From contig CALWFV010000010.1 in assembly GCA_944377745.1 (NCBI GenBank), forward strand, positions 1 through 64,000: DNA of 64,000 nucleotides, written 5' to 3'. The position numbers were made by a program, and so were the translations under genes. Positions 1-64,000 of this stretch are shown here, in pieces. The number at the start of each line of letters is the position of its first letter. Positions within the stretch are counted from its first letter, which is position 1. The notes beneath the pieces were generated by a model. It saw only the letters and a program-made list of their open reading frames with translations. It had not been told where the DNA came from and did no database searches. The DNA is from an uncultured Mediterraneibacter sp. (GTDB taxonomy: Bacteria > Bacillota > Clostridia > Lachnospirales > Lachnospiraceae).

Positions 1-269
1 CCTTGATGAAGAGGACTGTGACTATGAATAAAATAGGAAGCAGATATTACGAGAGTTAATTTTTCTGGAAGTTAAGAGTGATGAAAAATTATACAGCATA
101 AAATGTCTGATAAAATGACAGAACGTGTATTCGAAAAAATGTTGCGCAGGGATAATAAGTGTAGTATATTAGAGTCTGAAAAAGTGCGTACATTTATCGT
201 TCTTTTTGTGTCTATACTTATGAAAGAGAGTTTTTCAAGATATGTTAAAATATAGCAAAAAATACGAAA

Positions 270-300
270 TTGTGCGGACTGTGATGATTGATGCTATAGT
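270..300 (+). promoter_or_regulatory. Putative uvrB promoter, extended -10 type
   Basis: TGCTATAGT (292-300) fits an extended -10 element. The nearest -35-like hexamer, TTGTGC at 270-275, lies 19 bp upstream, which is long but tolerable with an extended -10. No clear LexA box was recognised. Inferred by eye only. Confidence 0.35.
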
Positions 301-325
301 GTAGGAAAATCTGCGCTGGGTGACC

Positions 326-412
326 AAATTCGTGTAATTATAGCTTTTGAAGTCATTTTTACGGATTTTGAGGCAAAATGAATATTTTTTTTGCCCTGAT
401 TTACACGAATTT
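326..412 (+). repeat. Inverted repeat in the uvrB leader
   Basis: AAATTCGTGTAA at 326-337 is the exact reverse complement of TTACACGAATTT at 401-412. Inside the 63-base gap a second hairpin pairs GGCAAAA (372-378) with TTTTGCC (389-395). It sits between the putative promoter and the uvrB ribosome site, so it may be an RNA structure or a split operator. No T-run follows the outer stem, so it is not a plain terminator. Confidence 0.5.
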
Positions 413-448
413 TGTGGCTGATAGTGTAAATAGTAGGAGGAATTTTCA

Positions 449-2434
449 GTGGATAAATTTCAATTAGTATCAGAATATGAACCGATGGGCGATCAGCCAC
501 AGGCGATTAAAGAGCTTGTTCAAGGATTCCGTGAAGGCAATCAATGCCAGACTTTACTAGGGGTTACGGGTTCCGGAAAAACTTTTACAATGGCAAATGT
601 GATAGCGCAGTTGAACAAGCCTACATTGGTTATTGCCCATAATAAGACACTCGCAGCGCAGTTATATGGTGAACTCAAAGAGTTCTTCCCGAACAATGCG
701 GTTGAATACTTTGTCTCCTACTACGACTACTATCAGCCGGAGGCCTACGTCCCCTCCTCGGACACCTACATTGCCAAGGATTCCGCCATCAACGATGAGA
801 TCGACAAGCTCCGCCTTTCCGCCACCATGGCTCTGACAGAACGGCGGGATGTGATCATCGTTGCCAGTGTGTCATGCATCTACGGTCTGGGTAACCCGGT
901 GGATTACCAGAACATGGTGATATCCCTTCGCCCCGGGATGATAAAGGACAGGGACGAGGTCATGGCGAAACTGATCGAGATCCAGTACGACCGCAATGAT
1001 ATGGATTTTCACCGCGGTACATTCCGCGTGCGCGGCGATGTTCTGGAGATCATCCCGGCATACGAGAGCGAGACGGCGATCCGGATCGAGTTTTTTGGGG
1101 ATGAGGTGGATCGGATCACGGAAATTGATATTCTGACCGGAGAGATAAAGGACGAACTGAAGCATGTGGCGATCTTCCCGGCGTCCCACTATGTTGTGGA
1201 TAAAGAGAACATAAAAAGAGCGGTGCATGATATTGAGGAAGAACTGGACGAGCGCGTAAAAGAGTTCAAACGTCAGGACAAGCTGCTGGAGGCACAGAGG
1301 ATCGCGGAGAGGACAAACTTTGACATTGAAATGCTCAAAGAGACCGGATTCTGCTCCGGGATCGAGAATTATTCCCGGCACCTGGCCGGACTCGCGCCGG
1401 GGCAGCCGCCGTATACGCTGATCGATTATTTTCCGGATGACTTTATCATGATGATTGATGAGTCCCACAAGACGATCCCGCAGATCGGTGGAATGTATCA
1501 CGGGGATCAGTCCAGGAAAACAACGCTTGTGGATTATGGATTCCGTCTGCCCTCTGCAAAGGATAACCGCCCCTTGAATTTTGAAGAATTTGAGAGTAAG
1601 ATAAATCAGGTCCTGTTCGTCTCGGCAACGCCGGGGCCGTATGAGGAAGAGCATGAACTCTTGCGGGCAGAGCAGGTGATCCGCCCGACGGGACTGCTCG
1701 ATCCGGAGGTGACAGTGCGCCCTGTGGAGGGGCAGATCGATGACCTGATCGGCGAGATCAACAAAGAAGTGTCGAAAAAGAACAAAGTACTTGTCACGAC
1801 GCTGACGAAACGTATGGCGGAGGACCTTACGGACTATATGCGGGAAGTCGGCATTCGTGTGAAATATCTTCACTCTGATGTGGATACACTGGAAAGGACG
1901 GAGATCATCCGTGACATGCGTCTGGATGTGTTTGACGTCCTTGTAGGGATCAACCTCCTCAGGGAAGGTCTGGATATCCCGGAGATCACGCTTGTGGCGA
2001 TCCTGGATGCGGACAAAGAAGGATTCCTGCGTTCAGAGACTTCACTGATCCAGACGATCGGGCGCGCTGCAAGAAATGCGGAGGGACATGTCATCATGTA
2101 TGCGGATACCATAACAGAATCCATGCAGATGGCGATCGATGAGACGAAGCGCCGCCGCGAGATCCAGATGAAATATAATGAAGAACACGGCATTACGCCG
2201 CAGACGATACAGAAGTCTGTCCGCGACCTGATCAGCATTTCGAAGAAGGTTGCCGCAGAGGAGATGCGGATGGAAAAAGATCCGGAGTCCATGAGCAAAA
2301 AGGAACTGGAGAAGCTGATATCGGATCTGACAAAACAGATGAAGAAGGCTGCGGCGGAACTGAATTTCGAGGCTGCGGCAGAGCTGCGTGACAAGCTTAT
2401 AGACCTGAAAAAGATGCTCAACGAAATGGAATAA
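449..2434 (+). CDS. uvrB: UvrABC system protein B
   Basis: Damage-verification helicase of bacterial nucleotide excision repair: it is loaded by UvrA, opens the DNA at the lesion and recruits UvrC. The 661-residue product has the normal family length. Visible parts: Walker A GVTGSGKT (about residues 38-45), the tyrosine-rich beta-hairpin [12 protein letters not shown] that is inserted between the strands, the DESHKT Walker B motif, a C-terminal helicase half ending in QTIGRAARN, and a C-terminal UVR coiled coil for UvrA/UvrC contact. The start is GTG with AGGAGG at 435-440, eight bases upstream. uvrA follows after 40 bases, so the two form an operon. Confidence 0.98.
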
Positions 2435-2474
2435 GGGCGATTTTCAGAGTTAGATATAGAAGAGAGGACATACA

Positions 2475-5321
2475 ATGGGAAAAAAGATGGATGCCCGTCA
2501 GTATATCAGGATACGAGGGGCGAATGAGAACAATCTTAAAAATATAGATGTTGATATACCGAGAAATGAACTTGTCGTCCTGACGGGCTTAAGCGGATCG
2601 GGAAAATCTTCGCTTGCTTTCGATACGATCTATGCGGAGGGACAGAGAAGGTACATGGAATCTCTGTCTTCCTATGCGCGTCAGTTCCTTGGACAGATGG
2701 AAAAACCGGATGTTGAGAGTATTGAGGGACTTTCTCCGGCGATTTCTATTGACCAGAAGTCCACGAACCACAATCCCAGATCTACGGTGGGGACGGTGAC
2801 AGAGATCTATGACTATTTTCGTCTGCTCTATGCAAGAGTGGGGATCCCGCACTGTCCGAAGTGCGGTCGGGAGATCCGTAAACAGACAGTGGACCAGATG
2901 GTAGATCAGATCATGTCCCTCCCGGAACGGACAAAGATCCAGCTTCTGGCACCGGTCGTGAGGGGGCGCAAGGGTACTCATGCAAAACTTCTTGACAGGG
3001 CGAAAAAGAGCGGATATGTCCGCGTGCGCGTGGATGGAAATATGTATGAACTTTCCGAGGAGATCACGCTGGATAAGAATATCAAGCACAATATTGAGAT
3101 CATTGTGGACCGGCTTGTGGTAAAACCGGGGATTGAAAAGAGGCTGACAGATTCGGTGGAAAGTGTGCTGCATTTGGCAGAGGGACTTCTGATCGTAGAT
3201 ATCATAGGAGGGGAACCCATCAATTTCAGCCAGAGTTTTTCCTGCCCGGACTGCGGGATCAGCATTGAAGAGATCGAACCGAGGAGTTTTTCCTTCAATA
3301 ATCCTTTCGGGGCGTGCCCTGAATGTTTCGGATTGGGATATAAAATGGAGTTTGCAGAGGAACTGATGATACCGGATCCGTCCCTGTCCATTAATCAGGG
3401 AGCGATCACGGTCATGGGGTGGCAGTCCTGTACGGACAAGTCCAGTTTTACCCATGCTATTCTGGAAGCTCTCTGTAAAGAGTATAAATTCGATCTGGAT
3501 ACGCCGTTTGAAAAGTATCCGAAGAAGATCCACGATGTGATCATATATGGAACTAACGGAAAAAGCGTGAAAGTGTTCTATAAAGGCCAGCGGGGCGAAG
3601 GTGTCTATGACGTTGCTTTTGAAGGACTGATCAAAAATGTGGAACGAAGATACAGGGAGACGGGCTCAGAGACAGTAAAAGCAGAATATGAGACATTTAT
3701 GAACATCACTCCATGCTCTGCATGTAAAGGCCAGCGTCTGAAACCGGGAGCTCTGGCGGTGACGGTAGGAGATAAAAACATTGCAGAGGTGACTGCTCTG
3801 TCCATCGATAAGCTTCAGAAATTTCTTGAAGATCTTCAGCTTACGCAGACCCAGATGGTGATCGGGGGCCAGATCTTAAAAGAGATACGGGCGAGGATCA
3901 AATTCCTTATGGATGTGGGTCTGGAGTATCTGACTCTTGCCAGGGCGACAGCTACCCTTTCCGGGGGGGAAGCTCAGAGGATCCGCCTTGCCACGCAGAT
4001 CGGTTCCGGTCTGGTGGGAGTCGCCTATATCCTGGATGAGCCAAGTATTGGTCTGCATCAGAGGGATAACGACAAACTCCTTGCAACGCTGAAACATCTG
4101 CGGGATCTTGGAAATACACTGATCGTGGTAGAACATGATGAGGATACCATGCTGGCGGCGGACTATATTGTTGATATCGGTCCGGGTGCAGGAGAGCACG
4201 GCGGAGAAGTTGTGGCAGCAGGCAACGCCCAGGAGATCATGAAAAATCCGAACTCTATTACCGGGGCATATCTGAGTGGTAAGATCCGGATTCCGATCCC
4301 GGAAGAAAGAAGAAAGCCGACCGGATTTCTGAAAGTAGTGGGCGCTGCGGAAAATAATCTGAAAAATATAGACGTTACATTCCCTCTCGGTGTCATGACG
4401 TGTGTGACAGGCGTCTCTGGCTCGGGGAAAAGTTCACTGGTCAATGAGATCCTGTATAAAAGGCTGGCTCATGATCTGAACCGTGCCCGGACGATACCGG
4501 GGAAACATAAGAGGATAGAAGGACTGGATCAGGTGGACAAGGTGATCAATATCGATCAGTCGCCTATCGGACGTACACCAAGGTCCAATCCGGCAACATA
4601 CACCGGCGTGTTTGATCTGATCCGCGATCTGTTTGCGTCCACACCGGATGCAAAAGCACGTGGATATAAGAAGGGAAGATTCAGCTTCAACGTGAAAGGC
4701 GGGCGGTGTGAGGCGTGCGCGGGAGATGGTATTCTCAAAATAGAGATGCATTTCCTCCCGGATGTCTATGTGCCATGTGAGGTCTGCGGTGGCAAACGTT
4801 ACAACCGCGAGACCCTTGAGGTGAAATATAAAGGAAAGTCGATTTATGACGTCCTGAACATGACTGTTGAGGAAGCTGTGGAATTCTTTGCTCACGTACC
4901 CAGTATACGGAGAAAAATGGAGACCCTCAACGACGTCGGACTTTCCTATATACGCCTGGGCCAGCCGTCCACGGAACTTTCCGGAGGAGAGGCTCAGAGG
5001 ATCAAGCTGGCGGCAGAACTGAGCAAGCGGAGTACCGGAAAGACGGTGTACATCCTGGATGAGCCGACAACAGGTCTTCATTTTGCCGATGTGCACAAGC
5101 TTACCGAAATCCTTCGCAGACTGGCAGGCGACGGAAATACAGTGATCGTGATCGAACACAATCTTGATGTGATAAAAACAGCGGATTACATTATAGATAT
5201 CGGCCCCGAGGGCGGAGATAAGGGCGGGACTGTCGTTGCGTGCGGCACTCCGGAAGAGATCGCAGAGAACGAAAAATCATATACCGGGAAGTATATTGGA
5301 CCAATCCTAAAGAAAAAATAA
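2475..5321 (+). CDS. uvrA: UvrABC system protein A
   Basis: Damage-sensing ABC-type ATPase of nucleotide excision repair; dimers scan DNA and deliver UvrB. 948 residues, typical length. Two ATPase modules are seen, with Walker A motifs GLSGSGKSS (about 38-46) and GVSGSGKSS (about 643), two LSGGEAQR signatures and two ILDEP Walker B motifs. Zinc-binding CxxC pairs occur near residue 130 (CPKC), 255-285 (CPDC, CPEC) and 740-765 (CEAC, CEVC). An in-frame ATG four codons downstream (MDARQ) is an alternative start. It lies in the uvrB operon; the next gene has its own candidate promoter. Confidence 0.98.
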
Positions 5322-5336
5322 ATATAGAAAAAGGGG

Positions 5337-5365
5337 TTTCCATTTTTGGAAAAGTTTATTATACT
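5337..5365 (+). promoter_or_regulatory. Putative mreB/mbl promoter
   Basis: TTTCCA (5337-5342), a 17-bp spacer and TATACT (5360-5365). The -35 is part of a TTTCC...GGAAA inverted repeat (5337-5352). The leader of about 100 bases also holds a perfect 14-bp palindrome, GTCTGCCGGCAGAC, at 5416-5429. No terminator with a T-run separates uvrA from this site, so read-through is also possible. Confidence 0.4.
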
Positions 5366-5473
5366 AGTATGCGGATAAGGGAGGTAAAGCCAGCACACAC
5401 AGGAGGAAGATGTTTGTCTGCCGGCAGACTGTTAAGGGAACGAGTATAAAGAGTTTGGAAGGGAGAATCAAAT

Positions 5474-6463
5474 ATGTCTGTAGATCTTGGAATAGATTTG
5501 GGAACCGCCAGTGTACTGGTATATGTAAAAGGAAAAGGAGTTGTTCTGAAAGAACCGTCGGTCGTTGCTTTTGACCGGGATACCAATGTGATCAAGGCAA
5601 TCGGAGAAGAGGCAAGGCTGATGCTCGGGAGAACGCCGGGAAACATCGTGGCGGTCCGTCCCCTTCGTCAGGGCGTGATCTCTGATTATACTGTGACGGA
5701 GAAAATGATAAAGTATTTTGTACAGAAAGCGCTGGGAAAACGCACATTTAAAAAACCGCGCATCTCTATCTGTGTTCCCAGCGGTGTTACTGAAGTGGAG
5801 AAGAAAGCCGTTGAGGAGGCAACTTTTGCGGCGGGTGCACGTGAAGTCCATCTGATCGAGGAGCCGGTCGCGGCAGCGATCGGAGCGGGGATCGATATCG
5901 CAAAGCCCTGCGGAAACATGATTGTGGATATCGGAGGAGGTACAGCCGACATTGCCGTGATCTCCCTTGGCGGTACAGTTGTGAATACTTCCATCAAAGT
6001 GGCGGGTGACGATTTCGACGAAGCTATCGTACGATACATGAGAAAGAAACATAATCTGCTGATCGGGGAGAGAACAGCAGAGGATATTAAGATAAAGATC
6101 GGGACAACCTATCCTCTCGTCGAGGAAGAGACAATGGAAGTCCGGGGGAGGAATCTTGTGACAGGGCTTCCGAAGACAGTCACTGTCACATCCTCTGAGA
6201 CAGAGGAGGCTCTCAGGGAGGCAACCAGCCAGATCGTAGAAGCTGTCATCTCTGTTCTTGAACAGACCCCGCCGGAACTTTCCGCAGATATTCTTGACAG
6301 AGGTATTGTGCTGACAGGCGGAGGAGCAATGCTCAGGGGCCTTGAGGAACTGATTGAGGAGAAAACGGGTATCAACACCATGACGGCGGAAGATCCGATG
6401 AAAGTCGTGGCCATTGGTACCGGTCAGTTTGTGGAATTTATGAGTGGAAGAAAAGATTTTTAA
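5474..6463 (+). CDS. MreB/Mbl-type rod-shape actin homologue
   Basis: Bacterial actin that polymerises beneath the membrane and guides lateral wall synthesis. The 329-residue product shows the actin-fold nucleotide motifs: phosphate-1 GIDLGTASV near residue 5, phosphate-2 IVDIGGGTAD near 155, and the adenosine motif LTGGGAML near 280. The N-terminus with VKGKGVVLKEPSVVA and RTPGNIVAVRP resembles Mbl as much as MreB. mreC and mreD do not follow, which supports an Mbl-like orphan copy. ATG is preceded by GAAGGGAG. A terminator follows at 6482-6513. Confidence 0.93.
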   Translation: MSVDLGIDLGTASVLVYVKGKGVVLKEPSVVAFDRDTNVIKAIGEEARLMLGRTPGNIVAVRPLRQGVISDYTVTEKMIKYFVQKALGKRTFKKPRISICVPSGVTEVEKKAVEEATFAAGAREVHLIEEPVAAAIGAGIDIAKPCGNMIVDIGGGTADIAVISLGGTVVNTSIKVAGDDFDEAIVRYMRKKHNLLIGERTAEDIKIKIGTTYPLVEEETMEVRGRNLVTGLPKTVTVTSSETEEALREATSQIVEAVISVLEQTPPELSADILDRGIVLTGGGAMLRGLEELIEEKTGINTMTAEDPMKVVAIGTGQFVEFMSGRKDF

Positions 6464-6481
6464 GGTCCGGCAGGATTTGGG

Positions 6482-6513
6482 AAAAGGGTGTGTGTAAAAA
6501 AGCACCCTTTTTC
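6482..6513 (+). terminator. Rho-independent terminator after mreB/mbl
   Basis: AAAAGGGTG (6482-6490) pairs with CACCCTTTT (6503-6511), followed by further T residues. It lies 19 bases after the mreB/mbl stop. Confidence 0.85.
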
Positions 6514-6620
6514 TGTTTTTTATGTGGAAGCTGGAAAGCAGCATCCTGGGGATGAAGAAAACAAAGAGGCAGATCACAGTTGTCTGCTGTGATAGAGAGA
6601 TAAAGGAGAAGTGAGAGGAA

Positions 6621-8834
6621 TTGGAGACAGTTACGGGTTATGTTGATCACATTGTATTCCGCAACGAAGAAAACGGATATACGGTCTTTAACCTGGATAA
6701 TGACGATGGTGAAGTGACCTGCGTCGGCAGCTTTAATTTTGTAAATGAAGGCGAAATGCTGGAACTGCAGGGAGAGTACGTCAACCATAATGTTTATGGG
6801 AACCAGTTTAAAGTGTCGTCCTATCAGGTGAAGGAACCGGAGGATCTGGTCTCGATCGAAAGATATCTCGGCTCCGGCGCAGTCAAGGGGGTAGGAGCAG
6901 CGCTTGCCGCAAGGATCGTCCGAAGATTTAAGGAAGATACCTTCCGGATCATCGACGAAGAACCGGAAAGGCTTTCTGAGATCAAAGGGATCAGTGAGAG
7001 AAAAGCGCGGGAGATCGCGGAACAGGTAGAAGAGAAAAAAGACTTGAGAAAAGCGATGATTTATCTGCAGAAATACGGAATCTCAACGAAGCTTGCGGCG
7101 AAAATATACAAGTATTATGGTATGAAAGTATACAAAGTGCTGGAGGAGAACCCGTATCAGCTTGCGGACAATATTGAAGGGGTTGGTTTCCGCACGGCAG
7201 ATGAGATCGCATCCCGGATCGGGATACATACAGACTCTGATTATCGGATCAAGAGCGGCATTTTCTATACTCTTCAGCAGGCGGCCGGAGAAGGGCATAT
7301 CTATCTTCCCCAGGATGTTCTCCTCAGAAGGGCAAGCGCTCTGCTGGAGGTGGAGATCAGTGATATAGAAAAATATATCATGGATCTCTGTATTGAACGG
7401 AAGACTGTGATGAAAGAGACCGAAGACGGCCAGATCCGGGTGTATCCGGCACATTACTATTATCTCGAACTGAATACTGCAAAAATGCTCCATGATCTGG
7501 ATATTGACTGTGATATGCCGGAAGATATGATGGAGCGCAGGCTGAAAGCTGTGGAGAAGAAGGAACAGATCGAACTGGATCCCATACAGCACAGGGCTGT
7601 GATCGAGTCGATCAAACACGGGCTTCTCGTGCTTACGGGAGGACCGGGGACGGGAAAGACGACGACAATCAACACCATGATACGGTTTTTTGACAGTGAG
7701 GGGATGAGCATCCTCCTTGCCGCGCCCACCGGAAGAGCTGCAAAAAGGATGACTGAGGCTACCGGATATGAGGCGCAGACGATCCACAGACTGCTGGAAG
7801 TGAACGGAAATCCGGAAGCGGAGGGAAACGTGAGCGGATTTGGCAGGAACAGGGAAAATCCGCTGGAAGCAGATGTGATCATCATTGATGAAATGTCCAT
7901 GGTGGATCTGCCCCTGATGCATGCTCTTCTGTCGGCGACAGTGCCGGGGACGCGGCTTGTCTTGGTGGGAGACGTAGACCAGCTCCCGTCCGTCGGCCCG
8001 GGAAGTGTGCTCAAGGATATCATCCGTTCCGAGTGCTTCCCGGTTGTGCGGCTGACCAGGATCTTTCGCCAGGCAGGAGAGAGCGATATCGTGGTGAACG
8101 CTCACAAGATCAATTCCGGAGAGCCGGTCACCCTGGATAATAAGAGCAGAGATTTCTTTTTCCTGAAAAGGCAGAACGCGGATGTGATCATCAGTGTGAT
8201 CATCACACTGATCCAGAAAAAGCTTCCGGGATATGTGGAGGCGAGCCCCAATGAGATCCAGGTCATGACGCCGACGAGAAAAGGTCTTCTGGGGGTGGAA
8301 CGACTGAACCAGATACTTCAGAGATACCTGAATCCTGCAGATCCGGGGAAAACGGAGGCAGAGATAAGAGGCAGGCTGTTCCGGAGCGGAGACAAGGTTA
8401 TGCAGATAAAGAACAATTATCAGATTGAGTGGGAAATCTCCACAAAATACGGACTGACTGTGGATAAAGGAACCGGTGTTTTCAACGGGGATATGGGCAT
8501 CATAACGGAGATCAATCCATATACGGAGTCGCTGGAAGTGGAATTTGATGAGGGGAGAAAAGTAAAATACAGTTTTGAGATGACGGAGGAACTTGAACTT
8601 GCCTATGCGATCACGGTCCACAAGTCCCAGGGAAGTGAATATCCGGCGGTGATCCTGCCGCTTCTTCCCGGACCCAGACTGCTCTATAACAGAAACCTTC
8701 TCTATACGGCTGTCACAAGAGCAAAACGTTGTCTTACAATAGTAGGGAGTGATGTGACATTTCAGGAAATGATACAAAACAAAAGCGAGCAGGAAAGATA
8801 TACAAGCCTGGCAGAGCGCATAAAGGAATTTTAG
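6621..8834 (+). CDS. recD2: RecD2-type ATP-dependent 5'-3' DNA helicase
   Basis: Superfamily 1B helicase of the RecD2 family (the RecD homologue found without RecBC), tied to DNA repair and replication-fork processing. 737 residues, normal for the family. An N-terminal OB-like part (METVTGYVDHIVFRNEENG) is followed by helix-hairpin-helix repeats (residues 90-190). The motor core has Walker A GGPGTGKTTT near 340, Walker B IIIDEMSMVD, GDVDQLPSVGPG, and C-terminal motifs with AITVHKSQGSE and YTAVTRAK. The start is TTG at 6621: AAAGGAG lies upstream and no better in-frame ATG precedes the conserved N-terminus. The comF-like frame begins at its 3' end. Confidence 0.95.
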   Translation: METVTGYVDHIVFRNEENGYTVFNLDNDDGEVTCVGSFNFVNEGEMLELQGEYVNHNVYGNQFKVSSYQVKEPEDLVSIERYLGSGAVKGVGAALAARIVRRFKEDTFRIIDEEPERLSEIKGISERKAREIAEQVEEKKDLRKAMIYLQKYGISTKLAAKIYKYYGMKVYKVLEENPYQLADNIEGVGFRTADEIASRIGIHTDSDYRIKSGIFYTLQQAAGEGHIYLPQDVLLRRASALLEVEISDIEKYIMDLCIERKTVMKETEDGQIRVYPAHYYYLELNTAKMLHDLDIDCDMPEDMMERRLKAVEKKEQIELDPIQHRAVIESIKHGLLVLTGGPGTGKTTTINTMIRFFDSEGMSILLAAPTGRAAKRMTEATGYEAQTIHRLLEVNGNPEAEGNVSGFGRNRENPLEADVIIIDEMSMVDLPLMHALLSATVPGTRLVLVGDVDQLPSVGPGSVLKDIIRSECFPVVRLTRIFRQAGESDIVVNAHKINSGEPVTLDNKSRDFFFLKRQNADVIISVIITLIQKKLPGYVEASPNEIQVMTPTRKGLLGVERLNQILQRYLNPADPGKTEAEIRGRLFRSGDKVMQIKNNYQIEWEISTKYGLTVDKGTGVFNGDMGIITEINPYTESLEVEFDEGRKVKYSFEMTEELELAYAITVHKSQGSEYPAVILPLLPGPRLLYNRNLLYTAVTRAKRCLTIVGSDVTFQEMIQNKSEQERYTSLAERIKEF

Positions 8835-8851
8835 ATCTGCTCTATCCCCCG

Positions 8852-9514
8852 GTGTGCCCTTTCTGCGGACGGATCACGGAAGAGGGGATCTGTCCGGAAT
8901 GCCGGAAGGAGATACCATATATAGAGGAGCCGCGCTGTATGCATTGTGGAAAGCCTCTTCAGAGGGAGGAAGAAGAGTATTGTCAGGACTGCGGGAAACG
9001 AGACTCCTTTATTCGGCAGGGGCGGGGCGTATGGCTTCACAGGGGCAAAGTCCCCGGGGCAATATACCGCTTCAAATATCACAATAAAAGAAGGTATGGA
9101 AAAGTTTTTGCATCGGAGATGGAGAGACACTGTGGAAAAGAACTGAAACGATGGGATATAGACCTTATCATTCCGGTGCCGCTGCACGCTTCGAGAAAAA
9201 GAAGGCGCGGATTCAATCAGGCGGAGATAATCGCAGAAGAACTGTCGCATCTTACGGGAATCCCGGTGAGGAATGATCTTCTTTTCCGAATCCGGCGGAC
9301 ACGTCCGCAGAAGAGACTCGGTGAAAATGAGAGACGGCAGAATCTTCAGGGCGCCTTTGCGGTAAAGAAAACGCAGTCTCTTCCGTCGAACATACTTCTC
9401 ATCGACGATATATATACGACAGGGAGTACTGTGGAGCGGTGTGCGAAAATGCTCCGTCTTGCAGGCGCCGAAAATGTTTACTTTTTAACTGTAAGCATTG
9501 GACAAGGAACATAA
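8852..9514 (+). CDS. ComF family protein (ComFC-like phosphoribosyltransferase)
   Basis: Member of the ComF/GntX family; ComFC is needed for DNA uptake during competence in Bacillus and has a phosphoribosyltransferase fold. Four CxxC pairs make a zinc-ribbon N-terminus (CPFC, CPEC, CMHC, CQDC), and LIDDIYTTGST is the PRPP-binding loop. The called start is GTG 8852, but the family-typical residues LLDLLYPP lie upstream in the same frame, which stays open to 8753 with no ATG, GTG or TTG. True translation may therefore start earlier at a rare codon or come from frameshifting or coupling with recD2. The start is uncertain; the family is not. Confidence 0.85.
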   Translation: MCPFCGRITEEGICPECRKEIPYIEEPRCMHCGKPLQREEEEYCQDCGKRDSFIRQGRGVWLHRGKVPGAIYRFKYHNKRRYGKVFASEMERHCGKELKRWDIDLIIPVPLHASRKRRRGFNQAEIIAEELSHLTGIPVRNDLLFRIRRTRPQKRLGENERRQNLQGAFAVKKTQSLPSNILLIDDIYTTGSTVERCAKMLRLAGAENVYFLTVSIGQGT

Positions 9515-9528
9515 GTATATGATATACT
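9498..9528 (+). promoter_or_regulatory. Putative promoter of the cdaA operon
   Basis: TTGGACA (9498-9504), about 18 bp, then TATACT (9523-9528). The -10 lies in a small palindrome, AGTATATGATATACT. It would drive the membrane-protein/cdaA/cdaR/HPr run, which has no other clear promoter. Confidence 0.4.
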
Positions 9529-9591
9529 AAAACATAATGGGCTGATACTGATATGAAAGCCATAATACATAGGAAGGACGGCAGGTCAGAA

Positions 9592-9993
9592 ATGCTGGAT
9601 AAAAAAAAGATCCGTTTGATGACGCGGACAGCGATTTATGAAAAAAATCATGCTGAGGAAGATGTTAAGATCAGCACATATTATAAAAAGGATTATGCAA
9701 GCCTGAATACATGGATCACTCTCATATGGATCACAGTTGGATACGTTCTTGTGGCAGGTCTTTTTCTTCTCTGCACAGCAGACACTATTATGGAAGGACT
9801 CACTATAGTAAAGCTCATACTGCTCGCGTCAATCGCTCTGGGATTTTACCTTGTTCTGCTGATCGCGTACGGCGTTGGAGCGGGGAATTTCTACAGGAAA
9901 AAGCACGGGCGTGCAAAGCAGCGTGTAAAGAGATATTACAGGGAATTGTCCCGGCTGGAAAAAATGTATAAGAAGGAGAAAGACAGATCATGA
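9592..9993 (+). CDS. Uncharacterised two-TM protein upstream of cdaA
   Basis: No function recognised. From ATG 9592 it has 133 residues. A basic, charged N-terminus (MLDKKKIRLMTRTAIYEK) is followed by two hydrophobic segments, about residues 42-62 and 70-95, and a very basic C-terminal tail (RKKHGRAKQRVKRYYREL). This predicts a hairpin membrane protein with both ends in the cytoplasm. An alternative ATG at 9553 would add 13 residues. The stop overlaps the next gene's start, so the pair is probably translated together. Its place before cdaA suggests envelope homeostasis, by context only. Confidence 0.75.
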   Translation: MLDKKKIRLMTRTAIYEKNHAEEDVKISTYYKKDYASLNTWITLIWITVGYVLVAGLFLLCTADTIMEGLTIVKLILLASIALGFYLVLLIAYGVGAGNFYRKKHGRAKQRVKRYYRELSRLEKMYKKEKDRS

Positions 9994-11105
9994 GTAATTT
10001 ACTTGTCCTGAGGGAAAGGCTGAAGAAATTGTATGCCGCATATTCTGTATATATTTTAAAAGTGCTGCAGTTCCTTCTGGGACTGATCCTTTTTGGGGCG
10101 ATCAATTCAAATATTGGTTTTATGAAGATGGCGTCTTCGGTATTATGCACAGTCGGTCTGGCTGTGATCTGTACTTTTCTGCCGATGACCGTGATGGTTC
10201 TGGCGGCAGCAGTCCTTATTCTGGTGCATTTCTATGCGCTGTCGCTGCCGATCGCAGCAGTCTCCCTTGTCATATTTCTGATCATGTATATCTTCTATTT
10301 CAGGTTTACTCCTGACAAGGCATGGCTGGTGCTTATTTCGGTGCTGGCGTTTGGGCTCAGGATCCCGTTTGTCGTTCCGGTTATTTTCGGTCTTCTTGGA
10401 ACTCCTGTCTGGATCATTCCGGCGGTGTGCGGGACGATTGCCTACTATATGATACATTTTGTGAAGGCGTCTTCCGCAGCGCTGCAGGGCGCAGGGGCGG
10501 AGAGCATGTATGAAAGTCTGATGAGTTTTACCAGACAGGTCATTGCCAGCAGGGAAATGTGGGTGATGGTGCTGGCTGTTGTGGCCGCAACCCTGGTTGT
10601 AAACGCAGTGCGTACCAGATCGGTGGATCATGCATGGAAGACCGCTTCAGCGGCCGGTGCTGTCACATGTGTTGTCGTGACATCGGCAGGCAATATCGCA
10701 CTGAACCTGAATTATTCTTATGTGATTATTATAGTAAATGCTGTTCTGGGAATCGTGATCGGCCTGATCCTGGAGGTCCTGTTTTTTTCGGTGGATTACT
10801 CCAGAACCGAGCATATACAGTTTGAGGACGATGAATACTATTATTACGTAAAAGCGGTTCCGAAGATTGGAGTGCCTGTCCCGGAAAAGCGGGTAAAGCA
10901 TATAACCGGGCAGCAGACAGATAAGAGGACAGAGTCTGCGGCAGACGAAAATGGGGAGAGCGTACGCGGAGCAGAAGCGGGACGCCATCCGGGAAAAAGC
11001 GGACAGTCAGCTGTACTCGAAGACAGAACAACAGATGAAATACTTCTCACAAGGAGCCTGAGCAAGGAACTGGGGCTTGACCAGGAGAGGAAAACGACAG
11101 AGTAG
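9990..11105 (+). CDS. Uncharacterised polytopic membrane protein
   Basis: Function not recognised. 371 residues with many hydrophobic segments from about residue 18 to 265, then a soluble charged C-terminal tail of some 100 residues. The tail carries a DDEYYYYVKAVPKIGVP stretch and a low-complexity Glu/Arg/Ser region ending near TRSLSKELGLDQE. The ATG overlaps the stop of the preceding gene by four bases, and cdaA begins within 50 bases. The arrangement suggests a role with c-di-AMP synthesis or envelope stress, but nothing in the sequence proves it. Confidence 0.8.
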   Translation: MSNLLVLRERLKKLYAAYSVYILKVLQFLLGLILFGAINSNIGFMKMASSVLCTVGLAVICTFLPMTVMVLAAAVLILVHFYALSLPIAAVSLVIFLIMYIFYFRFTPDKAWLVLISVLAFGLRIPFVVPVIFGLLGTPVWIIPAVCGTIAYYMIHFVKASSAALQGAGAESMYESLMSFTRQVIASREMWVMVLAVVAATLVVNAVRTRSVDHAWKTASAAGAVTCVVVTSAGNIALNLNYSYVIIIVNAVLGIVIGLILEVLFFSVDYSRTEHIQFEDDEYYYYVKAVPKIGVPVPEKRVKHITGQQTDKRTESAADENGESVRGAEAGRHPGKSGQSAVLEDRTTDEILLTRSLSKELGLDQERKTTE

Positions 11106-11151
11106 ACAACCGGGATGCTCAGCATGAAATGATGAGGCGGTGACACGCAGA

Positions 11152-12015
11152 ATGATAGAGTGGATAAAAAATTTTCTTGACAGATATATGGACAATGCAT
11201 ATTTCCCTGATATTCAGTTCATGGATATTGTGGAGATACTGATCATTACAGTGATCGTATATGAGATCATGCTTTGGATCAAAAACACGAAGGCATGGAT
11301 GCTTCTGCGCGGAATTATTGTGCTTTGCGTGTTTATTCTTATTGCTCTGATCTTCCAGATGAATACGATCCTGTTCCTTGCAAGGGCGTCTATAAACGTG
11401 CTTGCAATAGCAGCTGTAGTGGTTTTCCAGCCGGAACTTCGTCGCGCACTGGAAAAGCTGGGGGAGAAGAATCTTCTGAGCAATATTAACCTTTTCGAGA
11501 GAAACAAGGCCAATATGCGTTTCTCTGACGAAACGGCAGACAGTATCGTAAAGGCATGCTTCGATATGGGCAGCGTCTGCACCGGCGCTCTGATTGTTGT
11601 AGAACAGGCAATCCAGCTTACAGAGTATGAAATGACAGGGATCGAACTTGACTGTAAAGTGTCTTCGCAGGTTCTGATAAATATTTTTGAGCACAATACT
11701 CCGCTGCACGATGGGGCCGTGATAATAAGGGGGGACAGAATTACTTCTGCAACATGTTATCTTCCCCTATCGGACAATATGTCGATCAGCAAGGATCTGG
11801 GAACAAGACACAGGGCTGCCCTCGGCATGAGTGAAGTATGCGATGCGATTGTTATTGTTGTTTCCGAAGAGACAGGTCTTGTTTCTGTGGCGGAGGGAGG
11901 CAGCCTCAGCAGGGGAGTGAATCCGGAAGAACTGAGGAAGAGGCTGAGCCAGATTCAGTATAGGAGTTCCGAGTCAGGGAAGTTTACTATACGGAAAGGA
12001 TGGCGCAGATCATGA
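11152..12015 (+). CDS. cdaA: Diadenylate cyclase CdaA
   Basis: Makes cyclic di-AMP from two ATP; this second messenger controls potassium and osmolyte transport and wall homeostasis. About 287 residues from ATG 11152 (GTG 11140 would add four). Three hydrophobic segments fill the first 100 residues. The cytoplasmic DAC domain has the active-site motifs DGAVII and GTRHRAALG. cdaR overlaps its 3' end, as in other Bacillota, where CdaR regulates the cyclase. glmM, the usual third gene, is missing here; an HPr-like gene takes its place. Confidence 0.96.
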   Translation: MIEWIKNFLDRYMDNAYFPDIQFMDIVEILIITVIVYEIMLWIKNTKAWMLLRGIIVLCVFILIALIFQMNTILFLARASINVLAIAAVVVFQPELRRALEKLGEKNLLSNINLFERNKANMRFSDETADSIVKACFDMGSVCTGALIVVEQAIQLTEYEMTGIELDCKVSSQVLINIFEHNTPLHDGAVIIRGDRITSATCYLPLSDNMSISKDLGTRHRAALGMSEVCDAIVIVVSEETGLVSVAEGGSLSRGVNPEELRKRLSQIQYRSSESGKFTIRKGWRRS

Positions 12016-13388
12016 TAAAACACAAGCTGACAAAAAACATGGGACTGAAAGTCATGGCGTTTATCTTTTCGGCGCTGCTCTGGCTGATTGTGGTGAACGT
12101 GGACGATCCGGTGACACAGCAGACGTTTTCAAATATTCCGGTCTCACTGGAGAATCAGGATATCATTACTCAGCAAGGGAATGTATACCAGGTTCTGGAT
12201 GGGCAGAACGTGACGGCCGTCATTTCAGCAAGGCGCTCCGTGCTTCAGGATATAGAAAGCCAGGACATTATAGCAACCGCGGATGTCAAAGAGATGGATA
12301 CAGATACCGGGCTGATTCCTGTGGAGATTTCCGTTGCGAACATGACAGCCGGAAGAGATTATCAGGCAGCGGAATCTGTACCGAATAATCTGAGGATCCA
12401 GGTGGAAAAGAGTGGAAAGAAGGTGCTGTCGCTTACTGCGAGCACCAGTGATGTTTCGACACGGGACGGGTATATAATAGGAAATACGACAGTAAATCCG
12501 GAGAGAGTGACGATCACAGGCGCGGAATCCCAGATCGAGGAGATAGACCGTGCCGTAGCATATGTCTCGGCGTCCGGTCTTTCGAAGGATACAGACCTTA
12601 CCGCGGAACTGAGACTTCTTGATAGGAATGGAAACATGTTGGATCAGAATCAGCTCACCAATAATCTGGGGGAAGACGGGATCACGGTACATTTAGAGAT
12701 TCTGGGCTCAAAAAGCGTTCAGCTTAATTTTGGTGTTTCAGGGGTGCCGGCAGAAGGATATCAGTATGTGGGTGTGTCCAGCGAACCGGAAAGTATTGTG
12801 ATCTATGGGACGGAAGAAGTTCTCGGCCAGATTGATTCGATCGATATTCCTGATTCTGAGATCAATATCGACGGAGCTGCGGGGAATGTTGAGACGAGCA
12901 TTGATATTACTCCCTATCTGCCGGAAGGGGCAAGCCTGGGCGAAGAGGCGACAGGAACAGTCCTTGCGACGGCAATGATAGAAGAAGAAGGGATGAGGAC
13001 GATTGATTTCCTTGTGAGTTCTGTAAAGATCAATAATCTTTCGGATGATCTTCAGGTCTCTTATCAGCCGGATGCAGAAGTATCGCTGCAGTTCAGAGGA
13101 GAGCAGGATCGTCTGGATGCACTGGATATAAGAAATGCGGTTTCAGTGGATCTGAGCAGCTTTACGCAGCCGGGGACATATGAAGTCCCCGTGGATGTGA
13201 TCGTCCCGACCGGGATCACATTTGTGGAAGGAACAACAGTAACGCTTACCCTTTCAGAAAAAACAAATGAACCCAGCGAAGCGGATCCGGAGACAGCAAG
13301 TCAGCAGGGGAATGCTTCGGAGACAGATACTTCAGGACAACAGGAGAATACGGAACAGCAGGAAGAGGAGGAACAGGATGGTCAGTGA
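12012..13388 (+). CDS. cdaR: CdaR-like YbbR-domain protein
   Basis: Membrane-anchored regulator of CdaA. From ATG 12012, which overlaps the cdaA stop as ATGA, it has 458 residues; ATG 12000 is an alternative. One N-terminal transmembrane segment (about residues 10-28, LKVMAFIFSALLWLIVVNV) is followed by extracytoplasmic YbbR-type beta repeats to about 415. The C-terminal 40 residues are a Glu/Gln/Ser/Thr-rich tail. AAGGA lies about ten bases before the chosen start. The last ten bases overlap the HPr-like gene. Confidence 0.92.
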   Translation: MIKHKLTKNMGLKVMAFIFSALLWLIVVNVDDPVTQQTFSNIPVSLENQDIITQQGNVYQVLDGQNVTAVISARRSVLQDIESQDIIATADVKEMDTDTGLIPVEISVANMTAGRDYQAAESVPNNLRIQVEKSGKKVLSLTASTSDVSTRDGYIIGNTTVNPERVTITGAESQIEEIDRAVAYVSASGLSKDTDLTAELRLLDRNGNMLDQNQLTNNLGEDGITVHLEILGSKSVQLNFGVSGVPAEGYQYVGVSSEPESIVIYGTEEVLGQIDSIDIPDSEINIDGAAGNVETSIDITPYLPEGASLGEEATGTVLATAMIEEEGMRTIDFLVSSVKINNLSDDLQVSYQPDAEVSLQFRGEQDRLDALDIRNAVSVDLSSFTQPGTYEVPVDVIVPTGITFVEGTTVTLTLSEKTNEPSEADPETASQQGNASETDTSGQQENTEQQEEEEQDGQ

Positions 13389-13653
13389 CAAGGTTATAAT
13401 CAAAAATCCCACCGGGCTTCATCTGAGACCGGCGGGACTGTTCTGCAAGACGGCGATGCAGTTTGGCAGCAAGATTACAGTCCATAAACGGAACAGGAAT
13501 GAAGATGTAACCGCGAATGCAAAGAGTGTACTGAGCGTGCTTGGGGCATGTATCAAAAGCGGAGATGAGATCGAGATCGTCTGTGAGGGGAGCGATGAAG
13601 AACAGGCATTGCAGATTATGACACAGCTCGTCAGAGACGGTATTGGTGAATAA
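13378..13653 (+). CDS. HPr family phosphocarrier protein
   Basis: 91-residue HPr-fold protein. HPr relays phosphate from EI to sugar permeases in the PTS and, as Ser-phosphorylated HPr, is a CcpA co-repressor in Bacillota. The active-site histidine is in GLHLRPAG, and a Ser46-type site is in ANAKSVLSVLG, so both phosphorylation sites appear present; this argues against Crh, which lacks the histidine. ATG 13378 is chosen because the product then begins MVSDKVIIKNPTG like HPr; longer frames run into cdaR. It overlaps cdaR by 11 bases. No ptsI is in the window, so a role outside sugar uptake is possible. Confidence 0.88.
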   Translation: MVSDKVIIKNPTGLHLRPAGLFCKTAMQFGSKITVHKRNRNEDVTANAKSVLSVLGACIKSGDEIEIVCEGSDEEQALQIMTQLVRDGIGE

Positions 13654-13678
13654 ATAAATGTCTAAGGAGGAAAAAAAT

Positions 13679-14602
13679 ATGAGCAGAGCAACTCTGGTGA
13701 TCATGGCAGCAGGGATCGGAAGCCGTTTCGGAGGCGGAATCAAACAGCTTGCGCCGGTAGGACCGAACGGAGAGATCATTATGGATTATTCGATCTATGA
13801 TGCAATGGAGGCAGGATTTGACAAAGTTGTATTTGTCATCCGGAAAGATATTGAGAAAGATTTTCGTGAAGTAATAGGCAACCGGATAGAGAAATATGTG
13901 GATGTGGCCTATGCGTATCAGGAAGTGACGGATATTCCTGAAAAATACAGGGAAAAGTTCTCGGGGAGAACCAAACCCTGGGGAACAGGACAGGCGATTC
14001 TATGCTGCAGGGATGTGGTAGATTCTCCTTTTTTGGTTATCAATGCAGATGATTATTATGGAAAGGAAGCTTACCGTGAAGCGTACAGATATTTGACAGA
14101 AGAGAGAAATGCTGATAATATAGAGATTTGTATGGTTGGATTTGTGCTGAAAAATACACTCAGTGAGAACGGCGGAGTAACCCGCGGGTTGTGTCAGGTT
14201 GATGAGAACGGTATGCTTACCCGGATTGTTGAGACACAGAACATTGAAAAAGACGGCGATTCCCATGCAGTTATCAGAAATGAATCCGGAGATAAAGTTA
14301 TTGACGCGGATTCCCCGGTTTCTATGAATATGTGGGGGATGCGTCCGGAGTTTTTCTCCATCCTGGACTCAGGGTTCGATGCTTTCCTGGAAAATGCTGA
14401 GGATGGGGATCTGAAGGCTGAATATCTTCTGCCTACTCTGATCGGTCAGCTGCTGCAGGACGGCATGCTGAGTGTAAGAGTTCTCCAGTCCAGGGATCAG
14501 TGGTTTGGCGTTACTTATAAGGAGGACAGGGAAGCTGTTGTCAAATCTGTCAGCAGACTCGTTGAGGAAGGACTTTATCCGGCGAAACTGTACACAAAGT
14601 AA
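13679..14602 (+). CDS. NDP-sugar nucleotidyltransferase family protein
   Basis: Predicted sugar-1-phosphate nucleotidyltransferase of 307 residues. The N-terminal signature IMAAGIGSRFGGGIKQL is the GXGXRXG nucleotide-binding loop, and VINADDYYG is the metal/sugar-phosphate segment. Substrate cannot be read from sequence. ATG 13679 is preferred over the in-frame ATG 13658, since AAGGAGG (13664-13670) sits between them at ideal spacing. It follows the HPr gene by 25 bases and precedes an LCP gene, so it probably feeds wall-polymer synthesis. Confidence 0.85.
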   Translation: MSRATLVIMAAGIGSRFGGGIKQLAPVGPNGEIIMDYSIYDAMEAGFDKVVFVIRKDIEKDFREVIGNRIEKYVDVAYAYQEVTDIPEKYREKFSGRTKPWGTGQAILCCRDVVDSPFLVINADDYYGKEAYREAYRYLTEERNADNIEICMVGFVLKNTLSENGGVTRGLCQVDENGMLTRIVETQNIEKDGDSHAVIRNESGDKVIDADSPVSMNMWGMRPEFFSILDSGFDAFLENAEDGDLKAEYLLPTLIGQLLQDGMLSVRVLQSRDQWFGVTYKEDREAVVKSVSRLVEEGLYPAKLYTK

Positions 14603-14633
14603 TAATAACTCTAATGATAAAGGAAAGTTGTCA

Positions 14634-16148
14634 ATGTCAGGGAAACGAAGACAAGCTGCCGGGACTGGAAGGAGAAAGAAGACTGAAAAATATTCCAGGA
14701 ACAATCGTTTTGGAATGTTCTGTCTCCTTCTCCAGACATTACTCAGTCTGGCGTTCATGGGAGTAGTCGTACTGCTGAATATGCTTCCGGGCAGATATCT
14801 GCTGTTGATCGGACTTGTACTGTTCTTTCTGTGGACAGTCACTCTGAATACCCAGGTGTCCAGAAAAATGAGGAGAACATTTGGTAAGGGATTCAGCGTG
14901 TTCATAATGGTTTTTCTTCTTACAGGGACATATTATCTCGCGAAAACGAACGATATGATAAGCCAGATTGCAAGCGGAGCGTTCAAAGTAGACAGGATGG
15001 TTGTCGCAGTGCTTGCCAATGACCCTGCGGAAGTGCTGGAAGATGCGGCAGACTATAATTTTGGCGTCCAGTTTGCTATGGGGGCCGATAATATGCAGGC
15101 GGTTGTTCTGGATATTGAGGAGGAGCTCGACACGGATACGATCGAGATGACAGAATGCAGCTCGATACAGGACCAGGCCGAAAAACTCCATGATGGGGAA
15201 GTGGATGCGATCATTTATAATGCGGCATACACACAAAATCTGGAAGAATCTTTTGAAGATTACAGTGACAGTGTGAAGATCATATACAGTCACGATATAC
15301 GGGCTGAACTTGATTTTGGTACGACGACAAATATCACAAAGGAACCTTTTACCGTATATATCAGTGGAATTGACGTTTACGGGGAGATTGAGCAGTCGAG
15401 CCGGAGTGATGTCAATATAATTGCCGTAGTAAATCCGGTTACGTATCAGATCCTTCTTGTAACCACACCGAGAGATTACTATGTTGAGATCCCCGGAGTG
15501 TCAGAAGGGATGCCTGATAAACTGACCCACGCAGGAATCTATGGGATCGATGCATCGATGGAAACCCTCGGCCAGCTCTACGAAACAGATATTAACTATT
15601 ATGTGAGAATTAATTTTACATCGATGATCGATATAGTAGACGCGCTTGGCGGTGTGGATGTCTATTCTGAATATGAGTTTACTACGAGCAAGAACTCTGG
15701 TGTGGTAATGGATGTATCTCAGGGATATAACCATTTTGACGGGGAAGAAGCACTTGCCTTCAGCCGGGAACGGAAGAATCTTGAAGATGGGGACAACCAG
15801 AGAGGAAAGAATCAGCAGGCTGTGATTACGGCGATGCTCAAGAAAGTGCTTTCCCCAACCATGCTTCTGCAGGCGACTGGAATTATGAATGAAGTGAGTG
15901 AAGGAGTAGAGACGAATATTTCCCAGTCTCAGATTAATTCTCTTATAAAATATCAGCTCAGTAAAAATGCTGAGTGGAGTATCCAGTCGGTAGCGGCGAC
16001 AGGAACTGCATCACGGGAATATTGTTATTCAGCCACAGACCCGTTGTATGTTACAATACCTGACTATGACAATGTGAATGAGATCATCGATCTGGTTAAC
16101 GTTGTGGAAGAAGGTGAAATACTTCCTGATTCGGAGAGGATAAACTGA
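14634..16148 (+). CDS. LytR-CpsA-Psr (LCP) family ligase, first copy
   Basis: LCP proteins transfer undecaprenyl-linked wall polymers to peptidoglycan outside the membrane. 504 residues from ATG 14634, which has AAAGGAAAG upstream; frames further upstream run into the previous gene. A basic N-terminus, then three hydrophobic segments (about residues 28-48, 53-70, 83-100), an accessory extracytoplasmic region (residues 115-240), and the LCP core with NIIAVVNPVTYQ, TTPRDYY, the GVDVYS turn and the arginine-rich FSRERKN. The three-segment topology is longer than that of a simple single-pass LCP. A terminator follows directly. Confidence 0.93.
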   Translation: MSGKRRQAAGTGRRKKTEKYSRNNRFGMFCLLLQTLLSLAFMGVVVLLNMLPGRYLLLIGLVLFFLWTVTLNTQVSRKMRRTFGKGFSVFIMVFLLTGTYYLAKTNDMISQIASGAFKVDRMVVAVLANDPAEVLEDAADYNFGVQFAMGADNMQAVVLDIEEELDTDTIEMTECSSIQDQAEKLHDGEVDAIIYNAAYTQNLEESFEDYSDSVKIIYSHDIRAELDFGTTTNITKEPFTVYISGIDVYGEIEQSSRSDVNIIAVVNPVTYQILLVTTPRDYYVEIPGVSEGMPDKLTHAGIYGIDASMETLGQLYETDINYYVRINFTSMIDIVDALGGVDVYSEYEFTTSKNSGVVMDVSQGYNHFDGEEALAFSRERKNLEDGDNQRGKNQQAVITAMLKKVLSPTMLLQATGIMNEVSEGVETNISQSQINSLIKYQLSKNAEWSIQSVAATGTASREYCYSATDPLYVTIPDYDNVNEIIDLVNVVEEGEILPDSERIN

Positions 16149-16152
16149 CCTG

Positions 16153-16188
16153 AAAAACAGGCGGCAGAATTACCTGCGGCCTGTTTTT
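16153..16188 (+). terminator. Rho-independent terminator after the LCP gene
   Basis: AAAAACAGGC (16153-16162) pairs with GCCTGTTTTT (16179-16188), with a T-run in the 3' arm. It closes the cdaA-to-LCP transcription unit. Confidence 0.85.
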
Positions 16189-16233
16189 GTTGGGAAATGT
16201 AATAACTGGTAACAAAAAAATAGCGGATAAAGG

Positions 16234-16262
16234 TTGAATTAAAGAAAAAAAATTGTTAAGAT
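16234..16262 (+). promoter_or_regulatory. Putative promoter of the GerMN-amidase pair
   Basis: TTGAAT (16234-16239), 17 bp, TAAGAT (16257-16262), about 50 bases before the lipoprotein gene. The -10 is weak but the spacing is ideal. Confidence 0.4.
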
Positions 16263-16310
16263 AGTATTTGTCAAAATAGGGGAGGTTGTGATGAATAGGA
16301 GGGACCAAGT

Positions 16311-16946
16311 ATGAAGAAACTCAGAATTGCAGGGATTTTGCTGCTGGCAGTTTTTCTGACGGCCGGATGCGGAAATCGGGACGGCGGTTCAACGCAGGGA
16401 CAAAATGAAGAAGACAATACCGCAACTGTTACGGAAGATGCAGAGTCTCTGGATAATGACCAGGAAGAAACCCAGACTCAGGAAGAGGAGAACACCCAGG
16501 ATGACCCTGAGCAGACAGATGAGAATGATACCGGTGAAGCCGGCGGTGAGAATGCAGAAACTCAGAGTGAAGAACAGCGGGAAGTTTCAATATATTACAT
16601 TGACGACGCGACCGCTGAACCGACCAGCGAAACTGTAATGATCACAGATGAGAATGATATCTGGGCTGCGCTTCAGGAAAAGGGCATTCTCACAGATGAT
16701 TGCGAACTGCTTGGCTTTGAACTAAACGAGGAGGAGAAGACAATTTCTATTAACTTCAATTCCGCTCTTGGCGACAGAATCAGGAGCTTTGGGACAACCG
16801 GTGAAACGGAGATCATTGGATGTCTCGTAAACACATATCTTGATGCATATGACTGCGATGGCGTAAAGCTTCTGGAGGAAGGAAAAACCTTTGAGACTTC
16901 CAGCGGAGCGAACTTTGATGGTTATACTGGAAGAATAGAGTTTTAG
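16311..16946 (+). CDS. GerMN-domain lipoprotein
   Basis: 211-residue secreted lipoprotein. The signal peptide ends in the lipobox LTAGC (Cys about residue 20). A Glu/Asp/Gln/Thr-rich linker (residues 25-90) follows. The C-terminal domain from VSIYYIDD to the end matches the GerMN (sporulation and germination) domain pattern, seen in GerM and in lipoproteins linked to wall hydrolases. The amidase gene begins 30 bases later, so the two are probably co-transcribed; a lipoprotein that assists or tethers the hydrolase is an inference. Confidence 0.85.
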   Translation: MKKLRIAGILLLAVFLTAGCGNRDGGSTQGQNEEDNTATVTEDAESLDNDQEETQTQEEENTQDDPEQTDENDTGEAGGENAETQSEEQREVSIYYIDDATAEPTSETVMITDENDIWAALQEKGILTDDCELLGFELNEEEKTISINFNSALGDRIRSFGTTGETEIIGCLVNTYLDAYDCDGVKLLEEGKTFETSSGANFDGYTGRIEF

Positions 16947-16975
16947 TTAGAGGAAAGAGGAGGTACACACAGGAA

Positions 16976-19900
16976 ATGAAACAGAAATTACTGAGACTGA
17001 CAGCGGTGCTCATGTTCAGCTGTATGGTGGCCAGCAGTATTCCGACAGGAATGGCGCTGGCTGAAGAAAATGTACAGGCTGACAGCAGTGCTGAAGCGGT
17101 GCAGGAGCAGGGAGAGACAGGAACAGAGAGCAGCGTTGACGCGGCACAGGGCAGTGAACAGGACAGTGCGGATAGTTCTGATGAAACAACAAATCAAACG
17201 GCAGACAGCGGTTCACAGGATGAACCTCAAATTGACTCTCAGCCGGAGGGCGGAGTGGAATCATCGTCCGGAAGTACATCGGCTGAAAGCGAAAGTTCTG
17301 CCAGTGGGACAGCAGAGGAGAACAGTGCTCCGGCAGAAGAGACGGCCGAATCAAGAGAAGCAAAAGAAGTACAGCCTCAGGATGATGCTGACGGGGAGAG
17401 CAAAGCTGAAGCAGAGGATCAGTCTCAGGAAGACAGTGTAATCGAAAAGAACGCAAATGAGATCAACTATGTATTTGTGGAGAGCCCATATCTTGAGACT
17501 CCGGGAACGGAGCGGATCGCGGTATCATATGGCGATGGATCAGAGACAGTGTCAGACGCGACTCTGACGGTAAGGGATGATGAAGGTCAGGAGACTGTAT
17601 GGGAACTCAGCGTGAGTGCCGGACAAGTCTATCTCTTTACATATGATTTTTCAGATGAGTCATCCACCGGTACATATGAGGTTGTGAGCCTGAACGTTAC
17701 TGATGAGGAAGGTGAGAAGAACATCCTGCTTTCTGATTCAGGGATGGAAGCTAATTTTGGTGTGAATGAAGAGTACAGTGGTATCGAGGAGCTTACTCCC
17801 CTTGACGCTGATGCTGCAGAAGAGGCGGCAGTTGAGGAAAGTGCTGAAGTAGAGGCAACCGTGGCAGAGATCGATCCGAACAATGTTGAAGAGTCGGTAG
17901 AGCAGATCACAGATGCACTGCAGGAAGCGGAGGCACAGACGGATACTTCAGATCTTTCCGCGTCGATTGGGGAGAACTCCTCCGTTAGCGGACGAACCGC
18001 TTCAAAGTCAGTGTCAGGAAACGCGGCTTCTCTGATGTCTGTACTGGGTGCAAAGCTCCAGACTGCGGTAGCTGCAAATGCGAGATCCGGTAATGGAAAT
18101 GTAGTTGTTGCTCTTGACCCGGGACACGACTCCAAACATACCGGCGCTTCCAGCAACGGGTTAAAGGAAGAAGTGCTGACGCTGAAGATCGCGCAGTACT
18201 GTAAAGCCGAGCTGGAGACTTATTCCGGTGTGACAGTTTATATGACAAGGACAACTGCCGCGTGTCCATATCCGAATAACAGTTCCTCCGGTGGAGATAT
18301 CGGGGATCGTGTCATTGCGGCAGCAAACGCCGGAGCAGATATTTTTGTGAGTATTCATCTGAACAGTTCCCCTTCATCAAGTGCGAACGGAGCAGAGGTT
18401 ATCATACCAAACAGCAACTGGAAACCGCAGGTCGCCCAGGAAGGAAGAGAACTGGCACAGGCGATTCTGAAGGAGCTTCAGGCAGTAGGGCTTAACCTGA
18501 GGCCGAATGAAATCTACAGCAAGGATACGACGATTGGTGAGACATATGAAGATGGATCAACGTCAGATTACTTTGCGGTTCAGATATATGCAAAAGAAGC
18601 CGGGATTCCTGGTATCATTGTGGAGCATGCTTTCCTTACTAACAGTGGCGACCGGGCGCATCTGGATTCTGAAGCTGATTTGAAAGAACTTGGCGTTGCG
18701 GACGCGACAGGTATTGCGAAGTATCTGGGGCTGAGCAAAGGTGAGTGGAGAACAGAAGGCGGAAAGAAGTATTATTATGTAAATGGAAATAAGGTTACGG
18801 GTGCTTACAGAATAGGAACATCTTGGTATTATTTCGATCCTAATAATGGCGGCGCGATGTATACCGGCTGGCGACAGGATGGGAGCAGAACCTATTATTA
18901 TGATGAGAATGGAGTGCTCGCACTGGGAGCGAAAAAAATAGGAAGTTACTGGTATTATTTCAACGGAAACGGTGCGATGCATACCGGCTGGCGACAGGAT
19001 GGTGATAAAACATATTATTATGATGCAGAAGGCCATCTGGTTCAGAGAGATACTGTGATTGACGGTATCACATACTATTTTGCAAGTAACGGCGTAATGA
19101 CCGGAAAGCAGCAAATGGGATCAACTAAGATAGATAATTATTGGTATTATTTTAACGCAGATGGAAGTAAATATATCGGTTGGCGACAGGATGGAAACAA
19201 AACGTACTATTATGATGCAGAGGGAAGACTTGCCCAAGGTGTTAATAAAATAGACGGATATTGGTATTATTTTAACAGCAATGGTACTATGTATACCGGT
19301 TGGCGACAGGATGGTGATAAAACATATTATTACAATGCGGAAGGTCATCTTGCACAAGGAAAAACTGATATTGACGGGAAAAAGTATTATTTTAATGGAA
19401 ATGGTACTTTGATGGCTCCGGGTACTGTGAAAGTTGGTTTGTACTGGTATTTTATACAGAATGATGGAAGCCTGTTTGTTGGATGGAGACATACTGATGG
19501 TAATACATATTATTATGATTCGGAGGGGAGATTAGCACAGCAGCCTACCGTTATTGATGGGACAACATATTATTTCAATGGTAATGGAACCATGGTTGTT
19601 CAGGGGCCTGAGAAAATAGGAAGTTACTGGTATTATATTAACGGTGATGGAAGTAGATATGTGGGATGGCGGACAGACTATAAAGGTACATATTATTACG
19701 ATTCAGAGGGCAGACTTGCACAGGGAGTCAAAAAGATAGAAAACTACTGGTACTATTTTAACGGAAATGGAACTATGTATACCGGCTGGAGACAGGATGG
19801 GGATAAGACCTACTATTATGACTCTCAGGGAAGACTGGCGCAAGGCAACACGAAGATTGGAAATTACTGGTACCATTTTAATGGGAATGGTTCTATGTAT

Positions 19901-20629
19901 ACTGGCTGGAGAGTATCCGGCAGTCAGACTTATTATTATCAGTCGGACGGACATCTGGCTATCGGAACTACATCAATAGATGGCAACGAATATTATTTCC
20001 AGTCAAATGGAGCAATGCTGGTAAATGCTTTTATGAATCACCGGTATTACGGCTCAAATGGAGCAAGGGTGGCTGAAAGCAGTTACGGAAGTATTTTCTA
20101 TAAAATAGAAGGAAGTTCAACAACTACTGTAGATCAGATGGTACGCTTTTATGAAGAGTATTCGCCGATTGATTACCCGTCTGAAGAACTGAAGAAAGGC
20201 GGAGCGGCGACGATACGTGATCTGGCTCAGATTTTCTATGAAGAGGCCTCGGCAGAAGGAATTAAGGCAGAAGTGGTATGGGCACAGACAATGCTGGAAA
20301 CAGGATATCTGAAATATGGAGGACAAGTGAAGATTTCACAGTTCAATTTTGCGGGATTAGGTGCGACTGACGGCGGCGCGGCTGGCGCAAGCTTCGATGA
20401 TGTCAGAACTGGCGTAAGAGCTCAGGTTCAGCATATGAAAGCATATGCGACTACGTCTGCTTTGAAGAATTCCTGTGTTGATCCACGTTTTCATCTTGTT
20501 ACCCGTGGCAGTGCACAATATGTGGAAATTCTCGGTCAGCAGGAAAACCCGAATGGATACGGCTGGGCAACCGGAGCTAATTATGGATTGAACATTAAAG
20601 GTATGATTGATAAAATTAAGAGATGTTGA
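16976..20629 (+). CDS. N-acetylmuramoyl-L-alanine amidase with wall-binding repeats and glucosaminidase domain
   Basis: 1217-residue secreted peptidoglycan hydrolase with two predicted catalytic domains. Order: signal peptide (1-29, cleavage near ALA); a Ser/Glu/Gln/Asp-rich linker to about 155; a beta domain (155-265); a second linker; Amidase_3 at about 373-585 with the zinc motif DPGHDSKHTG, the metal Glu in GLKEE, the His in VSIHLNSS and the catalytic Glu in IVEHAF; about 20 aromatic wall-binding repeats of the choline-binding type (588-1025, consensus GWRQDGDKTYYYD and YWYYFNGNG); and a C-terminal glucosaminidase-like domain with acidic ETGYL. It would cut the stem peptide and the glycan strand. 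It directly precedes the TarIJ locus. Confidence 0.93.
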   Translation: MKQKLLRLTAVLMFSCMVASSIPTGMALAEENVQADSSAEAVQEQGETGTESSVDAAQGSEQDSADSSDETTNQTADSGSQDEPQIDSQPEGGVESSSGSTSAESESSASGTAEENSAPAEETAESREAKEVQPQDDADGESKAEAEDQSQEDSVIEKNANEINYVFVESPYLETPGTERIAVSYGDGSETVSDATLTVRDDEGQETVWELSVSAGQVYLFTYDFSDESSTGTYEVVSLNVTDEEGEKNILLSDSGMEANFGVNEEYSGIEELTPLDADAAEEAAVEESAEVEATVAEIDPNNVEESVEQITDALQEAEAQTDTSDLSASIGENSSVSGRTASKSVSGNAASLMSVLGAKLQTAVAANARSGNGNVVVALDPGHDSKHTGASSNGLKEEVLTLKIAQYCKAELETYSGVTVYMTRTTAACPYPNNSSSGGDIGDRVIAAANAGADIFVSIHLNSSPSSSANGAEVIIPNSNWKPQVAQEGRELAQAILKELQAVGLNLRPNEIYSKDTTIGETYEDGSTSDYFAVQIYAKEAGIPGIIVEHAFLTNSGDRAHLDSEADLKELGVADATGIAKYLGLSKGEWRTEGGKKYYYVNGNKVTGAYRIGTSWYYFDPNNGGAMYTGWRQDGSRTYYYDENGVLALGAKKIGSYWYYFNGNGAMHTGWRQDGDKTYYYDAEGHLVQRDTVIDGITYYFASNGVMTGKQQMGSTKIDNYWYYFNADGSKYIGWRQDGNKTYYYDAEGRLAQGVNKIDGYWYYFNSNGTMYTGWRQDGDKTYYYNAEGHLAQGKTDIDGKKYYFNGNGTLMAPGTVKVGLYWYFIQNDGSLFVGWRHTDGNTYYYDSEGRLAQQPTVIDGTTYYFNGNGTMVVQGPEKIGSYWYYINGDGSRYVGWRTDYKGTYYYDSEGRLAQGVKKIENYWYYFNGNGTMYTGWRQDGDKTYYYDSQGRLAQGNTKIGNYWYHFNGNGSMYTGWRVSGSQTYYYQSDGHLAIGTTSIDGNEYYFQSNGAMLVNAFMNHRYYGSNGARVAESSYGSIFYKIEGSSTTTVDQMVRFYEEYSPIDYPSEELKKGGAATIRDLAQIFYEEASAEGIKAEVVWAQTMLETGYLKYGGQVKISQFNFAGLGATDGGAAGASFDDVRTGVRAQVQHMKAYATTSALKNSCVDPRFHLVTRGSAQYVEILGQQENPNGYGWATGANYGLNIKGMIDKIKRC
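18741..20050 (+). repeat. Tandem wall-binding repeat array inside the amidase gene
   Basis: About 20 repeats of 20-22 codons encoding paired Trp/Tyr-rich motifs (GWRQDG..TYYYD, YWYYFNGNGTMYTG). Several copies are nearly identical at DNA level, for example ACCGGCTGGCGACAGGATGG near 18865 and 18980, so repeat number may change by recombination. The type binds choline in pneumococcal proteins and carbohydrates in clostridial ones; the ligand here is unknown. Confidence 0.85.
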
Positions 20630-20633
20630 TGAG

Positions 20634-20669
20634 AGAGGGCAGGAGACTATGTTTCCTGCTCTTTCTTTA
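20634..20669 (+). terminator. Terminator after the amidase gene
   Basis: AGAGGGCAGGA pairs with TCCTGCTCTTT (one G-T pair) across a short loop, followed by a T-rich end. It starts a few bases after the amidase stop. Confidence 0.7.
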
Positions 20670-20691
20670 TATGAAATAATCCTTTATTAAT

Positions 20692-20720
20692 TTGACAGTT
20701 GATTGAGAGCGTTTTATATT
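20692..20720 (+). promoter_or_regulatory. Promoter P1 of the wall-polymer locus
   Basis: TTGACA (20692-20697), 17 bp, TATATT (20715-20720). The -35 is a perfect consensus and the spacing is ideal. It is the upstream of two tandem promoters before tarI. Confidence 0.7.
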
Positions 20721-20774
20721 TATGTGGCGACAGATTATGATGAACATAGGTGTTAAATGCTTCACAACGATTGA

Positions 20775-20803
20775 TTGACAAAAGAATATGTAGTTGATAC
20801 AAT
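20775..20803 (+). promoter_or_regulatory. Promoter P2 of the wall-polymer locus
   Basis: TTGACA (20775-20780), 17 bp, TACAAT (20798-20803), near-perfect sigma-A consensus, giving a leader of about 50 bases to the tarI start. Confidence 0.75.
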
Positions 20804-20861
20804 GTTATGAGTGCATTTTGGTTTTATTTGGACAATAATATATTGGAGGAGCATTTCAGAT

Positions 20862-21578
20862 ATGGAAAAGTTAGTTTATGCTGTAATACTGGCAGGCGGA
20901 CATGGAACCAGAATGGGAAATTTGGATAAGCCAAAGCAGTTTATTGAAATAGGGGGCAGACCTGTCATTATCCATACAATCGAGAAATTTGCTGTAAATC
21001 CTAAATTTGCAGAAATTATTGTCCTTGTCCCAAAGCAATGGCTTGCATATACAAAGGATATTATTCGTCGGAATATTTCATGTTCTGTCAGTATAGTTGT
21101 GATTCCAGGCGGAGACACAAGAAATGAAACGATTATGAATTCAATCAAATATATCGAAGACAAGGGAAAATTGACTGATGAAACAGTTGTTGTTACACAT
21201 GATTCGGTGAGACCTTTTGTGACATATCGCATTATTGAAGAAAATATCAGGTATGCTATGGAGTGTGGGGCATGTGATACAGTTGTTCCTGCATCAGATA
21301 CGATTGTTGAGAGTTGTGACGGAAAGTATATAAGTCATATACCAGACAGGAAAATAATGTATCAGGGGCAGACCCCTCAGTCATTCCGGGCAAAAAAATT
21401 GAGGGATGTTTATGCTAGTCTAACAGATGAAGAAAAAGAAGTGTTGACAGACGCATGTAAGATATATGTGTTAAAGAATGAACCTGTACATTTGGTGGAC
21501 GGAGAGGTTTCCAATATAAAGATCACATATCCTCATGATATCAGGGTTGCCGAAGCGATTTTGGGAGGAACAAAATAA
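20862..21578 (+). CDS. tarI: Ribitol-5-phosphate cytidylyltransferase (TarI-type, IspD family)
   Basis: Makes CDP-ribitol from CTP and ribitol 5-phosphate for wall teichoic acid. The 238-residue product has the IspD-fold signature AVILAGGHGTRMG, VIPGGDTRNET, HDSVRPFV and the QTPQSF segment. Sequence alone does not separate TarI from IspD (isoprenoid pathway); the TarJ-like gene overlapping its stop by one base (TAATG) decides for TarI. ATG 20862 is preferred over a longer frame at 20811, as TTGGAGGA lies about 12 bases before it. Confidence 0.85.
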   Translation: MEKLVYAVILAGGHGTRMGNLDKPKQFIEIGGRPVIIHTIEKFAVNPKFAEIIVLVPKQWLAYTKDIIRRNISCSVSIVVIPGGDTRNETIMNSIKYIEDKGKLTDETVVVTHDSVRPFVTYRIIEENIRYAMECGACDTVVPASDTIVESCDGKYISHIPDRKIMYQGQTPQSFRAKKLRDVYASLTDEEKEVLTDACKIYVLKNEPVHLVDGEVSNIKITYPHDIRVAEAILGGTK

Positions 21579-22603
21579 TGCTTAATACTGTCTATCAGTT
21601 GAAGCGTCCGCGCCAATTTGAAGCGGTATTTAAAAATGTTGAATTAGATGACAAGCATGTTCTTATACGGCCGACTTATTTATCGATATGCAATGCTGAT
21701 CAGCGGTATTATCAGGGTACAAGAAATAAGGAGATACTGAAGGAAAAGCTGCCGATGGCACTGGTCCATGAGGGAATAGGACGTGTTATCTGCGATCCAA
21801 CAGAAACCTTCAAGGCTGGAACTGATGTTATCATTATCCCCAATATACCAGTAGAAACGGATGAAATTATTGCGGAGAACTATCTATATTCAAGCAGGTT
21901 CTGTTCAAGTAATGAAGACGGATTTTTACAAGAATTTATTCAGACACGACCCGACAGGCTGCTTCGATTGCCGGAGGGGATTAATCCATCAGTTGCCGCA
22001 TTTACAGAGCTTGTCAGTGTATCCTATCATGCTGTTGAAAGATTCAATAAGCTTGCACATGCACGAAGAGATATTATTGGAGTATGGGGAGACGGTAACC
22101 TTTCGTTTGTTACGGCACTTCTGTTAAAAAAGAGATTTTCTGACAGTCAGATTTATGTCTTTGGAAAACACCGGCAGAAGATTGCAGAGTTTACTTTCGC
22201 AGACAAAACATTTGAGATCACGGAGATTCCGGAGAAAACTGAAGTGGATCACGCATTTGAATGTGTGGGAGGAAATGGAGCGCCCAGAGCGATCAGCCAG
22301 ATTATTGATCATATTCGCCCCGAGGGTACGATCAGCATTCTCGGTGTCACGGAAGATCCGGCTCCGATCAATACCCGTATGATTCTGGAAAAAGGTCTTG
22401 TTATACAGGGGAGCAGCCGAAGCGGCAGAAAGGATTATGAAGATTTGCTTTCAATGTATAAGAGATATCCTGAAATTATTGATTATCTTGAAAATATTGT
22501 TGGAGAACAGGTGAAGGTTCGTACAATCGATGACATTGTAAGAGCATTTGAGAAAGATATTTATAAACCATCAGGTAAAACAATAATCATATGGGATAAA
22601 TAG
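21578..22603 (+). CDS. tarJ: Ribulose-5-phosphate reductase (TarJ-type alcohol dehydrogenase)
   Basis: NADPH-dependent medium-chain dehydrogenase that reduces ribulose 5-phosphate to ribitol 5-phosphate, the step before TarI. 341 residues. The catalytic zinc ligands fit the Cys in LSICNADQRYY and the His-Glu pair in LVHEGIG. The cofactor region is GVWGDGNLSF, and a late IQGSSRSGRKDYE stretch is typical of TarJ. It overlaps tarI by one base and is followed after 13 bases by the exporter permease. Confidence 0.88.
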   Translation: MLNTVYQLKRPRQFEAVFKNVELDDKHVLIRPTYLSICNADQRYYQGTRNKEILKEKLPMALVHEGIGRVICDPTETFKAGTDVIIIPNIPVETDEIIAENYLYSSRFCSSNEDGFLQEFIQTRPDRLLRLPEGINPSVAAFTELVSVSYHAVERFNKLAHARRDIIGVWGDGNLSFVTALLLKKRFSDSQIYVFGKHRQKIAEFTFADKTFEITEIPEKTEVDHAFECVGGNGAPRAISQIIDHIRPEGTISILGVTEDPAPINTRMILEKGLVIQGSSRSGRKDYEDLLSMYKRYPEIIDYLENIVGEQVKVRTIDDIVRAFEKDIYKPSGKTIIIWDK

Positions 22604-22616
22604 AAGAGGTAAGACA

Positions 22617-23420
22617 ATGTTTAAAGGCGTAAGATACGTAGTGCGTGAAAATGCAAATAATCTATATAGAATTTATTCTATCGCCAAATATGAACTTCTG
22701 GCAGACATGAGAGATAGTAAACTGGGAATGTTCTGGAATTTTGCGAATCCTGCTATACAGGTAATAACGTATTGGTTTGTATTCGGCTTTGTATTTAACA
22801 GAAGTCAGGTTGATGGAATAGATTTCCTTTCATGGATGCTGGGAGGAATGGTTATCTGGTTTTTTATCAGTCCATGTATTACAAATGGATGTAACGCAAT
22901 ATATCAGAAAATCAACATAATTACTAAAATGAAATTTCCGGTAAGTATTCTTCCGGCAACCGTTGTTCTGAAAGAAGCTTTTAATCACTTATGTCTGATG
23001 ATTATTGTGGTTGTTCTTTTTGCGGTCAATGGGCATTTTCCATCATTGCATTGGCTTGGCCTGATATATTATTTCGTTTGCAGCATACTTTTCAGTATTT
23101 CCTTATCATTGATGACATCAGTTTTAAATATGCTGGCACGTGATACAAGAAAACTGATTCTTGCATGTATGCGTCTGTTAATGTACCTGACTCCAATCCT
23201 GTGGGACATTAAAAGTCTTCCACATGTATTTCAGGTCATTATGAAGCTCAATCCAATTTATTATCTTGTATGTGGATATAGAGACTGCTTTTTCTATCAC
23301 GAGGGGATTCTGTTTTATTGGAAGCAGATGCTTGTTTTCTGGACATGGACAATCCTGCTTTTCTGGATTGGAAGTACAATTATGTACAAATTCAGAACAA
23401 AATTCATGGATTTAATATAG
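22617..23420 (+). CDS. tagG: TagG-type ABC exporter permease
   Basis: Membrane subunit of an ABC exporter moving undecaprenyl-linked wall polymer across the membrane. 267 residues with six hydrophobic segments between about 40 and 255, and an ABC2-type permease pattern: an amphipathic N-terminal helix with RDSKLGMFWNFANP, and the LNPIYYLVCGYRDCFFY loop near residue 215 typical of TagG/KpsM-like permeases. The ATPase gene follows after nine bases. Confidence 0.92.
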   Translation: MFKGVRYVVRENANNLYRIYSIAKYELLADMRDSKLGMFWNFANPAIQVITYWFVFGFVFNRSQVDGIDFLSWMLGGMVIWFFISPCITNGCNAIYQKINIITKMKFPVSILPATVVLKEAFNHLCLMIIVVVLFAVNGHFPSLHWLGLIYYFVCSILFSISLSLMTSVLNMLARDTRKLILACMRLLMYLTPILWDIKSLPHVFQVIMKLNPIYYLVCGYRDCFFYHEGILFYWKQMLVFWTWTILLFWIGSTIMYKFRTKFMDLI

Positions 23421-23429
23421 GTGTTGTAG

Positions 23430-24257
23430 ATGATGGAAGATTATGCGATTGAATTTAGAAACGTTTCAAAAATATATAAGTTAAATGGCAAGGAAAAGAA
23501 AAAAACTGAGCACAAGATGTTCTATGCCCTAAAAGATGTCTGCTTTTGTATTCCTGTAGGGGAGGTTGTCGGTATTCTGGGAACAAATGGCTCTGGAAAG
23601 TCTACAATGGCAACTATATTGGCAGGAATCTCGGAAATTGATGAGGGAGAGATGATTGTTAACGGTGAGCAGGCGCTGATAGCAATCAATACAGGACTGA
23701 ATAACCAGCTGACTGGATTAGAAAATATAGAATTAAAAGGTGCTCTTTTAGGATTGAAGCCTCAAAGAGTTAATGAGATTATAGAAGGCGTTGCAGATTT
23801 TGCTGAACTTGGAGAGTTCTTGTATCAGCCTGTAAAAAAATATTCCAGTGGAATGAAGTCAAGGCTTGGGTTTTCCATTAATCTTTGCCTGGATCCGGAT
23901 ATCCTTATCATTGATGAGGCATTGTCGGTTGGGGATAAGGGCTTTGCCAACAAGTGCCTTAAACGAATGAAGGAGTTAAAAAAACATGGGAAGACGATAG
24001 TGTTTGTATCGCATTCGCTCCCTCAGGTTCGTGAATTTTGCGATACTGCACTTTGGATTGAAGCAGGCATGCTAAAAGAGTACGGTGAAGTAAACGCTGT
24101 ATGTGATCACTATTCTGATTATGTAGACCGACTCAATAAAATGAGCGCAGAAGAAAAGAAAAGAGAGAATGAAGAAAAATTTCAGAAACGGCTTGTTACA
24201 GATGCAAAGGAAGGATTTTGGGATAAAGCTTTAACGTTTTTTCAGAAACATATGTGA
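23430..24257 (+). CDS. tagH: TagH-type ABC exporter ATPase
   Basis: ATPase partner of the preceding permease. 275 residues with Walker A LGTNGSGKST near residue 50, signature YSSGMKSRLGFS, Walker B ILIIDEALSVGD and the switch His in FVSHSL. Such polysaccharide/teichoic-acid ATPases share the INTGLNNQLTG stretch seen here. The C-terminal extension after residue 225 is short and charged, without the long extracytoplasmic tail of Bacillus TagH, and shows no obvious carbohydrate-binding domain. Confidence 0.92.
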   Translation: MMEDYAIEFRNVSKIYKLNGKEKKKTEHKMFYALKDVCFCIPVGEVVGILGTNGSGKSTMATILAGISEIDEGEMIVNGEQALIAINTGLNNQLTGLENIELKGALLGLKPQRVNEIIEGVADFAELGEFLYQPVKKYSSGMKSRLGFSINLCLDPDILIIDEALSVGDKGFANKCLKRMKELKKHGKTIVFVSHSLPQVREFCDTALWIEAGMLKEYGEVNAVCDHYSDYVDRLNKMSAEEKKRENEEKFQKRLVTDAKEGFWDKALTFFQKHM

Positions 24258-24294
24258 AATGCAGAAAGACAAAAGTTAGTTTGGAGTTGTGGCA

Positions 24295-25245
24295 ATGGGA
24301 AAAATCAGTGTTATCATACCTACGCATGACCGGGCTGATATATTGCCCCGTGCGATAAAAAGCGTTCAAAAGCAGACGCGTCCCGTGGATGAGATAATTG
24401 TTGTTTCAGATGGGTCTACAGATAATACAGAAGAAGTTGTAGAAGAACTTGCAAAAAATGATGAGAGAATACGTTTGATTGCCTATTATCCTGGACATAA
24501 TGGGAATTATGCCAGAAATCGAGGGATTGAAGCCGCAACCGGGGAATTTATTGCGTTTCTGGATGATGATGATGAGTGGCTTCCAAGAAAGACAGAGCTG
24601 CAGATGGATCTTTTTGAAAAAGATCCGGAGGTGGGGCTTGTCTACTCAAGTCAGAACTGCATCTATCTTGACAGTGGTATTACTTACCAGACACAGCCCA
24701 TGTGGAGGGGAGATCTGTCAAAAAGAATTTTTATTCGCGGTGAGATGGGAACCCCGTCTCAGGTGATGGTGCGCAGGAGTGTATTAGAACAGGCTGGTCC
24801 ATTTGACCTTGAACTTACGGCACTGCAGGACTATGACCTGTGGATCAGATGCTGCCTGGTTACGAGAGTTGATTTTGTGCCAGAGCCATGTATCAATTAT
24901 TACAATTCTGCAAAAACAAATCAGGTTTCGGCAAATACGGAAAACTATATTCGATCCCGGCTTTATATCAGGGAAAAGTATCGTAATGAGATAGCAAAAT
25001 TTGGAAAAGATTTTGAAGATAAAGTTGACATTATTGTTCAAAATCGCATTGCTGAAAGATGTCTTAGAAATGGAGAGAAGGGGAAAGCGCGGCGGCATGC
25101 TGTTGAGGCATGGAAAATAAAGCCTACAAAAGTATCAATTTTGCTTATTGCCGCATCTCTATTCCCATATTCTGTTATCGTTAAGGTTCGAAGTGGTATA
25201 AAAAGTCGAAATCTATATTGGCGTATTAAAAATATGTGGTCATAA
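24295..25245 (+). CDS. GT2 family glycosyltransferase A
   Basis: 316-residue cytoplasmic GT-A enzyme. Nucleotide-sugar motifs: ISVIIPTHDRADILPRAI at the start, VSDGSTDNTEE, a DDDD acidic cluster near residue 86 (metal-binding DXD), and the acceptor-side LQDYDLWIR (ED-like motif). Donor and acceptor are unknown. ATG 24295 is preferred over GTG 24289 because GGAG lies at proper spacing. It sits between the exporter and the polyol-phosphate transferase, so it probably adds a sugar to the polymer or its linkage unit. Confidence 0.88.
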   Translation: MGKISVIIPTHDRADILPRAIKSVQKQTRPVDEIIVVSDGSTDNTEEVVEELAKNDERIRLIAYYPGHNGNYARNRGIEAATGEFIAFLDDDDEWLPRKTELQMDLFEKDPEVGLVYSSQNCIYLDSGITYQTQPMWRGDLSKRIFIRGEMGTPSQVMVRRSVLEQAGPFDLELTALQDYDLWIRCCLVTRVDFVPEPCINYYNSAKTNQVSANTENYIRSRLYIREKYRNEIAKFGKDFEDKVDIIVQNRIAERCLRNGEKGKARRHAVEAWKIKPTKVSILLIAASLFPYSVIVKVRSGIKSRNLYWRIKNMWS

Positions 25246-25247
25246 TT

Positions 25248-26408
25248 ATGAAAAAATATTTGATTGGAGTATTCGCGGCTGTGCTAAACTGTCTGTACGG
25301 TCTGATGAAGTTACTCCCTGTACAGAAAAAAATAACGTATATATCGAGACAGAGTAATGAACTTTCTGTTGATTTCAGACTGATAATCAATGAGATGAAA
25401 AGAAGACATCCGGAATATGAGAATGTGGCCCTGATTAAAATGATCGGAAAAAGTGTTCCGGATAAAATAGGATATGGCTTTCATATGCTGCGACAGATGT
25501 ATCATGCCGCGACATCTGAAATGGTTGTCCTTGATACGTACTGTATTATTATTTCACTGTTAAAGCAGAGGAAAAGCTTGAAAGTTATACAGATGTGGCA
25601 TGCGTTGGGTGCGATGAAAAAATTTGGATACAGTATCCTGGATAAAGGGGAAGGGACACAACGTTCTTTGGCTGAGACCATGAAGATGCATAAGAATTAT
25701 ACTTACGTATTTTCAAGCAGTGTTTTCTGCAGTCGTTTTTTTGCTGAAGCATTTCATGTATCTATGGATCATATGGTTGTTATGCCTCTTCCAAGATTAG
25801 ATCTTCTATTGGATGATGATTATTCCGGGAAAATCGAGATGGAGATAACGAAACAGTATCCTCAGCTTTTGGAAAAAAGGAAAAAGACTATTGTCTATGC
25901 ACCTACCTTCAGAAAAGATGGCGGTGACTTTGAGGAAGAAGAATTGAGAATAGCGGCGGAGATGCTTGCGGATTCTGTGGATTACGACCGCTATAATCTT
26001 GTGATGAAGTTTCATCCCCTCAGTAAGATTGAGATAAGTAATAAATCGGTGATCCAGGATGCAAAGTTCTCGACGATAGATTTCTGCCGTGTGGCTGACT
26101 TCGTGATCCTGGATTATTCTGCGGTTGTTTTTGAAGCAGTGATGCTTGGTAAACCGCTATATTTTTATACTTTTGATTATGACGCATATATGGAGAACAG
26201 AGACGTTTATATTGATTTCAGGAAGTATGTGCCGGGTATGATAGCGGAAACTCCTGGAGAGCTGATGTCAGCGATTGACAGCGGAACGACGCATACTGAA
26301 AAACTGGAGGCATTCAGGACTCTTATGATCAGCAAGCCGAGAGGGACAAGCTATACAGACGATGTCATAGATTTCTTTGAAAAAATTTTAGTGGATAATC
26401 ATAAATAA
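25248..26408 (+). CDS. CDP-polyol phosphotransferase (TagB/TagF family)
   Basis: Transfers glycerol- or ribitol-phosphate from the CDP-activated form onto a lipid-linked chain. The 386-residue product has the family motifs: an N-terminal membrane-binding stretch, MWHALGAMKKFGYS with the catalytic His, VYAPTFRKDGG, KFHPLS, and the nucleotide-binding DYSAVVFEA. With tarI/tarJ upstream, ribitol phosphate is the likelier donor, but primase (TagB), polymerase (TagF) and ribitol versions (TarL) look alike. It is the only such enzyme in the window. ATG 25248 is chosen; GTG 25236 within the previous gene is the alternative. No good ribosome site is visible. Confidence 0.88.
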   Translation: MKKYLIGVFAAVLNCLYGLMKLLPVQKKITYISRQSNELSVDFRLIINEMKRRHPEYENVALIKMIGKSVPDKIGYGFHMLRQMYHAATSEMVVLDTYCIIISLLKQRKSLKVIQMWHALGAMKKFGYSILDKGEGTQRSLAETMKMHKNYTYVFSSSVFCSRFFAEAFHVSMDHMVVMPLPRLDLLLDDDYSGKIEMEITKQYPQLLEKRKKTIVYAPTFRKDGGDFEEEELRIAAEMLADSVDYDRYNLVMKFHPLSKIEISNKSVIQDAKFSTIDFCRVADFVILDYSAVVFEAVMLGKPLYFYTFDYDAYMENRDVYIDFRKYVPGMIAETPGELMSAIDSGTTHTEKLEAFRTLMISKPRGTSYTDDVIDFFEKILVDNHK

Positions 26409-26427
26409 GAGAGAGGCAGTGGATAAA

Positions 26428-27459
26428 ATGGTAAAGGTCTCAGTCATTGTACCTGTTTATAATGTGGAATTATATCTGGCTGAATGCATGGAAAGTATTA
26501 TCGGGCAGACGTTAAAAGAACTGGAGATTATCTGCGTTAATGATGGCTCTACAGATTCTTCTCCTGAAATCTTAAAAAAATATGCGGAGAAAGACGAGAG
26601 GATCATTCTTATTGACAAAAAAAATGAAGGATATGGCTGTGCGATGAATGATGGACTTGACAGGGCTTCAGGAGAATACATCGGTATCGTGGAACCGGAT
26701 GATTTTATAGATCTTCACATGTATGAAGATCTTTATACCATTGCGAAAGAAAAAGATCTCGACATTATAAAAGCGGATTTTTATCGTTTTGTATGTAATA
26801 AAAAAGGAGAAGTGTTAAAAAGTTATGACGCTCTTTCAAAAGATGGAACAGGTTATAATGAAGTAATCAATCCAAAAGAAAACGACAGAATATTTCGTTA
26901 CGTATTGAATACCTGGAGCGGGATTTATAGAAAAGAATTCATTGAAAAATATCATATCAGGCATAATACAACACCCGGGGCTTCTTTTCAGGACAATGGT
27001 TTCTGGTTTCAGACCTTCTGCCTGGCAGAGAGGGTCTGTTTTGTAAACAGGCCTTATTATATGAATCGAAGAGATAATCCAAATTCTTCTGTGAAGAGCA
27101 GAGAGAAAGTTTTTTGCATGAATGAAGAGTATAAATTTATCTATCAGTTTTTGAACAGCCATCCGGAGCTGAAGCCATGCTTTATAAAAGTATACTCTAT
27201 GCAGCGCTTTCGCAATTATTTTACCACATATAACAGAATCGACAGAAAATTCAGAAGTGAGTATTTGAGGACGATGTCAGATGAATTGAAGGAGGCGAAG
27301 AAAAAAGGGGAACTGGACAAAACATATTTTACTCCGCTGGAATGGAAAAAAATGATGCGGATCATGGATAATCCGAAATCGGCGCGCAAATGGATGGCGG
27401 TCAGTATGTTTGCCCGGAAAATGAAGCAGATGCTGAAGCGGGCAGCCAGGGAGAGATAA
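26428..27459 (+). CDS. GT2 family glycosyltransferase B (paralogue of D)
   Basis: 343 residues, GT-A fold: VSVIVPVYNVE, VNDGSTDSSPE, IVEPDDF (a PDD version of the DXD). It closely resembles the gene at 30040 all along its length, sharing IDKKNEGYG, NTWSGIYR, YHIRHNTTPGASFQDNGF and YYMNRRDNPNSSV, so one is a duplication of the other. The C-terminal basic tail has RKWMAVSMFARKMKQ. Donor unknown. ATG 26428 is favoured over GTG 26419 because AGAGAGG lies too close to the GTG. Confidence 0.88.
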   Translation: MVKVSVIVPVYNVELYLAECMESIIGQTLKELEIICVNDGSTDSSPEILKKYAEKDERIILIDKKNEGYGCAMNDGLDRASGEYIGIVEPDDFIDLHMYEDLYTIAKEKDLDIIKADFYRFVCNKKGEVLKSYDALSKDGTGYNEVINPKENDRIFRYVLNTWSGIYRKEFIEKYHIRHNTTPGASFQDNGFWFQTFCLAERVCFVNRPYYMNRRDNPNSSVKSREKVFCMNEEYKFIYQFLNSHPELKPCFIKVYSMQRFRNYFTTYNRIDRKFRSEYLRTMSDELKEAKKKGELDKTYFTPLEWKKMMRIMDNPKSARKWMAVSMFARKMKQMLKRAARER

Positions 27460-27505
27460 GACTTCTTTTGAAAAGGTAATCATGTTTATCATGGAGAGGG
27501 CCAGG

Positions 27506-27534
27506 TTGTAAATATCATGCGGATATGGTAAGAT
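27506..27534 (+). promoter_or_regulatory. Putative promoter upstream of ugd
   Basis: TTGTAA (27506-27511), 17 bp, TAAGAT (27529-27534), within the 124-base gap before ugd. It may add transcription to the downstream half of the locus. Confidence 0.45.
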
Positions 27535-27583
27535 TGTGATGTTGATTTTCAAAAATGTAGAGGGATCAAAGAGGTGAATTTTT

Positions 27584-28750
27584 ATGAAAATAGCAATTGC
27601 GGGAACAGGATATGTAGGATTGTCAAATGCGATCATTCTGGCACTGCATAATAAAGTATATGCTTTTGATATCCTTCCTGAGAAGGTAGAGATGATCAAT
27701 AACAGAAAGTCTCCTATTGTTGATAAGGAGATAGAAGAATATTTGTCGAATACATCGTTGGACCTGACTGCGACAGCAAATGATGAAGAGGCATATAGAG
27801 ATGCTGAATATGTTGTTATTGCAACGCCGACTAATTACGATGAAGAGATGAATTATTTTGATACTTCCAGTGTTGAATCTGTGATTGAAAGGGTGCTTCA
27901 GATAAATCCGGATGCAGTTATGGTTATTAAATCAACAGTTCCGGTCGGATATACAAAGGAAATACGGGAAAAATACAAAACAGATAATATTATTTTTTCT
28001 CCAGAGTTTTTAAGAGAGGGGAAGGCTTTGTATGATAACCTGTATCCGTCCAGGATTATTGTCGGCGAGGACAGCCCCCGTGCCAGGAAATTTGTTGGAC
28101 TGCTTAAGGAAGGAGCAAAAAAAGAAGATATCCCTGTGCTCTATACAGGGGCAACAGAGGCAGAAGCTATAAAGCTTTTTGCTAACACCTATCTTGCTCT
28201 TCGGGTGGCATATTTCAATGAACTTGATACTTATGCAGAGGTCAGAGGATTAAATTCGAAACAGATTATCGAGGGTGTTGGGCTTGATCCGCGTATCGGC
28301 AATCATTATAACAACCCGTCTTTTGGATACGGAGGTTATTGCCTGCCAAAGGATACCAAGCAGCTTCTGGCTAATTATGATAAGGTTCCCAATAATATCA
28401 TCAAAGCTATTGTAGATGCAAATACGACAAGGAAGGATCATATTGCGAAAATGATTCTTAAAAGAAATCCGTCTGTTGTGGGCATCTATCGGCTGACAAT
28501 GAAAACAAATTCAGACAATTTCAGACAGTCATCGATTCAGGGGATTATGAAGAGGATCAAAGCAAAAGGAATTGAGGTCATAGTCTATGAGCCGACGCTG
28601 AAAGCGGATGAATTTTATCATTCAAAAGTGATCCGCGATTTTGATGAATTCAAGAATAATGCGGATGTGATCGTTGCCAACCGCATGGATGATAAATTGA
28701 AGGAAGTAAAGGATAAGGTTTATACAAGAGATATCTATAGCAGAGATTAG
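27584..28750 (+). CDS. ugd: UDP-glucose 6-dehydrogenase
   Basis: NAD-dependent oxidation of UDP-glucose to UDP-glucuronate; the GDP-mannose relative cannot be excluded. 388 residues, close to short streptococcal-type enzymes. N-terminal Rossmann motif [15 protein letters not shown], the TPTNYDE loop, [22 protein letters not shown], and the active-site cysteine in [13 protein letters not shown]. GlcA from this enzyme would put an acidic sugar in the polymer made by the neighbouring transferases. AGAGGTGA lies upstream of the ATG. Confidence 0.94.
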
Positions 28751-28778
28751 GGAAAAGGGCTGTGAAAGGGGAAGTCTG

Positions 28779-29969
28779 ATGGGAAAAAGTGTGTCTGTGA
28801 TCATACCGGTATATAATGCTGAAAAATATTTGGAAGAATGTTTAGATTCTGTAATTTCACAATCTTTGACAGATATTGAGATAATTTGTGTAAATGACGG
28901 CTCAACAGACGGCTCAAGTAGGATTCTGGAGATCTATGCTGCCCGTGACAAAAGAATACTTGTCCTGAATAAAGAAAACGGAGGGCTTTCATCTGCGAGA
29001 AATGCGGGGATTCTTCGTGCGTCAGGGGAGTATGTTATATTTCTTGACAGTGACGATTATTTTGCGGACAGTGACGTTTTAAAGAAATTGTGGGATAAAG
29101 CCATGCACGAAAATCTGGATCAGATTATCTTTGACGCCGCTGTAGTGTTTGAAAGTGAGAGCGTAAAAGAAAAAAATTCTCATTATATACAGTATTATGC
29201 CAGAAAAAAAGACTATCCGGAGATAAAGACGGGAGAACAATTTTTTGCAGATCTTCAGGAAAACTGGGATTTCAAACCGAGTGCATGTATGCAGATGCTG
29301 AAAAGAAACTTAATAACAGAAAATAATTTGTTCTTTTGTGAAGGAATATTACACGAAGATGAAATATTTACGCCGGAGTCCTATTCATTTTCGAGCAGGA
29401 CAGCTTATCTTAGAGGACAGTTCCTTGCACGCAGAGTTCATGAGGATTCTATAATGACGACAACCCGGAAAATGAAAAGTATCAGGGGATACTACCAGGG
29501 AATACGGGAATTGACAGAGTTTGCAAAAGAAAATCTACAAGAGTGCGGCGAACGTTTTATGAAAGCCTATTACCAAAGAATGTATGTCATTTTGGATCAG
29601 GCTGCTAATTTGTACCTGGAAGAGTCATCTGATGAAAAGAAAATAATCATATCTGCTATGGAAATAGATGAAGCATTAAGATTTATGCTTGATATGCGCC
29701 AATATGAGAAACTGGATCAGGTTCGCCGCAAGACGGAAAAAGAAATCAATGATATTTATAAAAAATTAGATGATAGAAACAGGGAGATATCTTTATTAAA
29801 ATCCAAGATAGAGTCTTTAAAAGCCAAGACAGACTCCTTGGAGGAACAGCTTGAGAAATCGGAAGAAACATTGGAAAGGGTTCGGAATTCTAAGTCTTTT
29901 AAAGTGGGGTGCGCTGTGACGTATTTGCCAAGAAAAGTAAAAAAAAGAGTTAAAAATTTGCAAGGATGA
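28779..29969 (+). CDS. GT2 family glycosyltransferase C with coiled-coil tail
   Basis: 396 residues. N-terminal GT-A domain (VSVIIPVYNAEKYL, VNDGSTDGSS, the NGGLSSARNAG donor loop, FLDSDDY). After about residue 290 it changes to a helical, coiled-coil-like stretch (LKSKIESLKAKTDSLEEQLE) and ends in SKSFKVGCAVTYLPRKVKKR. This basic amphipathic tail also closes the gene at 30040 and may hold the enzyme to the membrane. Donor and acceptor unknown. Confidence 0.88.
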   Translation: MGKSVSVIIPVYNAEKYLEECLDSVISQSLTDIEIICVNDGSTDGSSRILEIYAARDKRILVLNKENGGLSSARNAGILRASGEYVIFLDSDDYFADSDVLKKLWDKAMHENLDQIIFDAAVVFESESVKEKNSHYIQYYARKKDYPEIKTGEQFFADLQENWDFKPSACMQMLKRNLITENNLFFCEGILHEDEIFTPESYSFSSRTAYLRGQFLARRVHEDSIMTTTRKMKSIRGYYQGIRELTEFAKENLQECGERFMKAYYQRMYVILDQAANLYLEESSDEKKIIISAMEIDEALRFMLDMRQYEKLDQVRRKTEKEINDIYKKLDDRNREISLLKSKIESLKAKTDSLEEQLEKSEETLERVRNSKSFKVGCAVTYLPRKVKKRVKNLQG

Positions 29970-30039
29970 AGAATTGAACCGTTGCTCAGTGAACTTTGGA
30001 AGAACTGAAACGTAGTATTTATTAGTAAGGAGAAGAAGC

Positions 30040-31167
30040 ATGCCTAAAGTATCAATTATTATACCGACTTATAATGTGGAAAACTATCTGAGAGAATGTA
30101 TGGAAAGTATCGTCAGGCAGACTCTTCAGGATATAGAGATCATCTGCATTAATGACGGCTCAACTGATGGTTCCCTACGTATTTTAAAGGAATATGCGGA
30201 GAAGGATAAGAGGATTGTTCTGATCGACAAAAAAAATGAGGGGTATGGTGTGGGAATGAACATCGGCCTTGAAAAAGCGACAGGTGAATATATAGGCATT
30301 GTTGAACCCGACGATTTTGTCCCTCTCTGTATGTATGAAGATCTTTACACCGTGGCAAAAGAAAATGACCTTGACTTTGTAAAAGCTGATTTTTACCGTT
30401 TTACGAGAAATGAGGAAACGGGAGATATGCACCTTGTTTATAATCATCTTGACAGTGAGGGGGAGGAGTACAATAAGGTAATAAATCCATTTGAAAAACC
30501 ATATATAACGAAATTCACCATGAATACATGGAGTGGAATTTATCGCCGAGAATATATAGAAAAATACCATATCAGACACAATACTACTCCAGGAGCTTCT
30601 TTTCAGGATAATGGGTTTTTCTGGCAGACGTTTATTTATGCGAAGAGATGTATGTTCCTTGATAAACCTTATTATATGAACCGCAGAGATAATCCGAATT
30701 CTTCTGTAAACAGTAAAGAAAAAGTTTACTGTATGAATGTAGAATATGATTTTGTCAGAGATATTTTCATGCAGAAGGGCAATGAGGAACTTTGGGAACG
30801 GTTTAAAGCTTATTACAACTATAAGCGATATTTCAGTTACACGTTTACGATTGGCAGAATCAGTGATGAGTTTAAGCGGGAATATGTTGATCGGATAAGC
30901 AGGGAGTTTAAGCGGGCTCAGGAGCTGGAAGAATTAGATATGAGTGTTTTTACACCCAGGACAAGAGAAAGACTCAGTCTTCTTATTAAAGATCCGGACG
31001 GATATTATCAGAAATATGCTTTGTTTGAAGGGAGTTCAACAGCGGATCAGATCAGAAAACTGGAACGGGAGCTGAATGACGTAAGGAGATCGACAACGTT
31101 TAAAATCGGGAAAGCAATGATGTTCTTACCCCGCTCGATCAAGAAAAAGGTTGTAAGGCGTAAATAG
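30040..31167 (+). CDS. GT2 family glycosyltransferase D (paralogue of B)
   Basis: 375 residues, GT-A fold with VSIIIPTYNVENYL, INDGSTDGSL and IVEPDDF. Closely related to the gene at 26428, with identical blocks (IDKKNEGYG, YHIRHNTTPGASFQDNGF, YYMNRRDNPNSSV). Unlike that copy it ends in a short helix and the tail STTFKIGKAMMFLPRSIKKK, also seen in gene C. AAGGAG precedes the ATG at good spacing. It probably adds a sugar to the same polymer. Confidence 0.88.
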   Translation: MPKVSIIIPTYNVENYLRECMESIVRQTLQDIEIICINDGSTDGSLRILKEYAEKDKRIVLIDKKNEGYGVGMNIGLEKATGEYIGIVEPDDFVPLCMYEDLYTVAKENDLDFVKADFYRFTRNEETGDMHLVYNHLDSEGEEYNKVINPFEKPYITKFTMNTWSGIYRREYIEKYHIRHNTTPGASFQDNGFFWQTFIYAKRCMFLDKPYYMNRRDNPNSSVNSKEKVYCMNVEYDFVRDIFMQKGNEELWERFKAYYNYKRYFSYTFTIGRISDEFKREYVDRISREFKRAQELEELDMSVFTPRTRERLSLLIKDPDGYYQKYALFEGSSTADQIRKLERELNDVRRSTTFKIGKAMMFLPRSIKKKVVRRK

Positions 31168-31192
31168 TAAATTGAAAAGGAGCATAAATAAA

Positions 31193-32137
31193 ATGCCGTT
31201 AGTATCAGTTATTATTCCGGTATATAATGTAGAGCAGTATTTAAGGCAATGTCTGGACAGTGTGATAACTCAGACACTGTCAGATATTGAAATTATTTGT
31301 GTAGATGACAGCTCGACAGACGGTTCTTTAAAAATTCTTGAAGATTATAAAAGGAAAGATGAGCGTATCAAAGTAGTAACTCAGCCCAACAGCGGGGCAG
31401 GGGCTGCACGGAACAGAGGATTATCGATAGCCTCAGGGAAATATCTTTCTTTTCTCGATTCGGACGATTTCTTTGAGCCTGATATGCTGGAACTGGCTTG
31501 CCGGAAAGCAGAGGAAGACAGAGCAGACTTTGTAGTTTTCAATTCTGATCAGTATTACACGGAGAAGAAGAAATTTATTAATGTCTCCTGGACCCTGAGA
31601 GAAAAGGAAATTCCGCCGTATACACCATTCAGCCACCGGCAGATGACAGACAATATTTTTAAAGTCTTTGTGGGATGGGCATGGGATAAGCTGTATAATA
31701 AAGAATTTGTGGAAAAAAATCATCTTTTGTTTCAGGAACAGAGAACGAGCAATGATATGCTGTTTGTATTCAGCGCAGTTGCAATCGCAAAAAGAATTTC
31801 AGTTGTCAATAAAGTATTGGCACATCAGAGAAGGGATGCAAAAGATTCCTTGTCAAAGACAAGGGAAAATTCCTGGTACTGCTTTTATGATGCTCTGACT
31901 GCACTGCGAGACAGGCTGAAAGAGGAAGGAATTTATAAAGAGACAGAAAAAGATTACATAAATTATGCGCTTCATGCTGTTTTATGGAATATTAATACGT
32001 TAGCAGAGCCTACAAAGTCAAAACTGATTCATAAGATGAAGACAGAGTGGCTTGAGGATTTAGGGATAAAAGATAAGCCGGGGAATTATTTTTATAACGA
32101 AAAAGAGTATAAACAATACAAAAAAATTTTATTGTGA
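31193..32137 (+). CDS. GT2 family glycosyltransferase E
   Basis: 314 residues, GT-A domain: VSVIIPVYNVEQYL, VDDSSTDGSL, QPNSGAGAARNRG and FLDSDDF. The C-terminal half has KVFVGWAWDKLYNKEFV, common in small GT2 enzymes of capsule and teichoic-acid loci. ATG 31193 is preferred over TTG 31172 since AAAAGGAGC lies between the two. Specificity unknown. Confidence 0.88.
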   Translation: MPLVSVIIPVYNVEQYLRQCLDSVITQTLSDIEIICVDDSSTDGSLKILEDYKRKDERIKVVTQPNSGAGAARNRGLSIASGKYLSFLDSDDFFEPDMLELACRKAEEDRADFVVFNSDQYYTEKKKFINVSWTLREKEIPPYTPFSHRQMTDNIFKVFVGWAWDKLYNKEFVEKNHLLFQEQRTSNDMLFVFSAVAIAKRISVVNKVLAHQRRDAKDSLSKTRENSWYCFYDALTALRDRLKEEGIYKETEKDYINYALHAVLWNINTLAEPTKSKLIHKMKTEWLEDLGIKDKPGNYFYNEKEYKQYKKILL

Positions 32138-32148
32138 GATGGGAAAAT

Positions 32149-34023
32149 ATGTTAAAAAAAGCATTTTGTAGCATTTTACTTGGATATATAAGTACGTTTG
32201 CTGTTTGTATGCAGGGCACAACAGTTGTCTCAGGAGCAGTTGTACAAAAAATGGCCGGAGAAGTAAGCGGAATAAGGGTAGAAGCTGTTATTGTTTTGGC
32301 CTGTCTCTGCAGTCTGTATTATAAAAGACAAGATATTTTATTTAAAAAAGTTGAAATAATTCCTTTTGTAATTGCAGCTTTGTTTTCGGGTTTTACATTG
32401 ATAGGATTGAGTTATACGGCAACAGGAAATTGGGAGTTTATTTTTAAAGAAGAAAAACAGTTTCTCATTGCATTATTCACTGGAGCAGGTTATTTCTTTT
32501 TGTATTATCTTTGCCTTCTGCTATTGTTTTCTCATTTGGGGAAATTAAGAAAAAATTCGGGAGAAGCGAATAGAATACGCATAATACCTAATTTCTTTAA
32601 AAAGCATTTTTTACTTTCATGTACTTTATGTATGCTCTTTTTTTGGTCGCCATATGTCATAACACATTTTCCGGGCTCGGTTCCGAGTGATGGATATACA
32701 CAATTAGCGCTGTATTTTGGGTTTGGTACGCCATCAAATCATCATCCATGGATTGTAACATTGTTTTTTGGAAGTATAATGTCTCTCGGAAGAGTGATTA
32801 GTGATAATGTCGGGGTGGGGCTGCTCATAGTTGTGATGAGCATAATTGAAGCTTTATGCTATGCAGAAATATGTAATAAGCTTTATAAATGGAATTGTCC
32901 AGAATTGGGAATAGTGGCCGCACTGTTGTTTTATTGTATTGTCCCACCATTCGGTGCATATGCCCAGGCAGTAATTAAAGACAGTCTTTTTTTTGCCTTA
33001 TTTGCTCTGTATATCTCTTTTTATGCAGAAATCTGTTTGTTCAAGTTGAAGCTAAAAGAGAATGTATGCCTTAAGAAAATTATAATTTTTACGCTTATCA
33101 GTATCTTGGTTTGCCTGTGCAGAAATAACGGGTTTTATATGGTGCTTCCCGCCAATATCATTCTTGTTTTTTTGTTGAGGAAAAAGAAAAAGATATATCT
33201 TGCCGGCTCACTTTTTTGCCTTATATTTGTATGGATTTGCTATAATAGCGTCTTTTTGCCATTATCAGATGTTCAGCCTGGTTCAAAACGTGAAATGTTA
33301 AGTGTTCCTTTTCAACAGACAGCCCGGTACATAAGCAGTTATCCCGATGAGGTTACACAAGAGGAGAAAAATGCCATTGCTAAAGTTCTTGATTATGAGC
33401 ATATTGCAGCAAACTATAATCCGGAAGTATCAGATCAGGTAAAAAATACGTTCAATGAGCATGCTACCAATGAAGAGTTGAAAAATTACTTCCGGGTGTG
33501 GCTGCAAATGTTTTTTAAGCATCCGGCAGTTTATATACAGTCTTTTCTCGCAAATTCATATGGATATATTTATCCCTTTAGTAATCATGATATTGTTGAT
33601 GCATATCAGTTTTATATAAGATATGAGCCGCAGAAAGATCCGGAAAAGGGATTGAATATCTATTATGTTTTTGATTATTCAGTGAGAAAAAGTGTAGAAG
33701 GATGGTCAGAATTGTGGAGAACGGCTCCGGGACTCTCTCAAATACTTAATCCCGGAACTTATTCATGGATTTTGTTTGTCTTAATCGGAATACTTATTAA
33801 ATATCGACAGTGGAGATATATCCATGTGATGACAGCGCCTTTTCTAAATATAGCTGTGTGTTGTATGTCACCTGTGAATGGACTTCTGAGATACAGCTGG
33901 CCGTTAGCTGCCGGTATGCCTGTTCTGATTTTTGTTACATTTGTTTGTGTTCGGAGATTCAAGAAAAAACAAGTGTTGTACGCAAATGGGAGACAATTTG
34001 ATAATACTTTCCAAAATGTATAA
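32149..34023 (+). CDS. Large polytopic membrane protein, DUF6020-like
   Basis: About 624 residues with a dozen or more hydrophobic segments and a soluble stretch (residues 385-510) that carries charged residues. An extracytoplasmic-type loop HFPGSVPSDGYTQ followed by NHHPWIVT matches what I recall of the DUF6020 family, whose members look like GT-C enzymes that use polyprenyl-phosphate sugars. The family and activity are by recollection and topology. Codon use is AT-rich next to its neighbours. GTG 32134 and ATG 32149 are both possible starts. Confidence 0.7.
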   Translation: MLKKAFCSILLGYISTFAVCMQGTTVVSGAVVQKMAGEVSGIRVEAVIVLACLCSLYYKRQDILFKKVEIIPFVIAALFSGFTLIGLSYTATGNWEFIFKEEKQFLIALFTGAGYFFLYYLCLLLLFSHLGKLRKNSGEANRIRIIPNFFKKHFLLSCTLCMLFFWSPYVITHFPGSVPSDGYTQLALYFGFGTPSNHHPWIVTLFFGSIMSLGRVISDNVGVGLLIVVMSIIEALCYAEICNKLYKWNCPELGIVAALLFYCIVPPFGAYAQAVIKDSLFFALFALYISFYAEICLFKLKLKENVCLKKIIIFTLISILVCLCRNNGFYMVLPANIILVFLLRKKKKIYLAGSLFCLIFVWICYNSVFLPLSDVQPGSKREMLSVPFQQTARYISSYPDEVTQEEKNAIAKVLDYEHIAANYNPEVSDQVKNTFNEHATNEELKNYFRVWLQMFFKHPAVYIQSFLANSYGYIYPFSNHDIVDAYQFYIRYEPQKDPEKGLNIYYVFDYSVRKSVEGWSELWRTAPGLSQILNPGTYSWILFVLIGILIKYRQWRYIHVMTAPFLNIAVCCMSPVNGLLRYSWPLAAGMPVLIFVTFVCVRRFKKKQVLYANGRQFDNTFQNV

Positions 34024-34040
34024 GCTTAAAAGGAGCAAAT

Positions 34041-36611
34041 ATGATTGAGACTAAGCTAAAAAAAATTTTGCAAAAAGATGTATTTATTTATTGCATAGCA
34101 TTTTTAATTCCTGTTCTCGTGTTTTTGGCAGCAATGTGGATGAGAGATATATTTCCAATGGGGAAAAATTCTGTCTTAGTATGGGATCTTGAAATACAGT
34201 ATATCGATTTGTTTGCCTGGTTCAGAAATGCTCTTCATAGTGGGGAAGGTCTTTTTTATTCTTTCTCAAAATCCCTGGGTGGTAACATGTTCGGACTTTT
34301 TTCGCTGTATCTTACCAGTCCTTTAAATCTTCTGATCTACTTTTTTGATGTGGAAGATATTCCTGCTTTTTTTTCGCTGATGACAATTTTAAAAACAGGT
34401 CTGGCAGGACTTACGATGAGTGTTTTTGTCATAAAGCGGTTTGGGATTAAAAACAAATTTATTGTTTTGATCTGTTCGGGAGCATATGCACTGTTTGAAT
34501 ATAATATTGCTTTTTGCAGCAATATTCATTTCCTGGATTCTGTCTATATGCTTCCACTGGCGGCACTGGGCGTCTGGAAACTGGTAAACGGCAGAAAGAA
34601 TACGCTGCTTTATATCTCGACGGCATATGTGATCATCTGCAACTGGTATATTGGCTACATGGTATGTCTGTTTACCGTATTTGATTTCTTTTTTGAATAT
34701 TATCTGAGCAGTCAGGGAAAAACTTTAAAAATGTTTCTTTGCAGTGGAATGCGCTACGTGGGGACAATGATCCTGGGAGTGCTTACCAGTTCTGCGTTTT
34801 TTATTCCGGCAGTCCTGGCGGCAATGAACGGGAAAGGCACACTGAGTTTTGATAAACTGCTCCCGGATTTTCACGTGGATCCGTTATATCCGCTCAGAGC
34901 ATTGTTTATAACCTCTCCGACAAATTCGGAACATGGACTTCCTGCAATATATATTACCTACCTGATCATAATTTTCTGTGTGATGCTGATCATTAACAGA
35001 AAAATTAGTAAAAGAATAAAAAGAGCAGTTTTGGTATTTTTGTTTTTTGTTTTTATTAGTTTTTCTTTTGTTCCCCTCGAGATTATCTGGACAGATTTTA
35101 AAGAAACGTTTTCATTCCATCACAGATATGCATTTGTTTTTGGATTTCTGATGGTAATGGCAACAGCTTTTTTTATAAAAGAGATAGAGAAAGACAGAAG
35201 CATCTTTTCGATAAAAGATCTTCTGTTTTCAGGAGCGGCACTGGGATTGTATTTCTGTGTCCAGGATCTAGTATCGGATCTTGGGACAAAAAAGCAGATG
35301 TTGCTGACAATGGGAATCATTGGTGTTTATGTGGCTCTTGTCGGGGCGGCGATGCTGTTTTATATGAATAGAAAGATCAGATTTTTGGCAGGATCTGCGA
35401 TTCTTCTCTGGTTCGTTTCGGAACAAATATATAATGTGAGGAATGATTTTGGAAAATATCATATCACTTTGGCGGAATACCGGGAGTATGCTGAGGGGAT
35501 GAAAGAGGCTGTCGATGAGATAGAAACAGGGGAGAAATCTGTATTCTATCGGACAGAAAAAACATTTTCAGAAATGTCAGAACGAAGAGAAGACAGAGAA
35601 CCAGCGGCGTCAGAAGGATTTGTTTATGGATATAGAGGGATAGCACATTATAGCTCGACCTATGATACAGAAGTAAACGATTTTCTTGTTCAGATGGGAT
35701 ACTGTAAACAGGATGCAATGGCATCAAATTATGTAGATACAAATTTCCTGGCAGATTCTCTTCTTGGTGTAAAATATATCATGAGCGAAGAAGAACAGGA
35801 TACGCTGGAGACAGTATCAGCATATCCGGGGCAGGAGAAAGCATATATATATCAAAATGGATATGCTCTGGACTTTGGAACGGTGTGCAGAGGTGAAGCG
35901 ACAGATTTTCAGTGGGAGATAAACCCGTTTGAGAATGCACAGAAAATCTTAAATGCGCTGCTCGGTGAAGAAAATGAATATTATACGGAGCTTTCCCCTC
36001 AGATGACAGATGATGAAGAGGTGTCCTGGAACATTGAGGTCCAGAGGACTGGCCCGGTTTATGCATATTTTAATAATGGACATGCGGATGCAGACGTATA
36101 TGTGGACGGGAAATTCAAACAGACTTATTTTGGAAGATTCTATAAAAATGTTATGTATCTTGGAACATATGAAGAAGGGGATACGATCAAACTGAAACTG
36201 AAAGATACCTATGACAGAGATTATGATTTCCGACTTATTGCAGTAAGTATGGATGAAAAATTGACAAAGGAAAAACTCAGTCAGGCAAAAGAGAAGGGAT
36301 TTGATCCCGACATTGTCAGAGGCGGCTATGTGAAAGGCGAGTACGAAACTAATGAAAACACCAGCATGCTGCTTCAGGTTCCCTATGATGAAGGCTGGAC
36401 TATTGCCATCAATGGTGAAGAAGTAGAGTACGAGCGTGCATTTAACGGTTTAATGCAGATTGAAGTGCCTGAGGGAAGCAGTGAAATAGTAATGAAATAT
36501 TTCCCGCCAGGTCTATTGGCTGGCATGGCATGCACTGTGGTTGGGATTGGCTTGTTTTCAGGATGGAGGATTACAGAATGTAAAAAGCAAAAAAAGGGGA
36601 ACAGGACATAA
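34041..36611 (+). CDS. YfhO family membrane protein (putative GT-C glycosyltransferase)
   Basis: 856 residues: hydrophobic segments through about residue 480, then an extracytoplasmic soluble domain (480-825), then a last transmembrane helix and basic tail. This is the YfhO layout. YfhO-type proteins are thought to use undecaprenyl-phosphate sugars, made by a partner GT2, to decorate lipoteichoic acid outside the cell (CsbB/YfhO in Bacillus, GtlA/GtlB in Listeria). Conserved features include the early MWMRDIFPMG and ILVWDLEIQY-like segment and an extended C-terminal beta-rich part. The ArnC/GtrB-like gene at 41825 is the natural partner. AAAAGGAG precedes the ATG. Confidence 0.85.
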   Translation: MIETKLKKILQKDVFIYCIAFLIPVLVFLAAMWMRDIFPMGKNSVLVWDLEIQYIDLFAWFRNALHSGEGLFYSFSKSLGGNMFGLFSLYLTSPLNLLIYFFDVEDIPAFFSLMTILKTGLAGLTMSVFVIKRFGIKNKFIVLICSGAYALFEYNIAFCSNIHFLDSVYMLPLAALGVWKLVNGRKNTLLYISTAYVIICNWYIGYMVCLFTVFDFFFEYYLSSQGKTLKMFLCSGMRYVGTMILGVLTSSAFFIPAVLAAMNGKGTLSFDKLLPDFHVDPLYPLRALFITSPTNSEHGLPAIYITYLIIIFCVMLIINRKISKRIKRAVLVFLFFVFISFSFVPLEIIWTDFKETFSFHHRYAFVFGFLMVMATAFFIKEIEKDRSIFSIKDLLFSGAALGLYFCVQDLVSDLGTKKQMLLTMGIIGVYVALVGAAMLFYMNRKIRFLAGSAILLWFVSEQIYNVRNDFGKYHITLAEYREYAEGMKEAVDEIETGEKSVFYRTEKTFSEMSERREDREPAASEGFVYGYRGIAHYSSTYDTEVNDFLVQMGYCKQDAMASNYVDTNFLADSLLGVKYIMSEEEQDTLETVSAYPGQEKAYIYQNGYALDFGTVCRGEATDFQWEINPFENAQKILNALLGEENEYYTELSPQMTDDEEVSWNIEVQRTGPVYAYFNNGHADADVYVDGKFKQTYFGRFYKNVMYLGTYEEGDTIKLKLKDTYDRDYDFRLIAVSMDEKLTKEKLSQAKEKGFDPDIVRGGYVKGEYETNENTSMLLQVPYDEGWTIAINGEEVEYERAFNGLMQIEVPEGSSEIVMKYFPPGLLAGMACTVVGIGLFSGWRITECKKQKKGNRT

Positions 36612-36673
36612 TTCTGTGCTGATCTGTGCCATGAAACAGAACGTTAAATATGTGTCTTAAATATGTACAAATA

Positions 36674-36702
36674 TTGCATTTGCAAATTGATTCGTTTATA
36701 AT
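36674..36702 (+). promoter_or_regulatory. Promoter of the Fuc4N-type gene cluster
   Basis: TTGCAT (36674-36679), 17 bp, TATAAT (36697-36702), about 30 bases before the next start codon. An ATTTGCAAAT palindrome (36678-36687) overlaps it and TTAAATATGT occurs twice just upstream. It opens a second transcription unit in the locus. Confidence 0.65.
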
Positions 36703-36732
36703 GTTACAAGTATATTGGGTGGTGGTGAGCAG

Positions 36733-38130
36733 ATGCATAAACATTTACACAAGTTTGAGACTATGATGTGGCTTTGCATTAAAGCCTTGTTATATATATT
36801 ACTGTTATTTGTTTTTATGAAGGTTCTCGGGAGAGAAAATATAGGGCTGGTGCGTTTATCAAGGACAATGGGAATCACGATCATGACATTTTTTATTGTC
36901 GGAATCCTGTTCCTCTCTATATATGGGAAATATGATGTGGGCAGAAGGAAAAGCAAACCGATCATTAACTCCCTGTCTTTGGCTGTGATCTGTACAGATA
37001 TTGTTACTTATCTTCAGGTTATGATAATGAGGACCAACGTACCGGATATTCATGAATTTGAATTCCAGAGTATCGGACTCCTTTTTCTTGCGATGTTTTT
37101 ACAGATTTTGGCGATCGTGTTCTTTACCTATGCAGGAAACGCACTCTTTTTTACGATCCATGAACCTGAGAAATGCTGCGTAATAACTTCTTCTCAAAAG
37201 AGTTTGGATGAAATCGTTTTTGCAATTCAGAGATTCAAAAAACAATATAAGATTTCGTTTGTACTCAATTATCGTGATCCTCAAATAGGGGAACAGATAA
37301 AAATGGTGGACACGGTGTTTATATATGATATTCCGGTTGATGCCAGAACGAATATAATGCGCTGGTGTTATAAATTTAAAGTAAATGTGTATTTTAATCC
37401 GGAAATAGAAGACATTATGGAATTGAATGCCACACAGTATGTTCTGGATGATGTTTATTTACTGAATAAAAATGTAAAAACATTTACAATGGAACAACGA
37501 ATTATGAAGCGATTGCTTGACATTTTTCTTTCCCTTGTCCTGGGGATTTTAACCTCTCCCCTGTGGCTGGCAGGAATGATCGCAGTTAAGCTGTATGATG
37601 GAGGTCCTGTGATCTTCAAGCAGGAGAGAGCGACAATTAATGGCCGGAGATTTGAGGTGTACAAGCTGCGGACAATGAAGCAGAATGTCCGAAACTATTC
37701 GGCAGTCAAAAATGACAATCGCATAACACCTCCGGGTAAGCTTCTTCGGAGAACGAGAATTGATGAACTTCCCCAGCTTCTTAATATCTTAAAAGGAGAT
37801 ATGACTTTTGTAGGGCCAAGACCTGAGATGATCTCAAATATTGAGAAATATACAAAGGAACTTCCGGAGTTTGAATATCGGTTAAGAGTGAAGGCGGGAC
37901 TGACGGGGTACGCTCAGATCGCAGGGAAGTATAATACAACGCCAAAGGACAAACTTGTCATGGATATGATGTATATTGAGCAGTTCAGTGTGTGGAGAGA
38001 TATTCAGCTGATCCTTCAGACGGCGGGGGTGCTTCTGAAATCAGACAGTGCAGAAGAATTTGATAAGAGAAAAAGGCAGTCGAGATACATTTTCCCGGAT
38101 ATAGATCAGAAAGAAAAAAGCAATAGTTAA
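36733..38130 (+). CDS. Undecaprenyl-phosphate sugar-1-phosphate transferase (WbaP/WcaJ-like)
   Basis: Initiating enzyme: moves a hexose- or HexNAc-1-phosphate from a nucleotide sugar to undecaprenyl phosphate. 465 residues from ATG 36733, preceded by GGTGGTGAG; TTG 36715 is weaker. Four transmembrane segments (about 12-140), a nucleotide-binding-like middle domain (residues 145-250), then the catalytic part with a re-entrant helix, KLYDGGPVIFKQERA, the RTRIDELPQLLN motif (catalytic Asp-Glu) and FVGPRPEM. The transferred sugar cannot be read. It could initiate the polymer exported by TagGH or a separate glycan. Confidence 0.92.
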   Translation: MHKHLHKFETMMWLCIKALLYILLLFVFMKVLGRENIGLVRLSRTMGITIMTFFIVGILFLSIYGKYDVGRRKSKPIINSLSLAVICTDIVTYLQVMIMRTNVPDIHEFEFQSIGLLFLAMFLQILAIVFFTYAGNALFFTIHEPEKCCVITSSQKSLDEIVFAIQRFKKQYKISFVLNYRDPQIGEQIKMVDTVFIYDIPVDARTNIMRWCYKFKVNVYFNPEIEDIMELNATQYVLDDVYLLNKNVKTFTMEQRIMKRLLDIFLSLVLGILTSPLWLAGMIAVKLYDGGPVIFKQERATINGRRFEVYKLRTMKQNVRNYSAVKNDNRITPPGKLLRRTRIDELPQLLNILKGDMTFVGPRPEMISNIEKYTKELPEFEYRLRVKAGLTGYAQIAGKYNTTPKDKLVMDMMYIEQFSVWRDIQLILQTAGVLLKSDSAEEFDKRKRQSRYIFPDIDQKEKSNS

Positions 38131-38147
38131 GATAACAGGAGGGGTAT

Positions 38148-39236
38148 ATGAGAACTTATCTGGTAACAGGAGGAGCAGGTTTTATCGGCTCAAATTATAT
38201 TCACTATATGTTAAAAAAATATGGTGATGAGATCAGGGTGATCAATGTTGATAAACTAACTTATGCGGGGAATCTGGAAAACCTGAAAGATATAGAGAAA
38301 AGAGAGAATTATGTGTTCATACAGGCGGATATTTGTGATTCGGAAAAGATAAATCATATCTTTGAGGAAAATGAAATAGACAGAGTGGTTCATTTTGCGG
38401 CAGAGAGCCATGTTGACAGGAGTATAACGGATCCTGAGATATTTGTAAAAACTAATGTTTTGGGGACATCTGTCATGCTTAATGCCGCAAAAAAAGCATG
38501 GGAACAGCCGGATGGTACATTTAAAAAGGATAAAAAATTTCTCCATGTGTCGACAGATGAAGTGTATGGTTCTCTTGAAAATTCAGATGAGTTTTTTTAT
38601 GAGACAACTCCTTATGATCCGCATAGCCCCTACTCCGCGAGTAAGGCGTCGTCAGATATGCTGGTGAAGTCGTATATAGATACATACAGATTCCCGGCAA
38701 ATATTACAAATTGCAGCAATAATTACGGGCCGTATCAGTTCCCGGAAAAACTGATCCCTTTGATCATCAACAATTCGCTGCAGGGAAAGAAAATCCCGGT
38801 ATATGGTGACGGGAAAAACGTCAGGGACTGGCTGTATGTAGAAGACCATGCAAAAGCGATCGATATGGTTCAGGAAAAGGGAAAACTTTTTGAGAAGTAT
38901 AATATTGGGGGACATAACGAAAAGCAGAATATTGAGATCATTCATATTATTTTAGAGACTTTGCACAATATGCTTCCCGAGGATGATGCGAGAAAATCAC
39001 GGATAAATGAATCATTGATCACATATGTGACTGACAGAAAAGGACATGACAGACGATATGCTATTTCGCCTGATAAAATGAAGAAAGAAACAGGCTGGGT
39101 TCCGGATACAATGTTTTCGGAGGGGATCCGTCTTACCGTTAAATGGTATCTGGATCATCAGGACTGGATGAAAAATGTGACAAGCGGTGAGTATCAGAAC
39201 TACTATAAAAAGATGTATGATGCAAAAACAGAATAG
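38148..39236 (+). CDS. rmlB: dTDP-glucose 4,6-dehydratase
   Basis: Converts dTDP-glucose to dTDP-4-keto-6-deoxyglucose. 362 residues of the extended SDR family: Rossmann motif [32 protein letters not shown], the YSASK catalytic Tyr-Lys pair and [14 protein letters not shown], which is diagnostic for RmlB. AGGAGG precedes the ATG. No rmlC or rmlD is present; rmlA and a 4-aminotransferase follow, so the keto sugar probably goes to an amino sugar. Confidence 0.96.
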
Positions 39237-39274
39237 AACAATATAATGTCTTACATGTGTGGAGGAACCGTTTT

Positions 39275-40138
39275 ATGAAAGGAATTATTTTAGCAGGTGG
39301 ATCCGGAACGCGTTTATATCCGTTGACAAAAGCTGTTTCAAAACAGATTATGCCGGTATATGACAAACCAATGATCTATTACCCATTGTCCACTCTTATG
39401 CTTGCAGGGATACAGGATATCCTTGTGATCTCCACGGAAAGGGATGTTCCTGTCTTTGGGCAGCTGCTGGGTGACGGGGGGCAGATTGGACTGCGGATCT
39501 CTTATAAGGTTCAAAGTAAACCGCGAGGTTTGGCAGAGGCATTTCTTATTGGGGAAGATTTTATTGGCGCGGACAGAGTCGCCCTTGTTCTTGGTGATAA
39601 TATTTTCTATGGACAGAGTTTCTCTACAATTCTTGAGAATGTGGCATCCAGGGAGGAAGGCGCTACAATTTTCGGATATTATGTCAATGACCCGAGGGAA
39701 TACGGGGTCGTGGAGTTTGACAGCGACTGGAATGCAGTGTCTATAGAGGAAAAACCTGAAAATCCAAAATCTAATTATGCTGTACCAGGGCTGTATTTTT
39801 ATGATAATAGTGTGGTGGATCTGGCTAAAAATGTAAAACCGTCTTCGAGAGGCGAGTTAGAGATTACCAGCATAAATAACGAATATCTCAGACAGGGAAA
39901 GCTGAAGGTGCAGCCTCTCGGAAGAGGGTTTGCGTGGCTGGATACCGGAAATCCTGACGCGCTGATAGAAGCGGCAAATTTTATTGCGACGATTCAAAAA
40001 CGTCAGGGACTCTATATCTCCTGTATTGAGGAGATTGCCTATAAAAAGGGATTTATTGATTCAGAGCAGCTGAAAAAACTTGCCGGGGACTTGATAAAAA
40101 CACCCTATGGACAGTATCTGAATAATCTTATCAAATAA
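39275..40138 (+). CDS. rmlA: Glucose-1-phosphate thymidylyltransferase
   Basis: Makes dTDP-glucose from glucose 1-phosphate and dTTP, the first step of the dTDP-deoxysugar route. 287 residues from ATG 39275, which has GGAGGAAC about ten bases before it; GTG 39257 would add six residues and include the ribosome site. [42 protein letters not shown] and [15 protein letters not shown] are the RmlA hallmarks. Confidence 0.96.
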
Positions 40139-40154
40139 TCAAAGGAGTAGAAAA

Positions 40155-41288
40155 ATGATACCTTTTAATATCCCGCCATATACAGGTGATGAAGATCAAT
40201 ATATGAAAAAAGCGATTGAAAATCATAAAATCTGTGGCGATGGGGAATTTACAAAAAAGTGCAATGAATGGATCGAGGAAAAGACAGGCACTCCCAAAGC
40301 ACTTTTGACGACATCATGCACGCACGCGCTGGAACTCGCCGCCATACTGCTCGATATTCAACCGGGAGATGAGGTGATCATGCCTTCCTATACCTTTGTT
40401 TCTACTGCAGATGCATTTGTATTGAGAGGCGCGAAGATCGTTTTTGTTGATATCCGCCCGGATACGATGAATATTGACGAACAGCTGATAGAAAATGCTG
40501 TAACAGACAGGACAAAAGCTATTGTGCCGGTTCACTATGCGGGAGTCTCCTGCGAGATGGAAAAGATCATGGAAATCGCCCATAAGTATAATCTTGCAGT
40601 GGTAGAAGACGCTGCCCAGGGAGTGATGTCTTTTTATAAAGGCATGGCGCTCGGCTCAATAGGAGATTTTGGCTGCTTCAGTTTTCATGAAACAAAGAAC
40701 TACAGCATGGGGGAAGGCGGCGCCCTGCTGATCCAGCGGAAAGACAAAATAGAAGATGCGGAAATTGTCAGAGAAAAAGGTACAAACAGGAGCAAGTTCT
40801 TTCGGGGACAGATTGATAAGTATACATGGGTCAATGTGGGGTCTTCTTATCTTCCAAGTGATATTAACGCGGCTTATTTGTATGCGCAGTTAAAAAGGGC
40901 GGAAGAAATTAATGAAGACAGGCTGGCAAGCTGGAAGTTTTATTATGAGTCTTTTGAAGAACTGAAAAGGAAAGGCAGAATCGATCTTCCGGTTGTTCCT
41001 TCTGAGTGTAAGCATAACGCACATATGTTTTATATCAAGGCGAAAGATCTGGAGGAGAGGACCGCTCTGATCACTTTTCTGAAAGAAAGAGATATATTGA
41101 GCGTATTTCATTATATTCCTCTGCATTCGGCGCCTGCCGGACAGAAATTCGGGAGATTCTCAGGAGAGGACAAGTACACAACAAAGGAAAGTGAGCGCAT
41201 AATCAGACTGCCGATGTATTATAAACTTACAGCTGAGGACAAGGAAAAAGTGGTATCAGCTGTCTACGATTTTTACAGAGAAAGATAG
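40155..41288 (+). CDS. wecE: dTDP-4-amino-4,6-dideoxygalactose transaminase (WecE-type)
   Basis: PLP enzyme of the DegT/DnrJ family. 377 residues with motifs strikingly like E. coli WecE/RffA, which makes dTDP-Fuc4N for enterobacterial common antigen: ICGDGEFTKKC, IQPGDEVIMPSYTFVSTADAF, PVHYAGVSCEM, EDAAQGVMS, the PLP lysine in SFHETKNY (about residue 181), EKGTNRSKFFRGQ and VFHYIPLHSAPAG. With RmlA and RmlB it completes a route to dTDP-Fuc4N. Product identity rests on family resemblance and context. Confidence 0.92.
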   Translation: MIPFNIPPYTGDEDQYMKKAIENHKICGDGEFTKKCNEWIEEKTGTPKALLTTSCTHALELAAILLDIQPGDEVIMPSYTFVSTADAFVLRGAKIVFVDIRPDTMNIDEQLIENAVTDRTKAIVPVHYAGVSCEMEKIMEIAHKYNLAVVEDAAQGVMSFYKGMALGSIGDFGCFSFHETKNYSMGEGGALLIQRKDKIEDAEIVREKGTNRSKFFRGQIDKYTWVNVGSSYLPSDINAAYLYAQLKRAEEINEDRLASWKFYYESFEELKRKGRIDLPVVPSECKHNAHMFYIKAKDLEERTALITFLKERDILSVFHYIPLHSAPAGQKFGRFSGEDKYTTKESERIIRLPMYYKLTAEDKEKVVSAVYDFYRER

Positions 41289-41291
41289 GCG

Positions 41292-41828
41292 ATGTATATG
41301 GAGCTTGAGAATAGCAGAGTTGTTTTGAGATTGATCGATGAAAGTGATACAGGTAATATTGTTGCCTGGAGAAACAAAGAAAGTGTAAAACGGCATTTTA
41401 TTTATCAAAAACCGTTTACAGCAGAAGGGCATACAGCGTGGCTGCAGAATATGGTCAAAACAGGAAAGACTGCTCAGTTTATTATCTACAGCCGAACGTT
41501 AAAAAAGGATGTTGGTTCGGTTTTCCTCCGCGATATTGATCATGATAACAGAAAAGCGGAATACGGGATTTTTATCGGAGAAGATGACGCGCGAGGACAG
41601 GGGATAGGAACTGCTGCGGCAGAACTGATTACCAGATATGGTTTTGAGGAGCTTAAGCTGCACAAGATATTTCTCCGGGTATTTGCAGATAATATGCGGG
41701 CGATAAAGAGTTATGAGAAAGCCGGATTCAGGCAGGAAGCATATTTGAAAGATGAAGTTTATATTTCGGGGATGTTTCGGGATATTGTTCTTATGGCTCA
41801 ATTTGAGATGGGGAGTACATGTAAATGA
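41292..41828 (+). CDS. GNAT family N-acetyltransferase
   Basis: 178-residue RimJ/RimL-like acetyltransferase with ENSRVVLRLIDESD at the start, the acetyl-CoA loop DDARGQGIGTAAAE and the C-terminal NMRAIKSYEKAGF. Its place between the WecE-like gene and a glycosyltransferase suggests it acetylates the 4-amino group of dTDP-Fuc4N (as WecD does in E. coli), but it is not clearly a WecD orthologue. It starts three bases after the aminotransferase stop, and the next gene's ATGA overlaps its stop. Confidence 0.85.
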   Translation: MYMELENSRVVLRLIDESDTGNIVAWRNKESVKRHFIYQKPFTAEGHTAWLQNMVKTGKTAQFIIYSRTLKKDVGSVFLRDIDHDNRKAEYGIFIGEDDARGQGIGTAAAELITRYGFEELKLHKIFLRVFADNMRAIKSYEKAGFRQEAYLKDEVYISGMFRDIVLMAQFEMGSTCK

Positions 41829-42754
41829 AAATATCATTTGTAATTCCGTGTTATCGTTCTGAACATACAGTAGAAGAGGTTGTTTCTCAGATACAGGACA
41901 CAATGAATGGAGCATATGAGTATGAGATTATTTTAGTCAACGACTGTTCTCCTGATAGAACATTTTGTACAATAGAAAGACTGTGTAAGAACAATGATAA
42001 TATTATCGGGATAAATCTTGCGAAAAATTTTGGACAGCATTCCGCTTTAATGGCTGGATTTCATTATGTGTCGGGTGATATCATCGTCTGTCTGGATGAT
42101 GATGGACAGACACCGCCCTCAGAAGTCCATAAATTGCTTGAAAAGTTAGAAAATCAGGAAACTGATGTTGTTTATGCGGAATATGTAAATAAAAAGCACT
42201 CTGCTTTCAGAAATCTGGGGAGCTGGATCAATGCAAAGATGGCGGAGTATCTGATAGGAAAACCCAAAGACTTATATGTTTCCAGCTATTTTGCGGCAAA
42301 ACGGTTTGTCATTGATGAGGTTATCGGTTATAAGAATCCGTATCCGTATGTGATTGGCCTGATCCTGCGGACAACAAAAAATATTGTAAATGTGACGGTT
42401 GACCATCGGGAGAGGGAAGAAGGGACATCCGGGTATACATTAAAAAAACTGCTGGAGTTATGGTTTAATGGTTTTACAGCATTTTCTGTCAAACCTTTGC
42501 GGATCGCGACACTTATCGGTATGTTTTTTGCAGCAGCAGGATTTTTGTATTTAATATACACAATAATGAACAAAATCGTTAATCCAAATGTTCCGATAGG
42601 CTGGAGTTCGATGATGTCAGTCCTGCTCGTTGTGGGCGGATGTATTTTATTTATGCTGGGACTGATAGGAGAATATATTGGAAGGATCTATATCAGTTTG
42701 AATAATTCTCCACAGTTTGTTATAAAAAAAGTGATAACGGGAAAGGAAGAATGA
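41825..42754 (+). CDS. ArnC/GtrB-like polyprenyl-phosphate glycosyltransferase
   Basis: 309 residues. The N-terminal GT2 domain (FVIPCYRSEHTVEEV, VNDCSPDRT, LDDDGQTPP) is of dolichol-phosphate-mannose-synthase type, and the REREEGTSGYTLKKL plus FSVKPLRI segment leads into two C-terminal transmembrane helices (about 228-248, 260-285). Such enzymes (ArnC, GtrB, CsbB) put one sugar on undecaprenyl phosphate at the inner face of the membrane. The donor here is probably the dTDP-amino sugar made by the genes just before it. Confidence 0.92.
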   Translation: MKISFVIPCYRSEHTVEEVVSQIQDTMNGAYEYEIILVNDCSPDRTFCTIERLCKNNDNIIGINLAKNFGQHSALMAGFHYVSGDIIVCLDDDGQTPPSEVHKLLEKLENQETDVVYAEYVNKKHSAFRNLGSWINAKMAEYLIGKPKDLYVSSYFAAKRFVIDEVIGYKNPYPYVIGLILRTTKNIVNVTVDHREREEGTSGYTLKKLLELWFNGFTAFSVKPLRIATLIGMFFAAAGFLYLIYTIMNKIVNPNVPIGWSSMMSVLLVVGGCILFMLGLIGEYIGRIYISLNNSPQFVIKKVITGKEE

Positions 42755-42755
42755 A

Positions 42756-43100
42756 GTGACAGAGGTAAAACTGAAAGACTTTTTGATCCTGCATTTTGTC
42801 CTCTTGATTTATTCGGGGGCAGCTTTATTATCAAAGACGGCGGCTTCACAGACAGGGATTAAGTTTTTTCTCTGCTATGGAGCAGTACTTGCGTGCCTTG
42901 GAATATATGCAATATTGTGGCAGCTCGTCCTGAAAAGGTTTCCTTTGACTACTGCATTTGCTAATAAAGCGGTTGTTGTAGTCTGGGGAATCCTCTGGGG
43001 ATGGCTTTTTTTTGGCGAACAGATCACATTGCAGAAATTGGCGGGAGCGGCAGTGATCATAGTGGGAATAGTGATTGTGGTAAGTGATAATGAAAAGTAG
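42756..43100 (+). CDS. Small four-TM protein, ArnE/SMR-like flippase subunit 1
   Basis: 114-residue protein with about four transmembrane helices, related to the SMR/EamA-half family (VVVVWGILWGWLFFGEQIT is the SMR-like third helix). In the Arn pathway, the small proteins ArnE and ArnF move Ara4N-phosphoundecaprenol across the membrane. Starts with GTG 42756, right after the glycosyltransferase stop, with AAAGGAAG upstream. The order glycosyltransferase, SMR, SMR copies the arnC/arnE/arnF logic. It could instead be an unrelated drug-efflux homologue. Confidence 0.82.
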   Translation: MTEVKLKDFLILHFVLLIYSGAALLSKTAASQTGIKFFLCYGAVLACLGIYAILWQLVLKRFPLTTAFANKAVVVVWGILWGWLFFGEQITLQKLAGAAVIIVGIVIVVSDNEK

Positions 43101-43440
43101 TATAGTTTTTCTGATCATGTTTTTAATTTCAGTTTTTATTTCTTCGTGTTCCCAGATCGCACTGAAAAAAAGTGCAAATGGCGAACATCGCAGTTTTATC
43201 CAGGAGATTTTGAATCCGGTGGTCATGGGGGCGTACGCCTGTTTTTTCGGGGCGTCTCTTCTCACCACTCTGGCATATAAAAGAGTGCCTCTTTCACTGG
43301 GAACTGTTCTGGAGTCGACAAGTTACATCTATATTGTAATCCTTAGCAGAATATTTTTAAAAGAAAAGATCACCCGGAAAAAAATATGGGGCAACCTGTT
43401 GATCCTCATAGGAATACTGATATACGCAAGCGGAGTGTGA
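43090..43440 (+). CDS. Small four-TM protein, ArnF/SMR-like flippase subunit 2
   Basis: 116 residues with about four transmembrane segments: a start segment with QIALKKSANG, GAYACFFGASLLTTLAYKR in the middle, and SRIFLKEKITRKKIWG before the last helix, a common EamA/SMR feature. It overlaps the preceding gene by 11 bases (ATG 43090; GTG 43084 is an alternative), so the two are likely translated together as a heterodimer. The flippase role is inferred from this pairing and the ArnC-like neighbour. Confidence 0.8.
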   Translation: MKSSIVFLIMFLISVFISSCSQIALKKSANGEHRSFIQEILNPVVMGAYACFFGASLLTTLAYKRVPLSLGTVLESTSYIYIVILSRIFLKEKITRKKIWGNLLILIGILIYASGV

Positions 43441-43447
43441 ACAGATT

Positions 43448-44830
43448 ATGTCTAAAAACGTAAGAAGACGCGGCAGACGCCGGCGCCGAACAAAAAGAGG
43501 AAATTGGTTTGCCAGGCTGGCTGCATGGCAGAAGGTGCTTATCTGCACGGCAGGCGTGCTCGCCTGTCTGGTTGGTTCTGCAGTTGTCTATGTTGCTGCT
43601 CAGTGGAGCAGGATTGACAGACAGGAGATAGCGGCGGATGATCTGATCATCAACCAGGAGGTGCGGGAACAGAATACGAATATCGATCTGGGAGAAGGGT
43701 ATACTAATATCGCTATTTTCGGGGTGGATTCAAGAGATGGAAATCTGGGAGAAGGCAACCGGACAGATATGATCATTGTTGCCAGTCTCAATAACGAGAC
43801 GAAAGAGATCAAACTTGTTTCTGTCTACAGGGATACTCTGCTCAATCTTTCGGAGGGGACTTATCAGAAATGTAATGCAGCGTACAGCTATGGAGGGCCT
43901 GCGTTGGCCATCAATATGCTGAATATGAACCTGGACCTGGATATTGAAGATTATGTGACCGTTGATTTCGGAGCCATATCGGATGTGATCGATCTCCTCG
44001 GAGGCGTGGAGATCACGATCGAGGAAGAGGAGCTGGAAGCGTTCAACAAATATGTGACCGAAACGGCTCGGGTGGCCGGAAAAGAAGCCCACAGGATAGA
44101 GGAAGCGGGAACATATCTGATGGACGGCCCGCAGGCAACCACATATGCGCGTATCCGATCCACTGCAGGAGGGGACTTTACCCGCACAGAAAGACAGAGG
44201 GTTGTCATTGAAAAGGCCGTCGAAAAGATCCAGAAGGCAGATCTGCTTACGATCAACAGTATTATCAACGAAGTATTTCCACAGATCTCAACCAGTTTTA
44301 CACTGCAGGAAGTTCTTTATTATGCCCAGGCATATTCTCAGTATAAGCTTGTGGAAAATACCGGTTTTCCGTTTGACCAGACGACAGATAATGTCTCCGG
44401 ACTGGGAAGCATCGTTATCCCGCAGGATCTGACGGATAACGTGTCTCAGCTGCATGAGTTTCTGTTTGATGATAAGGACTATACACCTTCTGAGACTGTC
44501 AGTTTGATCAGTTCCACCATCCTATCGACTGTGGAGTACAGCAGTTCGTATGACGACAGCTATGATGATTATGATGATGGCTACAGTTATGACAACAGCG
44601 GAAACTATGATGATTCTGAGTCTTCTTATGGTGGAAGCAGTGATTACAGTAATAATTCGGGCGGATATGATGAGCCGGATGATTATGGCGGCAGTTCGGA
44701 TTACAGCAGCGGAAGTTCTGATGATTCTTCATATGACGAGGATTATGATTCTTCTTACGGAGATGGAAATACTGATACGGAGACAAGCTCCGGGACAGAG
44801 TCTTATGGCGGGGAGAACACAGTGGAATAA
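43448..44830 (+). CDS. LytR-CpsA-Psr (LCP) family ligase, second copy
   Basis: 460 residues. A highly basic N-terminus (RRRGRRRRRTKRG) precedes one transmembrane helix (about 28-50); the LCP core runs from about 75 to 340 with IAIFGVDSRDG, YRDTLLNL, GGVEITI and TYARIRSTAGGDFTRTERQR, containing the arginines needed for binding the polyprenyl pyrophosphate. The last 95 residues are a low-complexity Ser/Asp/Tyr/Gly tail. It starts eight bases after the small flippase-like gene and closes the operon; it is the likely ligase for the polymer made here. Confidence 0.93.
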   Translation: MSKNVRRRGRRRRRTKRGNWFARLAAWQKVLICTAGVLACLVGSAVVYVAAQWSRIDRQEIAADDLIINQEVREQNTNIDLGEGYTNIAIFGVDSRDGNLGEGNRTDMIIVASLNNETKEIKLVSVYRDTLLNLSEGTYQKCNAAYSYGGPALAINMLNMNLDLDIEDYVTVDFGAISDVIDLLGGVEITIEEEELEAFNKYVTETARVAGKEAHRIEEAGTYLMDGPQATTYARIRSTAGGDFTRTERQRVVIEKAVEKIQKADLLTINSIINEVFPQISTSFTLQEVLYYAQAYSQYKLVENTGFPFDQTTDNVSGLGSIVIPQDLTDNVSQLHEFLFDDKDYTPSETVSLISSTILSTVEYSSSYDDSYDDYDDGYSYDNSGNYDDSESSYGGSSDYSNNSGGYDEPDDYGGSSDYSSGSSDDSSYDEDYDSSYGDGNTDTETSSGTESYGGENTVE

Positions 44831-44853
44831 GCGGCTCATTCTGTGAATGAAAC

Positions 44854-44882
44854 TGGACATTTCGGTATAAAGCGTGTATTAT
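44854..44882 (+). promoter_or_regulatory. Promoter of the cohesin-like protein gene
   Basis: TGGACA (44854-44859), 17 bp, TATTAT (44877-44882), 55 bases upstream of ATG 44937. Confidence 0.55.
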
Positions 44883-44936
44883 AGTATGGAAAATACATTT
44901 GATGTAAATTTGAAAAACAAAAGAAGGGGTATTTGC

Positions 44937-46391
44937 ATGAAAATGATGAAGAAAATGGCTGCACTTGTTCTGGCTGCATTCCTTGCAGTGCCGATGGCCG
45001 GCAGCATCGTCTATGCGGCGGAGGGGTCGCTGCAGTTTACTGATCCTGAGACACAGGTGGGCGAGACGGTTGAAGTTGATATGGTCATCCGTTCAGGAGG
45101 AGATGCGATCGGTGACGCAGATGTCACTATGGCGTACGATACAGAATCTCTGGAGTTTGTGAGCGGTGACGGAGTGGAGTCCGATGGTTCCGGAACTCTG
45201 AAATATTCGGGAAGCGGCGATGGGACCGTATCAGAACTCCGGACCACAATGGAGTTCCGTGCACTTCAGTCAGGTACCGCACAGATCAGCGTGGAGAGTT
45301 CTACAGCATACCTGTACTCGGATGAAACACTTAATCTGGACGAAGGATCTTCCGCTATTACGATTGAGGCTGCGGCAGATGGAAGCACGACTGCGGAATC
45401 GTCGGGGACAGCTTCTGCGTCAGGAGAGACAACGGATATCGTGGTGAATGTAGACGGTACGGATTATAATTTCTCTGAGGCGTTTACTGCAGCTGATATT
45501 CCTGCGGGGTACGCAGAGACGACCATGACATTTAACGGAGAAGAGAGGAGATTTGTGGCAAATGACGCCGGAGTATATCTTGGCTATCTTGTAGATTCTT
45601 CGGGAGCAGGAAGCTTTTTCCTCTATAACGATGAGGACGCCACGTTCTCTCCATACCTTGAAGTTGCTGTCTCTGATACGACATCCATCATTCTTCTGAA
45701 TCAGCCTGAACAGGTTTCACTTCCAGAGAGTTATCAGCAGGTTGAACTGACGGTATCTGATCAGACTTTTCCGGCATGGTCCGATCCTTCAAACAGCAGA
45801 TTTTATATTATCTATGCACTGAATACAAGAACCGGGCAAGAAGGGCTTTACCAGTATGATACAGAGGATGGCACATATCAGAGCTTTACTGCGGCTGCCT
45901 CAGATGACAGCAGTGCGTCAGACGGATCTGTCGTGGGGCGTATCGGAGCGTTTGTGTCGGATCATTTTGCGATTGTTTTTGCTGTCGTGGCGGTGATCAT
46001 ACTGCTGCTTTTGATTCTTATGATCGTGTTTGCGGTGAAACTCGTACATCGCAATCAGGAACTTGATGACCTGTATGATGAATATGATATTCCGATGGAC
46101 GATGATGAAGAAGAGGATGACAGACCGTCAGTTCAGAAGAAATCGAGAAAACAGTTTGTCGGTTATAACGATGAGGATGAAGAAGACAACGAGTATGAAG
46201 ATGATTATTATGATGAGTACGACGATGATGACGAGTACGAGGACGAATACGACGATGAATATGATGACGAGTATGAAGACGAATATGAAGATGATGAAGT
46301 AGATTCTCATACAGGAAATACAAAAGATATCCGTCGCAGAAAATCCTCAGAAAAGAATGATGACTATGAAATGGATTTCATAGATCTGTAA
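44937..46391 (+). CDS. Cohesin-domain-like secreted membrane protein with acidic cytoplasmic tail
   Basis: 484 residues from ATG 44937 (AAGAAGGGG upstream; longer frames include the promoter). Signal peptide to about 28 (SIVYA/AEG), a beta-rich domain with cohesin-like pattern (EGSLQFTDPETQVGETVEVDMVI, residues 29-145), a second beta domain (170-330), a Ser/Asp linker, one transmembrane helix near 352-377 (FAIVFAVVAVIILLLLILM), and a cytoplasmic tail. The tail, residues 390-484, is extremely rich in Asp, Glu and Tyr. Function unknown; a cohesin-like domain suggests protein or glycan contact outside the cell. Confidence 0.82.
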   Translation: MKMMKKMAALVLAAFLAVPMAGSIVYAAEGSLQFTDPETQVGETVEVDMVIRSGGDAIGDADVTMAYDTESLEFVSGDGVESDGSGTLKYSGSGDGTVSELRTTMEFRALQSGTAQISVESSTAYLYSDETLNLDEGSSAITIEAAADGSTTAESSGTASASGETTDIVVNVDGTDYNFSEAFTAADIPAGYAETTMTFNGEERRFVANDAGVYLGYLVDSSGAGSFFLYNDEDATFSPYLEVAVSDTTSIILLNQPEQVSLPESYQQVELTVSDQTFPAWSDPSNSRFYIIYALNTRTGQEGLYQYDTEDGTYQSFTAAASDDSSASDGSVVGRIGAFVSDHFAIVFAVVAVIILLLLILMIVFAVKLVHRNQELDDLYDEYDIPMDDDEEEDDRPSVQKKSRKQFVGYNDEDEEDNEYEDDYYDEYDDDDEYEDEYDDEYDDEYEDEYEDDEVDSHTGNTKDIRRRKSSEKNDDYEMDFIDL

Positions 46392-46409
46392 AAAACGCAT
46401 ATCATAATT

Positions 46410-46462
46410 TAAATGAGGCAATGGTGCGTACTGAGATGGACGGCCGATTGCCTCATTTTTTG
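46410..46462 (+). terminator. Terminator between the cohesin-like gene and glmS
   Basis: AAATGAGGCAAT (46411-46422) pairs with ATTGCCTCATTT (46447-46458), followed by T residues to 46461. The 24-base loop is long. It ends 32 bases before the glmS start, and no clear promoter lies between them. Confidence 0.75.
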
Positions 46463-46493
46463 TAAAAAAGAGTCGAGATAAAGGAGAAATTAT

Positions 46494-48320
46494 ATGTGTG
46501 GAATTGTTGGATATGTAGGGGAAAAACAGGCGGCGCCGATCCTTCTGGACGGTCTTTCGAAGCTGGAGTACAGAGGGTATGATTCTGCCGGAATCGCTGT
46601 CTTTGACGGTGAAAAGATTAATATGACCAAGGCGAAGGGAAGGCTGAAAGTTCTTGAGGAACTGACGCACAATGGGGCGACCATGCCGGGTGCTCTGGGA
46701 ATCGGGCACACCAGGTGGGCGACCCACGGTGAACCCTCTGATGTAAATGCCCACCCGCATCTGAACAGGGCAGAGACTATTGCGGTAGTCCACAATGGCA
46801 TCATCGAGAACTATCTGAAACTGAAGAAGAAGCTGACCGGAAAAGGATATGAATTTATCTCGGATACTGATACGGAAGTGATTGCCCATCTGCTGGATTA
46901 CTATTATGACGGAAATCCGCTGAGAGCGATCACCAAGGTTATGCATCGGATGGAGGGGTCTTACGCTCTCGGAATCATTTTCAGAGATCATCCGGATGAA
47001 CTCTATGCTGTGAGGAAAGACAGTCCTCTGATTGTCGGAAGCACGGATGGCGGATGCATTATCGCTTCAGACGTTCCGGCAGTGCTGAAATATACGCGTG
47101 ATGTGTATTTTATAGAGAACGAAGAGATCGTGAGAATGAAGAGTGATTCCATGGAGTTCTTCAATGTGGATGAAGAGCCCATCGAAAAGGAAGCCACCCA
47201 TATCGAGTGGGACGTAGATGCTGCAGAGAAGGGCGGATACGAGCATTTCATGCTCAAGGAGATGTATGAGCAGCCCAAGGCGATCGAGGATACGTTCTCT
47301 CCGCGGATTAAGGGAAATGATATCGTGATCGAAGAGCTGGGGATGTCTGACGAGGAGATCCGGGCTGTAAGGAAGATCATGATTGTGGCGTGCGGTTCAG
47401 CATACCATGCTGGTGTGACTGGAAAATATGTTCTGGAGGGAATGGCGAGAATCCCGGTGGAAGTAGATCTTGCAAGTGAGTTCCGCTACAGAGACCCGAT
47501 TCTTGATGAGGGTACCCTGGTGATTGTGATCAGTCAGTCGGGAGAGACGGCGGATTCTCTTGCGGCACTCCGCGAATCACGTGCAAGGGGGGCAAAAGTG
47601 CTCGGCATTGTGAATGTCGTGGGCAGTTCCATTGCAAGGGAGGCGGATAATGTCATGTATACCTGGGCAGGACCGGAGATCGCTGTGGCTACTACCAAGG
47701 CATACTCCTGTCAGCTGATCGCCCTTTATCTGCTTGCCCTCAAGTTCTCAAAGATCAGGGGAAAGATAACGGAGACAGAACTGGAGCGGTATATTGAGGA
47801 TCTGAAACGGATTCCGGATCAGGTGGAGCTGCTTTTGAATAACAAGAATAAGATACAGAAATTTGCAAACAGATATGTGGCCGCAAAAGATGTCTTCTTT
47901 ATCGGAAGAGGGATAGATTATGCGATCTCTCTCGAAGGCTCACTGAAGCTTAAGGAGATTTCCTATATCCATTCCGAGGCATACGCGGCAGGGGAACTGA
48001 AACACGGCACCATCTCCCTGATCGAGGAGGGAACACTGGTGACAGCGGTGCTGACCCAGGAAGAACTTTATAAGAAGATGATCAGCAATATTGTGGAGGT
48101 CCGCACAAGAGGCGCGTTTGTACTGGCGGTGACGAATGAAGGCAATGACGAGATCAACCGTGCGGCGGATTATGTTGTTTATATTCCGGAGACGAACAGG
48201 TTTTTTACGAACTCACTGGCAATCATTCCCCTGCAGCTATTTGGATACTATATCGCTGTCGGCAGAGGATGCGATGTGGATAAACCGAGAAATCTGGCAA
48301 AATCAGTTACAGTGGAGTGA
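46494..48320 (+). CDS. glmS: Glutamine--fructose-6-phosphate aminotransferase (isomerising)
   Basis: Makes glucosamine 6-phosphate, the first committed step to UDP-GlcNAc. 608 residues. N-terminal class II glutamine amidotransferase begins MCGIVGYVG with the catalytic Cys2; two SIS domains follow (CGSAYHAG, VISQSGETADSL, FIGRGIDYAISLEGSLKLKEISYIHSEAYAAGELKHG). The C-terminus DKPRNLAKSVTVE is the usual ending. AAAGGAG precedes the ATG. The glmS ribozyme common in Bacillota is not visible in the 103-base gap upstream. Confidence 0.97.
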   Translation: MCGIVGYVGEKQAAPILLDGLSKLEYRGYDSAGIAVFDGEKINMTKAKGRLKVLEELTHNGATMPGALGIGHTRWATHGEPSDVNAHPHLNRAETIAVVHNGIIENYLKLKKKLTGKGYEFISDTDTEVIAHLLDYYYDGNPLRAITKVMHRMEGSYALGIIFRDHPDELYAVRKDSPLIVGSTDGGCIIASDVPAVLKYTRDVYFIENEEIVRMKSDSMEFFNVDEEPIEKEATHIEWDVDAAEKGGYEHFMLKEMYEQPKAIEDTFSPRIKGNDIVIEELGMSDEEIRAVRKIMIVACGSAYHAGVTGKYVLEGMARIPVEVDLASEFRYRDPILDEGTLVIVISQSGETADSLAALRESRARGAKVLGIVNVVGSSIAREADNVMYTWAGPEIAVATTKAYSCQLIALYLLALKFSKIRGKITETELERYIEDLKRIPDQVELLLNNKNKIQKFANRYVAAKDVFFIGRGIDYAISLEGSLKLKEISYIHSEAYAAGELKHGTISLIEEGTLVTAVLTQEELYKKMISNIVEVRTRGAFVLAVTNEGNDEINRAADYVVYIPETNRFFTNSLAIIPLQLFGYYIAVGRGCDVDKPRNLAKSVTVE

Positions 48321-48357
48321 GATGGCAGAAGCTTCAATATTTGTTAATTGAATGAAC

Positions 48358-48386
48358 ACATTTTAAACACAATACAGAGTTACGAT
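48358..48386 (+). promoter_or_regulatory. Putative htrA promoter
   Basis: TTGAAT (48358-48363), 17 bp, TACGAT (48381-48386), about 40 bases before the ATG. Confidence 0.45.
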
Positions 48387-48427
48387 ATAGCCATAAGATG
48401 AAATACAGGAGAAGGCAGGTAATTCGT

Positions 48428-49741
48428 ATGGATAATCAATACAATTATTATAACCAGAACAATACAAACGGGAACTACCAGTATGGAGGCGGGGAGCCGT
48501 ATTCAGACGGGAGCGGGAAGAAACCGAAAAAGAAGATGCCGAAAGCTGTGGCTGTTACAGGACTGGCGCTTCTGTTCGGCGCAGTCTCCAGCGTAGCCTT
48601 TCTTACTTCAAATATCATAGGGAGCCGGATTCTCGGATTGAATGGTCCTTCACAGTCCTCAACAGAGGGGGCCAGAACAGTCAGCAGCAATGCCTCTCTT
48701 TCTCAGACGTCCAGTGTCGTTACTTCGGATGTGTCGGCGGTTGTGGAGAGTGTGATGCCGTCGATCGTGTCGATCACAAATATGAGTGTGGAAGAGGTAC
48801 AGAACTTCTTCGGCGGTGTGAGCGAGCAGAAAAGCGAGAGCGCAGGTACAGGTATTATCGTATCTCAGAACGATTCAGAGCTTCTGATCGTGACGAACAA
48901 TCATGTGATTTCAGGAAGCGACACGCTGACTGTCACATTCAATGACGGGACCAGTCTGGAGGCAAACATAAAAGGATCTGATTCTGAATATGATGTTGCT
49001 GTGATCGCAGTGCCTCTGGATACGATATCCAATGAGACTATGGATGCCATCTCTGTCGCGACGCTGGGTGATTCCACGACATTGAAGGTCGGGGAACCGG
49101 CCATCGCCATCGGCAATGCACTGGGTTACGGGCAGTCAGTCACGACGGGCGTAATCAGTGCGCTGAACCGTTCCGCTTCGGAAACAGACGGGGAGACGGG
49201 AGAGCCGGTTGAGAGCGACAGCGACGCCCAGCTGATCCAGACAGATGCTGCCATCAATCCCGGAAACAGCGGCGGTGCGCTTGTCAATGTGAATGGAGAG
49301 GTGATCGGGATCAATTCATCCAAGCTTGTTGGAGAGACAGTCGAAGGAGTGGGATATGCTATCCCGATCAGTGACGTCAGTGATCTGATCCAGAACCTGA
49401 TGAATCAGGAGACAAAGACAAGAGTAGCGGAAGAAGATCAGGGTGTGATCGGAATCACGGGAATGAGTGTTCCGGCAGAGTATTCCCGGCAGCTCAATAT
49501 GCCAAGCGGGGTCTATGTGTCAGAAGTGACTCCGGGAGGTGGAGCTGACCGGGCAGGCATGAGCAGAGGGTGCGTGATTACGGCGATCGGCGGAACGACC
49601 GTGGACGGAATGGAAGCCCTTCAGGAGCAGCTCCGGTATTATTCGGTGGGGGATACGGTTACACTGACAGTGCAGATCCCTCAGACCAATGGAGAATATG
49701 AGGAGACCACGGTAGACGTCACTCTGACAGCGAGAAAGTAG
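48428..49741 (+). CDS. htrA: HtrA/DegP-type serine protease
   Basis: Membrane-anchored envelope quality-control protease. 437 residues from ATG 48428, which has AGGAGAAGGCAGG upstream. Order: Asn/Tyr/Gly-rich cytoplasmic N-terminus, one transmembrane helix (about 42-62), a trypsin-like domain (95-320) with catalytic triad His in TNNHVISG (about 159), Asp in EYDVAVIA (about 189) and Ser in NPGNSGGAL (about 281), and one PDZ domain (335-435, GVYVSEVTPGGGADRAGM). A terminator shared with the convergent cotJ operon follows. Confidence 0.95.
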   Translation: MDNQYNYYNQNNTNGNYQYGGGEPYSDGSGKKPKKKMPKAVAVTGLALLFGAVSSVAFLTSNIIGSRILGLNGPSQSSTEGARTVSSNASLSQTSSVVTSDVSAVVESVMPSIVSITNMSVEEVQNFFGGVSEQKSESAGTGIIVSQNDSELLIVTNNHVISGSDTLTVTFNDGTSLEANIKGSDSEYDVAVIAVPLDTISNETMDAISVATLGDSTTLKVGEPAIAIGNALGYGQSVTTGVISALNRSASETDGETGEPVESDSDAQLIQTDAAINPGNSGGALVNVNGEVIGINSSKLVGETVEGVGYAIPISDVSDLIQNLMNQETKTRVAEEDQGVIGITGMSVPAEYSRQLNMPSGVYVSEVTPGGGADRAGMSRGCVITAIGGTTVDGMEALQEQLRYYSVGDTVTLTVQIPQTNGEYEETTVDVTLTARK

Positions 49742-49790
49742 GGGCGTATTAAACAGTCGAGTGCAGAGAAGAGAACAGAGATTAAATCTG

Positions 49791-49828
49791 GACCTGCGGA
49801 TACAAAAATGTGTATCCGCAGGTCTTTT
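49791..49828 (+). terminator. Terminator between htrA and cotJC
   Basis: Perfect 14-bp stem, GACCTGCGGATACA (49791-49804) with TGTATCCGCAGGTC (49811-49824), then TTTT. It serves htrA. cotJC ends 45 bases away on the other strand, where the T-run is poor, so it is at most partly bidirectional. Confidence 0.88.
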
Positions 49829-49872
49829 CGCAGGGCGGATGGTCTTATCTGCAGATTCTGTCCAGAGAAAAG

Positions 49873-50469
49873 TTATCGGTCGAACTCAGGATTAAACGCA
49901 TAGAAGTTTTTGCTGTCGAGTTTTTCCTGGACGATCCGGAGACTTTCACCAAAACGCTGATAGTGAACGATCTCCCGTTCTCTGAGGAAACGGATCGGAT
50001 CACAGATTTCCGGATCTTTTATAAGACGGAGAATGTTGTCGTAAGTGGTGCGGGCTTTCTGTTCTGCGGCCATATTCTCGTGCAGGTCTGTGATGGGATC
50101 TCCTTTGGACTGAAATACTGTAGCGGTCCAGGGAGTTCCGCTGGCGGCCTGGGGCCAGAGAGCCAGTGTGTGGTCCACGTAGTAGGGCCCGAAGCCGGAA
50201 CGTTCAATCTCTTCCGGGGTCAGATCTTTTGTCAGCTGGTAAACAATGGCGCAGATCATTTCCATATGAGCCAGCTCCTCAGTGCCGATATCCGTCAGGA
50301 TGCCGGTTACTTCTTTATAAGGCATGGTATATCTCTGGGAGAGATAGCGCATAGAAGCGGCGAGCTCCCCGTCCGGTCCGCCGAACTGAGAGATGATGAT
50401 CTGAGCAAGTTTTGGGTTTGTCTGTGTGATCTTCACAGGATACTGAAGTCTTTTTTCATAATTCCACAT
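49873..50469 (-). CDS. cotJC: Spore coat CotJC, manganese catalase family
   Basis: 198-residue protein of the manganese catalase family, built in the spore coat of Bacillus with CotJA and CotJB. Metal-ligand-type motifs: Glu in GPDGELAASMRYL, Glu and His in TEELAHMEM, Glu in AEQKART, and Glu/His in REREIVHYQRFGE, as in dinuclear Mn catalases. It is the last gene of the three-gene operon on the minus strand and starts a few bases after cotJB. Catalase activity in the spore is inferred from the family. Confidence 0.95.
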   Translation of the reverse strand: MWNYEKRLQYPVKITQTNPKLAQIIISQFGGPDGELAASMRYLSQRYTMPYKEVTGILTDIGTEELAHMEMICAIVYQLTKDLTPEEIERSGFGPYYVDHTLALWPQAASGTPWTATVFQSKGDPITDLHENMAAEQKARTTYDNILRLIKDPEICDPIRFLREREIVHYQRFGESLRIVQEKLDSKNFYAFNPEFDR

Positions 50470-50472
50470 AAA

Positions 50473-50742
50473 TCAGCATCCTCCTTCCTGCCATGGCCAT
50501 GGCTCATTAATCCAGTTCCATCTGTCGGCACAGGTATCGTCCGCCGTATCAACAGTCAGCGGTCCGTAGATTCTGGCGTATTCTTTCATTGCCAGGTTTC
50601 TTTCCCGGCTGAATTCTTTAAAATACGCAAGCGCTTCAGGATCACAGGGATGGGTGTCCAGATAAAGTTTTGCTTCATCGACAGCGAAACTGACCTGATT
50701 GATATGATCTAATAATTCTTTTCTGTTTTTTGGTCTGTTCAT
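50473..50742 (-). CDS. cotJB: Spore coat protein CotJB
   Basis: 89 residues with the CotJB pattern: LLDHINQVSFAVDEAKLYLDTHP at the start and a tryptophan-rich end WNWINEPWPWQEGGC. No known catalytic role; it works with CotJA and CotJC in the coat. Its start overlaps the cotJA stop by one base and its stop is three bases before cotJC, so the three are translated as a unit. Confidence 0.93.
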   Translation of the reverse strand: MNRPKNRKELLDHINQVSFAVDEAKLYLDTHPCDPEALAYFKEFSRERNLAMKEYARIYGPLTVDTADDTCADRWNWINEPWPWQEGGC

Positions 50743-51062
50743 TATCTACGGCCTCCTTTCCCTGTGAATGGTTTATCCAGGCCCTCAAAGATCGTTCCAC
50801 GCTCAAAACCGCGGCAGATCTCATAGACATTCTGCCATTGCTGCCACGGAACATAGGCCATGGCGATAGTGGTACCTTTCAGGAAGTCGTCGTTCCTGCC
50901 GCAATCTTCCCTGCTGCAGTTACGGGACACGGTGGGAGTGACATCTGCCTGAAGTCTCCCTGTGTTCCTGCCGCAGCAGCCTGTATTGCGTGAAGAGGCA
51001 GTCTGACGGGGCAGCATACTGCCTGTTGTCCTGCCGTACATATTATTCTGGCAATTCGGCAT
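50742..51062 (-). CDS. cotJA: Spore coat-associated protein CotJA
   Basis: About 106 residues. The conserved CotJA core is in the second half: MAYVPWQQWQNVYE and FERGTIFEGLDKPF. The N-terminal half is Cys/Asn/Arg-rich and variable. ATG 51062 is preferred over TTG 51080 since AAAGGA lies nine bases before it. The divergent tRNA-Pro starts about 100 bases away. Confidence 0.9.
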   Translation of the reverse strand: MPNCQNNMYGRTTGSMLPRQTASSRNTGCCGRNTGRLQADVTPTVSRNCSREDCGRNDDFLKGTTIAMAYVPWQQWQNVYEICRGFERGTIFEGLDKPFTGKGGRR

Positions 51063-51096
51063 TTTCCATTTTCCTTTCAAACTATTTTACAAAATT

Positions 51097-51127
51097 ATAA
51101 TATGGAAAAAATTTAAAAATGTTATGC
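51097..51127 (-). promoter_or_regulatory. Putative sigma-E promoter of cotJABC
   Basis: Read on the minus strand: GCATAAC (51127-51121), 16 bp, CATATTAT (51104-51097). This fits a sigma-E-type -10 (CATA..AT) and an ATA-containing -35, though the spacer is a base or two longer than usual. cotJ in Bacillus is a sigma-E operon. Confidence 0.4.
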
Positions 51128-51156
51128 TTTACTTTTTCGGAGAAATTATATATAAT
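51128..51156 (+). promoter_or_regulatory. Promoter of tRNA-Pro
   Basis: TTTACT (51128-51133), 17 bp, TATAAT (51151-51156), with transcription expected a few bases before the tRNA at 51168. Confidence 0.7.
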
Positions 51157-51167
51157 ATACAAGTCGA

Positions 51168-51242
51168 CGGGGTGTGGCTCAGTTTGGTTAGAGCGCACGG
51201 CTGGGGGCCGTGAGGTCGCAGGTTCGAATCCTGTCACCCCGA
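51168..51242 (+). tRNA. tRNA-Pro (anticodon GGG)
   Basis: The acceptor arm CGGGGTG pairs with CACCCCG. The D arm has GGCTCAG...AGAGC, the anticodon stem CACGG/CCGTG encloses loop CTGGGGG with anticodon GGG at 51203-51205, and the T arm GCAGG-TTCGAAT-CCTGT is standard. Discriminator A at 51242; no CCA is encoded. It reads CCC and CCU. Confidence 0.95.
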
Positions 51243-51251
51243 TTATCCTGG

Positions 51252-51302
51252 AAAGCAATGATATAGATATACGAGGGAGTGTATTTGTATCATTGCTTTT
51301 GC
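51252..51302 (+). terminator. Terminator of the tRNA-Pro unit
   Basis: AAAGCAATGATA (51252-51263) pairs perfectly with TATCATTGCTTT (51288-51299), followed by T. The loop of 24 bases is long. Confidence 0.65.
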
Positions 51303-51316
51303 TTTGTATGGAAGAG

Positions 51317-51345
51317 TTGTTTTTCCATGTAAAAGGGGATATAAT
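51317..51345 (+). promoter_or_regulatory. Promoter of asnB
   Basis: TTGTTT (51317-51322), 17 bp, TATAAT (51340-51345), 34 bases before the asnB ATG. Confidence 0.65.
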
Positions 51346-51379
51346 AATAAAATCATGACATCAAAGGAGAAAGAACTAT

Positions 51380-53260
51380 ATGTGTGGATTTGCAGGATTT
51401 GTCGGAAGTGTGGAAGACAGAGAGCAGGTTCTTAAAAATATGATGGATACGATCGTTCACAGAGGCCCGGACAGTGAGGGAAAATATGTGGATGAAGACG
51501 CGGCGCTGGGATTTCGCAGACTGAGTATTATCGATCTCTCATCTGTTGGTGATCAGCCGCTTTACAATGAGGACCGGAGTATGGTGCTCGTGTTTAATGG
51601 AGAGATATACAATTATCAGGAGCTGAGAGAGGACCTGGCGGAAGCGGGGCATGTGTTTGTCTCAAATACGGATTCCGAGACACTGATCCACGGATATGAG
51701 CAATGGGGAGAGAAACTTGTGGAAAGGCTCCGCGGCATGTATGCATTCGCGATCTGGGATACGAAGAAGAAAAAGCTTTTTGCGGCAAGAGATATTTTCG
51801 GCATTAAACCGTTGTATTATGCGCAGATGAATGGGACGCTCATGTTTGCGTCGGAGATCAAGGCGTTTATGGAGCACCCGAAGTTTGACAAGGTGTTTAA
51901 CGAGGATGCGTTGGGAAATTATCTGTCCTTTCAGTTTGTCCCCACAAACGAGACCTTTTTCAAAGGTGTGTTCTGCGTGCAGCCTGGACATTACTTTGTC
52001 TATGAGAACGGAAAACTGGAGAGCACGAGATACTTTGAACCGAATTTTTCCGGAGACTGCAGAAAGCCTTTTGACGAAGTTGTGGATGATATCGAGACAG
52101 TGATGAAGGAGTCTGTGCAGATGCACAAGATCAGCGATGTGGAAGTGGCGTCCTATCTGTCGAGCGGTGTGGATTCCAGCTATCTGACGTATCTGGGACA
52201 GGTGGACCGTACCTTTACCGTTGGATTTGACGAGGGAAAATACAGCGAGATCCAGGATGCGAAAGAATTTGCCGCAAGTATCAATATGAAGAACGACGCC
52301 AGGGTGATCACACCGGATGAGTACTGGGACAGGCTTTCTGATATCCAGTATTATATGGATGAGCCGGTGGCAGATCCGGCGGCGATCGCTCTGTATTTCC
52401 TGAGCGAGGAAGCATCGAAGAAGGTAAAGGTCGTTCTCTCGGGAGAAGGTTCGGATGAGCTGTTTGGCGGATACAATATTTATTGTGAACCGCTTGAACA
52501 TACATCCTTTAACAAGATTCCGATAGGGATCCGCCGGATCCTGGGGAAATTCGCGGAGTACTGTATGCCCCGGGGGATGAAAGGAAGAGGATTTCTGATG
52601 CGCCACGGGAAGACGCTGGAGGAGCGTTATTTTGCAAATGCGACGAATATCTTCACAGAGCGCGAGGCAGACAGGATACTGAAAAAGGGCTGTGAGCCGG
52701 GAATTCAGAAGGTGACACGTCCGCTCTACGACAGAGTGCAGGGGAAGGATCCGGTGACAAAGATGCAGTATGTGGATCTGCATCTCTGGCTGGTTCATGA
52801 TATCCTTATGAAAGGAGACAAGATGGGAATGGCAAATTCTCTGGAAGTCAGAGTTCCGTTCCTGGATAAGAAAGTTCTGGAGCTGGCGGAGACACTGCCT
52901 CTGGAATATAAAGTTCAGGCGCCCCGGACGAAGGTGGCTCTTCGCGCGGCTGCGGACAGAAACATAAGGAGTAAGACTGCGGAAAAGAAGAAACTTGGAT
53001 TCCCGATCCCGATCCGTGTCTGGTTGAAGGAGGACAAGTATTATCAAAAGGTCAGGGAGATGTTTCAGTCTGATGCGGCAAAGAAATTTTTCCGGACAGA
53101 GATGCTGTTAAAAATGCTGGATGACCATAAAAACGGAAAGAACCATAATGAGAAGACGGACAATAGCCGCAAGATATGGACAGTATATATTTTCCTTGTA
53201 TGGTATGACCGGTTCTTTGAACATGGAAAACCGATTCATCCGGTAATGAATGCAAGATAG
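51380..53260 (+). CDS. asnB: Asparagine synthase (glutamine-hydrolysing)
   Basis: Turns aspartate, glutamine and ATP into asparagine. 626 residues. The glutaminase half begins MCGFAGFVG with Cys2 as nucleophile and has NGEIYNYQELR; the synthetase half has the PP-loop YLSSGVDSSYLT (about residues 258-270), SGEGSDELFGGY, and DKMGMANSLEVRVPFLD. AAAGGAG precedes the ATG. In some Bacillota an AsnB relative amidates the wall peptide, so a wall role beside the FtsW/RodA gene 12 bases downstream is possible, though free asparagine synthesis is the default reading. Confidence 0.95.
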   Translation: MCGFAGFVGSVEDREQVLKNMMDTIVHRGPDSEGKYVDEDAALGFRRLSIIDLSSVGDQPLYNEDRSMVLVFNGEIYNYQELREDLAEAGHVFVSNTDSETLIHGYEQWGEKLVERLRGMYAFAIWDTKKKKLFAARDIFGIKPLYYAQMNGTLMFASEIKAFMEHPKFDKVFNEDALGNYLSFQFVPTNETFFKGVFCVQPGHYFVYENGKLESTRYFEPNFSGDCRKPFDEVVDDIETVMKESVQMHKISDVEVASYLSSGVDSSYLTYLGQVDRTFTVGFDEGKYSEIQDAKEFAASINMKNDARVITPDEYWDRLSDIQYYMDEPVADPAAIALYFLSEEASKKVKVVLSGEGSDELFGGYNIYCEPLEHTSFNKIPIGIRRILGKFAEYCMPRGMKGRGFLMRHGKTLEERYFANATNIFTEREADRILKKGCEPGIQKVTRPLYDRVQGKDPVTKMQYVDLHLWLVHDILMKGDKMGMANSLEVRVPFLDKKVLELAETLPLEYKVQAPRTKVALRAAADRNIRSKTAEKKKLGFPIPIRVWLKEDKYYQKVREMFQSDAAKKFFRTEMLLKMLDDHKNGKNHNEKTDNSRKIWTVYIFLVWYDRFFEHGKPIHPVMNAR

Positions 53261-53271
53261 GTGATGATTAT

Positions 53272-54651
53272 ATGAGAAGCAGGACTGTACAGCCGATCAG
53301 ACGGCGCGGGCAGGGGGGCAATGTGAACAGAAATTCCGGGCGGAGAGATTTGGGAGATACGCAGCCCATGCGTCCGGTAAATCCTTCCGCTTATCAGAGA
53401 AGGATCGATGCGAGAAGAGAGGTGGTGAGGACCCCGGGGCCGGCGCAGGCCCGTGCTTCGGCGAGAAGAAGGCCTCAGAGGACAGGGCTTGCCGCTGTCG
53501 TATACCGGTTGCGGAAAAAGAATGCGGAAAAAGAACAGTATTTCGATTATGATTTTCTGCTCGCGGTCGTTTTTCTGATGTGCTTCGGACTTGTTATGCT
53601 GTACAGTACAAGTTATTATGGGGCACAGGGGGATTTCGGGGATGATATGTACTATTTTTCCAAACAGGCGCTGATAGGGGGTCTGGGCTTTGGGGTCATG
53701 TTCGTTGTGTCAAGGATTGATTATCATCTGTACGGCGCGTTTGCGACTGAGATCTTTGCGTTCTCCCTTGTTATGATGGCGCTGGTGAAAACACCCCTCG
53801 GCCTGACCCTGAACGGTGCAAGGAGATGGATCCAGCTTCCGGGCAATCTGACCCTGCAGCCGGCGGAGATTACGAAGATCGCGGTGATCCTTTTTATATC
53901 GTATGAACTGTGCCGGCTGGGGAAAAAGTCATATACCATTGAGGGAGCTGTACGGGTGCTTGCGCTTGGGGCAATCGCGGCGGGAGGAGTCCTGTTTCTG
54001 ACGGACAACCTGAGTACTGCGATCATTGTGATGGCGATCACCTGTCTTCTCTATTTTGTGGTCCATCCGAAGACAAAACTGTTTCTGGGTATTGGGGGTA
54101 TTGCGGCGGCCGCAGTAGTGCTGCTTGTCCTGATCCTTTCTGTGACGGCAGCAAACAGTGATAATTTCAGACTTCAGAGAATTATTTCCTGGCTGAATCC
54201 GGAGGCAACGGCAGACAGCGGGAGTTTCCAGGTCATGCAGGGGCTGTATGCCATCGGTTCGGGCGGATTTTTTGGAAAGGGACTGGGAAACAGTATGCAG
54301 AAGTTTGAGAATATCCCGGAAGCACAGAACGACTGGATCCTTTCTATCATATGTGAGGAACTGGGGGTGTTTGGGGTGATCGTGATCCTCTGTCTGTTCG
54401 GATATCTTCTTTACCGCCTGATGTTTATTGCCCAGAATGCGCCGGATCTTTATGGATCTCTTATCGCCTCGGGCATATTTATCCATATCGCTCTCCAGGT
54501 GATCCTGAATATCGCGGTTGTCACTGGAATCCTCCCGTCGACCGGTATTATCCTTCCTTTTATAAGTTATGGGGGGACTGCGATACTGTTTCTCATGGCG
54601 GAGATGGGAATCGCGCTTGGAATTGCAAGAAAAATCAAATTTAACGGATGA
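53272..54651 (+). CDS. FtsW/RodA/SpoVE family peptidoglycan polymerase
   Basis: SEDS-family glycosyltransferase that polymerises lipid II and works with a class B PBP. 459 residues: an Arg/Gln-rich cytoplasmic N-terminus of about 85 residues, then about ten transmembrane helices. Hallmarks: NGARRWIQLPGNLTLQPAEI near residue 180, GSGGFFGKGLGNS, PEAQNDWILSIICEELG (catalytic Asp region) and TGIILPFISYGGTA near the end. It is outside the dcw cluster, so FtsW, RodA or SpoVE cannot be told apart from sequence alone. Confidence 0.94.
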   Translation: MRSRTVQPIRRRGQGGNVNRNSGRRDLGDTQPMRPVNPSAYQRRIDARREVVRTPGPAQARASARRRPQRTGLAAVVYRLRKKNAEKEQYFDYDFLLAVVFLMCFGLVMLYSTSYYGAQGDFGDDMYYFSKQALIGGLGFGVMFVVSRIDYHLYGAFATEIFAFSLVMMALVKTPLGLTLNGARRWIQLPGNLTLQPAEITKIAVILFISYELCRLGKKSYTIEGAVRVLALGAIAAGGVLFLTDNLSTAIIVMAITCLLYFVVHPKTKLFLGIGGIAAAAVVLLVLILSVTAANSDNFRLQRIISWLNPEATADSGSFQVMQGLYAIGSGGFFGKGLGNSMQKFENIPEAQNDWILSIICEELGVFGVIVILCLFGYLLYRLMFIAQNAPDLYGSLIASGIFIHIALQVILNIAVVTGILPSTGIILPFISYGGTAILFLMAEMGIALGIARKIKFNG

Positions 54652-54656
54652 CAGAA

Positions 54657-54693
54657 TGCCGGCCTTTCAGAATGAGATGCTGAAGGGCCGGCA
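54657..54693 (+). terminator. Stem-loop after the FtsW/RodA gene
   Basis: TGCCGGCCTTTCAG (54657-54670) pairs with CTGAAGGGCCGGCA (54680-54693), one G-T pair. The stem is strong, but the following tract is only GAATTTG, so termination may be partial. Confidence 0.55.
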
Positions 54694-54711
54694 GAATTTG
54701 TAAAAAGGGAC

Positions 54712-54740
54712 TTTCCAAAAGGTGGAAAGTATGATATATT
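54712..54740 (+). promoter_or_regulatory. Putative promoter of the DegV gene
   Basis: TTTCCA (54712-54717), 17 bp, TATATT (54735-54740). ACTTTCC...GGAAAGT forms an inverted repeat over the -35 region, as at the mreB/mbl promoter. Confidence 0.4.
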
Positions 54741-54809
54741 TTTATGTGGTATTAAAAACTACGTGTTGTGGAAAGGGAAAATATACACTGCGATACAGGA
54801 GGATGTGTC

Positions 54810-55649
54810 ATGGATTATAAGATTATTGTCGACAGCTGTGGTGAGCTGACGGATGAGATGAAAAAAAGCGGAGTCTGCCAGACTGCATCTCTCAGCATGC
54901 AGATCGGTGGCGTGACTATTGTGGATGATGAGACTTTCGACCAGGAAGATGTGCTGAGGAGGATAGCGGCCAGCGCGGACTGCCCCAGATCATCCTGTCC
55001 TTCGCCGGAAAAATATATGGATCTTTATACGGGTGGGGAAAAGAGAATCTATGTGGTGACACTTTCCTCGGAACTGAGCGGTTCCTATAACAGTGCCTGT
55101 CTTGGTAAAAAACTTTATGAAGAAGAATACGGGGATAAGGAGATTTATGTGTTTAATTCCCGCTCTGCCTCCGTCGGGGAGACTCTGATCGCGTTGAAGA
55201 TACAGGAGTGTGAGGAGTCCGGTATGCCGTTTGACCAGGTGGTGTCTTCGACAGAATCTTATATAGACGGACAGCATACCTATTTTGTTCTGGAAAATCT
55301 GGATACACTTCGGAAGAATGGGCGGCTGACCGGGATTAAATCTATTGTAGCGAGTGCCCTGAATATCAAACCGGTTCTGGGTTCTACTCCCCAGGGGACG
55401 ATCTGCCAGCTCGGACAGGCGAGAGGGATAAAAAGAGCTCTTGTAAGAATGACAGACTGCATTGCCAGAGAAGTGGAAGATCCTGAGAAAAAGATCCTGG
55501 GGATATCGCACTGTAACTGCTTTGAGAGGGCAAAAGAGGTGCAGAGCCTGCTGCTTGAGAAATTCCACGTAAGATCAAGTTTTATAGTGGATACAGCGGG
55601 AATCAGCACAATGTACGCAAATGACGGGGGAGTGATCGTCGTTATATAA
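54810..55649 (+). CDS. DegV family fatty-acid-binding protein
   Basis: 279 residues from ATG 54810, which has AGGAGG at 54797-54802; a GTG at 54768 lies before that site. DegV/FakB proteins hold a fatty acid that the kinase FakA phosphorylates for lipid synthesis. Motifs: IIVDSCGELTDEM at the start, RSSCPSPEKYMD, TLSSELSGSYNSA (fatty-acid headgroup Ser-rich loop), FNSRSASVGE and RKNGRLTG. No fakA is nearby. It is followed by a candidate promoter and a small membrane protein. Confidence 0.93.
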   Translation: MDYKIIVDSCGELTDEMKKSGVCQTASLSMQIGGVTIVDDETFDQEDVLRRIAASADCPRSSCPSPEKYMDLYTGGEKRIYVVTLSSELSGSYNSACLGKKLYEEEYGDKEIYVFNSRSASVGETLIALKIQECEESGMPFDQVVSSTESYIDGQHTYFVLENLDTLRKNGRLTGIKSIVASALNIKPVLGSTPQGTICQLGQARGIKRALVRMTDCIAREVEDPEKKILGISHCNCFERAKEVQSLLLEKFHVRSSFIVDTAGISTMYANDGGVIVVI

Positions 55650-55679
55650 AGTCTGGTCATTTTCAGTTTCGCTGAAGCC

Positions 55680-55709
55680 TTGTCAAGCCGTGGGAGAATG
55701 TGGTATACT
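55680..55709 (+). promoter_or_regulatory. Putative promoter of the small membrane protein
   Basis: TTGTCA (55680-55685), 18 bp, TATACT (55704-55709). A second TATACT at 55751-55756 lies in the same GGTATACT block, with TTACAC 16 bp upstream of it, so two starts are possible. Confidence 0.4.
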
Positions 55710-55807
55710 ATGACCACTTAGCGAGGTATTACACGAGCATAGTGCCATGGTATACTGTGGCTGTTAATCAGAAGAATAGAAACGCTGCGGCGAAAGGAGC
55801 ATAAAAG

Positions 55808-56044
55808 ATGAGTCAGGAAAAGGTGGATCGCTATAAAAAGGAAAAAGCCAACAGAAAGAAGATCATGCGCAGAGAGAGGATTATGAGTATTGTGCGCAAG
55901 GCAGTTCTCACAGTGGCGGCGCTGGCGCTGATCTGCTGGCTGGGGTATTCGGCTTATGATATCCATGAGGCGAATAAAGAGAGAGCGGTTGCAGAAGTGA
56001 ATTATGATGCTGTCACGGATTATTTGAACAGTCTTTCTGAATAG
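55808..56044 (+). CDS. Small single-pass membrane protein of unknown function
   Basis: 78 residues. A strongly basic N-terminus (DRYKKEKANRKKIMRRER) precedes one transmembrane helix (about residues 32-50), then a short acidic outer part with HEANKERAVAEVNYDAV. AAAGGAGC lies before the ATG, so it is likely a real gene. Topology recalls short division proteins of the FtsL/DivIC kind, and it lies upstream of the dcw cluster, but no family was recognised. Confidence 0.75.
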   Translation: MSQEKVDRYKKEKANRKKIMRRERIMSIVRKAVLTVAALALICWLGYSAYDIHEANKERAVAEVNYDAVTDYLNSLSE

Positions 56045-56065
56045 AAGGGACGGAAAAACTTAGAA

Positions 56066-56137
56066 AACAGACAAAACACAAAATGTGGGGTACAAGGAAA
56101 TCTTTGTACCCCACATTTTTGATTTTGTCTGTTTTTT
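56066..56137. terminator. Long stem-loop terminator upstream of the dcw cluster
   Basis: Inner perfect stem AAATGTGGGGTACAA with TTGTACCCCACATTT, around GGAAATCT, extended outward by ACAGACAAAA with TTTTGTCTGT, then a run of T. It ends the upstream gene and insulates the dcw promoter. It could work on both strands, as A-rich sequence flanks the 5' side. Confidence 0.85.
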
Positions 56138-56195
56138 CTTTCGGACAGAAGGTTTCTGAGGATGCTGAGCAGACATAAAAAATCGCAAAAAGGGG

Positions 56196-56224
56196 TTGAA
56201 AAAGGGGGGCGCGTGGTTTACAAT
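56196..56224 (+). promoter_or_regulatory. Promoter of the dcw cluster (mraZ)
   Basis: TTGAAA (56196-56201), 17 bp, TACAAT (56219-56224). Transcription would start near 56231, inside the MraZ-type repeats. Confidence 0.65.
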
Positions 56225-56270
56225 GGGGACAAGTGGTGAGAAGTGGTAGAGAGTGGTACAAAGTGGGGAG
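56211..56270 (+). promoter_or_regulatory. MraZ operator: GTGG repeats in 10-bp phase
   Basis: Consecutive 10-bp units at 56231-56270 read AAGTGGTGAG, AAGTGGTAGA, GAGTGGTACA and AAGTGGGGAG, with more degenerate units GCGTGGTTTA and CAATGGGGAC before them at 56211-56230. MraZ is a repressor of its own operon that binds direct GTG-type repeats of about 10-bp period upstream of mraZ. These overlap the promoter's -10 and start site, so autorepression is expected. Confidence 0.8.
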
Positions 56271-56306
56271 CGATGTGGAGGCTCACATTTATAGAAGGGG
56301 TTCCGG

Positions 56307-56744
56307 ATGCTTTTAGGAGAGTTTAATCATACGATCGATGAAAAAGGCAGACTGATCATCCCGGCAAAGTTAAGGGATGATCTGGGCGACAGTTTCGTTA
56401 TCTGCAACGGACTGGAAGGATGCCTTTTTGTCTACTCTCAGGAAGAATGGAACAAATTCGTCGCCGAACTCGAAACCTTACCACGAATGAACAAGGATGC
56501 CAGGATCTTCAAAAGATATTTCTTCGGAAGCGCCTCGGAGGGCAGCTTTGACAAGCAGGGGAGAGTGCTTGTGCCGCCGTCTCTGAGGAAAGCAGCTCAT
56601 CTTGAAAAAGACGTGGTGCTGGTGGGAGTCCAGGACCGTGTTGAGATCTGGGACAAGGCTCTGTGGGAAGAGAGAAGCCAGGTCAGCGAAGAAGATCTGG
56701 ATGCTATCGCAGAGAGAATGGAGTCTATTGGGATCAGGATCTGA
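56307..56744 (+). CDS. mraZ: Transcriptional regulator MraZ
   Basis: First gene of the dcw cluster and its autorepressor, an AbrB-fold protein with two SpoVT/AbrB-like halves. 145 residues, usual length. Motifs: [23 protein letters not shown] in the first half and [16 protein letters not shown] in the second. The predicted operator with GTGG repeats lies 37-96 bases upstream. rsmH starts 20 bases after its stop. Confidence 0.97.
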
Positions 56745-56763
56745 GAAAGAAGAGGAGGAGACT

Positions 56764-57699
56764 ATGGCATTCGAGCACACATCAGTTCTGCTGCAAGAGA
56801 CAGTGGACGGGCTTAACGTCGTGCCTGACGGCATTTATGTTGATGCAACTCTGGGTGGAGGCGGACATGCTTTTGAAGTGTGCAGACGTTTAAGCAGCAA
56901 GGGGAGATTAATAGGTATAGACCAGGACGCCGATGCGGTTAAAGCAGCGGGGAAACGCCTGGAAGGCTTCGGGGAGAAGGTCACGATAATCAGGAGCAAT
57001 TATTGTGATATGAAGCCAAGGCTCCATGAACTGGGTATTGACAGGGTCGACGGCATCACGCTGGACCTGGGTGTGTCATCCTATCAGCTGGATACTGCGG
57101 AGAGAGGTTTTTCCTATCGTGTGGACGCTCCGCTTGACATGAGGATGGACCAGAGGCAGAAGCGGACGGCGAAGGACATTGTCAACGGCTACAGTGAAGC
57201 GGAACTTTACCGCGTGATCCGTGATTATGGGGAAGACAGATTTGCAAAGAATATTGCAAAGCATATCGTCGCGGAGCGCGCGAAGGCACCCATTGAAACG
57301 ACGGGCCAGTTGAATGAGATCATAAGACATTCCATACCGATGAAGATCCAGAAAACATCGGGACATCCTTCCAAGAGGACGTTCCAGGCAATACGGATCG
57401 AACTGAACGGGGAACTGGATGTGCTTAAGGATTCACTGGATGATATGATCGATGTGCTGAATCCGGGAGGAAGGATCTGCATCATAACATTCCATTCACT
57501 GGAAGACCGGATCGTGAAGAGTGCATTCCGCAAAAATGAGAATCCGTGTATCTGTCCAGGTTCTTTCCCGGTATGTGTCTGTGGGAGAGTCTCAAAGGGA
57601 AAAGTGATCACACGGAAACCTATCCTTCCGTCTGAGGAAGAGATGGAAAGCAACAGCCGCTCAAAGAGTGCAAAGCTTCGCATTTTTGAGCGCCGTTGA
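56764..57699 (+). CDS. rsmH: 16S rRNA (cytosine-1402-N4)-methyltransferase RsmH
   Basis: Methylates C1402 of 16S rRNA in the decoding centre with SAM. 311 residues from ATG 56764; longer in-frame extensions overlap mraZ and carry no family residues. Motifs: [15 protein letters not shown], the SAM loop [34 protein letters not shown] and a Cys-rich end ([13 protein letters not shown]). GAGGAG lies before the ATG. Standard dcw neighbour of mraZ. Confidence 0.97.
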
Positions 57700-57788
57700 A
57701 ACAAAAAGGGAGTAGTAGAAGATAGAAGCGTCCGGAAGGGAAGGGGAGAACCCGGAGGGACAAAAGGACAGGAAAGGGGCTTTGCGCT

Positions 57789-58331
57789 ATGGCAGCAGTC
57801 AGAAGGACAAGGAGTTACAGAAGAGCGGGAATGTCCAGCGGGGATCGGAGACAGCTCTATGTATATGGCAGCACAGTTCGCCAGGCGGAAGTCCGGCCGG
57901 AGAGAAGGCCGCAGGAGCAGCCGGCAGTACCGAGACATGCCAGCCGCCAGGTGATGAAAAACCGGAACAGGGCGATGAGCATTAGCCCTGCTTATGCGGT
58001 TTTTCTCGTGGCGGCAGCAATCTGTGCGGTATTTCTCTGTGTGATGTATCTCAGACTTCAGGCAGATGTGGTGAACCGTTCAGAGAACATTACTGCGCTG
58101 CAGGAGCAGCTTGCGGATCTTACAGAGGCAAATGACACTGCATACAATGCGGCGGCAGATTCACTGAACCTTGAAGAGGTGAAGGACAAGGCGATGAACG
58201 AGATGGGCATGGTCTATGAATCACAGGGTACAGTGATCGAATATGACAGCCCTTCGGGCAGTTATGTAAAACAGTATGACAACATTCCTGAGGACGGCGT
58301 TCTGGCAAAATCCAGGAATGTGTCAGAGTAA
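57789..58331 (+). CDS. ftsL: FtsL-like cell division protein
   Basis: Divisome bitopic protein that, with DivIC/FtsB, activates septal wall synthesis. 180 residues: an Arg-rich cytoplasmic N-terminus of about 70 residues, one transmembrane helix (about 75-97), then a heptad-like coiled coil (VNRSENITALQEQLADLTEAND) and a short tail. Sequence conservation is low for this family, so the call rests on topology and its fixed place between rsmH and a class B PBP. Confidence 0.85.
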   Translation: MAAVRRTRSYRRAGMSSGDRRQLYVYGSTVRQAEVRPERRPQEQPAVPRHASRQVMKNRNRAMSISPAYAVFLVAAAICAVFLCVMYLRLQADVVNRSENITALQEQLADLTEANDTAYNAAADSLNLEEVKDKAMNEMGMVYESQGTVIEYDSPSGSYVKQYDNIPEDGVLAKSRNVSE

Positions 58332-58344
58332 GGATTATTGAAGA

Positions 58345-60372
58345 ATGGCTGAAAAAAAAAGAAAAAAGAACAGATTTGGATTTTTGGCAAAAAAATTTCC
58401 GATCAGGATGCAACGAAAGCTGGTAATGCTGTTTATGGCAATTATACTGGCTTTTGTTGCTCTTATCGGCAGAATTACTTATATCAATGTGACAAGAGGG
58501 AGCAGCTATACCAGGATCGTTCTGGATCAGCAGAACTACAGCAGCAGAGTGATTCCCTATAAAAGAGGGGATATCGTGGACAGGAACGGGACAAGGATCG
58601 CAACCAGCGAACGAGTCTATAATGTCATACTGGATGTTGCTGTTATGACAGACGACGAGGCGAACATCGATCCTACAATCCGCGTTCTGGAGGAATGTTT
58701 CGGGATCTCAGAACAGACGGTGAAGGATACGATTGAGGAAAATCCCGAGTCAAGGTACTCAATCATGGCAACCGGGGTGGATTATGAAACGGCCCGGAAA
58801 TTCAATGAGATCAATGCTGATAATGAGAATTATCCGAATATTGCCGGCGTCTGGCTGGAGGAGGACTATAACAGGAGTTATCCCTACAGCACTCTCGCCA
58901 GTGACGTGATCGGGTTTACCTATTCGGGAAATGTGGGAGCGATCGGAATCGAGAGCGCTTACAATGACGTACTCAACGGGACGGACGGAAGGGAGTATGG
59001 ATATCTCGACAGTGATTCCTCAGTGGAACGCACGGTGAAGGCGGCAAAGAATGGGAATACAGTTGTATCGACCATTGATATCACACTTCAGAGTATCGTG
59101 GAAAAGTGTATCGTTGAATTTAATCAGCAGCACGCAGGCGATGGGAATCCGGGAAGCAAAAATACGGCGGTGATCGTGATGAATCCAAATACGGGTGAGA
59201 TCCTTGCGGAGGCCTCTTATCCGAATTTTGATCTGAATGATCCGAGAGATCTTTCTATTCTATATACAGAAGAGCAGTGGGATAAACTCACAGAAGAAGA
59301 GCAGATTAATGCAATGAACGATCTGTGGAGAAATTTCTGTGTCAGTGATGCTTTTGAACCCGGCTCGACTATGAAACCGTTCACTGTGGCAGCAGGACTT
59401 GAGACCGGGGCGATCACCGGCGATGAGACCTACTACTGTGGCGGCTCTCTCCATGTGGGAGACGATGATATCGGATGTCATTTAAGGAGCGGACACGGCA
59501 CGCAGACTGTTCAGGGCTCGATAGCAAATTCCTGCAACGTTGCTCTCATGCAGATCGCGGAGTCCATAGGAGTAGAGGATTTTACAAGATATCAACGCGT
59601 ATTCGGCTTTGGCGAGTATACAGGCATTGATCTTCCGGCGGAGGCGGCCACATCGGCCCTTCTGTATACGTCGGAGACCATGACATCGGTGGATCTTGCA
59701 ACAAATTCCTTTGGACAGAGCTTTAATGTGACCATGACTCAGATGGCTTCTGCGTTCTGTTCCCTGATCAACGGCGGTTACTATTATGAACCTCATGTTG
59801 TGAGACAGATCCAGGATGAGGATGGCAACGTGATAGAGACAAAGAATCCGGTGCTTCTGCATAAGACGATTTCCTCCGAGACGTCAGACCAGATCAAGGA
59901 GTATCTCCGGGCAGTGATGGATTATGGAACGGGACAGAGCGCGCAGGTAGAGGGATATGATATCGGTGCAAAGACGGGAACCGCTGAAAAGCTACCGCGT
60001 GGGAATGGAAAATACCTTCTTTCTTTTATCGGGTATGCGCCCCAGGAAAATCCGGAAGTGCTGATCTATGTTGTGGTCGATGAGCCCAATGTGGACGCGC
60101 AGGACAACAGCGCGCTTGTGCTCGACCTGTCAAAGCAGATCATGGAAGAAGCCTTCCCTTATCTCGGGATCACAACGATAGAGGAGAGTGAGGCCGAGGA
60201 GGGGGAACAGGCGGCATCGGAAGAAGGGCAGAACTTTGGCGATACTGAATATACTGACTATGATGAAAATTATGTGGATACATATGACAACCCGGATGGA
60301 GCGTATGTAGATGAGGACTATGATCCGGACCTGGACGATTGGGCGTCCGGTGACAGTCCGGGAGAAGAGTAG
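58345..60372 (+). CDS. Class B penicillin-binding protein (FtsI/PBP2 type)
   Basis: D,D-transpeptidase that cross-links peptidoglycan at the septum, partner of FtsW. 675 residues: a basic N-terminus, one transmembrane helix (about 25-45), a dimerisation domain with RGDIVDRNGTRIATS, and the transpeptidase domain with STMK (in EPGSTMKPF, near residue 340), SCN (in ANSCNVALM) and KTG (in GAKTGTAEK). The C-terminal 75 residues are an acidic Glu/Asp/Tyr tail with no PASTA domain. It lies 13 bases after ftsL. FtsI/PBP2 and SpoVD cannot be distinguished with certainty. Confidence 0.94.
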   Translation: MAEKKRKKNRFGFLAKKFPIRMQRKLVMLFMAIILAFVALIGRITYINVTRGSSYTRIVLDQQNYSSRVIPYKRGDIVDRNGTRIATSERVYNVILDVAVMTDDEANIDPTIRVLEECFGISEQTVKDTIEENPESRYSIMATGVDYETARKFNEINADNENYPNIAGVWLEEDYNRSYPYSTLASDVIGFTYSGNVGAIGIESAYNDVLNGTDGREYGYLDSDSSVERTVKAAKNGNTVVSTIDITLQSIVEKCIVEFNQQHAGDGNPGSKNTAVIVMNPNTGEILAEASYPNFDLNDPRDLSILYTEEQWDKLTEEEQINAMNDLWRNFCVSDAFEPGSTMKPFTVAAGLETGAITGDETYYCGGSLHVGDDDIGCHLRSGHGTQTVQGSIANSCNVALMQIAESIGVEDFTRYQRVFGFGEYTGIDLPAEAATSALLYTSETMTSVDLATNSFGQSFNVTMTQMASAFCSLINGGYYYEPHVVRQIQDEDGNVIETKNPVLLHKTISSETSDQIKEYLRAVMDYGTGQSAQVEGYDIGAKTGTAEKLPRGNGKYLLSFIGYAPQENPEVLIYVVVDEPNVDAQDNSALVLDLSKQIMEEAFPYLGITTIEESEAEEGEQAASEEGQNFGDTEYTDYDENYVDTYDNPDGAYVDEDYDPDLDDWASGDSPGEE

Positions 60373-60390
60373 AAAGAAAAAGATGAATAA

Positions 60391-60440
60391 CCCTGCAGAA
60401 GATATAATAAATTATAAAAATATCTCCTGCAGGGTTTTTT
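60391..60440 (+). terminator. Terminator-like hairpin abutting the next start codon
   Basis: CCCTGCAG (60391-60398) pairs with CTGCAGGG (60427-60434), then TTTTTT (60435-60440) and directly ATG 60441. GATAT and ATATC extend the stem inward. The AGGG of the 3' arm is also the only ribosome-site-like sequence for the next gene, so folding would both terminate transcription and hide the site. Confidence 0.65.
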
Positions 60441-62165
60441 ATGAAAAATAAGACTTATAATAAGAAGAAAATGCTTGTTGTTTTTCTGTGTGCCGTGGTC
60501 ATTATCACAGGGCTGATCGGACGTCTCATATATCTTATGATATTTGACGCCGAATATTATCAGGAACTTGCCCAGGATCTTCATGAACGGGAAAGGGAGA
60601 TCAAGGCGGCGAGAGGGGAGATCGTGGACAGAAACGGAGTTGTTCTGGCAACCAATGAGACAGTGTGTACGATCTCGGTCATACACAGTCAGATTGAGGA
60701 TCCGGAACTTGTCGCGGAGGTGCTGGCAGAAGAGCTTGATCTGGATATGCAAGAGGTCAGAAAAAAAGTAGACAAAGTTTCTTCTATGGAAAAGATCAAG
60801 ACAAATGTTGACAAAGAGACAGGAGACAGGATCCGTAATTATGACCTGGCTGGCGTGAAAGTGGACGAGGATTATAAAAGATATTATCCCTATGATGAAC
60901 TGGCGTCCAAGGTCCTGGGATTTACGGGGGGAGACAATCAGGGGATTATCGGGCTGGAAGTGAAATACGACGAGTATCTCAAAGGCACCAACGGGACGAT
61001 ACTGACCGTCACGGATGCACGGGGGATCGAGCTGGAAGGCGTCGCGGAAGACCGGATCGAGCCTGTGCCGGGGGAGACCCTCCGGGTCAGCCTGGATTAT
61101 AATATCCAGGCGTATTGTGAGCAGGCGGCTTTGAAAGTCCTGGAAGAGAAACAGGCCGACAGTGTATCAGTGCTTCTTATGAATCCGCAGAACGGTGAGA
61201 TCTACGCCATGGTGAACGTTCCCGAGTTTAACCTGAACGCCCCCTTCGAATTGAATAACGGAGTGGATCCGGACTCTCTGTCTGATGAGGAACTGCAGGA
61301 TGAGCTGAACCGGATGTGGAGGAACGGATGCATCAATGACACCTATGAACCGGGCTCCACGTTTAAGATCATCACATCTTCCGCCTGTCTGGAGGAGGGG
61401 GTGGTCTCCCTGGACGATACATTTACCTGCCCGGGATACCGGATCGTGGAAGACCGGAAGATTCGGTGTCACAAGACAGGCGGACACGGTACGGAAACGT
61501 TTATCCAGGGGCTTCAGAATTCCTGCAATCCGGTCTTTATCGATATTGGAATGAGGCTTGGAGCTGACCGGTTTTATGATTACTTTGAGCAGTTTGGCCT
61601 GCTCCGTCTGACCAATATCGATCTGCCAGGAGAGGCGGGGACGATCATGCACAAGAAGGAAGACATCGGAACAGTGGAGCTGGCTACCATGACGTTCGGA
61701 CAGTCTTTTCAGATCACTCCGATCCAGATGGCGACTACAGTGAGTTCTCTGATTAATGGCGGCAAGCGGGTGACGCCCCATCTGGCAATGGCAGTGCTGG
61801 ATGGAAACGGGGAGACGATAGAAGAATTTCAATATGAGAGTCAGGATGGGATCGTCTCAGAGGAGACGTCAGAGACTATGCGGATGCTACTGAAGAGTGT
61901 GGTGGAAGAGGGTTCAGGGAAAAACGGTTATATCGAAGGATACTCCATCGGAGGGAAAACCGCTACGTCACAGACTCTTCCGCGAAGCGCCAACAAATAT
62001 ATCGCTTCGTTTATCGGATTCGCGCCGGCGGAAGATCCGCAGATCCTGGGCATGGTAGTGATCCATAATCCCCAGGGAGTGTATTACGGAGGGACGATCG
62101 CGGCGCCTGTGCTCAGGAGTATTTACGACAATGTTCTGCCCTATCTCGGGATTGAAAAAAGCTGA
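60441..62165 (+). CDS. Second class B penicillin-binding protein, SpoVD-like
   Basis: 574 residues: N-terminal transmembrane helix (about 11-33), dimerisation domain (RGEIVDRNGVVLATNE), transpeptidase domain with STFK (EPGSTFKIIT, near residue 305), SCN (LQNSCNPVF) and GGKTATSQT where most PBPs have KTG. So the third motif is KTA. Two class B PBPs in tandem in dcw are typical of spore-forming Clostridia, where the second is often the sporulation-specific SpoVD; that assignment is inferred. ATG 60441 follows a terminator-like hairpin; a second ATG (60471) is a possible start. Confidence 0.9.
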   Translation: MKNKTYNKKKMLVVFLCAVVIITGLIGRLIYLMIFDAEYYQELAQDLHEREREIKAARGEIVDRNGVVLATNETVCTISVIHSQIEDPELVAEVLAEELDLDMQEVRKKVDKVSSMEKIKTNVDKETGDRIRNYDLAGVKVDEDYKRYYPYDELASKVLGFTGGDNQGIIGLEVKYDEYLKGTNGTILTVTDARGIELEGVAEDRIEPVPGETLRVSLDYNIQAYCEQAALKVLEEKQADSVSVLLMNPQNGEIYAMVNVPEFNLNAPFELNNGVDPDSLSDEELQDELNRMWRNGCINDTYEPGSTFKIITSSACLEEGVVSLDDTFTCPGYRIVEDRKIRCHKTGGHGTETFIQGLQNSCNPVFIDIGMRLGADRFYDYFEQFGLLRLTNIDLPGEAGTIMHKKEDIGTVELATMTFGQSFQITPIQMATTVSSLINGGKRVTPHLAMAVLDGNGETIEEFQYESQDGIVSEETSETMRMLLKSVVEEGSGKNGYIEGYSIGGKTATSQTLPRSANKYIASFIGFAPAEDPQILGMVVIHNPQGVYYGGTIAAPVLRSIYDNVLPYLGIEKS

Positions 62166-62180
62166 GTGATAGGTTATACT
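62152..62180 (+). promoter_or_regulatory. Putative internal promoter for mraY-murD
   Basis: TTGAAA (62152-62157), 17 bp, TATACT (62175-62180), at the 3' end of the PBP gene. A stem-loop lies just downstream in the leader. Confidence 0.55.
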
Positions 62181-62188
62181 GTATTGGA

Positions 62189-62246
62189 AGTTCAGCCATG
62201 CGGCGTGGACAGCGAAAGCGGCGGATCCAGGCTGTATGGCTGAACT
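62189..62246 (+). repeat. Stem-loop in the mraY leader
   Basis: AGTTCAGCCAT (62189-62199) is an exact reverse complement of ATGGCTGAACT (62236-62246), with a 36-base GC-rich loop. No T-run follows, so it is not a plain terminator; it may stabilise the mRNA or bind a regulator. Confidence 0.6.
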
Positions 62247-62279
62247 CCTGCAGAGACAAAAGAAATACGAGGTGGATTT

Positions 62280-63236
62280 ATGAGCAGTCATATTGTGATA
62301 CCGGTTCTCATCTCATTTGCGGTGAGTGTTATTCTGGGACCGGTTGTCATTCCTTTTTTGCGGAAACTGAAAATGAAGCAGACAGAACGCACCGACGGAG
62401 TGCAGTCTCATCTGAAGAAAGCGGGTACGCCTACCATGGGCGGCGTGATGATCCTTGCTAGCATTATCGTCACATCACTGTTCTATGTAAAAGATTATCC
62501 GAAGATCATACCGGTCCTGTTCCTGACTGTAGCGTTCGGGCTCATCGGATTTCTCGACGATTATCTGAAGGTGGTGATGAAACGTTCAGACGGCCTTTTT
62601 CCGATGCAGAAGATGGCTCTTCAGATCGTTGTGACAGCGATCTTTGCGTATTATATTGTGGAAGTCGCGGATATTCCTCTGACACTTCTTATCCCGTTTT
62701 CCGGCGGATATTACTGGGATATTGGATGGCTTGCCGTTCCGGTGCTTTTTATTGCGGTCATCGGAACAGTGAACGGAACCAACTTTACAGACGGGCTGGA
62801 TGGTCTTGCTTCCAGTGTGACGGTGCTTGTGGCTACTTTCTTCACTGTAGTCGCAGTGGGAACGAGAAGCGGAGTAGAGCCGATCACCTGCGCGGTTGTG
62901 GGCGCGCTGCTCGGATTCCTTCTGTTCAATGTATATCCGGCAAGCGTATTTATGGGTGACACCGGATCTCTGGCGCTGGGAGGTTTCGTTGCGGGAACCG
63001 CCTATATGCTTCAGATGCCGCTGTTTATTATCATTGTAGGCTTCATATACCTGGTGGAGGTGGCGTCAGTCATGCTTCAGGTGACATATTTTAAAAAGAC
63101 TGGTGGAAAACGGCTCTTTAAAATGGCGCCGATCCATCATCATTTTGAACTGTGCGGATGGTCTGAGACAAGGGTTGTCGCTGTGTTTTCCATTGTGACG
63201 GCGCTCCTCTGCCTTATCGCGTTAATGGGGGTATAA
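62280..63236 (+). CDS. mraY: Phospho-N-acetylmuramoyl-pentapeptide transferase
   Basis: Makes lipid I by moving phospho-MurNAc-pentapeptide from UDP to undecaprenyl phosphate. 318 residues, about ten transmembrane helices. Family motifs: KKAGTPTMGG, the metal-binding aspartates in GFLDDYLKV, NGTNFTDGLDGLA, FMGDTGSLALGG and the HHHFE triad near residue 295. ATG is preceded by ACGAGGTGG. murD begins two bases after its stop. Confidence 0.97.
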   Translation: MSSHIVIPVLISFAVSVILGPVVIPFLRKLKMKQTERTDGVQSHLKKAGTPTMGGVMILASIIVTSLFYVKDYPKIIPVLFLTVAFGLIGFLDDYLKVVMKRSDGLFPMQKMALQIVVTAIFAYYIVEVADIPLTLLIPFSGGYYWDIGWLAVPVLFIAVIGTVNGTNFTDGLDGLASSVTVLVATFFTVVAVGTRSGVEPITCAVVGALLGFLLFNVYPASVFMGDTGSLALGGFVAGTAYMLQMPLFIIIVGFIYLVEVASVMLQVTYFKKTGGKRLFKMAPIHHHFELCGWSETRVVAVFSIVTALLCLIALMGV

Positions 63237-63238
63237 AA

Positions 63239-64000
63239 ATGGATCTTAAAGGGAAAAAAGTTCTGGTCTTCGGCTCGGGGATCAGTGGAGAAGCTGCCGG
63301 CAGGCTGCTTCTTGAGAAAGGTGCCGAGGTGGTCGTCTATGACGGAAACGACAGTTTGGATGAAAAAAAACTTTTGAGCGAGATTACCTGGAAAAAGGGA
63401 CAGAAGGTGACCGTGATTCTTGGAAGGCTGTCGGAACTGCAAGAGGATGAGATGCTGGACGGGCTGTCTCTTGTGGTGATAAGCCCAGGGGTCCCCACTG
63501 ATCTTCCGATCGTCGCAAAAATGCGTGAGCGGGGGATTCCGGTGTGGGGAGAAATCGAGCTGGCCTATGTTTTCGGGAAGGGGGACGTTCTCGCGATCAC
63601 GGGAACTAACGGCAAGACAACAACGACGGCCCTTCTAGGAGAAATCATGAGGAACTGGAAGGAGAGCGTCTTCGTTGTGGGAAATATCGGGAATCCGTAT
63701 ACGGACGTGGCCCTCAAGACGAAAGAGACGTCTGTGGTCGTGGCTGAGATCAGCAGTTTCCAGCTGGAGACGGTACATACATTCTGTCCGAAGGTCAGTG
63801 CTATCCTGAACATCACGCCGGATCACCTGAACCGGCACCACACGATGGAGGCGTACATTGCGGCAAAGGAAAGTATCGCGGTAAACCAGACGGATAAGGA
63901 TTTCTGCGTGCTGAACTATGAGGATGAGGTGACCAGGGCATTCGGCGAAAAGGTAAAGGCGGATGTTCTATATTTCAGCAGCGCGCATAAACTTAAGAGA
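63239..64000 (+). CDS. murD: UDP-N-acetylmuramoyl-L-alanine--D-glutamate ligase, 3' end cut off
   Basis: Adds D-glutamate to UDP-MurNAc-L-Ala. About 254 N-terminal residues are inside the window; the family is near 450. Seen: N-terminal Rossmann motif VLVFGSGISGEAAG, VISPGVPTD, the ATP loop ITGTNGKTTTT (about residue 121), EISSFQLE and NITPDHLNRH. The gene has no stop before base 64000. It follows mraY in the usual dcw order. Confidence 0.95.
   Translation, partial: MDLKGKKVLVFGSGISGEAAGRLLLEKGAEVVVYDGNDSLDEKKLLSEITWKKGQKVTVILGRLSELQEDEMLDGLSLVVISPGVPTDLPIVAKMRERGIPVWGEIELAYVFGKGDVLAITGTNGKTTTTALLGEIMRNWKESVFVVGNIGNPYTDVALKTKETSVVVAEISSFQLETVHTFCPKVSAILNITPDHLNRHHTMEAYIAAKESIAVNQTDKDFCVLNYEDEVTRAFGEKVKADVLYFSSAHKLKR

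Follow-up and report, generated by a model that had tools for sequence, protein, structure and literature searches.

The window, a 64,000-nucleotide stretch from an uncultured Mediterraneibacter sp., harbors an operon that we consider fairly likely to encode a multi-component transmembrane glycosylation module of a Gram-positive bacterium, which would handle a 4-N-acylated 4,6-dideoxy-hexose by means of an ArnE-type flippase. The eight-gene operon at 36733-43440, outlined in a sequence-only reading, holds for every gene, all being intact open reading frames on the plus strand (Table 1). The intergenic gaps are at most 38 bp, whereas the GNAT and GT2 genes overlap by 4 bp and the two SMR genes by 17 bp. 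The operon extends past the SMR pair into an LCP gene after a gap of 7 bp, and two GT-C-type genes sit directly upstream, with 121 bp between YfhO and the sugar-phosphate transferase gene. The surrounding cluster contains TarI/TarJ/TagG/TagH/TagF-like genes and LCP genes; several further GT2 genes are also present. The order WecE-GNAT-GT2-SMR1-SMR2 was found again in many of 80 related loci, indicating that the run is more than a chance arrangement.

Table 1. Genes of the run and its immediate flanks, with assigned or predicted functions
Gene product	Coordinates	Strand	Basis
DUF6020 membrane protein, predicted GT-C glycosyltransferase, candidate last-step enzyme	32134..34023	+	fold comparison, weak model
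YfhO/PgfM-like GT-C, alternative last-step enzyme	34041..36611	+	Pfam YfhO 502 bits
Polyprenyl sugar-phosphate transferase, initiating type	36733..38130	+	Pfam Bac_transf 198 bits
RmlB, dTDP-glucose 4,6-dehydratase	38148..39236	+	TIGR01181 484 bits, cut-off 365
RmlA, glucose-1-phosphate thymidylyltransferase	39275..40138	+	TIGR01207 485 bits, cut-off 361
WecE-type dTDP-4-keto-6-deoxyglucose 4-aminotransferase (dTDP-Fuc4N)	40155..41288	+	TIGR02379, NF008687
GNAT N-acyltransferase, predicted 4-amine acetylation	41292..41828	+	PseH model, GT2 fusions
ArnC/GtrB-type GT2, predicted Und-P:dTDP-Fuc4NAc transferase	41825..42754	+	Glycos_transf_2; ArnC likeness
SMR subunit 1 (ArnE-like), predicted flippase half	42756..43100	+	EamA/SMR; profile match to ArnE
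SMR subunit 2, predicted flippase half	43084..43440	+	EamA/SMR; profile vs ArnE
LCP (LytR-CpsA-Psr) ligase	43448..44830	+	Pfam PF03816 120 bits

Sequence comparison established the identities of RmlA, RmlB and WecE. WecE scores 665 bits against TIGR02379 (cut-off 435) and 651.6 bits against NF008687 (cut-off 375; residues 1-374), shares 65% identity (243/375) with E. coli WecE, and aligns over its full length with the solved WecE structures 6blg and 4piw (576 and 570 bits). The strong WecE resemblance noticed earlier was also borne out by the PLP lysine at residue 181 and by the motifs GDGEFTKKC from residue 28 and FHYIPLHSAPAG from residue 318. The passed equivalog cut-off and the identity to the E. 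coli enzyme support the predicted dTDP route to Fuc4N, the C4 stereochemistry of the putative product being that suggested by sequence. The title of TIGR02379, which reads 4,6-dideoxy-D-glucose transaminase, would fit dTDP-Qui4N (viosamine) as the product instead, with the remaining mechanism unchanged. This is quite unlikely, given that the next-best PDB aminotransferase reaches 166 bits, far behind the solved WecE structures, that the identity to E. coli WecE is so high, and that NF008687 is the equivalog for the galactose product. The absence of rmlC and rmlD extends to the whole genome (3.67 Mb, 85 contigs, 99.98% complete), where no RmlC or RmlD match exceeded its cut-off; the best matches are adjacent fragments at 343.5-344.1 kb of contig C1, and the rmlC fragment contains a stop.

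The GT2 protein is a GT-A enzyme of the ArnC/GtrB kind with the two expected C-terminal membrane helices, which hydropathy places at about residues 224-252 and 256-292. It is 31% identical to E. coli ArnC, finds its best PDB match in ArnC 9hwj (155 bits), and scores 180.7 bits against the ArnC equivalog, below the cut-off of 529. In a phylogenetic profile of 150 Lachnospiraceae genomes from 150 genera, GT2 (at least 250 bits) was present in 41 of the 49 WecE-bearing genomes and in 2 of the 101 WecE-less ones, and GNAT (at least 150 bits) in 15/49 versus 0/101; the profile outside Lachnospiraceae gave 6/18 versus 1/263. WecE and GT2 do not lie within 12 kb of each other in 15 of the 41 genomes having both. 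Moreover, GNAT and GT2 are fused into a single ORF in six relatives. At the genomic level, WecE, GNAT and GT2 are clearly coupled. The recurring gene order, the co-occurrence and linkage of WecE and GT2, and the fusions support the earlier proposal that the sugar is loaded on undecaprenyl phosphate (Und-P) by this ArnC/GtrB-type enzyme, and subsequently flipped, with the dTDP-sugar as the predicted donor.

The coupling has exceptions on both sides. GT2 occurs without WecE in three genomes (G040, G108 and G385), so its donor may vary, and WecE is found without a strong GT2 in 8/49 and 13/25 genomes, pointing to other uses of WecE. In the GT2 tree, a starred group of 48 rows includes 46 from GNAT loci, with SMR flippases in 18, GtrA in 15 and none seen in 15; L038 is also a GNAT locus, with a GT2 outside this group. 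Alternatively, the operon might combine two pathways, a cytoplasmic glycosyltransferase putting dTDP-Fuc4NAc into the main repeat unit while GT2, the SMR pair and the GT-C serve a different sugar, for instance GlcNAc or glucose. The cluster's additional GT2 genes would suit this reading, as would the occurrence of the SMR pair away from WecE and the CsbB/GtlA/CsdA-type relatives that add GlcNAc, Gal or Glc according to the available part of PMC8035078. However, the GNAT-GT2 fusions, and a GT2 that tracks WecE across genera even where the two genes are not within 12 kb of each other, render it unlikely.

In the coupled pathway, the sugar is probably capped prior to loading, as dTDP-Fuc4NAc, with acetyl as the predicted acyl group. 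GNAT scores 81 bits against the PseH model TIGR03585, under the cut-off of 93. It shares 25% identity over 157 columns (24 bits) with E. coli WecD/RffC, short of clear homology; the GNAT profile reached 84% over 93 columns against WecD, which indicates GNAT superfamily kinship at most. No WecD model is among the 19 NCBIfam matches of GNAT; its matches also comprise spermidine acetyltransferases. Among the 80 WecE loci, GNAT is present in 48, an ATP-grasp ligase in 11, and both together in none. Cultured bacteria having the ATP-grasp form include Anaerobutyricum hallii DSM 3353 (L021) and Coprococcus catus (L034). In L076, which has neither, a hexapeptide acyltransferase gene lies between GT2 and SMR1. 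Two loci depart from the pattern: L051 has a close GT2 and WecE with no acyl gene seen, and L029 carries an ATP-grasp gene plus a hexapeptide gene. With E. coli ArnD as the query, phmmer gave no match at E <= 0.01 among the L001-L089 ORFs and none at E <= 1 among those of the window.

These data bear on the suggestion that the amine stays free and positively charged, in which case Und-P-Fuc4N would be loaded and flipped in an Arn-like manner, the wall polymer would become more positive, and GNAT would have another role. The analogy with Arn speaks for it, together with the spermidine acetyltransferases among the GNAT matches and the arrangement in L051. Nevertheless, we found it unsupported and regard it as very unlikely, because ATP-grasp substitutes for GNAT and never accompanies it, L076 fills the same slot with a hexapeptide enzyme, six loci have GNAT-GT2 fusions, GNAT is confined to WecE-bearing genomes of the Lachnospiraceae profile, and no ArnD homologue was found in the ORFs searched.

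Profile comparison revealed that the SMR1 family matches E. coli ArnE with 96.6% probability and 36% identity over 74 columns, and the SMR2 family with 83% probability; SMR2 has hardly any likeness to ArnF. ArnE is the best NCBIfam match of SMR1 (40.2 bits), SMR2 scores 24.5 bits against the same model, and the ArnF model gives 22.2 and 19.6 bits for SMR1 and SMR2, all below the respective cut-offs of 92 and 99. The TM1 core is free of acidic residues in 27/27 rows of the SMR2 family and 25/27 of the SMR1 family. A gene pair, the loss of the central TM1 glutamate and ArnE as the nearest relative are features of the lipid-type SMR (ArnE/ArnF) subtype, as given in the available part of a 2022 review that places the ArnE-type subtype mainly in Proteobacteria (PMC9574504). 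The ArnE-type nature of the pair, as originally assumed, is supported by the SMR1 profile match and the TM1 core, and the two subunits would form a heterodimer that flips the Und-P-linked sugar. The general SMR fold and the remote resemblance between SMR2 and EmrE chains might also suggest a drug or polyamine exporter placed in the operon by chance. Such an exporter is highly improbable in view of the TM1 core, the ArnE matches of SMR1 (by NCBIfam below the cut-off) and the many loci in which the SMR pair has GT2 on one side and a GT-C or RmlA on the other.

The putative lipid flippase is not tied to the Fuc4N sugar, since SMR2 (at least 100 bits) occurs in 31/49 WecE-bearing and also in 5/101 WecE-less Lachnospiraceae genomes, its best copy lies within 12 kb of WecE in 16 of the 31 (17 counting a second copy in G133), and SMR genes stand beside RmlB/RmlA without WecE in 6 of 15 examined stretches. 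The SMR pair (Pfam EamA) takes the place of a GtrA- or Wzx-type flippase in the operon, and two GtrA genes are located elsewhere in the same genome. Of the 80 loci, 21 have a GtrA gene no more than 10 kb from WecE, and three of these also have an SMR pair.

The proposed GT-C as last-step enzyme is supported by the two upstream candidates and by a Pfam-less GT-C family that follows the SMR pair in 12 related loci. YfhO, described as a GT-C in the available part of PMC8035078, reaches 219/206 bits against NF047589/NF047590, far under the cut-offs. For DUF6020, a low-confidence model has its best fold match in ArnT and matches other GT-Cs too, which supports a putative GT-C assignment. The initiating transferase scores 285 bits against TIGR03025 (cut-off 296). 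Although the sequence-only reading included it, it falls outside the conserved module, as just 2/80 loci have such a transferase in the interval from 3.5 kb before WecE to 6.5 kb after it; it probably serves the main polymer. The acceptor is predicted to be extracytoplasmic, the most likely candidate being the teichoic-acid-like polymer that the cluster encodes.

We propose that RmlA and RmlB would provide dTDP-4-keto-6-deoxyglucose, which WecE would aminate at C4 to dTDP-Fuc4N and GNAT would acetylate at the 4-amine in the cytoplasm. The ArnC-type GT2 may then transfer Fuc4NAc onto undecaprenyl phosphate, and the SMR heterodimer flip Und-P-Fuc4NAc through the membrane. Eventually, DUF6020 or YfhO would attach the sugar to the extracytoplasmic acceptor, and the LCP ligase would link the glycosylated polymer to the wall.

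Altogether, the module is best read as a three-component glycosylation system of Gram-positive type that uses an ArnE-type flippase, and not as an Arn system. It has in common with E. coli Arn (arnBCADTEF) a sugar 4-aminotransferase, an ArnC-type enzyme, an ArnE-like SMR pair, an ArnT-resembling GT-C and an N-acyl group added ahead of loading; the Arn sugar is formylated at that stage. By contrast, it uses a dTDP route rather than UDP-GlcA/ArnA (ArnA was not called among the ten proteins scanned, RmlA/RmlB being present instead) and GNAT rather than a formyltransferase, no ArnD was found, the ArnC, ArnE and ArnF equivalog cut-offs are not reached, and lipid A is impossible as an acceptor in a Gram-positive bacterium. 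RmlB, RmlA, WecE and a GNAT-superfamily 4-N-acetyltransferase are shared with the enterobacterial common antigen branch (RffG/RffH-WecE-WecD-WecF). However, GNAT is only distantly like WecD, and the sugar is predicted to load singly on Und-P, whereas in the enterobacterial common antigen Fuc4NAc is added onto an Und-PP-linked lipid.

The scheme of a GT-A enzyme with C-terminal helices, a small flippase and a GT-C is the same in CsbB-GtcA-YfhO, GtlA-GtcA-GtlB and CsdA-CflA-CsdB, and a wall polymer is a likely acceptor in CsbB-GtcA-YfhO-type systems too, YfhO lying upstream here (PMC8035078, available part). They differ in using GtrA or Wzx, and the table in that part lists Gal, Glc and GlcNAc, whereas the sugar here is a dTDP-linked 4-amino-dideoxyhexose synthesized from the same operon. 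The ribofuranose system of Citrobacter youngae O1/O2 (ArnE-like ORF14, GT136) also comprises a polyprenyl-P-sugar synthase, an ArnE-similar 4-TM flippase and a GT-C, but handles a pentofuranose from PRPP for a Gram-negative O antigen (PMC11127046). Predicted dTDP-Fuc4N clusters of Clostridium butyricum, one with TagGH, provide Gram-positive dTDP-Fuc4N genes; the available parts of both reports predict a capsule or flagellar glycan, with no SMR pair or Und-P-sugar route (PMC12342839, PMC13317340).

The claim that no description was known needs qualifying. The combination of WecE, an ArnC-like enzyme and an SMR pair did not turn up in searches of open-licence papers, but its constituent parts are already published, as Clostridium clusters predicted to make dTDP-Fuc4N (PMC12342839, PMC13317340) and as Gram-positive GT2/flippase/GT-C systems (PMC8035078). 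In the available part of a genome survey, Fuc4NAc is placed in Gammaproteobacteria only (PMC7725333).

If the proposed mechanism is true, Gram-positive gut bacteria would flip a lipid-linked amino sugar by an ArnE-type SMR pair, Fuc4NAc would be widespread in Lachnospiraceae via a different acetyltransferase, DUF6020 and the Pfam-less GT-C family would gain testable functions, and a likely surface epitope could be named for gut commensals that are common. More tentatively, the related loci may represent a modular surface-glycosylation machine of Clostridia, a possible but far from assured generalization, with a constant core of WecE and ArnC-like GT2 and three swappable parts: for N-acylation a GNAT, a hexapeptide enzyme or an ATP-grasp protein whose C-terminus is of the amino-acid-ligase kind, for flipping either an SMR pair or GtrA, and as GT-C the Pfam-less family, DUF6020 or YfhO. 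The swap between SMR and GtrA on an otherwise similar GT2 would be a natural experiment on the recognition of one lipid. Such a machine would produce a range of N-acyl-Fuc4N donors linked to Und-P, some of them aminoacylated and hence cationic, and would imply a wide distribution of lipid-flipping SMR pairs in Gram-positives.

All eight genes of the run, encoding in order a sugar-phosphate transferase, RmlB, RmlA, WecE, a GNAT, an ArnC/GtrB-type GT2, SMR1 and SMR2, are open where the sequence-only reading had placed them, with gaps of at most 38 bp and overlaps of GNAT with GT2 and of SMR1 with SMR2. RmlA, RmlB and WecE pass the NCBIfam cut-offs. The strong WecE resemblance noticed earlier is borne out by 65% identity to E. 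coli WecE (243/375) and a full-length alignment to solved WecE (PDB 6blg, 576 bits; 4piw, 570 bits), compared to 166 bits for the next PDB sequence. RmlC and RmlD are indeed missing: neither exceeds the cut-off anywhere in the genome, which holds only fragments. These neighbor each other at about 343.5-344.1 kb on contig C1 of the same genome (stretches L001 and L009) and derive from rmlD and from rmlC, whose reading frame is broken by an internal stop; the dTDP-rhamnose pathway has apparently decayed. In the near relative of this Lachnospiraceae genome, Candidatus Mediterraneibacter norfolkensis, WecE is 98% identical and GT2 is identical over 308 columns.

The run sits within a surface-polymer cluster. 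Since the Tar/Tag names come from Pfam domains and gene order, we only infer that the polymer is a ribitol-phosphate-type teichoic acid. The GC content at 20000-44000 is 36-43%, versus 44-51% elsewhere in the window; such low-GC dips are common in exchanged surface-polymer loci. Directly ahead of the cluster, positions 16976-20629 encode a protein of 1217 aa that combines amidase and glucosaminidase with numerous repeats of the choline-binding type, and the decorated polymer may be its ligand.

Surface-polymer cluster in the window, in gene order
Feature	Position	Basis
TarI-like	20865	Pfam domains and gene order
TarJ-like	21578	Pfam domains and gene order
ABC exporter pair	22617, 23430	
TagF-type polymerase	25248	Pfam domains and gene order
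UDP-sugar dehydrogenase	27584	
Several GT2s		
DUF6020 protein	32134	
YfhO protein	34041	
Eight-gene run	36733-43440 (+)	
LCP gene	43448	

Across 150 Lachnospiraceae genomes of 150 genera (49 with WecE, 101 without), GT2 was found in 43 (41/49 with WecE vs 2/101 without; Fisher p 3e-26), SMR2 in 36 (31/49 vs 5/101; p 2e-14) and GNAT in 15/49 WecE genomes vs 0/101 others (p 1e-8), at cut-offs of at least 250, 100 and 150 bits, respectively, that were chosen after score gaps were visible, the p values ignoring kinship among genomes. WecE and GT2 lie within 12 kb of each other in 26 of the 41 genomes; in the remaining 15 they are farther apart or on separate contigs, and the co-occurrence is therefore more than linkage. 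In a class-wide sample of 291 genomes, 12/25 WecE genomes possess GT2 compared to 1/266 others, or 6/18 compared to 1/263 outside the window's family.

Among 80 WecE-bearing loci, 48 carry GNAT and 11 an ATP-grasp gene instead (L021, L024, L029, L030, L034, L050, L055, L065, L069, L083, L084), and none carries both. In L076, which has neither, a hexapeptide acyltransferase gene sits between GT2 and SMR1. Exclusion among acyl genes is not general, since L029 holds both ATP-grasp and hexapeptide genes; in L051, GT2 adjoins WecE and no acyl gene was seen. Six loci (L033, L043, L048, L052, L054, L063) encode GNAT and GT2 end to end in a single ORF of 488-512 aa, and these fusion proteins provide a ready reagent for a test of acylation before loading. 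The closest models to GNAT are PseH, which too acts on a sugar 4-amine, and spermidine acetyltransferase; sequence and profile comparison revealed only distant kinship with WecD. Five ATP-grasp loci have an extra SDR gene (L055, L065, L069, L083, L084), and the one ATP-grasp protein tested carries the amino-acid-ligase C-terminal domain LAL_C2; this form might attach an amino acid, giving aminoacyl-Fuc4N.

In the GT2 tree, built by a quick method with SH-aLRT as its only support, one starred group of 48 GT2s draws 46 members from GNAT loci; its other two (L019, L051) belong to loci where no acyl gene was seen. The ATP-grasp-linked GT2s and one from a GNAT locus (L038) are not in this group. 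The flippase partners within this group are SMR in 18 cases, GtrA in 15 and neither nearby in 15. From the acyl-gene pattern, the fusions and this grouping, the simplest reading would be that acylation, predicted to give dTDP-Fuc4NAc, precedes loading, that GT2 recognizes the acylated sugar and that the flippase is exchangeable. A free amine, which the sequence-only reading had entertained, appears unlikely in the window on the same three grounds, and because a search with E. coli ArnD found no homologue among the ORFs of L001-L089 or of the window.

We use SMR for the EamA/ArnE kind and GtrA for PF04138. A profile of the SMR1 family hits ArnE of E. coli with 96.6% probability (36% identity, 74 columns) and gave no match to ArnF; the SMR2 profile reaches ArnE at 83% probability. 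An acidic residue in the TM1 core occurs in 0/27 rows of SMR2 and 2/27 of SMR1. According to the portions covered of three papers, lipid SMRs, mainly in Proteobacteria, often have Asn replacing the central Glu (PMC9574504); SMR proteins such as ArnE/ArnF form a third flippase class, among which a phage GtrA is also counted (PMC7389260); and a review of Gram-positive systems names GtrA and Wzx as flippases, the term SMR being absent from it (PMC8035078). Behind the SMR pair, 12 loci (L012, L015, L016, L017, L020, L025, L026, L031, L032, L044, L045, L088) have a Pfam-less GT-C family, predicted by AF2 (pLDDT 83) to adopt an ALG3/ArnT-like fold.

Several occurrences speak against a strict one-sugar reading. 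Genome G040 lacks WecE but carries GT2 with both SMR genes, plus a distant ATP-grasp, and in G108 GT2 adjoins a different DegT-type aminotransferase. The best SMR2 copy lies within 12 kb of WecE in 16 of the 31 genomes with both, or 17 counting a second copy in G133. Moreover, SMR genes neighbor RmlB and RmlA without WecE in 6/15 fetched stretches (L095, L096, L097, L098, L101 and L102, the last with SMR2 alone recognized), suggesting that this SMR family has another use as well; in both stretches checked by Pfam (L095 and L097), an intervening gene codes for a GH25 lysozyme bearing choline-binding repeats. Because SMR and GT2 occur apart from WecE, the substrates of this SMR family probably include more than one sugar lipid, and GT2 may also use related sugars.

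As far as the parts covered of each source go, the nearest published work comprises predicted dTDP-Fuc4N clusters in Clostridium butyricum, one with TagGH (PMC12342839) and one flagellar (PMC13317340), a survey that confines Fuc4NAc to Gammaproteobacteria (PMC7725333), and an ArnE-like flippase alongside GT136 in Citrobacter (PMC11127046). No description of a Gram-positive WecE with an ArnC-like enzyme and SMR pair was met in the open-licence literature, as partly covered; the claim that the combination is undescribed stands to that extent, tempered by those predicted clusters. Through the flipping step, the window's set resembles Arn without being an Arn system; the class that it fits is Gram-positive multi-component glycosylation, here with another flippase and another sugar. 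Altogether, the gene set is real, widespread and functionally coherent, and its novelty is the combination of parts of known kinds.
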